DNA from: Lewinellaceae bacterium
Lineage (GTDB): Bacteria; Bacteroidota; Bacteroidia; Chitinophagales; Saprospiraceae
Length of the DNA: 33,306 nucleotides
Direction of reading: 5' to 3'
NCBI GenBank assembly: GCA_029976695.1
Contig: JARQTN010000050.1
Location: 43,702-77,007, forward strand
Position numbers and translations under genes: made by a program. Numbering within the stretch: the stretch's first letter is position 1; every line of letters starts with the position of its first letter. Below are positions 1 through 33,306 of this stretch, in pieces. The notes beneath the pieces are model-generated. The model searched no databases. It had not been told where the DNA came from and saw only the letters and a program-made list of their open reading frames with translations.

Positions 1-1514
1 GATATCTCGTTCAGCGGGATCGGGAGCAACATGTTTTTGACACTTACCGGATAGAGGAATTCCCTGCCCAGGTCCAGGTTTGGCTGCGCATTGTGCTTTT
101 CAACAACTTCTTCGATGAAAAAAGCATAGCCCCTCCTCCGAGTATCAAACCACTCCTGACCCTCGGACAGGAGTTCATAAAACCGTTCCTGCATGATCCT
201 GGTCCTGAATTGTTCCTGGTCCATCCCTGTCCAGTCTGCCGGTTGTTCTGTGTCGCTGGTGCCGTCCCCATCGGTATCCCTGGCCCTGGCAAGGACCTGG
301 TTGACATACTCATAGGCATTGCCCGGCCCATTCAGCTCATTCTCAACCTCGGCCAGCATCAGCAGGACATCTGCGTAGCGCAGCTGGATCAGGTTGCGTG
401 AGGTCGTTGTGCCATTGTATGTCGGATCAAACCATTTCGCGATGACAGCAAAACCCTGGTTTCCGCCAGTCCTCGTCGGATAAATCGTTTGGAATGAGCC
501 ATTGTTTCGCTCGTACTGATCATAGATGAAAGTAGCATCGATCCTCGGATCGCCGGGATACTGATTCACATGCTGGTCAAAAGTCTCCTTGTTGGGCCGG
601 ATCCGCCCGAAAGTCGGCACTGTTGACGGGGCATAAATACTGTTGCTTGGGGTAAATGAACGGATCATGTCGGAATTCCGGATCCCTCCCGTATGGCCGT
701 ACTGCAGTTCAAAGATCGACTCTACTGTATTTTCATTGCCGGGGATAAATAACTCAGCATAGGTGGGCGTGAGCTGATAGGCACCGCTATTGTAGACCTC
801 GATCAGTTCATTGTAGGCACGTTGCCAATAAGATGGATCTCCATTGTCTTCTCCGGCCAGTGTCATATAAAGCTTTGCCAGGTACACATTGGCAGCCAGG
901 TTTCCTGGCCGGCCAAGTTCGGCAGCTGCAGGGGAGGGAAGCAGTTCCTTGGCTTTTTCAAGGTCCGAGATCACCTGGTCGATGACATCCTGCCTGGGTG
1001 CCCTTGGCAGGTGGATGGTCTCAATTTCAGTCGGCTCCGCACGCAAGGGTACGCCTCCAAACAAACGGACCAGGTCCAGGTAAGTCACACCACGCAAAAA
1101 GTAACATTCGCCCAGCGCTTTCTCCCGGTTGCTTAGATCATTCTCGTTGTTCTCCAGGTTGAATATCGCAATGTTGGCGGCATTGATCGTTTCGTACATC
1201 TGGGGCCACAGGTCCGTGATCCAGCGGTTGCTCGGATTGAGATTCAGCCCGACGGCATCCACATTTGCCCGCTGTGAAGAGTAGAACTTGCCGGACAATA
1301 CCATCGTCAGGTTGTGCCAGGCGGTACCATAATACTGTGGAGATGAAAACTGTGAATAGACGCCATTGACGGCTGTTTCCACGCCTGCTTCAGTGGCAAA
1401 TACAGAGAGTTCGCTATAGAATGTGACGGGGTCCTCGACAAGTGCATCCTGGCAGGCATTCAGCGAAAGGATGAGAAACCCGAGAATCGTTGTCTTTTTC
1501 AATATATTTTTCAT
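1..1514 (-). CDS. SusD/RagB-family glycan-binding lipoprotein (3' end missing)
   Basis: I translated this frame from the minus strand. It is open from an ATG at 1512-1514 to the window edge, about 504 codons. It begins with a lipoprotein signal peptide: a basic N-terminus, a hydrophobic core, then L-N-A-C with the lipidated cysteine at residue 21. The body matches SusD/RagB proteins, including the early stretch with YGTAWHNLT, the helical region with CYFLRGVTYLDLVRLFGG, RYADVLLMLAEVENEL, and RFYELLSEGQEWFDTRRRG near the end. The last readable residues are PIPLNEI, the usual start of the C-terminal SusD tail, so probably only 10-30 residues are missing. SusD proteins sit on the outer surface, cap the SusC transporter and bind oligosaccharide. 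It lies 47 bp downstream of susC in the same direction and is almost certainly co-transcribed. The upstream bases are A-rich with no clear Shine-Dalgarno, which is usual in this phylum. The substrate cannot be read from the sequence. Confidence 0.95.
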   Translation of the reverse strand, partial: MKNILKKTTILGFLILSLNACQDALVEDPVTFYSELSVFATEAGVETAVNGVYSQFSSPQYYGTAWHNLTMVLSGKFYSSQRANVDAVGLNLNPSNRWITDLWPQMYETINAANIAIFNLENNENDLSNREKALGECYFLRGVTYLDLVRLFGGVPLRAEPTEIETIHLPRAPRQDVIDQVISDLEKAKELLPSPAAAELGRPGNLAANVYLAKLYMTLAGEDNGDPSYWQRAYNELIEVYNSGAYQLTPTYAELFIPGNENTVESIFELQYGHTGGIRNSDMIRSFTPSNSIYAPSTVPTFGRIRPNKETFDQHVNQYPGDPRIDATFIYDQYERNNGSFQTIYPTRTGGNQGFAVIAKWFDPTYNGTTTSRNLIQLRYADVLLMLAEVENELNGPGNAYEYVNQVLARARDTDGDGTSDTEQPADWTGMDQEQFRTRIMQERFYELLSEGQEWFDTRRRGYAFFIEEVVEKHNAQPNLDLGREFLYPVSVKNMLLPIPLNEI

Positions 1515-1561
1515 GTTGATCTTTTTTGAAGTGAATTCAGGAATCCTGTTTTCCATGCATT

Positions 1562-4500
1562 TTAGAAGTTCACATTTAATCCGAAAGAAACTGCTTTCTG
1601 GTTTGGAAATGAATTCCAGTCAACCCCGATCCTTGACGGGTCGTATGCAAAACTGTTGACCTCAGGATCAAACCCGGAATAATCTGTAAAGAGCAGAAGG
1701 TTGTGCCCGGTTACAAAAATACTTGCGCCGCTAATTCCCCGGATCGCATTTTGCGGCAGTGTGTAGGACAGGGTGATATATGTCAGCCGAACGAAGCTGC
1801 CGTCCTCCACAAACCTGTCTGTGAAATCCCCGATAATGGGGTAGCCCAGCCTCGGGTATGTGGCATTTGTCGCCCCTTCCCGGTATGCGCCAAAGTATGC
1901 CTCGGACCTGATATTATTGGAGTTTCCAAGTGCAAATGCCTCTCTTCCCAGGTTGCCGTTGGCGATGTCGATGCCCTGGACGCCATTGAGGAACAGGTCC
2001 AGTGTGAAACCCTTGTAGCTGAATGTCGAGTTGATCCCGAAAAAGAAATCCGGGTTCGGATCCCCGATGATGGTCAGGTCGAGGTCCGTGATGTTGCCGT
2101 CGTCATTCTGGTCGATATACAGGATATCGCCAAGCTGGGAGGCTGCCCCCTGAACTGCGGGAGCGGCATCGAGCTGTTCCTGCGTGGTGATGATCCCGTT
2201 TGTCTGGTAGCCCCAGAACAGGGCCGCTGGTTGTCCCTCGATGAAAATGTTGGCAGGTACTTTGAATACCGTTCCCCCGGCAACGTTCCTTCCGAGGAAA
2301 GCGGAAAATGTATTCGTGCCGAACTGCGAGGGCGGCAGTCCAAGGTTCTTGATTTCATTCCTATTCATGGAAATATTGCCCGAAACTGTCCATTTGAATG
2401 GTCCCTCGAGGATGTGTGCAGTCAGCCCGAATTCGATGCCCCGGTTGACAAGATCGCCCTGGTTCGTGATGATGGTCGAGAATCCGGACGAAGGACCGAT
2501 ATTCAGTTGCTGGAGCAGATCCCTGGTTTGCTTGTGATACACATCAATGCTACCACTGAACCGGTCATTATCAAATCCAAAATCGATTCCCGCATTGAAC
2601 TGGTCCGTTGTTTCCCAGATCAGGTCCTTGTTTCCAAGGTTTTGGGGGACAATGGCTGTGACACCGTTTCCTTGTCCGTCAGATAGAAGGTTTGCGGTGG
2701 CCCCAAACCGGTCGAATGTCTGAAACGGCTGGATCGCCTGGCTTCCCGTGGAACCGTATCCGACCCTGAGTTTCAATTCACTGAATGTGTTGCTGTTTTT
2801 CATGAATGGCTCCTTCATGATCTGCCATGCAAAAGCGGCTGAGGGGAAAAATGAATATTTGTTGCCCTCTGCAAATTTGCTTGATCCATCACTCCGGAAA
2901 GAAGCTGTGAACAGGTACCTGTCCATCAATGTATAGTTGATGCGGCCAAGGAAGGAGAGGATGTTGAAATCTGCTCTTTCATATGAAAGTTGCTGGAATA
3001 CCTGCCCGAAGCTGATCCCGTTATATCTCAGGTCTTCGTTGGCAAAATCGGAAGCACTGAAACTGGATTGTTCGGTGTTTGTGCCGTCAAATATGACCCC
3101 GACGGTACCGTTGATGCGATGGTTTCTGTTAAACCGTTTCCGAAATCTCAGGGTATTATCGATGTTATACCTGTACCGGTTAAGTTCACTGATGCCCGCT
3201 TCGCCGTTTGAAAGCCTGCCCCTGAAAATGCCTTTCCCGTACCAGATCTGCCGCTTTTTATTCCGGTAATCAATTCCTGTAAGGAGCCTGTAGGTGAACA
3301 CATCCGAAATCTTGTAATCCAGCGTAAATGAGGCGAGCGCCCTGATTTCCCTGGAATCATCGTCATAGTCCAGTTGCCAGGCCCGGGGGCCGTCCAGTGC
3401 ATCCTCGGTTTCACCTTCAAGGTTGTTTTCCTCAAAACCAAGTAATGGCGCGCTCAGGTTGATCTGCCTGATCAGGCTTGTATTCGTACTTCCCAGGTTG
3501 TCTGTCCCTTTACTTGCATTGTTCAGCGTATAGGATGCAGACAGGCGCGGACGAAGGGTAAATCGGTCCGACAGGTTTTGTGTCAGCTTGAGGAGGAAAT
3601 CGCCCTGCCGAGCCCTTGAGCCCGGGATGAAACTCTGCGCATCCGAATACCCGGCTGCTATATAATAATCAGAGTTATCTGATCCCCCCACTGCAGAGAG
3701 CCTGTGGGTCTGGCTGAATGAGGTTTCAAAAATGTCGTCATACCAATTGACAGGACGCAACCGCGGGAGCGAATCTGCATTGGCCAGCATAAAAGCGGTA
3801 TCCATTACGAACTGGGCGATTGATCCATCTCCATATGTGTAGAAGTCCGGATTGAATCCTTGCAGGGCCCGGTATTCATTTTGATAATCAACAAAATCTT
3901 CCGTATCCAGGAAATCGATCAGGTTGGTTGGCTGCCCAAAGCGAAAAGTCGTCCGGTAATTGAACTTCGCCTTCCCTTCCTGGCCCCTTTTTGTGGTGAT
4001 CAGGATGACCCCGTTGGCGCCCCTTGACCCGTAAATCGCTGTTGCCGAAGCATCCTTCAGAATCTCGATGCTTTCAATATCCTGGGGATTGATCCCGGTC
4101 AGACCGTTTTGCGGTGACAGGTAGGAATTCCCGCCAACCAGCGGGTCCGCCACATCCTCGGTAGAGGAATTCATAATGATCCCGTCCACCACATAAAGTG
4201 GCTCATTATCCCCGCGCAAACTGTTGCTTCCCCGAATCCGCACTGTATTCGGCGCCAATGGTTCAGACCCGTTGGACTGAATGTACACACCTGCAGCTCG
4301 ACCCTGGAGAAAGTCCTGGAAACTGTTATACTGCAGCACCTGCTGGTCATCCGGCTTCAGCGAGTTGATCGCACCTGTGACATCCCGTTTCTGCACAGTC
4401 CCATACCCGATAACCACAACCTCATCAAGGACTTCACCACTGGTGAGTTCGATGTCAATAAAGTCACGTCCATCCAGGACAAAAATGGAAGGTTGATACC

Positions 4501-4729
4501 CGATATAGGAAACTTCAATGGCGTTTGCGCCCTCTGGCACGTCGGCAGTAAAGTTGCCCTCGTAATCTGTGATCGTCCCGGATTCTGTTCCGACAAAGAG
4601 GATATTGGCGCCAATCAACGGTTCTTTTGTCTCGCTGTCTACTACCTTTCCTCTGATTGTTTCCTGCCCGAAACCAAAAACGGCAAGAAACAATAATGCA
4701 CTGGTCAAGATTAAGTTCTTCTGGTTCAT
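1562..4729 (-). CDS. SusC/RagA-type TonB-dependent outer-membrane transporter
   Basis: This 1055-residue protein is full length for the SusC/RagA family, which imports oligosaccharides across the outer membrane using TonB-ExbBD energy together with SusD. A signal peptide ends near residue 21 (FGFGQ). A carboxypeptidase-regulatory-like domain follows at about 24-95 (IRGKVVDSETKEPLIGAN). The TonB-box-like segment EVVVIGYGT lies near 100-110. The plug spans about 112-245 and carries LYVVDGI, ESIEILKDASATAIYGSRG and NGVILITTKRG, all SusC hallmarks. The remainder is the beta barrel and ends in FGLNVNF, with a terminal aromatic residue as expected for insertion by the BAM complex. The ATG at 4727-4729 directly precedes the signal peptide. 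No sigma-factor ECF/anti-sigma pair is seen beside it, so control by the neighbouring hybrid regulator is the likeliest route. Confidence 0.97.
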   Translation of the reverse strand: MNQKNLILTSALLFLAVFGFGQETIRGKVVDSETKEPLIGANILFVGTESGTITDYEGNFTADVPEGANAIEVSYIGYQPSIFVLDGRDFIDIELTSGEVLDEVVVIGYGTVQKRDVTGAINSLKPDDQQVLQYNSFQDFLQGRAAGVYIQSNGSEPLAPNTVRIRGSNSLRGDNEPLYVVDGIIMNSSTEDVADPLVGGNSYLSPQNGLTGINPQDIESIEILKDASATAIYGSRGANGVILITTKRGQEGKAKFNYRTTFRFGQPTNLIDFLDTEDFVDYQNEYRALQGFNPDFYTYGDGSIAQFVMDTAFMLANADSLPRLRPVNWYDDIFETSFSQTHRLSAVGGSDNSDYYIAAGYSDAQSFIPGSRARQGDFLLKLTQNLSDRFTLRPRLSASYTLNNASKGTDNLGSTNTSLIRQINLSAPLLGFEENNLEGETEDALDGPRAWQLDYDDDSREIRALASFTLDYKISDVFTYRLLTGIDYRNKKRQIWYGKGIFRGRLSNGEAGISELNRYRYNIDNTLRFRKRFNRNHRINGTVGVIFDGTNTEQSSFSASDFANEDLRYNGISFGQVFQQLSYERADFNILSFLGRINYTLMDRYLFTASFRSDGSSKFAEGNKYSFFPSAAFAWQIMKEPFMKNSNTFSELKLRVGYGSTGSQAIQPFQTFDRFGATANLLSDGQGNGVTAIVPQNLGNKDLIWETTDQFNAGIDFGFDNDRFSGSIDVYHKQTRDLLQQLNIGPSSGFSTIITNQGDLVNRGIEFGLTAHILEGPFKWTVSGNISMNRNEIKNLGLPPSQFGTNTFSAFLGRNVAGGTVFKVPANIFIEGQPAALFWGYQTNGIITTQEQLDAAPAVQGAASQLGDILYIDQNDDGNITDLDLTIIGDPNPDFFFGINSTFSYKGFTLDLFLNGVQGIDIANGNLGREAFALGNSNNIRSEAYFGAYREGATNATYPRLGYPIIGDFTDRFVEDGSFVRLTYITLSYTLPQNAIRGISGASIFVTGHNLLLFTDYSGFDPEVNSFAYDPSRIGVDWNSFPNQKAVSFGLNVNF

Positions 4730-4801
4730 TTTGATTGGTTTGATCTTCAGGTAAAGAACTTGAATCAGAGGCGCATTTGCCGGCTAATTATTGTCACAAA
4801 A

Positions 4802-4821
4802 GGTTTGAAAATTGTCAAACC
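4802..4821 (-). promoter_or_regulatory. 20-bp inverted repeat upstream of susC (terminator or operator)
   Basis: The arms GGTTTGA and TCAAACC are perfect 7-base complements separated by 6 bases. The element lies 38 bases past the stop of the regulator gene and about 72 bases before the susC start. On the minus strand the hairpin is followed by TTTTG, so it could be a short intrinsic terminator for the regulator. Equally, it could be an operator for the AraC-type output domain. I saw no good TAnnTTTG promoter box in this 130-base gap. Function is inference. Confidence 0.45.
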
Positions 4822-4859
4822 CCGTTAATCATAGGCTAGATGGCTTCCAGAAGCTGCAG

Positions 4860-7800
4860 CTATTCCGCGTGAAGGCTCTTTAAAAAAGAACTCGGGGATT
4901 CACTGAACAGCTTTTTAAAAGAAGTGCTGAAATATTTCGGATTTGAGAAACCGGATTGGTAGGCCACTTCCTTGATCGTCATATTCTGTTCGATCAACAG
5001 TTTCCTGGCATATTTCAACCTTGTATGGATGATGAAATTCTGGGGTGAGAGGTCCACAAGGTTTTTTAGTTTCATGTACAGCGCCGTCCGGCTCATGCCA
5101 AGGAAATTGCACAGGTCATGGACAGAAAGGTTTTCTTCCTTGATTTTTTCAAGGATATAGGCCTCGAGCCTGCTCAGGAATTCAGCGTCCCGTTTGTTCC
5201 TGAAATTTTCAGCGTCCTCAATCTCCGTGTTGTGCTTGTATCGTTCATGCAGTTTCTTCTGCCAGTCAAACGTGCTGATGATCTTGGCGAGCAGAAAATT
5301 GATGTCAATTGGTTTTTCAAGGAAAGCGGTGACGCCTGATTCAATGCTTTTGAGCTTGTATTCTGCACTGCTCAGCACTGTCATCATGAATACAAGGATA
5401 TGGTTCAGGTTGATGTCTGCCTGGAGCCGCTCGCACAGTTCAATGCCATCCATTTCGGGCATGACCAGGTCCGTAATGACCAGGTCGGGATAAAGGCTTT
5501 CGACCTTTTTCAGCCCTTCCTTGCCGTTATGGGCCTCATAGACCTGGAAATATGTACCCAATTCCTCGACCAGGATCTGCCGCAGTTCATCGTTGTCTTC
5601 GACAATCAGGATTTTGGCATCGCTGTATTCTGCAAGCTTCGCCGTGTCCCGCGATTCCGGGAGTTGCAGGTTCCCGCTTTTCAGGATGGCGGAATGCTTG
5701 TACAGTTTTGGCTGGTTTTTCAGGATGACCGTAAAAGTCGTGCCTTTTTTTTCAGTGCTTTCAAATGAGATGCTCCCCTTGTCTCGCTCAATCAGGTTTT
5801 TCACGATCATCAAACCCAAACCTGTTCCGGGCAGTTGGCTGTTCACGGCATTCCGCCCACGGTAATATCGCTTGAGGATGAATTTTTGCTGATCTTTCGG
5901 GATCCCGATCCCGTTGTCCTTAATTTCCAGCCGCAATGAGTCTTTCCCTGCCTCAGCAAGGGATATTTGAATGTCTCCTTCTTTATTGGAATACTTGATG
6001 GCGTTGGAGACCAGGTTGAAGAGGATCTTGTCCAGGACTTCCCTGTCGTAATAAAAGATATCCTTCTCCCAGTTGTTGATGACCCGTGCCGAAATTTGCT
6101 TTTCTTCCATCAATGGCTTGAAACTGTGCAGGATGTTTTCTACATAGGATTCCAAATGTACCTTTGAAACCTCCGGCATATGGTGTTTGTCGGAAGTGAT
6201 CTTGTTAAAGTTGAGAAGTTGTTCAAAAAGCGTATTCAGCCGTTTGATCGTGGTCCTGATCTTTTCATTCGATGAGCCATTTTCCGGCCTTTCCTGCGAG
6301 GCATTTTCAAGGCTTGAGAGCAGGACGGACAGAGGGGTTTTCAGCTCATGGGTAATATTACTGAAAAATGCGATCTGTTCATCCGCATTCCGCTTGCGGA
6401 TCAATACATTCGAGATATACACAAGACCGGACAGGAGGCCTACGGCAAGGATCGCATAGATCGCATATGCGCCTGAGGTCGCCCACCATGGGGGGGCAAT
6501 GGTGATCTTCAGTTTCTTTTCTTTCCCCCAGATCCCGTCCCGGTTTGCTGCCTTCACAGAAAATGTGTATGTGCCCGGACTCAGGTTGATGAAGTTGATT
6601 TGAGTTTCTTCATTCGGCTGGCTCCACTGTTCATTGAGCCCCTCCATTTTCCAGCTGTATGATACTTTCTCCGGAGAACTGTGCAGGATACCGATGAACC
6701 TGATCCGAAATGCATTCTGAAAATGCTTTAATCCGATCGCTTGCTGGAAATTGATGTTTTGCGGCAAATCAGGATCCCGGGAATCATCTTCCGTTTCCAG
6801 CAGCTGGAAGTCTTCGAGGAAGATATCAGGTGCAAAGGTTTGTGTATTGATATTCAATGGGTTAAACATGATCACTCCTCCAGGCCCTCCAAATGCAAGC
6901 GTGCCGTCCGAAAGCCTGGCATAACTTCCAAAATTGAAAATATTGCTAATTAGCCCATCGCCCTGGTCGTATATCCTGAGGACAGGGTCATCCCTGTCTG
7001 ATGTGAGTTTCACTACGCCGGAAGTCGTACTCACCCAGATCTGCCCAATTTCATCTTCAAGGATGCCCTGGACAATATCCGAAGGCAGCCCGTTTGTGGG
7101 GTCAATGATCCTGGTTTTGTTTTCGGCTTGATCATACACGATTAAACCCGAGCCGTTTGTGCCCACGAGCAGGTTGCCATCCTGGTCTTCAAGCAGAGAC
7201 GTGACCGTGGTATATTGCAAGTCACCATGACCGGATTGCAGGATTTCGATATTGAAGACCGAGTCTTCATCAATGCGTTGAACACCATTCCGTCCGGCCA
7301 CAAGGATGCTTCCGTTCGGTTGCTGGATGATATCCCGGACCTGCTCGATCGGATAGGTATTGATTTCGCCATTTTCCCGGATGCAGTGGAGCTCTTCATT
7401 GATGCCTCCGATCCATACATTCTTCACCTCGTCAACAAGAATGGCATAGACTTTTGCAATGTCTATCCGGCGGTCTCCTGGGCTATCCGGGCCAAATTGG
7501 ATTGCATTCAGGTTATTTTTATCAATCCTGAAAGCCCCCCTTCCGTATGTCCCTGCCCAGATGTACTGCCCATCCTCGGCAAGTGCCATCACGATATCCT
7601 CGTCCGATGACGGATTTTGCAGGGACGGGATTTGTTTCCATCGTCCTGTTTCACGGTTCCAGATGCTGATACCTTCCCGCGTGCCAAACCACAAAAGCCC
7701 TTCACTGTCTTCCAGGATCGCCCGGGTGAAATTATGAGCCAGGCTGTTCCTGTCGTTCAACCGGTGTTCAACCCGGTAAAAGTTGGTTTGTGCCAGGTTG

Positions 7801-8783
7801 AGATAGTTGATCCCACCGCCATATGTGGCCAACCAGAGGATGTTTTCCATTCCGATCAGGAGGTCATAGATCCCATCACTGGAAATGGAACCCGGAAGAT
7901 TCGGGTCGTTCGCATACCGCCTGATCAGGTTGCCGGCTTCGCTCAGATGAAGTAAACCGCCTCCATCTGTACCAACAAACAAGTTGTTTTCCGGGTCGAC
8001 CAGGATGCCATTGACCGGCGTGTTTTTCTGATTCGGAAGCGGAAGATTGATGACCTGCTCTACCTCATGTGATGTTTGGGACAATCTGATCAGGCTGCCA
8101 TAGGCTGAGCCCAAATAGATGCTGGTTCCTGTTGTTGTGATAGAAGTGATGGGGAGCGGCATTTCGGAATCCGACAGAGGTATGTGGGTGAGTTGTTCTT
8201 TCTCCGGGATAAAAATGTACAACCCGTTATTGCTCCCAATGTAGAGCACACCGTTTATATGCCGGAGGCAATGAATATTCACTTGTCCAAAAACACGTTC
8301 AAGCTTTTGATTGGATTCTGCTGCATTCGGATCATATGTCCAAAGGCCATTGAATGCCCCGACCCAGATCCTCTGGCGGTTATCTTCTGCCATGTCTTTG
8401 ATCAGGGAAGGGGCTGGCCTGGCATCCGGCAGAATCGGGATAAACTCATCCTTCATTGGCTCATACAGGAAAATTCCGCCTGCATTTGCGGACCAGATGC
8501 GTGCCCTCGAGTCAATCAGAATTTTGGAAGTCCTGTTTTGGATGTTCCCTTTGATCCCCCGGTACTTGTTGTACAGGAATGATTCCCTGGAATTATACCG
8601 GATAATCCCTTCTTCAGTACCTGCCCAGATATTTCCAAAGCTGTCCTGGGCAATGCTGTATATGATGCTTTGATGGATTTCGGACCGGGCATTTATCTTT
8701 TCAAATTGTGCGGATACCTGCCCCGGGTTTACAAGCATGCAGAAAAGAAAGAAAAGGGAATATGGAAAGGCCAATGATTTCAT
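4860..8783 (-). CDS. Hybrid two-component system regulator (sensor kinase, receiver, AraC HTH)
   Basis: This single-chain sensor/regulator of polysaccharide utilisation is about 1307 residues from the chosen start. A signal peptide (MKSLAFPYSLFFLFCMLV) is followed by a periplasmic sensor of repeated two-component-propeller blades to about residue 690 (motifs such as NIWAGTEEGI, LWFGTREGI, QIWVSTTSGV). A Y_Y_Y domain spans about 700-765 and a membrane helix about 767-793. The HisKA segment NITHELKTPL has its phospho-acceptor histidine near 812. The ATPase domain has NLVSNAIKYS, DNGIGIP and GTGLGL. The receiver domain has LVITDLVMPEMDG, with the acceptor aspartate near 1105, followed by a lysine in EKPID. 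An AraC helix-turn-helix fills the last 100 residues. The frame extends upstream to 8897, but that would overlap the FGE gene by 97 bases and bury the signal peptide. ATGs at 8796-8798 and 8781-8783 both fit, and I prefer the second. It begins about 17 bases after the FGE stop, so an operon is likely. Confidence 0.95.
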   Translation of the reverse strand: MKSLAFPYSLFFLFCMLVNPGQVSAQFEKINARSEIHQSIIYSIAQDSFGNIWAGTEEGIIRYNSRESFLYNKYRGIKGNIQNRTSKILIDSRARIWSANAGGIFLYEPMKDEFIPILPDARPAPSLIKDMAEDNRQRIWVGAFNGLWTYDPNAAESNQKLERVFGQVNIHCLRHINGVLYIGSNNGLYIFIPEKEQLTHIPLSDSEMPLPITSITTTGTSIYLGSAYGSLIRLSQTSHEVEQVINLPLPNQKNTPVNGILVDPENNLFVGTDGGGLLHLSEAGNLIRRYANDPNLPGSISSDGIYDLLIGMENILWLATYGGGINYLNLAQTNFYRVEHRLNDRNSLAHNFTRAILEDSEGLLWFGTREGISIWNRETGRWKQIPSLQNPSSDEDIVMALAEDGQYIWAGTYGRGAFRIDKNNLNAIQFGPDSPGDRRIDIAKVYAILVDEVKNVWIGGINEELHCIRENGEINTYPIEQVRDIIQQPNGSILVAGRNGVQRIDEDSVFNIEILQSGHGDLQYTTVTSLLEDQDGNLLVGTNGSGLIVYDQAENKTRIIDPTNGLPSDIVQGILEDEIGQIWVSTTSGVVKLTSDRDDPVLRIYDQGDGLISNIFNFGSYARLSDGTLAFGGPGGVIMFNPLNINTQTFAPDIFLEDFQLLETEDDSRDPDLPQNINFQQAIGLKHFQNAFRIRFIGILHSSPEKVSYSWKMEGLNEQWSQPNEETQINFINLSPGTYTFSVKAANRDGIWGKEKKLKITIAPPWWATSGAYAIYAILAVGLLSGLVYISNVLIRKRNADEQIAFFSNITHELKTPLSVLLSSLENASQERPENGSSNEKIRTTIKRLNTLFEQLLNFNKITSDKHHMPEVSKVHLESYVENILHSFKPLMEEKQISARVINNWEKDIFYYDREVLDKILFNLVSNAIKYSNKEGDIQISLAEAGKDSLRLEIKDNGIGIPKDQQKFILKRYYRGRNAVNSQLPGTGLGLMIVKNLIERDKGSISFESTEKKGTTFTVILKNQPKLYKHSAILKSGNLQLPESRDTAKLAEYSDAKILIVEDNDELRQILVEELGTYFQVYEAHNGKEGLKKVESLYPDLVITDLVMPEMDGIELCERLQADINLNHILVFMMTVLSSAEYKLKSIESGVTAFLEKPIDINFLLAKIISTFDWQKKLHERYKHNTEIEDAENFRNKRDAEFLSRLEAYILEKIKEENLSVHDLCNFLGMSRTALYMKLKNLVDLSPQNFIIHTRLKYARKLLIEQNMTIKEVAYQSGFSNPKYFSTSFKKLFSESPSSFLKSLHAE

Positions 8784-8800
8784 GCTGTCAGACTGCATTT

Positions 8801-9877
8801 CTATGGTGTGGTATCCCGGGCACACCTGAAACCAAGGTGATTCAACCCTGTATCGGATGTGGAACCCATGCGCCTTGCATTCCGGTAGCCGGAGCAATAA
8901 TCTTCACTGCAAAGAAATGAACCACCGCGTACCACCCTTTCCTGCTGGTAGGGCATGAGCGGGTTGAAAGACCTGCCCGGCCCTGTTGTGTTCGGACTTG
9001 CCGCTTCCTCGCTTTGATAGTAAGAAAAGTCAAACCAGTCATGGCACCATTCCCAGACATTGCCGGCCATATCATATAATCCATACCCATTGGGCGGGAA
9101 GGATCTGACCGGTGCGGTACTTTCAAAACCATCCTTTTTCTTGTTTTCATAGGGGAAGAGTCCCTGCCAGAAGTTTGCTTTCGGTTTTCCTTCAAGGACA
9201 TAGTCATTGCCCCAGGGGTAGATCATGTTTTCCAGGCCGCCCCTTGCCGCCCACTCCCATTCTGCTTCTGTCGGAAGCCGTTTACCAGCCCATTTTGCAT
9301 AGGCTACCGCATCCTCCCAGGCAATCTGGACAACCGGATGGTCCATTTTGTCCTCGATGGAACTTCCGGGACCTTCAGGGTGCTTCCAGTTTGCCCCGAT
9401 CGTCCATTCCCACCACAGGCCGGGGTTGTTGAGCGGGACGGGATATTCGGTCATTTTGAAAACCAGTGCCCCTGGCTGCAACTGGTCATCCGGTGGTTTT
9501 GGCGTGCCAGGTGGGAGCTCCTTTTTCATAGCCTCCCAGTCGATTGGCCTTTCTGCGATGGTCACATATCCTGTTTCTTCGACAAACCTGGCAAACGCCC
9601 GGTTTGTCACTTCTGTTTCATCCATCCAGAATGAACTGATGGTGACTTTATGTTTCGGGTATTCATTCGGGTCAGCCTGAGCATTATCCCCGCCCATGTT
9701 CAATACCCCGCCGGGTACCAGGACCATCCCGTTTTTCTTTTTGATTTTGACCTGGTTGGCTGGTGGTGGCACAGCATCCATATCCGGCGCCTTGTTTTCA
9801 TTTTGAACACAGGACATGCCCGCCCAACCGACAAGGAGAAAACAAAAAACCAGAATGGGAAAAGATGGATGGCTCAT
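8801..9877 (-). CDS. Exported formylglycine-generating enzyme (SUMF1/FGE type), likely lipoprotein
   Basis: FGE oxidises the active-site cysteine of sulfatases to formylglycine using oxygen and copper. This 358-residue protein has the full FGE-sulfatase fold in order: MVLVPGGVLNMGGDNAQ, FWMDETEVTN, GANWKHPEGP, DHPVVQIAWEDAVAYAKWAG, KRLPTEAEWEWAARGG, FPPNGYGLYDMAGNVWEWC, and a final LGFRCA. RGGSFLCSEDYCSGYR holds two cysteines (323 and 328) with the spacing of the catalytic pair C336/C341 of human SUMF1, so it should be a true FGE and not a cysteine-less relative. The N-terminus is a signal peptide with a cysteine at residue 23; the lipobox (GMSC) is imperfect, so lipidation is probable but not certain. 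The fold is shared with the T9SS/gliding lipoproteins GldK and GldJ, but the cysteine pair and SUMF1-like motifs argue against those. It is upstream of, and probably co-transcribed with, the glycan sensor gene, which points to sulfated-glycan use. Confidence 0.93.
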   Translation of the reverse strand: MSHPSFPILVFCFLLVGWAGMSCVQNENKAPDMDAVPPPANQVKIKKKNGMVLVPGGVLNMGGDNAQADPNEYPKHKVTISSFWMDETEVTNRAFARFVEETGYVTIAERPIDWEAMKKELPPGTPKPPDDQLQPGALVFKMTEYPVPLNNPGLWWEWTIGANWKHPEGPGSSIEDKMDHPVVQIAWEDAVAYAKWAGKRLPTEAEWEWAARGGLENMIYPWGNDYVLEGKPKANFWQGLFPYENKKKDGFESTAPVRSFPPNGYGLYDMAGNVWEWCHDWFDFSYYQSEEAASPNTTGPGRSFNPLMPYQQERVVRGGSFLCSEDYCSGYRNARRMGSTSDTGLNHLGFRCARDTTP

Positions 9878-10111
9878 AAGACCACGTTTTGCATGCCTCC
9901 AATATATGAAAAGTTCAATGGCGTTGAAGGAAGGCAGGCCAGGGAGAAGTGATAAATGATGATTCTGAAACCTATTTGAACGATTTCTGGAAGTACATTT
10001 CCTGCCATGGAAGATATTGGGGTGATTTCGGTTTATTGCTGATGGTGATTCAGGTCCGCCAGGGGATTCATTTCATGGAGATCCGATCACCATCCGTTAA
10101 AACTGAGTTGA

Positions 10112-10165
10112 AAATCAGATTTTTTTCAGTTTGAAAAAATATTCAGTCTGTTTTATATCTGATTT
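10112..10165. repeat. 9-bp inverted repeat with 36-bp spacer
   Basis: AAATCAGAT at 10112-10120 is the exact reverse complement of ATCTGATTT at 10157-10165. A further shorter inverted pair (AAACTGA/TCAGTTT) lies in the same AT-rich block. It could be a regulatory site for either divergent operon, but a match of this size in 1 kb of AT-rich DNA is also expected by chance. Confidence 0.3.
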
Positions 10166-10519
10166 GGAATGAGCTAACTATGTATTTATTTCAGGAGTTA
10201 TGTGTGATATGGCTGTATGTACATTGTTGATTATAAGACAATTACAAAAATTTTATAAAAACTGATTCGGCTGGATAGTGGCATCATTTATGTAGCATCT
10301 GAAAAATATGGGATTAGATGTAAGAAATTTTTGCTGATTGCTGATTATTTTATATTTTCGATTCAGCTAATCACCTGAGATAAAATATTGCATTTGTCTC
10401 TCCCCCCAGAGGTTGGCGTCCCCCCAAGTTTGTAGCAGTATATCTTATGTGCGGTCCTGTCCGGCGACATAATGCCGGATATGATTTCACAGCATCTCAT
10501 CCATCAATAAGGGGTCTGC

Positions 10520-10678
10520 GTGCATGATCGCATCGCACCAGAAGAACAACCTGGATTTGAAATGAAAGATAAATTTCAGATCCCAGGCATGGTATATTCC
10601 ATGAAGGACTATAGACGAAACAGCTATGACTTGTACGAAAGGAGTTTTCTATTTGGACAATTGGATCAACCACCTTGA
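10520..10678 (+). pseudogene. Short protein-like frame, possible decayed gene remnant
   Basis: From a GTG at 10520 there is a 52-codon frame ending in TGA at 10676-10678, with protein-like composition (for example MKDYRRNSYDLYERSFLFG). Immediately after it, another frame continues with LKEANELRAFSREEGRKC and then stops, as if a longer coding sequence had been broken by frameshift. I do not recognise the family. There is no ribosome-binding site or neighbouring gene that supports expression. A transposase or other accessory-gene fossil is possible but unproven, and it may be chance. Confidence 0.2.
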
Positions 10679-10785
10679 AGGAGGCCAATGAATTGCGTGC
10701 CTTTTCCAGGGAAGAGGGGCGCAAATGCCGAGCCTGAACAGGAATGAACATAATTTGAAAAACGGACAATTACAATCCCATGATC

Positions 10786-10870
10786 GGTTTTAGCCGACTT
10801 ATAATGCAAACACCAAAAATAAAATTGGGCTTATGAATGAAACATAGATTTATTAACCAAGGCTAAAACC
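10786..10870. repeat. 10-bp inverted repeat bracketing the promoter region of the first giant gene
   Basis: GGTTTTAGCC at 10786-10795 is the exact reverse complement of GGCTAAAACC at 10861-10870. The 65 bases between include the candidate promoter. A direct CTTATAA follows or overlaps the end of each arm (10798-10804 and 10870-10876). It could be an operator pair, a hairpin, or very short invertible-DNA arms. No recombinase gene is seen in the window. Confidence 0.35.
10825..10852 (+). promoter_or_regulatory. Candidate Bacteroidota-type promoter of the 2165-aa gene
   Basis: TTG at 10825-10827 and TAGATTTA at 10845-10852 are 17 bases apart. This approximates the phylum consensus of TTG then TAnnTTTG, with the last base A instead of G. 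The predicted transcript would start near 10859, giving a leader of about 35 bases before the ATG at 10894. Confidence 0.4.
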
Positions 10871-10893
10871 TTATAAACTCATTAGGGGGTATT

Positions 10894-13800
10894 ATGGGTA
10901 TACATAAGGTGCTTTTACGTTTGTACAGGTTTCAAAATTGGGGAATCTGCATTGTTTGGATTGCAGCTTTATCTGCTGCCGGATCTATTGATCCGGAAAC
11001 GCCGCTGGAGTTTGAGGCAAGCAGTTTGCCTGTCTGGAATGATCCGGACGGGAAACTTGAATCTCGTTTGCCATTGGCTTCGGGGCATGAAGGGATCTAT
11101 GCCTTGAAACCAGGAGCAGATCATCCCGAAAATGCCGGTGAACTCACTGTGCTGAATTGTGCCAATCCTCCGGTCATTGACAACATCTCCGGGGATGGTC
11201 TGTCCTGTGCAAATAACATGGACGGGGACGTATTGATACATGTAACGGGAGGAACTCCATTTCCAGGTCCATATCCCTACCAGTTTGATTGGGATTGGGA
11301 CGCGACACCCCAGAATGATGACTTTTCATGTGGCTGCCCAAGTGGTGAATACGAAGACTTGTCCGGCCTGGGTGCTGGGATTTACACCGTGACAGTGACC
11401 GATGCAAATGGGTGTACTGCGACAGCATCTGCCCCAGTCACCCTTCCAAATTCCCCGGACATTACAGGGAACGCTTTTGATGTCCAGTGCTTTGGTGAAG
11501 CAGATGGGACGATCGAGATCGATGTGACAGGAGGCACCCCAAACCCTTTTTCAGGAAACTACGATTTTGACTGGAGTAATGATGGGACAGGGGATCATGA
11601 TGATCCCGAGGATCTTTCTGGTATTGGTCCCGGTACATATACGGTCATCGTAACAGACTTCCTTGGCTGTACTGCTGAAGCCACATTTACCATAAACGAG
11701 CCGACCGAACTCAACTCAAGTGTGACCGCCGAGGCTGTGCAATGTGCCGGCGAGTCTACAGGCACGATAGATCTGACTGTAAGCGGAGGAACGACCCCAT
11801 ACACTTTTGACTGGAACCATGATGGCACTGGTGACAATGATGACCCGCAGAATCTTCAGGACCTCCCTGCCGGTACGTACGCCGTTACGGTTACAGATGC
11901 TAATGGTTGTACAACGGTAGCCAGTGTGATCCTGAATGAACCAGCACATGCCGTTGAGGCAAGTGTTACTGGTTTTGACGCCCAATGCTTTGGAGAAGCG
12001 AGCGGCAATGTTGATCTGACGGTATCCGGAGGGACAGGGTCCTATACGTTCAGCTGGAGTAATGGGGCGGGTACCGAAGACTTGCAAAATGTCCCTGCCG
12101 GAAGCTATACAGTTGTGGTTACAGATGCCAATGGCTGTACAGCAACAGCCAACTTTACAGTAAATGAGCCTCCTGAACTGACAGGCCAGTATACCGAACA
12201 GGTCTGTGCCGGGGGAACCGTCATGCTCAATGGGACAGTTTATGATGAAACCAACCCTTCCGGAACAGAGGTGTTTACATCTGCAGGCGGCTGTGATTCC
12301 ACGGTAACCATTACGCTGACTTTCGATCCACCGGCGACCGGGGAGGAGTTATATACCGGGTGCAGTGGTGACGCCTATTCGGTTGTCGTCAACGGATCGG
12401 TCTACGACGAATCCAATCCTTCCGGAACGGAACTCATCACAACAGCCGAAGGCTGCGATTCCATTGTCACAGTGAACCTGACCTTCCAGAGTGCATCGAC
12501 GGGTGAAGAAACCTATGCAGGCTGCACGGGTGATGGCTATAGTGTTGTCGTCAATGGAACGACCTATCATGAATCGAACCCGTCAGGTACAGAAACCCTC
12601 ACAAATGCAAATGGCTGTGACTCCGTTGTGACAGTCACACTTACATTCAACCAGCCAACCACATCCGAGATTACGAATGACGCCTGTACCGGTGACGGTT
12701 ATAGTGTCACTGTAAATGGAACGATATACAATGAATCCAACCCCTCAGGTGTCGAAGTGATCAGCAATGCAAACGGCTGTGATTCGACGATCACGATAGA
12801 CCTGTTTTTTGGCACGCCTTCCAGCAGTGATGTCACATATACGGGCTGCCAGGGTGACGGTTACAGTGTCGTGGTGAATGGGACCACATACGATGAGTCC
12901 AATCCTTCAGGTGTCGAGGTAACAACAAATGCCGACGGTTGCGATTCAACGATCACGGTGGCACTCAACTTCCTTTCACCCATAACGGAGGAGATCAATT
13001 ATAGTGGCTGTTTTGGAGACGGCTACTCCGTAGTGGTCAATGGGACCACATATGATGAAACCAACCCGACTGGTCAGGAGACCCTAACGGGTGGGAATGG
13101 ATGTGATTCCATCATCATCATCAATCTGGTTTTCTCCGACCAGTCCGCAGGTGAAGAAAGTTATGCCGGATGCACAGGTGACGGGTACTCAGTTGTCGTG
13201 AACGGGACGACTTACAATGAAGGCAACCCCAGCGGCCAGGAAACGCTGGTTGCAAACAGCGGTTGTGATTCTGTGGTGACCATCAACCTGGCCTTTGCCC
13301 AGCCTTCATCATCAACACTGGAATACACCGGTTGCTCAGGGGATGGATATACTGTCACGGTGAATGGCATTGTATACAGCGAGGCAAACCCCGATGGTAC
13401 AGAAGTCATCCAGAATGCTGCAGGTTGTGATTCAACGATTACAATTGACCTTGTATTCAACGAGCCCACTTCGGAAGAGATCCTGTACGAGGGATGTGCC
13501 GGTGATGGATACGCGATCACGGTCAATGGAACGGTGTATAATGAAGGCAACCCCTCCGGAACGGAAGTCATGCCGAATGCTGCAGGATGTGATTCGACAA
13601 TCACGATCAACCTGGTCTTCCAGCCGGTCAATACGACTGAGATCAATTATGCCGGCTGTGTTGGAGACGGCTATTCAATCAATGTAAACGGAACGATTTA
13701 TGACGAAACAAATACAACTGGGACTGAATTCCTGACCACACCTTCAGGCTGCGACTCCATCGTGGAAATCAACCTCTCTTTCGCGAGTGAGATCTACACG

Positions 13801-16800
13801 TTGCTGGATACTGCCATTTGCTCCGGGGGGGCGATTACCATTGGCGGCATCGTATTTGACGTATCAAATACAAATGGCATGGTGACATTCGTGGCAGGCG
13901 GTGGCTGCGATTCTATTGTCGAGGTTCAATTAAGTTTCCTGCCGGTTCCTGAAGGGTATGAAACATACCATGGTTGCAGTGGTGATGGGTATTCCGTTTT
14001 TGTTGGGGGCACCGTATATGATGAAACCAATCCAACAGGTACCGAATTGATCGTCAGCCCGGAAGGGTGTGACTCGATTGTCGTGGTTGATCTTGTTTTC
14101 GGTGACAACATCGTGACCGAGATTGATTCCCTGATGTGTCCCGGTCAATCTGTTGTGGTGAACGGGATCATTTATGATGAGAACAACCAGACTGGAACAG
14201 AAGTGATTCCGGGTGCTGGCTGTGATTCCGTCGTCATCGTCAATCTGTTTTTTACAATGCAGGATACTTCATATGTGGAATATGAGGGCTGTTTTGGCGA
14301 CGGGTACAGTGTCGTTGTCAATGGGACGGCATATGACGAGACAAACCCTGAAGGAACTGAGCTGCTGTCTTCTCAGACTGGCTGTGATTCTGTTGTGATC
14401 GTCACGCTGTCTTTTATAATGCAGGATACTTCGTATGTGGGGTATGAAGGCTGCACTGGAGATGGATACAGTGTCATTGTCAATGGTACTGCGTATGACG
14501 AGGCGAACCCTGCAGGAACTGAATTGATGTCTTCACAGTCTGGCTGTGATTCTATCGTGGTCATTGATCTTGTGTTCCATGCTTCTTCAGAGGAGGTAAT
14601 CAACTACCAGGGCTGTGTCGGGGACAATTACAGTCTCGAGGTCAATGGTACGGTCTATGATGCTTTAAATCCTTCGGGAACAGAAATCATGTCAAACCAG
14701 TTTGGTTGTGACTCAGTGATCCATGTTTCCCTTTCCTTTGGCGACACAATTGTACACCATATTTCATACCTGGGATGTATTGGCGATGGCTATTCGGTAG
14801 ATGTTGGCGGCCAGGTGTTTGATGAGACCAACCCGGTGGGCGAAGTGTTCTTTCCCTCAAATACAGGGTGCGATTCCATCGTGGTCGTATCCCTTTTGTA
14901 CCAGGCTCCTGTTGTTACTGTAGTCAACGAGGAACTTTGCCAGGGGGACTCCATGACAATCAACGGAACTGTCTATCATGCGGCCAATCCGCAAGGCACA
15001 GAGGTGATGCAAGGCGCCATGTGTGACTCCATTGTCGAGGTTACCCTGACTTTTATTGAAGCCTTCACAGATACCATTTCCTATACAGGCTGCATGGGTG
15101 ACGGATATGAAGTAGTCGTGGATACTATCGTTTTTTCTGAATCAAACCCGACAGGACAAGTCGTACTGGTATCTTCCTCTGGTTGTGACTCCACAGTTGT
15201 GGTTGACCTTTCCTTTGAGAACTGCTGCCAGCCGGAGGAGCAGGTCATCCAGGCGACGATTTGTGCGGGCGGATCATATGACTTCAATGGGATGATGCTG
15301 GACCAGCCCGGTGCATACGCTGATTCCCTGCTGAATACAGCCGGGTGCGACAGTGTTGTGATCCTGGAACTCCAGGTCGCAGACTTCCCGGAAGTTGAAG
15401 CAAGCGTTGACGGGATGATCACCTGTACGTCTGCCGAAGTCATGCTTACAGGGATAACGACCGCGGGAGCCCAGGTGCACTGGGAAGGACCGGGTATCGA
15501 TCCGGCACAAGGATCAACCCTCACCCTCATGACGTCAAGTCCCGGATGGCACTACCTGTACGCGGTAAGCGGGCACGGCTGCCAGTCCCTGGACTCAGTC
15601 CTTGTTGAGCAGCATGAGGATGTTCCTGTGATCTCCGTGTGTGATGATTTGGCACTGGATTGTGCGCATGATTCAGTCGTACTCAATGTCGAGGTAAGTG
15701 GTGCCCATTGCATGATAGAGTGGATCGGTCCTGGAATGCCGGGTGGAATGGGCTACGATACCAATGTGGTCGTCAATACCCCGGGCGTATATACAGTGAT
15801 GGCCCTGGATACCATAAGTGAATGTGCATCTCCTGTGGATACGGTCCTTGTATATGATCACACAAGGGAGGTAGAAGCTGAAATAGACGGGGATGAAATA
15901 CTGACCTGCCAGCGGGCTTCAGCGATGCTGAACTGCTATTCCTCGACAACGGGTGCACACATCGAGTACACCTGGATGAATTGGGAAGGGAAATTGCTTG
16001 GCCATCAAATGGAATTGGAGGTGAATGAACCGGGAAAGTACTTTCTGCATGTGATGGACAAGGAAAGTATGTGTGCAGATATGGATTCAACGATTGTGGC
16101 AGATAACAAGAATTTCCCTGTAGCTGCGATCGGCGATGTGGATCATCTGGATTGCAGAAATGAATCAGTGATTGTCGAAGCGATGCAGGCGCCAGGGAAT
16201 GAAAATGTCGTGTATACCTGGCAAGGTCCTGAGAATGCATTTCTGTCAAGTCGGTTTGAACCAGCCGTTGAAGTCATGAAAAGCGGAATGTACTACCTGA
16301 TCGTAAAGGACACACTGAGTTTCTGCTTCGAAGAGGATTCTGTGTTCGTTGAGGAGTTCAGGGAAATTCCGGTGATCGATGCGGGGCAGGACCAGCAATT
16401 GACTTGTCTCCAGGTTTTGGCCGATCTCGGATCTGCAATAAATCCACAATCATCTGACTATTTGTATGCCTGGTCAGGTCCCGGAGTTCCTGCAGGGGCG
16501 GCAAACCAATATGGTATCCAGGTTGACCAGGAGGGGATGTACCATCTCTCTGTGACGAACCTCCTCAACGGTTGTGAGGCAGATGATTCCGTATATGTGG
16601 CCATTTCCGGGCCTATTGAGAGTGCTCTTGTTGAGTTCCAGGATCTGACCTGTTCAGGTACAAATGACGGGATGATCATCATCGAGGAGGTTTTTGGCGG
16701 AACCGCCCCGTTTACTTACCAGTTAAACGGTCAGCCTGCTTCTCCTGCCGGTGTGTACACGGACCTGGCACCGGGAAATTATCATGTACAGATCACGGAT

Positions 16801-17391
16801 CAGAATGGTTGTACCTGGGAATCTGAGATTCCGATTGAAGACGGGATCGAGTTGAGTATTGATGTTGGGCCAGACCTGATCCTGGATTATGGAGACACAT
16901 ACCAGCTTGCGCCGGAATTGTTACTCTCAAACGGGTATATCGATTCCATTGTGTGGTCGCCCCAGGAATTCCTTTCCTGTTCAAATTGCCTGAACCCGGT
17001 ACTTACCGGCCTGGGAAATCAGGCGGTTAGTGTCACGGTATACACTGAATTCGGGTGTTCTGCTTCGGACGCGCTCAATCTCCAGATCGAAGAGAGCTAT
17101 GAAGTCTATATCCCGAATGTGTTTACGCCAAACGGTGATGGAAAGAACGATTACTTCACCCTGTTTGGCGATGACAATGTGAAGGTGATCAATAAATTGG
17201 AAATCTTCAACAGGTGGGGGGACAAGGTTTTTTCCAGGAGCAATCTTCATCCAGGAGATACGGATATGGGCTGGGATGGCAGATTTAACGGAGAAATCGT
17301 CAACTCTTCAGTTTACGTGTATGTCTTTGAAGTGGAATTGCATAATGGCCTGAAAGAGACCTATAAAGGAGATGTGACCCTGTTAAGATAG
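10894..17391 (+). CDS. Giant T9SS-exported repeat protein with SprB repeats, 54-aa two-cysteine repeats and type B sorting domain
   Basis: The 2165-residue protein is probably a surface adhesin or matrix protein. The ATG at 10894 follows AGGGGG by four bases, and the N-terminus looks like a signal peptide (WGICIVWIAALSAAG). Four SprB-type repeats lie at about 90-430 (pattern SGGT.PYTF.W, DLPAGTY.VTVTDANGCT). About twenty repeats of ~54 residues fill 434-1495. Five or so Ig/PKD-like units follow at about 1497-1910 (pattern LTC, YTWQGPE, CEADDSV), then another SprB-like repeat at about 1912-1985. The last ~97 residues (YIPNVFTPNGDGKNDYF, IFNRWGDKVF, GWDGRFNGE, YVYVFEVE) are the gliding-motility-associated C-terminal domain, a type B T9SS sorting signal. 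Such proteins are exported across the outer membrane and anchored or released. SprB-like repeats occur in the gliding adhesin SprB, but a motility role here is inference. No enzyme domain is seen. It is flanked by its own promoter candidate and a weak terminator. Confidence 0.9.
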   Translation: MGIHKVLLRLYRFQNWGICIVWIAALSAAGSIDPETPLEFEASSLPVWNDPDGKLESRLPLASGHEGIYALKPGADHPENAGELTVLNCANPPVIDNISGDGLSCANNMDGDVLIHVTGGTPFPGPYPYQFDWDWDATPQNDDFSCGCPSGEYEDLSGLGAGIYTVTVTDANGCTATASAPVTLPNSPDITGNAFDVQCFGEADGTIEIDVTGGTPNPFSGNYDFDWSNDGTGDHDDPEDLSGIGPGTYTVIVTDFLGCTAEATFTINEPTELNSSVTAEAVQCAGESTGTIDLTVSGGTTPYTFDWNHDGTGDNDDPQNLQDLPAGTYAVTVTDANGCTTVASVILNEPAHAVEASVTGFDAQCFGEASGNVDLTVSGGTGSYTFSWSNGAGTEDLQNVPAGSYTVVVTDANGCTATANFTVNEPPELTGQYTEQVCAGGTVMLNGTVYDETNPSGTEVFTSAGGCDSTVTITLTFDPPATGEELYTGCSGDAYSVVVNGSVYDESNPSGTELITTAEGCDSIVTVNLTFQSASTGEETYAGCTGDGYSVVVNGTTYHESNPSGTETLTNANGCDSVVTVTLTFNQPTTSEITNDACTGDGYSVTVNGTIYNESNPSGVEVISNANGCDSTITIDLFFGTPSSSDVTYTGCQGDGYSVVVNGTTYDESNPSGVEVTTNADGCDSTITVALNFLSPITEEINYSGCFGDGYSVVVNGTTYDETNPTGQETLTGGNGCDSIIIINLVFSDQSAGEESYAGCTGDGYSVVVNGTTYNEGNPSGQETLVANSGCDSVVTINLAFAQPSSSTLEYTGCSGDGYTVTVNGIVYSEANPDGTEVIQNAAGCDSTITIDLVFNEPTSEEILYEGCAGDGYAITVNGTVYNEGNPSGTEVMPNAAGCDSTITINLVFQPVNTTEINYAGCVGDGYSINVNGTIYDETNTTGTEFLTTPSGCDSIVEINLSFASEIYTLLDTAICSGGAITIGGIVFDVSNTNGMVTFVAGGGCDSIVEVQLSFLPVPEGYETYHGCSGDGYSVFVGGTVYDETNPTGTELIVSPEGCDSIVVVDLVFGDNIVTEIDSLMCPGQSVVVNGIIYDENNQTGTEVIPGAGCDSVVIVNLFFTMQDTSYVEYEGCFGDGYSVVVNGTAYDETNPEGTELLSSQTGCDSVVIVTLSFIMQDTSYVGYEGCTGDGYSVIVNGTAYDEANPAGTELMSSQSGCDSIVVIDLVFHASSEEVINYQGCVGDNYSLEVNGTVYDALNPSGTEIMSNQFGCDSVIHVSLSFGDTIVHHISYLGCIGDGYSVDVGGQVFDETNPVGEVFFPSNTGCDSIVVVSLLYQAPVVTVVNEELCQGDSMTINGTVYHAANPQGTEVMQGAMCDSIVEVTLTFIEAFTDTISYTGCMGDGYEVVVDTIVFSESNPTGQVVLVSSSGCDSTVVVDLSFENCCQPEEQVIQATICAGGSYDFNGMMLDQPGAYADSLLNTAGCDSVVILELQVADFPEVEASVDGMITCTSAEVMLTGITTAGAQVHWEGPGIDPAQGSTLTLMTSSPGWHYLYAVSGHGCQSLDSVLVEQHEDVPVISVCDDLALDCAHDSVVLNVEVSGAHCMIEWIGPGMPGGMGYDTNVVVNTPGVYTVMALDTISECASPVDTVLVYDHTREVEAEIDGDEILTCQRASAMLNCYSSTTGAHIEYTWMNWEGKLLGHQMELEVNEPGKYFLHVMDKESMCADMDSTIVADNKNFPVAAIGDVDHLDCRNESVIVEAMQAPGNENVVYTWQGPENAFLSSRFEPAVEVMKSGMYYLIVKDTLSFCFEEDSVFVEEFREIPVIDAGQDQQLTCLQVLADLGSAINPQSSDYLYAWSGPGVPAGAANQYGIQVDQEGMYHLSVTNLLNGCEADDSVYVAISGPIESALVEFQDLTCSGTNDGMIIIEEVFGGTAPFTYQLNGQPASPAGVYTDLAPGNYHVQITDQNGCTWESEIPIEDGIELSIDVGPDLILDYGDTYQLAPELLLSNGYIDSIVWSPQEFLSCSNCLNPVLTGLGNQAVSVTVYTEFGCSASDALNLQIEESYEVYIPNVFTPNGDGKNDYFTLFGDDNVKVINKLEIFNRWGDKVFSRSNLHPGDTDMGWDGRFNGEIVNSSVYVYVFEVELHNGLKETYKGDVTLLR
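12193..15378 (+). repeat. About 20 tandem 162-bp repeats coding for a 54-aa two-cysteine unit
   Basis: The protein-level unit is approximately YxGCxGDGYSVVVNGT.YDE.NPSGTE, then about eight variable residues, then GCDS.V..L.F and a variable linker of about eight. Typical units have cysteines at positions 4 and 35 of the unit. I count 20 units. The first, eleventh, thirteenth, eighteenth and twentieth are divergent, with the opening reduced to forms like ICSGG or LCQGDS. The codons differ widely between most units, so the array is old and conserved at protein level, except for units 14 and 15, which are close in DNA too. The GCDS-type repeat is common in secreted Bacteroidota proteins. Confidence 0.93.
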
Positions 17392-17418
17392 GAAACCGCC
17401 TTGTTTACCCGTTTTTGC

Positions 17419-17448
17419 AAAGTATCATTATATATCATACTTTTTTTT
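17419..17448 (+). terminator. Weak AT-rich intrinsic terminator after the 2165-aa gene
   Basis: AAAGTAT at 17419-17425 pairs with ATACTTT at 17437-17443, and the arm runs into a tract of eight T (17441-17448). The seven-pair stem is AT-rich and so only moderately stable. Its position about 30 bases after the stop supports a terminator. Confidence 0.5.
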
Positions 17449-17591
17449 AATGACTTCTCTATCTGGCTGAAGTCCAATGTAAAGTGAATATCAAGAATCG
17501 ACTATATGTGGGTTATTGGTACTTCATTTTCGGTGGATTTTCCGGCTTGAATCCTGCCTGAACCACTACTCAACAAACAGTTTTATTGGAG

Positions 17592-17617
17592 TTATTGAAT
17601 TATTTGATATTCAATAA
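17592..17617. repeat. 9-bp inverted repeat, 8-bp spacer, upstream of the second giant gene
   Basis: TTATTGAAT at 17592-17600 is the exact reverse complement of ATTCAATAA at 17609-17617. No T tract follows, so it is not a plus-strand terminator. It lies about 60 bases before the promoter-like box and could be a regulator site. Confidence 0.4.
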
Positions 17618-17675
17618 ATTGCGATATGATAATTATTTTGATATGTAAAAATTATTTATATTAATTTTTAAGATA

Positions 17676-17683
17676 TATCTTTG
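17676..17683 (+). promoter_or_regulatory. Promoter -7 box of the 2999-aa gene
   Basis: TATCTTTG exactly fits the Bacteroidota TAnnTTTG box and lies 43 bases before the ATG at 17727. No TTG sits at the preferred upstream distance, because the nearest TTTTG ends at 17640, so this is only half of a canonical promoter. Confidence 0.45.
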
Positions 17684-17726
17684 TCCCGTTCGACCCCCTC
17701 ATACTTAATGTAATACGTATAGCGTT

Positions 17727-20700
17727 ATGGGACAATTTAACAAATTTATAATTCCATTTGCTTGTGCTTTCTTTGCTTTTGCACAATCTGTTTATTCGGA
17801 AGGCTCCAGGCAGCTGTCTCCAACAGCAAACGATATTGTGCTCCTGCACACAAATGCCTCAGGATTTGCGAATTTCGCAGCCTATGACGGAGATCCGTTA
17901 TCTCGACTGAATATTCATATTGAGGATTTCAGTACAGAGACCGTGTATATAGGTCTTTCGGCAGAGGCAGACAACAATGGCAACCTGACACCACCAGGCA
18001 CTTTCTGGTTCCGCATCAAGGATCCGGACGGCGTGGTCGTGCACGGGCCTTTCCAGGTCACGACCTCAAATGACAATGCAGAAACCTGGGCGCTTGCCAC
18101 TGCCGGACCTGATGTCATCGACCCGGTAAACGGATACCAGACCGCAGGTGTGAACTATGCGGTGTTTGATCCCTCGACGGTCGGCAAGAATGGTGATTAC
18201 TATATTGAGTTCAGTGAATCCCAGAATGCCCCGCAGAACAATATTATCAATATCCTCTGGTACGATTTTACAGTAGTGGCCGGCGGCACAGAACAACCCG
18301 GGCGTCTCTGGTCCAACAGGTGGGCCCTGAGGACTCCCCAGGAAACTGGCGCAGCTCCAGAATGTGAGTGGGACCGGCCGTTCAACGGACAGTTCTATTC
18401 ATACACGATCGATGGATTTGTTTCACTTGTAGATTTCAGTGGATCCGGATTCCAGGGACTCTCCTTTACCGTGGCCTTTGGCGAATTTGGACCCGGGAAT
18501 ACCGGTAATGTGATCGAGGATCGAAAGTCCGTCAACATAGGTGATTCAACGGCGACCGCAGCCGATCATCAGGTATTCCTCAATGATCCTGATCCATCGG
18601 TTTATCCGTCTTCACCGGATATTTGCGGTACCGCGGAATATTTCGGGGCTTCCTGTGAGGGTGATGATATTTGTATTTCCGTCGGGATCACCCAGGAAGG
18701 GCAGGTCGAGGTATTGCTCGATTTCTTTGGCGATAATGGCATATTCGATCCGAATACGACGGATGTCCTGCTCGCTGAGGTGTTTTTCGCTGCGGATACA
18801 GCCTGTATCCCGTGGGATGGCCTGAAAGGGGACGGCAGCCCATTGGATTTTAACGAACAGGTTGAAGCTGTGATCCGCTATTCACAAGGAATTCAGCACT
18901 ATGCTGCCTATGATGTCGAATTCCTCCAGAACGGGTTTTGTGTGCAAACCATCAGGCCAACCTGTTCCGGCATGTCCAATCTGCTCTATTGGGATGATAG
19001 TAATATTACGGATTTTGTATCCACGCCCACAATTGATGAAAGCGATCCCGGGACAGGCCAACCGCTCGTCCAACTCAGCGGATGCACATGCGGTGCAGGT
19101 GGTTGTCGCACCTGGAACAATTTCCAGACTGGAACGAACCCGAATGATTGTGATGGACCACCGGCAGGGTATGGGGATGAAAGGACATTGAATACCTGGT
19201 GGTTTGCAGCTTCAGTGACAGTTGGGCCGGTGAATATCCCCGTATTGCAGGTCATGGCCACTGGCGACACCCTGATCTGTTCAGGTGACAGTACGGCGCT
19301 TTCCGTTGTGACCAGCCTGATGGATCCGGGATACACCTATTCCTGGTCAGGCCCCGGCGGTTTTACTTCTGATATGCAGAATCCCGGATTTGCCTCAGAA
19401 CCAGGGGACTACATTGTGACAGTAATGGATCCTGCAACCGGGTGTATGGCGACAGATACAATTACAATTGAAGTGGCCCCGGAAATCATGACAACGCTTG
19501 ATTTTACCTGTGTGATGGCCAATCAGCCCAATGCGGATATCGACCTGTCAGTATCGGGGGGAATCGCACCATACAGCTTTTTGTGGTCCAATGGTGCCAT
19601 GACTGAAGACCTGACAAACGTGCCTGCCGGTTTCTATTCCGTTACGGTGACAGATGACCTGGGATGTGAAGCCACTGATACAATCACGGTGCAGGGGTGC
19701 TGTATGCTCGAATTTCTCTGTCCACCACCAGTGACAGATATTTTTGCCTGTATCACGGATATACCTGCTCAGGATACGGCACAGGTGTTTGTGACCGATT
19801 TTTGTGAACCGCTGATGATAGAGATCGTGGATGCGAATAATGGAGGAACCGGTTGCGAAGGCGACACCCTTGTGGTAACCAGGACATATTTCATCACGGA
19901 TGGTGCCGGTAATTCTGGGACATGCACACAGACGATTGATATCGTTGATGACCAGCCCCCGATCCCGACAGGCGGGTCTTGTCCCCAGGATACATCGATC
20001 CTTTGCGGGCAGCCGGCCGGTACGGATTTACTGGGATTGCCCTCCTATGTCGATATCTGCACGCCCGGAGTTGGGATATCCGTAACCTTCAGGGATGACA
20101 GTACCGGATTTGATGGTACCTGCACAAACATGATCCTTGGCCAGATCCAGCGTACGTTCTTTGGTGAGGACCTGTGTGGAAATATTGACAGCACCTGTGT
20201 CCAGACGATCTCGGTAATCGACACCGTACCTCCCATCTTTACATTGCCTCCTGATGCAATCATCGATTGCACCAGTGACTCACTGACATCGACAACGGGA
20301 ATGGTCACCGGAGTAGCTGACAATTGTACGGCCACCACTGTCGATTTCACGGACCTGGTTGTGCCAGGTGAATGTCCTGTTATCGATACGATTTATCGCA
20401 CCTGGACTGTGACCGATGCATGCGGCAATGTGGCAACAGGTGTCCAGGTGATCTCCAGGACAGATACACAACCTCCATCCTTTATTGTGCCGGGTGATAT
20501 TACAATCAATTGCACACAGGATTCCCTTCCTGCGATTACTGGTGATGTAACCGGAATCCTGGATGACTGTTCTTCCACTACTGTGGAATTTTCGGATCTC
20601 GTGAGTGCCGGGACGTGCCCGGTAATTGATGTGATCACAAGAACATGGACCGTCTCTGATGCCTGTGGAAATGCGACCACTGATGTGCAGATTATTACCA

Positions 20701-23700
20701 GGATTGACAATACGGATCCAACGTTCACTGTGCCTGCCGATATTGTCATTGCATGCGATGAGATGCCGACAACGGGTTTGACCGGAGATGTGACTGATGC
20801 TTCCGACCTGTGCTCTTCAACAAGCGTCGGTTTTACAGATATCACCGTACCAGGCGAATGCCCTGCGACGGATACGATATTCAGAACCTGGACAGTGCTC
20901 GATGCCTGTGACAATTCTGCAACTGGCGTACAGGTGATCACCCGCGTGGATACAGTCGCGCCGATAGTCCTGCCCGGCACTTGCCCCGAGAATTTTACGA
21001 TTGCTTGCAATGAGATGCCTGGTGAACTGGGTGAGCCCGGATTCAGCGATAATTGCACTTTGGTGACCCTGTCCATCGATGTGGATTCTATCGGTTTTGT
21101 GCCTCCCAGTTCCGAGGGTGTGATTACACGGACATTTTACCTGACTGATGCTTGCGGTAATGTGGATAGTAGTTGCGTGCAGGTGATTACCGTGGTGGAT
21201 AACCTGCCTCCCATGGTCACCTGCCCTCCGGATATCGAAGTCCAGTGCGGAGATGATACCGGCCCGAATGCAACAGGAAATGCCCAATTGACCGATGACT
21301 GTGGCGATCCGTTGAACCTCGAACTGACATTTACCGATGTGACAACCGGATTTGGAGGTGGTTGCGGGGCAGGCACAATTATCCGGACGTTTACAGGCAC
21401 GGATCCTGACGGCAACGCTGCAACCTGCCAGCAGAATATCACGGTAACCGATGATATCGTGCCGGTTTTTGACGTTCCGCCATCGATCACAGTTGATTGT
21501 GACATTGATTTTGATGACCTTTCCCTCACCGGGGAAATCTCGAACGTCTCGGATTGCAGTGCGATCGCAGATACTTCTTACTCAGATATGTCAGGCATGA
21601 TCTCCTGCACGGGTGTTGGGGAAATCACCCGCACGTGGTCTGTAACCGATGCCTGCGGAAATGTAGGAACTGCGGTCCAGATGATCTATATACAGGACAC
21701 TGTGCCGCCCAATCTGATCCCGCCCCCGGATGTGGTGATCAGCTGCGAACAAGATCCGCTCGATACGATGGTCACTGGTTCAATAGTTGTCGTCAGTGAT
21801 GCATGCAGCATGAATTTCATGCTCTCATATGAAGATGATAATTCAGGTTTAACTGGTTGTAACGGGACAGGCGTCATCATCAGAAGATGGAATGCCAGCG
21901 ACGAATGTGGAAACATGGCCGTCATGGAACAGACGATCACTGTTGTTGATAATACCCCCCCTGTCCCGCTTTGTAATGATATTACGCTGAATTTCTATAC
22001 CGGAGAAATCCTCACGATTTCCCCGGATGATGTCGATAACGGCAGTTCGGATGCCTGTGGCGAGGTGAGCCTCAGTTTATCTCAATCCGTATTCGATTGC
22101 AGGGACTTCCGGAACAACGCTGTGCAGACAGCCCAGTTGATCGTATCTGATGATTGCGGGAACAATGCTGCCTGTGAATTTACAGTTACGGGTGTTGGCG
22201 GCAGCGGGATCATTGCTTCCTGCCCGACCACGGATATTTTCGTGCATCTTGGATCAGGTGAGTGTGAAGCTGCTGTGAGCTATCCGATCGGGGGAGAACC
22301 GGAATGTGGCAATTTTGAGATTGTCGTCGAGCAGATCGATGATTCAGGCTATACATCAGGGGATATCTTCCCGATTGGTGATTACGTCCAGGAATACATT
22401 ATATACAATGTGCCAGACGCATCAGCACCTGCAGATCTTGTGCCGGATACCGTCAGCTGTGCATTCAATATCCACGTCATCGAAAATATACAGACAACCA
22501 ATAACCTGAACTGCAATGGGAATGTAAATATCTCCTTTGACCAAAACTGTGAACTGGTCATCAATCCGGACATGATCCTGGAAGGAGGGAACTACAGTTG
22601 TTTTGATGATTTTTTCATCGAAATCGAGGACGTTGCCGAAGGGTTTGGCGAGGTGATGATTACGATTGATGATGTGGTGCTGGGTCAATATTATACAGTT
22701 ACCATTACAGATACGAAAACGGGTATATCCTGCTGGAACAAAGTCCGTTTTGAGTACAAATTCCCGCCTTTCACGGAATGTGGGGATCGGACAATCCTCT
22801 GTACAACCCCGTTGCATCCCGTGTTTACAATGCCGGATGGGGAAATGCTGCCTTACGCACCATCAGCCGGCAGCGATTGCGTAGAGATCATGTATGACTG
22901 GGAGGATGAGGTATTTGAAGGATTGTGCGGTGTGGATTCCGTTTATCGTTCCTGGACGATTACGGATGAAGTCGGAAATGCGGCTACCTGTGTGCAGCGG
23001 ATTTTCGTGCAGCCGGCAACCTTTGATTCACTTGAATTCCCGGCGACGTACTTCGGGCCCTGTGACGGATCGACGGATCCTTCTGTGACGGGGTACCCGT
23101 TGATCAACGGGGAGTCCATTGTCAACAATCCGCAGTGCAATATCATGGCTGTCTACGACGATGTAGAATTCGAGGAGTGTGGTGCCAGCACAAAGGTTGT
23201 CCGGAAGTGGCGTGTGCTGAACTGGTGTACGCAAGAAACAATTGAAGGAAACCAGGTCATTAAACTGTTGGATGAAGAAGGTCCTGAAGTGGTATGTCCT
23301 GCGGATATCGAAGTTGGGACAGATTTCTGGTTTTGTCATGCCAATGTGCCGATCCCGCCTGCCCAGGCTTTCGATGCCTGCGGGAGCGACCCGATCACAT
23401 TTGAACTTGCATCAAGTGCAGGTGAAGTGACACAGGTGGGCGGCCAGTATGTCGTCACGGAAATGCCCCTGGGTACCAATCAGGTGACCTGGACTGCCAT
23501 CGACGATTGTGGAAATACATCGAGTTGCACAATTCAGGTGACGGTAAAAGACGATGTTCCGCCTGTTGTCAACTGTGATGAGCATACGGTTGTCAGCCTG
23601 ACCAATGACCGTCCATTTGGAATTACCCTCGTGGATGCTTCAGTGCTTGACGACGGTAGCTACGACAACTGCAGTGAAATCTCATTCCGGGCCAGGCGGA

Positions 23701-26700
23701 TGACAAGCTGCATCAATATTGACTGGACATCCAATGGTGCAGGCATTGATGATATTCCGAATGGCATTGTCAATTCCAGGGACAGGGGTACAGTGCACCG
23801 GCCAAAGATACCCTTTGCATGCTGCGATGTGGCCGCAGGACCTATCATGGTCGAGTTGGAAGTGACAGACGAAGTGGGAAATATCAATTATTGCATGGTT
23901 GAGGTGACCGTGCAGGACAAGATCGCCCCGTACATGGAATGTCCGCCTGACATTGTGGTCAGTTGCGACTTCTGGTTTGACGATCATGTGACGACAAACC
24001 AGTTCATCGACCTTTCCGAGGATCCGCTTGGAAATGTGTTCGGGACGATGCTGGATGCATTTGAAAATACCGAGGAGGACCGCAGGGTGATCACGATCAA
24101 TGACCCGGGCAGGCCCACAAGCCCCTCGGATCCGGATTACCTGGCACAGCCTTATGACTGGGGTCGCGACGGATGGGCCTTTGATAATTGCGATATCGAG
24201 CTGGATGTCTTTGTGACCATCGTGGAAGACTGCAGTGGCGAAGATCCTGCGATACCGGATATTCCATCCTGGCTGATCTCTGCTGACAGGGCAGATGACG
24301 AGGTGAAGTATATCAAGAGGAGGTTCAGGGCCACGGATCTCAGTCCGCAGGAGAATGCCTCTACCTGCGAGCAGAATATCTGGGTGGTTGACTTCGATCC
24401 GTTCTACATCAGTGACAATACATGCACAAACACGGATCCGAGAGACGGAGTGATCTGGCCATGCGACCTTGAATACACGACATGCCCTGATTCCATTGAC
24501 TATACAGAGCCAGTCATTTTTGATGATAATTGCAGCCTCATCGGAATCACATATGATGACAGCAGGTTTGATTTTGTGGACAGCGCATGCTACAAGATCC
24601 TGCGTGAATGGACCATCATTGACTGGTGCCAGTACAATGCGGCAACAGGGGCCGGTCTATGGAAATACACCCAGGTGATCAAAGTCATCGACAGCGATGG
24701 ACCAGAAGTGATCAATTGCCCGGAAGGGCCTGTGACACTATGTGCATCTGACCCGGGTGTGAGCCTACCGGATAACAACCAGGTATTCCTCAGTGAGGAA
24801 GATCCGGATCATACTTCATGCAGTGTGCATATCGACGTGAGCCTCGATGTGCAGGAACTTTGCAGTGATTATGTGATCTATGATGTGAAGGTCTATCCGT
24901 TTAACGGCATCGAATTCCTCCAGCTCGTAGACAAGACAGAAGTTGCGCTTGATGAAGCAGGAGTTGCCATATTGAACCTGAACACCAGGAATGCCGCAAT
25001 CCCTGCTATCAGGCAGAATGGCCTACCATATAACAGTCCATTCTGCGGTGATTACCACAGGGTATTGTGGAGTATTGAGGATGGATGTGGAAACCTGAGC
25101 ACATGTGAGTACCTGCTCAGGCTGGAAGACTGCAAGCAACCCAGCCCGGTATGCATCAACGGATTGAGTACGGTTGTGATGCCTCAAGGAGGAAGCGTGA
25201 CGATCTGGGCGAAGGAATACGATGCCAGTTCAATTGATGACTGTACCCCTGCGGAAGACCTGCTGTTCAGTTTCAGCGGGGACTTCCACCAGCCGAGCAT
25301 GGAATACAATTGTGAAAATGTGCCCGCTTTCGGAGCTGAACTTGAAGTGCAGATTTGGGTTGCGGATGCAGGTGTGGATGCAGATTGTGACGGAACAATC
25401 GACTGGGATGAGAAGAACAGGGATTTCTGCACGACCACCATTGTGGTAACGGACAATGAAGGTGTTTGCGGCTCGGGAACGGCCGTGATAGAGGGGGATG
25501 TCCTGACGCATGATGTACAAGAGCCGGTCGCACAAACGACGGTCAGCCTGCAGCATCCAAGCCAGGCATTCCCAAGTGTGATCACTGCCGAGGACGGGAA
25601 GTATGCATTCACCGGTGTGCCGGCAAATGGCCCGTATACGATTACGCCGTTGAGAAACGATGATCACAAGAACGGAGTAAGTACGCTTGACCTGGTCAGG
25701 ATCCAGAAACACTTGTTAGGTGTGGAACCATTTACCTCGCCTTACCAGTATATCGCAGCTGATGCGAATAATTCGCAGTCAGTCAGTGTCATCGACCTGA
25801 TCGAATTGAGGAAGCTGATCCTCCAGATGACGACAGAACTGCCGAATAACACCAGCTGGAGGTTTGCGGCAAATGGACAGGAATTCGCTGACCTTTCGAA
25901 TCCCTGGCCATTTGAGGAATCGATTACACTCGAAACAGTCGAAGCTGGCCAGGATTATGTCGATGAAAACTTCATGGCGATCAAGGTTGGTGACCTGAAC
26001 AATACCGTGGTGGCAAATGCAACACAAGTGGTTGTACGGAATCCGCAAAGTGAAGTGGCAGTCGAGGTGATTTCGCCTGAAGCGCTCATCCAGGGTGAGA
26101 TCTATGAGCTTGAGGTGATCGTGCCTGCAGAGTTGCTTGGCTTCCAGTGGACAATGGATTTACGTGATCTGGACTTCATCGGGATCGAAAGTGACCAGGT
26201 CGGGTCAGAGGATTATGCACTGCATGATCGGATGCTGGCGATGAGTTTTGTGCGGGCAGAAAGGGCCGCCTACGCGGATGGCGGGCCCGAGCCGGTGAAA
26301 TTCAGGCTGATCGTCCAGGCAAGCACATCCGGGCAGGCTGCGCAGATGATCGGTTTGAGTGATGAGATCACACCTGTCGAAGGTTACCGGAACGGTAGTG
26401 GTTCCGACGGGGCAATCGAGGTTGTTGAACTCGCACTTGACTTCGGCAGCCAGCCCGGATCGGCTGAATATGCATTGTTCCAAAACCAGCCAAACCCGTT
26501 TGTGGACCAGACGATCATTGGATTCACACTTCCCGGGGATATGGAAGCGACAATAACTGTCTTTGATGCCGCAGGCAAGGTCCTCAGGGTAATTGAGGGG
26601 GATTATGCGAGAGGTTACAACAAGGTTGCCATTTCCAGTGGTGACCTGCCGGCTGGAGGCGTTGCGTATTACAACCTGAAAGCCGGGGCATTTTCGGCAA

Positions 26701-26726
26701 CCAGGAAAATGATCCTGATCAAATAA
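17727..26726 (+). CDS. Giant T9SS-exported multi-domain protein with HYR-like repeats, dockerin-like pair and type A sorting domain
   Basis: The 2999-residue protein starts with a signal peptide (MGQFNKFIIPFACAFFAFA). Residues ~25-510 form a region I cannot assign. An Ig-like unit (~510-585) and a SprB-like repeat (~590-656, DLTNVPAGFYSVTVTD) follow. About ten HYR-like units of ~80 residues span ~659-1489, each ending in patterns like RTWTVTDACGN and VDNTPP. Residues ~1600-1690 and ~1769-2590 form a cysteine-rich module shared with the next gene. A carboxypeptidase-regulatory-like fold (~2585-2643) leads to two EF-hand-like loops at ~2644-2699 (KNGVSTLDLVRIQKHLLG; ADANNSQSVSVIDLIELRK), which resemble a dockerin. 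Residues ~2758-2907 may be cohesin-like. The last 86 residues (FQNQPNPFVDQTIIGF, ITVFDAAGKVL, GYNKVAISSGDLPAG, KMILIK) are a type A T9SS sorting domain. Likely a surface or matrix scaffold; no catalytic motif was seen. A strong terminator follows. Confidence 0.9.
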   Translation: MGQFNKFIIPFACAFFAFAQSVYSEGSRQLSPTANDIVLLHTNASGFANFAAYDGDPLSRLNIHIEDFSTETVYIGLSAEADNNGNLTPPGTFWFRIKDPDGVVVHGPFQVTTSNDNAETWALATAGPDVIDPVNGYQTAGVNYAVFDPSTVGKNGDYYIEFSESQNAPQNNIINILWYDFTVVAGGTEQPGRLWSNRWALRTPQETGAAPECEWDRPFNGQFYSYTIDGFVSLVDFSGSGFQGLSFTVAFGEFGPGNTGNVIEDRKSVNIGDSTATAADHQVFLNDPDPSVYPSSPDICGTAEYFGASCEGDDICISVGITQEGQVEVLLDFFGDNGIFDPNTTDVLLAEVFFAADTACIPWDGLKGDGSPLDFNEQVEAVIRYSQGIQHYAAYDVEFLQNGFCVQTIRPTCSGMSNLLYWDDSNITDFVSTPTIDESDPGTGQPLVQLSGCTCGAGGCRTWNNFQTGTNPNDCDGPPAGYGDERTLNTWWFAASVTVGPVNIPVLQVMATGDTLICSGDSTALSVVTSLMDPGYTYSWSGPGGFTSDMQNPGFASEPGDYIVTVMDPATGCMATDTITIEVAPEIMTTLDFTCVMANQPNADIDLSVSGGIAPYSFLWSNGAMTEDLTNVPAGFYSVTVTDDLGCEATDTITVQGCCMLEFLCPPPVTDIFACITDIPAQDTAQVFVTDFCEPLMIEIVDANNGGTGCEGDTLVVTRTYFITDGAGNSGTCTQTIDIVDDQPPIPTGGSCPQDTSILCGQPAGTDLLGLPSYVDICTPGVGISVTFRDDSTGFDGTCTNMILGQIQRTFFGEDLCGNIDSTCVQTISVIDTVPPIFTLPPDAIIDCTSDSLTSTTGMVTGVADNCTATTVDFTDLVVPGECPVIDTIYRTWTVTDACGNVATGVQVISRTDTQPPSFIVPGDITINCTQDSLPAITGDVTGILDDCSSTTVEFSDLVSAGTCPVIDVITRTWTVSDACGNATTDVQIITRIDNTDPTFTVPADIVIACDEMPTTGLTGDVTDASDLCSSTSVGFTDITVPGECPATDTIFRTWTVLDACDNSATGVQVITRVDTVAPIVLPGTCPENFTIACNEMPGELGEPGFSDNCTLVTLSIDVDSIGFVPPSSEGVITRTFYLTDACGNVDSSCVQVITVVDNLPPMVTCPPDIEVQCGDDTGPNATGNAQLTDDCGDPLNLELTFTDVTTGFGGGCGAGTIIRTFTGTDPDGNAATCQQNITVTDDIVPVFDVPPSITVDCDIDFDDLSLTGEISNVSDCSAIADTSYSDMSGMISCTGVGEITRTWSVTDACGNVGTAVQMIYIQDTVPPNLIPPPDVVISCEQDPLDTMVTGSIVVVSDACSMNFMLSYEDDNSGLTGCNGTGVIIRRWNASDECGNMAVMEQTITVVDNTPPVPLCNDITLNFYTGEILTISPDDVDNGSSDACGEVSLSLSQSVFDCRDFRNNAVQTAQLIVSDDCGNNAACEFTVTGVGGSGIIASCPTTDIFVHLGSGECEAAVSYPIGGEPECGNFEIVVEQIDDSGYTSGDIFPIGDYVQEYIIYNVPDASAPADLVPDTVSCAFNIHVIENIQTTNNLNCNGNVNISFDQNCELVINPDMILEGGNYSCFDDFFIEIEDVAEGFGEVMITIDDVVLGQYYTVTITDTKTGISCWNKVRFEYKFPPFTECGDRTILCTTPLHPVFTMPDGEMLPYAPSAGSDCVEIMYDWEDEVFEGLCGVDSVYRSWTITDEVGNAATCVQRIFVQPATFDSLEFPATYFGPCDGSTDPSVTGYPLINGESIVNNPQCNIMAVYDDVEFEECGASTKVVRKWRVLNWCTQETIEGNQVIKLLDEEGPEVVCPADIEVGTDFWFCHANVPIPPAQAFDACGSDPITFELASSAGEVTQVGGQYVVTEMPLGTNQVTWTAIDDCGNTSSCTIQVTVKDDVPPVVNCDEHTVVSLTNDRPFGITLVDASVLDDGSYDNCSEISFRARRMTSCINIDWTSNGAGIDDIPNGIVNSRDRGTVHRPKIPFACCDVAAGPIMVELEVTDEVGNINYCMVEVTVQDKIAPYMECPPDIVVSCDFWFDDHVTTNQFIDLSEDPLGNVFGTMLDAFENTEEDRRVITINDPGRPTSPSDPDYLAQPYDWGRDGWAFDNCDIELDVFVTIVEDCSGEDPAIPDIPSWLISADRADDEVKYIKRRFRATDLSPQENASTCEQNIWVVDFDPFYISDNTCTNTDPRDGVIWPCDLEYTTCPDSIDYTEPVIFDDNCSLIGITYDDSRFDFVDSACYKILREWTIIDWCQYNAATGAGLWKYTQVIKVIDSDGPEVINCPEGPVTLCASDPGVSLPDNNQVFLSEEDPDHTSCSVHIDVSLDVQELCSDYVIYDVKVYPFNGIEFLQLVDKTEVALDEAGVAILNLNTRNAAIPAIRQNGLPYNSPFCGDYHRVLWSIEDGCGNLSTCEYLLRLEDCKQPSPVCINGLSTVVMPQGGSVTIWAKEYDASSIDDCTPAEDLLFSFSGDFHQPSMEYNCENVPAFGAELEVQIWVADAGVDADCDGTIDWDEKNRDFCTTTIVVTDNEGVCGSGTAVIEGDVLTHDVQEPVAQTTVSLQHPSQAFPSVITAEDGKYAFTGVPANGPYTITPLRNDDHKNGVSTLDLVRIQKHLLGVEPFTSPYQYIAADANNSQSVSVIDLIELRKLILQMTTELPNNTSWRFAANGQEFADLSNPWPFEESITLETVEAGQDYVDENFMAIKVGDLNNTVVANATQVVVRNPQSEVAVEVISPEALIQGEIYELEVIVPAELLGFQWTMDLRDLDFIGIESDQVGSEDYALHDRMLAMSFVRAERAAYADGGPEPVKFRLIVQASTSGQAAQMIGLSDEITPVEGYRNGSGSDGAIEVVELALDFGSQPGSAEYALFQNQPNPFVDQTIIGFTLPGDMEATITVFDAAGKVLRVIEGDYARGYNKVAISSGDLPAGGVAYYNLKAGAFSATRKMILIK
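19701..22194 (+). repeat. Array of about ten HYR-like coding repeats (~240 bp each)
   Basis: Consecutive units share the order: proline-rich start (for example FTVPADIVIACDE), GDVTG, a central DLC or DNC, a GECP turn, RTWTVTDACGN, then an aspartate-proline linker. Units 3, 4 and 5 (about 20233-20960) are closest to one another, and the others are more divergent and vary in length. HYR-like domains are Ig-fold modules common in extracellular adhesive proteins. Confidence 0.8.
23031..26108 (+). repeat. Copy 1 of a 3-kb coding segment shared with the next gene
   Basis: It aligns with 30231-33306 at an offset of 7194-7200 bases. The encoded ~1000 residues share long identical runs, for example ACCDVAAGPIMVELEVTD, IKRRFRATDLSPQEN, VTLCASDPGVSLP and KQPSPVCINGLSTVVMPQGG. 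In the 60 bases at 25021-25080 against 32221-32280 I count 49 identities, with most differences at third codon positions. Strong similarity ends near 26042, just after QVVVRN. Confidence 0.93.
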
Positions 26727-27050
26727 GGATGATTTTTCCTGCTTCCAGGAATAAGAACGGAGGGGAATGGGCCAGCGCTCATTCCCCTTTTTCTTTTTAT
26801 CGGGAATTCGCTATTGGATCGTAAGCCCGCATTCAATTTGATCCGGGAAAGGTTCGATTGCGACCGTGTATAAAAAATCAGGACGAATTAGTGAAATATT
26901 AATATGAAATAATTATCTTCGGCCAAATTGCTGATTCATAAGCAATTAAACATATGAAAAATCATCTTTGATGAAACCTCGAAAACCAGCGCCATATCCT
27001 GTAAAATTTCACCGAAATACATATTTAAAATAAACCTAATCTGTCTCCCC
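26727..27050. other. Intergenic region between second and third giant genes
   Basis: This 324-base gap holds one strong terminator near its start. The remainder is AT-rich with a short palindrome ATATTAATAT at 26896-26905. I saw no full TTG / TAnnTTTG promoter pair. CATCTTTG at 26963-26970 is one mismatch from the -7 box but has no partner at the usual distance. Confidence 0.6.
26762..26792 (+). terminator. Strong intrinsic terminator after the 2999-aa gene
   Basis: GGGGAATG at 26762-26769 pairs perfectly with CATTCCCC at 26780-26787, with a 10-base loop that can extend the stem slightly. TTTTT follows directly, then C and another T run. It lies 35 bases past the stop codon. Confidence 0.87.
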
Positions 27051-30000
27051 ATGAAAAAGCATTTACTTATCTCCCTGGTCGTTCTCATTGCGGTTCCATT
27101 GTTTGGGCAACGCGTTGAATTCAAGGCGAAAAAGATTGACCTGAAGCGGTCAGAGCTCGATATGAGTTTCAGGGATTACTCGGTTTACAACTTTGAGTCC
27201 GGTGCGGTCTTTGAGTACGTGCAGAACAAAAGGAATGTATCCTTTGATCTCGTGTTTGATGAACGGGAAAGGATGCCCTGGTCCCTCGATATTGAACCGC
27301 ATGATCTCAGGGGGCCGAATTTCAGGGAAGTCGCAATCACAAAAGATGGATGGGAAGTATTACCCCGAAGACAAAATATCACCTATCGGGGCAAGGTGGA
27401 TCACGCCCGTGGAGGAGAAGTGCGTATGACGATCGCGGAAGACTTTTTCATGGGCATGGTCACAATTGACAAATACGTATTTTATTTTGAACCATTGAAC
27501 GGATTGGTCGCAGATGCCCCGAAGGACCACTATGTCCTGTATGATACCAGGGATGTGATCGCAGATGGAACCAGCCACTGTGGGGCGGCCCAGGTTGAAA
27601 AATATGCGCCTGACGAAGAAACAGTTCAGGAACTGCAACAGAATCGAAACAGCCGTGTGTGCCTGGAGGTAGAATTAGGCATTGCTTCAGATTCAACAAT
27701 GTTTGATCGATATGGGACTGTACAGAATATCAACGACAGGATCATCTCGATTACAAACATGACAGAAGCGCTTTACATCCCGTTCGAACTCAATTACCTC
27801 ATCACGGACATGTTTGTGGCGACGAACAACGATCCCTGGTCGGGGGTAACCGCACCTAACGGATGGTCACTTGAAGCCTTTGACATCCTGAATGACTTTT
27901 CTTCCTGGGCGCCGGGGAACCTGAATACCCATGATATAGGCCAGTTCTGGACGACACGGGACATTGAAGGATGCGGGGGCAGTGGCCCTGGCCTCATCGG
28001 CTGCGCCCAGGTGATCGGAGGCGTGTGTGGTGCAAGTCGCTATAATGTGTGTGAGGATTTTACGAATGATTTTGCGGGCCTTACAGTGTTGAGTGCCCAC
28101 GAGATCGGGCACCTGTGGGATGGCACCCATGGCGCTTCTGACCCGAGTGCAAACCCGGCAAATCCGACAACCATCATGCATCCGTTCATTACCGCAACAG
28201 CCACAACGTGGTCAACGGGGAATACGACAAGGTTTAACAACCATATTGCCTCAAGGACCTGCCTTGATGGCTGTGGGACATTGTGCGATATCAGTATTGA
28301 TCTTGTAGCCATTTCAGCAGAGTCCTGTCCTGGATTCAATGACGGGGCACTATCGGTGAGTGCTTCTTCTTCAAACAGTCCGATCACATACATGCTTACA
28401 GGGCCGACCAGTGGAGAAAACACGACCGGACTGTTTTCCGGTTTGCCTCCGGGCGACTATGAGATTATTGTCCTTGACGATCCATTCTTCGATACCTGCA
28501 CGGATACGGTCAATGTGACCGTGCCAGCCGCTGTGGACAATGCTGACCCGACCTGTGCGACCCAGGATATCGATGTTTTCCTCGATGCGAATGGAGACGG
28601 TTCGATCACGGCCACAGACATCGATGATGGGTCTTCCGATGCATGCGGGGCCGTGACGCTTGCTGCTTCACCCACTATGTTCAATTGTGGAGATGTCGGA
28701 CAGAATACAGTCACACTGACCGTAACAGATCCGAATGGAAATTCGGCGACGTGTGATGCGACCGTTACCGTGATCGACAATATCCCCCCGGATTGTATGG
28801 CTCAGAATATCACGGTGATGCTCGATGAGAACGGAGAAGCTACCATCACCCAGGATGCCCTTGACAATGGTTCAAGCGATGCATGCGGAGTTGCCATGGT
28901 CGAGGTTGATCAGGACCTGTTTACTTGTGAGGATATCCCTTCAGTAACGGTCAATCAAACGGTCACCGATGTGAACGGGAATGCCAGTGTTTGTTCAGCT
29001 ACTGTCACCGTGGAGGATAACCTGGCGCCGATCATCGATTGCCCGCTGGATATCATCATCACGCTTGGCGGAGGGGAATGCAGAACGATCGTAGATTGGC
29101 CAACACCTGATGTTGAGGACAATTGTGAAGTGGCTTCGATTGTCCAGACCGGCGGTCCGCCATCCGGCAGCTGGTTTGAAAAGGAAACGACCACAACGAT
29201 TGAATATACGGCGACAGATGGAGTTGGCAACACAAGTGTATGCACATTCGATATTGTGATCAATCCGTTTCCGGATCCCCTTCTGACACTGACCTGCAAT
29301 CCAGGACTGAATATTTCCCTGGATGATGCATGCTCTTTCCTCGTCAGTGCGGATATTTTCCTTGAAGGAGGGCCGTACATGTGCTACGAAGATTACCTCG
29401 TTTACATTGAAGGAGTACCAGGAGAAGTGAACAATACGACCATCGGCCTGGAGCCCGGGACCCACATGGTTACAGTAACTGATCCGAATACAGGTATCTC
29501 TTGCTGGAGCAATGTGCTGTTTGAAGACAAGATCCCGCCCGTCATTGAATGCCCATGTCCGGCTGATGGACAGGGAGTCAGTTCGTTTACCGGCACCCTG
29601 GATGCAAGCAGTCCGACATGGACAAGGCCTTTCGGTGATCCGCCAAATTGCGCACCATCAGGTGTCGGGGTCGATGTGCCATACCAGACGTTTGACTTTT
29701 ACGTGGACATGCTGGGTGCAAATGCGTTCGAGGTAGTAACGTTTACCGCACCGAGCAATGACAGCTACCTGGCCATCTACGAGGCTCCGTTCAATCCTGA
29801 TGAGCCATGTACGAACCTGATCGACCAGGATGATGATGGTGGCCAGGGCTTCCTGAGCCAGGTGAGCGCAGAACTGCAAGCCGGGGTGCAATATGTACTC
29901 GTGGTGACAACTTTCAATAACAGCGGAGATGATTTTGGCGATTTTGAAGTGCAGATTTCCGGGAATGCAACTGTCTATGCCGGAGCACCGATATGCTTCA

Positions 30001-33000
30001 TTACCTGCATTGAGCTGGATGGAATCCTGAGCGGGAATGTGCCGCTTGACCTCTTGCCGGTTGCCACCGATGCCTGTGGTCCATCCACCCTGAATGTCCT
30101 GAGTGTTGAAGCTCCGGCAGATATCTGCATGACAGGGAATGCAAATGTAACCTGGGTTGCGACAGATGAATCAGGGAATACCTCCACATGTACACAAAGT
30201 TTCATTCTCGTACCCCTCACCCTTGATGACGTGGAGTTTCCGGAGACCTACTTTGGCACCTGCAACGGGAGCACGAGTCCGCTAGTGACCGGATTCCCGA
30301 CTGTCAATGGGTATGAAATCGTGGAAGAATTATGCAATCTGTTTACAACGTATTGGGATAGCCCGATCAATGATTGCGGAGGCGGGTCAAAAGTGGTCAG
30401 GCACTGGACAATCGTAGACTGGTGCCAGCAGGAGGTTGCGGAAGGTACCCAGGTGATCAAACTCAACGATACTGAAGGACCTGAAATGACCTGCCCCGAG
30501 GACTTTGAGGTGGGCACAGACTTCTGGTTTTGTTATGCCAATGTCAGTGTGCCGAAGCCTGTTGTCTTTGATGCCTGTGGTTCTGATTATACCCTTTCAC
30601 TGTCCTCCTCGGCTGGAGTTGTTGCAACAGTTGGAAACAACTTTGTGATCAATGAGCTGCCTCTGGGTGAAAACCAGGTGACTTGGCATGCCACGGATGC
30701 CTGTGGAAATGAATCAAGCTGTACATTTATTATTGAAGTGAAAGATGATGTGCCACCTGTCCCCAATTGCGATGAACATACCATTGTGAGCCTGACATCG
30801 GACAGGGAGCAGGGATTGACCCTTGTGGATGCAAGTGTGTTTGATGACGGAAGCTACGACAATTGCTCCGAGGTGACCTTCAGGGCAAGAAGGATGACTT
30901 CCTGTATTGATTTTGACTGGACATCGAATGGTGCCGGGATTGATGACATTCCAAACGGCATCGTCAATTCAAGGGACCGGGGGACCGTACACAGGCCCAA
31001 GGTGCCTTTTGCATGCTGCGATGTGGCGGCCGGGCCGATCATGGTTGAGCTCGAGGTAACCGATGCTGTTGGCAATATCAACTACTGTATGGTCGAAGTA
31101 GAGGTCCAGGACAAGCTCGCACCATTCCTTGAGTGTCCCCCGGACATCGTGGTCAGTTGTGATTTCTGGTTTGACAGCCACGTGACAGTGGGGCAGTTCA
31201 TCAGTCTTGATGAAGATCCGCTGGTCCATGTATTTGGTACCGTGATCGACGCGTTTGAAGTAAATGGCAACGAGGCTGCCAGGCAGCAGATCGTGATCAA
31301 TGACCCGGGAAGACCCTCGAGTGCTTCCGATCCGGATTATCTGCCACAACCTTATACATGGGGTGTTGATGGCTGGGCGGATGATAATTGTGATGTAGAC
31401 CTGGATGTGTTCATTACAATCCTTGATGATTGCAGTGGCGACGATCCTGCGATCCCTGCGATCCCTGGCAACCTGATTTCAGAAAACAGGGCGGATGATG
31501 AAGTAAGGTACATCAAGCGGAGGTTCCGGGCCACGGATCTCAGCCCGCAGGAAAATTCGACGACCTGTGAGCAGGAGATCTGGGTGGTCGATTTCGATCC
31601 GTTCTTCATCACGGATGAGACCTGCAACAACAGCAATCCGAATGACGGCGTCATCTGGCCGTGTGACATCGAATTGCATGAGTGCGGACCGGAATTGCCT
31701 TATGAGGAACCCGTCGTCTTTGACGACAATTGCAGCATGATTGCCATTTTCCATGAAGATACGCGCTTTGATTTTGCAGATGATGCATGTTACAAGATCC
31801 TGAGAGAATGGACGGTCCTGGACTGGTGCCAGTACGAGCCCAACCTCGGGACAGGAATCTGGACGTACACCCAGGTCATCAAAGTCCTGGATACGGATGG
31901 GCCCGAGGTGCTCAATTGTCCCGAGGGGCCGGTTACACTTTGTGCCTCCGATCCCGGCGTTTCCCTGCCGGAGAATAACCAGGTATTCCTGGGAGAGGAA
32001 GATCCGGCAAGGTCATTCTGCAGCGTCCACCTGGATGTCAGCCTGGATATCCGGGAATTGTGCACGGACTATGTGACCTATGATGTCAAGGTTTACCCCT
32101 TCGACGGCATAGAGTTCCTGCAGCTTGTAGAAAAGACAACTGTAGAAATGGATTCCCTTGGATATGCAACGTTGTCACTGAATACGCGGAATGCAGCCAT
32201 TCCTGCGATTCGGCAGAATGGCTTGCCGTACAATAGCCCATACTGCGGCGATTATCACAGGGTATTGTGGAGTATGGAAGATGGCTGCGGAAATATCAGC
32301 ACCTGCGAGTACCTGTTGCGTCTGGAAGACTGCAAGCAGCCCAGCCCGGTGTGCATCAACGGGCTGAGTACAGTCGTCATGCCTCAGGGTGGCTCCGTGA
32401 CCATTTGGGCAAAGGAATATGATGCGAGTTCGATTGATGATTGTACCTCTTCGGAAAACCTGGCATTCAGTTTCTCGGCTGATTTCGAGCAATCCAGTAT
32501 GGAATACAATTGTGATAACGTCCCGGCTTTCGGGGCAGAGCTCCAGGTTGAGATCTGGGTTGCAGACGAAGGTGTGGATCACGATTGCGACGGCACGATC
32601 GAATGGTCTGAGCGGAATAAGGATTTCTGCACGACCACCATCGTAGTGACGGATAATGAAGGGGTCTGCGGGTCAGGTACAGCGGTCATTGCCGGCGATG
32701 TGCTGACTCATGATGCACTCGAGCCTGTTGGTGAAGCAAGCATCACTATGACCCATCCGACACAGGTGTTTCCGAGTGTGCTTACTTCCAGCGATGGCAG
32801 GTATGCGTTTTCCAGCATCCCGCCAGAGGGCCCGTATACGATCACGCCGGAGCGCAACGACTTCCATAAAAATGGTGTCAGTACGCTCGATCTTGTGCGC
32901 ATCCAGAAACACTTGCTGGGTGTGGATCCCTTCACCTCTCCATATGAGTATATCGCGGCTGATGCAAACAATAGTGAAAGCGTCAGTGCTCTTGATCTCG

Positions 33001-33306
33001 TGGAAGTCCGCAAACTGATCCTGGGTACTTACGATGATTTCCCGAACAACCAGAGCTGGCGTTTCCTTGCCAGTGACCAGGTATTCGAGGATCAATCTGC
33101 ACCATGGCCGTTCAGAGAGTATATTGTTAAGGACGAACTGGAAGCAGGTGCGAGCTATCTTGATGAAGATTTCATGGCCATCAAAATCGGTGACCTGAAC
33201 AATACGGTTGTAGCGAATGCCACGCAGGTTGTGGTACGTAACGCAAACGGGCTGTTCAACTTCGTGACGCAAGATCGCGATGTGGTAGCAGGCGAGACTG
33301 TTGAAG
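27051..33306 (+). CDS. Giant secreted metzincin metalloprotease with HYR-like, PPC-like and dockerin-like modules (3' end missing)
   Basis: I read this frame from ATG 27051 to the window edge, 2085 codons, and it stayed in phase at seven checkpoints. The signal peptide is MKKHLLISLVVLIAVPLFG. A propeptide-like region runs to ~200, then an M12-like metzincin domain at ~202-410: zinc motif HEIGHLWDGTH at 350-360 and a Met-turn TTIMHP with Met376. The zinc histidines and catalytic glutamate are present, but the usual glycine at motif position 8 is Asp357. Next come a SprB-like unit (~412-498), two HYR-like units with DNGSSDACG motifs, another HYR unit, and a PPC-like beta-sandwich (~847-985). 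From ~1060 the module shared with the upstream gene begins, and the dockerin-like pair lies at ~1936-1993. By analogy with that gene, a T9SS sorting domain should follow within about 300 residues beyond the window. It probably acts outside the cell on protein substrates that cannot be named. Confidence 0.93.
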   Translation, partial: MKKHLLISLVVLIAVPLFGQRVEFKAKKIDLKRSELDMSFRDYSVYNFESGAVFEYVQNKRNVSFDLVFDERERMPWSLDIEPHDLRGPNFREVAITKDGWEVLPRRQNITYRGKVDHARGGEVRMTIAEDFFMGMVTIDKYVFYFEPLNGLVADAPKDHYVLYDTRDVIADGTSHCGAAQVEKYAPDEETVQELQQNRNSRVCLEVELGIASDSTMFDRYGTVQNINDRIISITNMTEALYIPFELNYLITDMFVATNNDPWSGVTAPNGWSLEAFDILNDFSSWAPGNLNTHDIGQFWTTRDIEGCGGSGPGLIGCAQVIGGVCGASRYNVCEDFTNDFAGLTVLSAHEIGHLWDGTHGASDPSANPANPTTIMHPFITATATTWSTGNTTRFNNHIASRTCLDGCGTLCDISIDLVAISAESCPGFNDGALSVSASSSNSPITYMLTGPTSGENTTGLFSGLPPGDYEIIVLDDPFFDTCTDTVNVTVPAAVDNADPTCATQDIDVFLDANGDGSITATDIDDGSSDACGAVTLAASPTMFNCGDVGQNTVTLTVTDPNGNSATCDATVTVIDNIPPDCMAQNITVMLDENGEATITQDALDNGSSDACGVAMVEVDQDLFTCEDIPSVTVNQTVTDVNGNASVCSATVTVEDNLAPIIDCPLDIIITLGGGECRTIVDWPTPDVEDNCEVASIVQTGGPPSGSWFEKETTTTIEYTATDGVGNTSVCTFDIVINPFPDPLLTLTCNPGLNISLDDACSFLVSADIFLEGGPYMCYEDYLVYIEGVPGEVNNTTIGLEPGTHMVTVTDPNTGISCWSNVLFEDKIPPVIECPCPADGQGVSSFTGTLDASSPTWTRPFGDPPNCAPSGVGVDVPYQTFDFYVDMLGANAFEVVTFTAPSNDSYLAIYEAPFNPDEPCTNLIDQDDDGGQGFLSQVSAELQAGVQYVLVVTTFNNSGDDFGDFEVQISGNATVYAGAPICFITCIELDGILSGNVPLDLLPVATDACGPSTLNVLSVEAPADICMTGNANVTWVATDESGNTSTCTQSFILVPLTLDDVEFPETYFGTCNGSTSPLVTGFPTVNGYEIVEELCNLFTTYWDSPINDCGGGSKVVRHWTIVDWCQQEVAEGTQVIKLNDTEGPEMTCPEDFEVGTDFWFCYANVSVPKPVVFDACGSDYTLSLSSSAGVVATVGNNFVINELPLGENQVTWHATDACGNESSCTFIIEVKDDVPPVPNCDEHTIVSLTSDREQGLTLVDASVFDDGSYDNCSEVTFRARRMTSCIDFDWTSNGAGIDDIPNGIVNSRDRGTVHRPKVPFACCDVAAGPIMVELEVTDAVGNINYCMVEVEVQDKLAPFLECPPDIVVSCDFWFDSHVTVGQFISLDEDPLVHVFGTVIDAFEVNGNEAARQQIVINDPGRPSSASDPDYLPQPYTWGVDGWADDNCDVDLDVFITILDDCSGDDPAIPAIPGNLISENRADDEVRYIKRRFRATDLSPQENSTTCEQEIWVVDFDPFFITDETCNNSNPNDGVIWPCDIELHECGPELPYEEPVVFDDNCSMIAIFHEDTRFDFADDACYKILREWTVLDWCQYEPNLGTGIWTYTQVIKVLDTDGPEVLNCPEGPVTLCASDPGVSLPENNQVFLGEEDPARSFCSVHLDVSLDIRELCTDYVTYDVKVYPFDGIEFLQLVEKTTVEMDSLGYATLSLNTRNAAIPAIRQNGLPYNSPYCGDYHRVLWSMEDGCGNISTCEYLLRLEDCKQPSPVCINGLSTVVMPQGGSVTIWAKEYDASSIDDCTSSENLAFSFSADFEQSSMEYNCDNVPAFGAELQVEIWVADEGVDHDCDGTIEWSERNKDFCTTTIVVTDNEGVCGSGTAVIAGDVLTHDALEPVGEASITMTHPTQVFPSVLTSSDGRYAFSSIPPEGPYTITPERNDFHKNGVSTLDLVRIQKHLLGVDPFTSPYEYIAADANNSESVSALDLVEVRKLILGTYDDFPNNQSWRFLASDQVFEDQSAPWPFREYIVKDELEAGASYLDEDFMAIKIGDLNNTVVANATQVVVRNANGLFNFVTQDRDVVAGETVE
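30231..33306 (+). repeat. Copy 2 of the 3-kb coding segment shared with the previous gene (cut by window end)
   Basis: This is the direct-orientation counterpart of 23031-26108. It includes the SLEFPATYFG/DVEFPETYFG start, the NSRDRGTVHRPK block, the carboxypeptidase-regulatory-like unit and the dockerin-like pair. Similarity weakens after QVVVRN near 33242. A further related block lies just upstream of both copies (about 22505-22790 and 29290-29550, sharing LEGG.Y.C and TGISCW). Confidence 0.93.

Follow-up and report, generated by a model that had tools for sequence, protein, structure and literature searches.

The 2999-aa protein encoded in a 33,306-nucleotide stretch of DNA from a Lewinellaceae bacterium (the whole analysed stretch is termed the window) ends in a genuine dockerin followed by a genuine domain of the cohesin fold, placed ahead of a type IX secretion sorting domain (Table 1). 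This identification of the two modules is supported by sequence comparison and structure prediction, and in what follows we show their homology, predicted fold and order, the abundance of the tail family to which they belong, and the linkage of that family to multi-cohesin genes. We propose tentatively, with a probability of roughly 0.4, that the tail dockerin may dock in trans on the cohesins of separate multi-cohesin scaffolds. If the modules bind, giant proteins exported by the type IX system would be organised by plug-and-socket scaffolds, and cellulosome-type modules in this unexpected group are a hint of a cell-surface assembly kit.

Table 1. Features of the window that bear on the dockerin-cohesin tail (nucleotide positions are those of the window).
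Feature	Position (nt)	Residues (aa)	Strand	Basis or remark
2165-aa upstream neighbour with SprB repeats and CHU_C	10894..17391		+	
2999-aa protein	17727..26726		+	ORF list, Pfam; one open frame
Carboxypeptidase-regulatory-like domain	25488..25646	2588-2640	+	PF13620
Dockerin, two EF-hand-like loops	25656..25823	2644-2699	+	PF00404, alignment columns, predicted helices
Extension, K-x-G-D-x-N motif at its end	25824..26006	2700-2760	+	alignment; high pLDDT
Cohesin-fold domain	26046..26447	2774-2907	+	block profile, predicted structure
Type IX secretion type A sorting domain	26466..26723	2914-2999	+	TIGR04183
Next giant ORF, open at contig end	27051-33305		+	reprolysin-like (M12B) metallopeptidase domain, HYR repeats, dockerin tail
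Dockerin and extension of ORF 27051-33305	32838..33227	1930-2059	+	alignment
Cohesin block start of ORF 27051-33305, ~26 residues	33228..33305		+	contig end cuts block

The body of the 2999-aa protein contains seven HYR_4C stretches and one SprB repeat according to Pfam, and its start, read by eye, resembles a signal peptide. The sequence-only reading that preceded this work had described two EF-hand-like loops with a carboxypeptidase-regulatory-like fold in front of them, and both were recovered: the loops are KNGVSTLDLVRIQKHLLG (aa 2648-2665, positions 25668-25721) and ADANNSQSVSVIDLIELRK (aa 2678-2696, positions 25758-25814), and PF13620 matches a 246-aa fragment with 30.0 bits (E 6.8e-7), just below its cut-off of 32.3. 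The tails of the window and of 80 relatives were aligned, and Dockerin_1 (PF00404) is found at E<=0.01 in 79 of these 81 tails. In the window its match (aa 2651-2699) scores 17.0 bits in the whole protein and 20.0 bits in fragments, both below the cut-off of 22.9, and 23.7 bits, above the cut-off, in a six-frame search. Loop 2 is canonical and retains the ligand pattern D, N, S/D, S/T, D, and loop 1 is atypical in that position 5, by what we take to be the usual dockerin numbering, is occupied by K in the window's copy and by L in 59 of the 81 tails. At the end of the extension, ~65 residues past loop 2, the stretch K-x-G-D-x-N-x-S/T (25983-26006, aa 2753-2760) resembles the opening half of a calcium loop of the dockerin type. 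As judged from the sequence, this motif and the atypical loop 1 may possibly represent a split or permuted EF hand. No dockerin chain was among the matches listed in the structure searches, where other domains filled the lists. The sorting domain TIGR04183 is matched in the 2999-aa protein at E 1.8e-4 (21.4 bits, cut-off 23) and at E<=0.01 in 80 of the 81 tails, among which Por_Secre_tail (74) and CarboxypepD_reg (42) are also found at that threshold.

The beta-rich block behind the dockerin had been called cohesin-like by the sequence-only reading, which considered this call its weak part. A block does lie there, but ~75 residues past the dockerin and not the ~60 that had been given, and the cohesin call itself now has behind it a profile of the block, Pfam matches in related tails and the predicted fold. 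In the Pfam search that had been suggested, dockerin is matched in 79 of the 81 tails and Cohesin (PF00963) at E<=0.01 in 25 of them; a 227-residue piece around the block of the window, searched alone, matches nothing up to E 10. In the same genome, however, a paralogue with the same tail (C49) has a block above the Pfam Cohesin cut-off (E 5.2e-11), to which the window block is related at E 6.5e-4 and 30% identity. When a profile of the 81 blocks was compared with solved structures, 17 of the 24 distinct sequences matched up to E 1 were cohesins; the best was 3l8q (whole-sequence E 2.3e-7, best single stretch 0.28), and the Archaeoglobus cohesin 2xdh was matched at 6e-4. The non-cohesin matches were three designed immunoglobulin-like proteins, of which two took the second and third ranks, and four unrelated proteins that closed the list.

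Structure prediction gave a 431-residue model of the whole tail with a mean pLDDT of 90.7 and a pTM of 0.82, and a 275-residue model of the dockerin and cohesin with a mean pLDDT of 87.3 and a pTM of 0.78, the other four of the five 275-residue models having pLDDT values of 80.1 to 73.6. A structure search, named beforehand as a test able to overturn the cohesin call, placed the block inside the cohesin fold: after structural re-ranking of the 275-residue model, rows 1-30 are all cohesins (Z 9.6-7.9), headed by 4ums (Z 9.6, 3.5 A, 121 aligned) and 2ccl_A (Z 9.5, 3.2 A, 116 aligned), and only from row 31 downward (Z 7.9-7.5) do other beta sandwiches appear (antigen I/II, YcnI, pilins, adhesin). 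Foldseek with the same model likewise gives cohesins in its first five rows, the best being 2w1n (E 7.5e-5). With the 431-residue model, the top Foldseek rows are multi-domain beta proteins of other kinds (TM-scores ~0.2), and after re-ranking many rows fall on the sorting domain (344-431), while the six confined to ~206-339 are all cohesins. A general immunoglobulin-like or fibronectin-like domain was considered and rejected, as the shorter (275-residue) model places cohesins first, and artefact or chance was rejected on the Pfam counts of the tails, the block profile and the structural ranking.

For the wider family, seven tails of the window's genome, that of the window included, were aligned to give the query for named genomes. 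At least 566 of 597 pattern matches encode a relative, and the best 80 of 566 were kept; A4 (80 rows) excludes the near-duplicate tail L026 and A5 holds 35 of the 81 rows, picked by hand. The relatives were selected by whole-tail similarity, which inflates the constancy of residues and spacing across the 81 tails, namely the closing Asp residues of loops 1 and 2 standing 35 apart in all 81, the K, G and D of the K-x-G-D-x-N motif in all 81 and its N in 80, the 63-67 residues that separate loop 2 and the GDxN motif, the cohesin residues Gln 2807 and Tyr 2887 in all 81, and the 50-62 residues (mean 52.0, s.d. 2.2) from the GDxN Asp to the cohesin Gln. The named relatives are mostly metagenome-assembled genomes of Saprospiraceae or Bacteroidota, and the culturable Lewinella cohaerens and Phaeodactylibacter xiamenensis are also among the carriers of tail loci. 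Within the window's family the block profile matches 91 of 100 sampled genomes (own genome included), with at least 40 matches in one genome, and Pfam Cohesin is found at E<=1e-6 in 89 of the 100. In a sample of the phylum, 6 of 296 genomes match at E<=1e-10, of which five (own included) belong to the same family and the sixth, a weak match (5.3e-11), to another family of the class. Its presence in 91 of 100 genomes of the family and its near-confinement to that family thus make the tail a common lineage trait. Records named Alphaproteobacteria (L051), Cyclobacteriaceae (L065) and Thermoanaerobaculia (L072) also hold the tail, and these may be mis-binned contigs. Beyond this tail, the window's genome encodes a second class of proteins (L010, contig C205; L015, contig C57) with more classical dockerins that carry a long insert, behind which a domain resembling cohesin and then a sorting domain can be read by eye. 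Two further proteins (L017, contig C159, thioredoxin-like by eye; L007, contig C174) carry their dockerin close to the C-terminus, and no sorting domain follows it.

The surroundings in the window agree with the earlier statement that adjacent giant proteins share the tail, as the next ORF has the dockerin, the extension and the start of the block, the right edge of the window being the end of the 77,007-base contig. No dockerin or cohesin match was obtained in the upstream neighbour (ORF 10894-17391), and a scaffold gene is absent from the window. The minus strand of positions 3-9877 encodes SusD, a TonB-dependent receptor with a CarbopepD_reg domain (SusC-like), a hybrid two-component regulator and a sulfatase-modifying-factor-like protein.

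Cohesins also occur apart from the tails. A parse of nine genomes gave 109 dockerin matches and 112 merged cohesin places, 67 of which directly follow a dockerin and 45 of which are free and spread over 24 frames. A dockerin lies within 10 kb of 12 of these 24 frames (in three cases in the same frame), the nearest is more than 15 kb away in nine, and none is on the contig in three. Several of these frames encode multi-cohesin proteins, which combine multiple cohesins at the N-terminus with SprB repeats and a CHU_C signal for type IX secretion, and which are encoded beside PorP/SprF. The largest array, ten Pfam cohesin stretches (E 4.9e-85) in one protein with SprB repeats and CHU_C, is in G031:C17 (L140, 1111-8655), and PorP/SprF follows it. 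On contig C61 of the window's own genome, a dockerin-tail gene, a multi-cohesin gene and PorP/SprF follow one another on one strand, the multi-cohesin protein having 1014 aa, three Pfam cohesin stretches (E 4.7e-22), SprB repeats and CHU_C, so a multi-cohesin scaffold of the kind that characterises cellulosomes is present in this genome. The C61 tail is divergent: its dockerin is recognised by the family profile (E 2.1e-20) and scores 19.7 bits with Dockerin_1, below the cut-off, no Pfam dockerin or cohesin is found in it at E<=0.001, and a cohesin-like stretch can be made out in it only by eye. Results are inconsistent for a multi-cohesin ORF of G025 (L141), where a six-frame search gives cohesin stretches above the cut-off, found also by our own profile, but Cohesin is missing from the hmmscan list at E<=0.001. 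The multi-cohesin stretch of the cultured Phaeodactylibacter xiamenensis (L052, 8148-13071) is split over two frames, through either a genuine break or misassembly of the repeats.

The 12 discovery regions had been chosen for dockerin-less cohesins, and linkage to dockerin tails was therefore tested by later sets only. At least 14 multi-cohesin frames, with at least two listed rows each, lie outside the nine parsed genomes, and 14 were taken; the controls were 40 hand-picked PorP/SprF loci from those 14 genomes and the window's genome (G000). A dockerin ORF is present in 8 of the 14 multi-cohesin regions (L151, L155, L156, L158-L161, L163) versus 1 of the 40 control regions (L199; Fisher p 2.3e-5), a comparison in which tails near some of the 14 regions had been noticed beforehand, region lengths were unequal between test and control (11.8-20 kb), the cohesin profiles included 19 array cohesins from the discovery regions, and 7 of the 40 controls held free cohesins. 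When the regions are regrouped by any free cohesin, the counts are 9 of 21 versus 0 of 33 (p 5.5e-5). In two more test regions (L152, L154) the cohesin frame is cut by the contig edge and resembles a tail end, and in the other four (L153, L157, L162, L164) no tail was found within the fetched stretch, L153 being at a contig end. PorP/SprF is present in 13 of the 14 test regions, and 12 encode a small single-cohesin protein of ~260 aa (the L153 copy, open at the contig end, has 327 aa). In L151 and L158 both Cohesin and a type IX sorting domain exceed their cut-offs in this small protein; in L155 Cohesin alone is listed for it, and in L052 its sorting domain scores 26.8, just below the cut-off of 27. 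The controls L179 (weak), L187, L193 and L200-L202 have cohesin arrays by PorP/SprF and no dockerin-tail gene in the fetched region; such dockerin-less arrays are perhaps a second class of scaffold.

Linkage is also seen from the side of the tails. A multi-cohesin ORF lies downstream on the same strand in at least 8 of the 80 tail-selected loci, P. xiamenensis (L052) included, which is a lower bound because sequence past the tail is limited (median 5997 bases; at least 2000 in 66 of 80), and in those eight loci the next cohesin ORF begins 173-1000 nt past the tail. One of the eight, L088, covers the DNA of discovery region L142, and there is no overlap between the 80 loci and the 14 test regions. 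The divergent C61 tail, this shared locus and an overcount of lone dockerins considered below weaken single items and leave the comparison of 14 with 40 regions unaffected.

The gene evidence therefore points first to separate multi-cohesin proteins, often encoded beside the tails, as partners of the tail dockerin. In the mechanism proposed here, the dockerin would bind in a calcium-dependent manner to cohesins on separate surface proteins, the scaffold being a protein with several N-terminal cohesins, SprB repeats, a CHU_C signal and a PorP/SprF partner gene, often with the ~260-aa single-cohesin protein encoded just upstream. Giant adhesin-like and protease-like proteins would thereby be mounted on a common scaffold, as enzymes are in a cellulosome, and the tail's own cohesin might accept another dockerin or shield its own. 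More speculatively still, Saprospiraceae-type Bacteroidota may have a cellulosome-type surface assembly built through type IX secretion, in which the many dockerin-cohesin giants of a genome would dock on SprB-like scaffolds that bear as many as 10 cohesins and are fixed by PorP/SprF and the small single-cohesin anchor. Such an assembly could branch, because each tail offers a cohesin too.

The main rival to docking in trans is a closed clamp in cis, in which the dockerin binds the cohesin of its own chain, so that the two form a stiff stalk, stabilised by calcium, that connects the repeats to the sorting domain and has no part in assembly. The regular dockerin-to-cohesin spacing, the cohesin directly behind 67 of the 109 dockerins and the confident models (pTM 0.82 for the tail and 0.78 for dockerin and cohesin, the latter against the ~0.6 that we estimate for a free hinge) fit this reading, but the lower pLDDT of four of the five models means that the two-domain arrangement is not firm. 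The clamp also does not account for the separate multi-cohesin genes linked to tail genes, nor for the 42 of 109 dockerins without a detected adjacent cohesin, a number that is overstated because at least two are due to the contig end (ORF 27051) or to divergence (C61), and on balance we consider it somewhat unlikely.

Descent without function, in which the folds are kept and the modules serve only as spacers that do not bind each other, is improbable. Cohesin-like folds are found in other roles, the window block is without a Pfam Cohesin match, and loop 1 lacks the usual side-chain ligand at position 5, but the ligands of loop 2 and the cohesin Gln and Tyr are invariant or nearly so in the 81 tails, and the linkage of dockerin and cohesin genes is kept across genera. 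The presence of both modules within one tail could also suggest, in line with the network proposed by the sequence-only reading, that giant proteins link directly to one another, each dockerin engaging a neighbour's cohesin to give chains or sheets, and more than one dockerin-tail ORF does occur in 15 of the 80 loci, with two side by side in the window. Duplication alone, however, can yield clustered paralogues, and the separate scaffolds are an alternative partner; we consider such a tail-to-tail network highly improbable. Docking in trans on separate scaffolds hence remains the reading that we prefer.

The dockerin and the cohesin are each a known family. In the open-licence literature we found no description of a dockerin and a cohesin on one type IX chain, in many copies within a genome and with linked SprB-type scaffolds, and nothing joining cohesin domain, dockerin and Saprospiraceae. 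The 2009 review of Peer et al. may have noted cohesins in Bacteroidota before, and we do not claim a first report of this arrangement. Among the closest folds to the block are non-cellulosomal cohesins of Clostridium perfringens (2w1n, 2jh2, 2vo8) and Archaeoglobus fulgidus (2xdh), proteins that are not known to be exported by type IX secretion. For Candidatus Stygibacter (Cloacimonadota), a scaffoldin-like protein has been predicted that has tandem cohesins and, at its C-terminus, a domain that would attach it to the surface of the organism itself, and dockerins there are on enzymes, such as peptidases, and on one glycine-rich protein (PMC8542988). That organism belongs to another phylum, and the part of its description consulted mentions no dockerin-cohesin tail (PMC8542988). 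The system described here resembles the clostridial cellulosome (type I) in its dockerin family, its cohesin fold and the presence of separate multi-cohesin proteins in the same genomes. It differs in that no glycoside hydrolase domain, the mark of the plant cell wall enzymes that bear dockerins in cellulosomes, and no cellulose-binding Pfam domain was found in the three giant ORFs of the window, and in having a dockerin and a cohesin on one chain, type IX export and SprB repeats in the scaffold. With the SprB-type adhesins that are accompanied by PorP/SprF, the scaffolds examined share the SprB repeats, CHU_C where complete, and the PorP/SprF neighbour, but unlike those adhesins they bear N-terminal cohesins.
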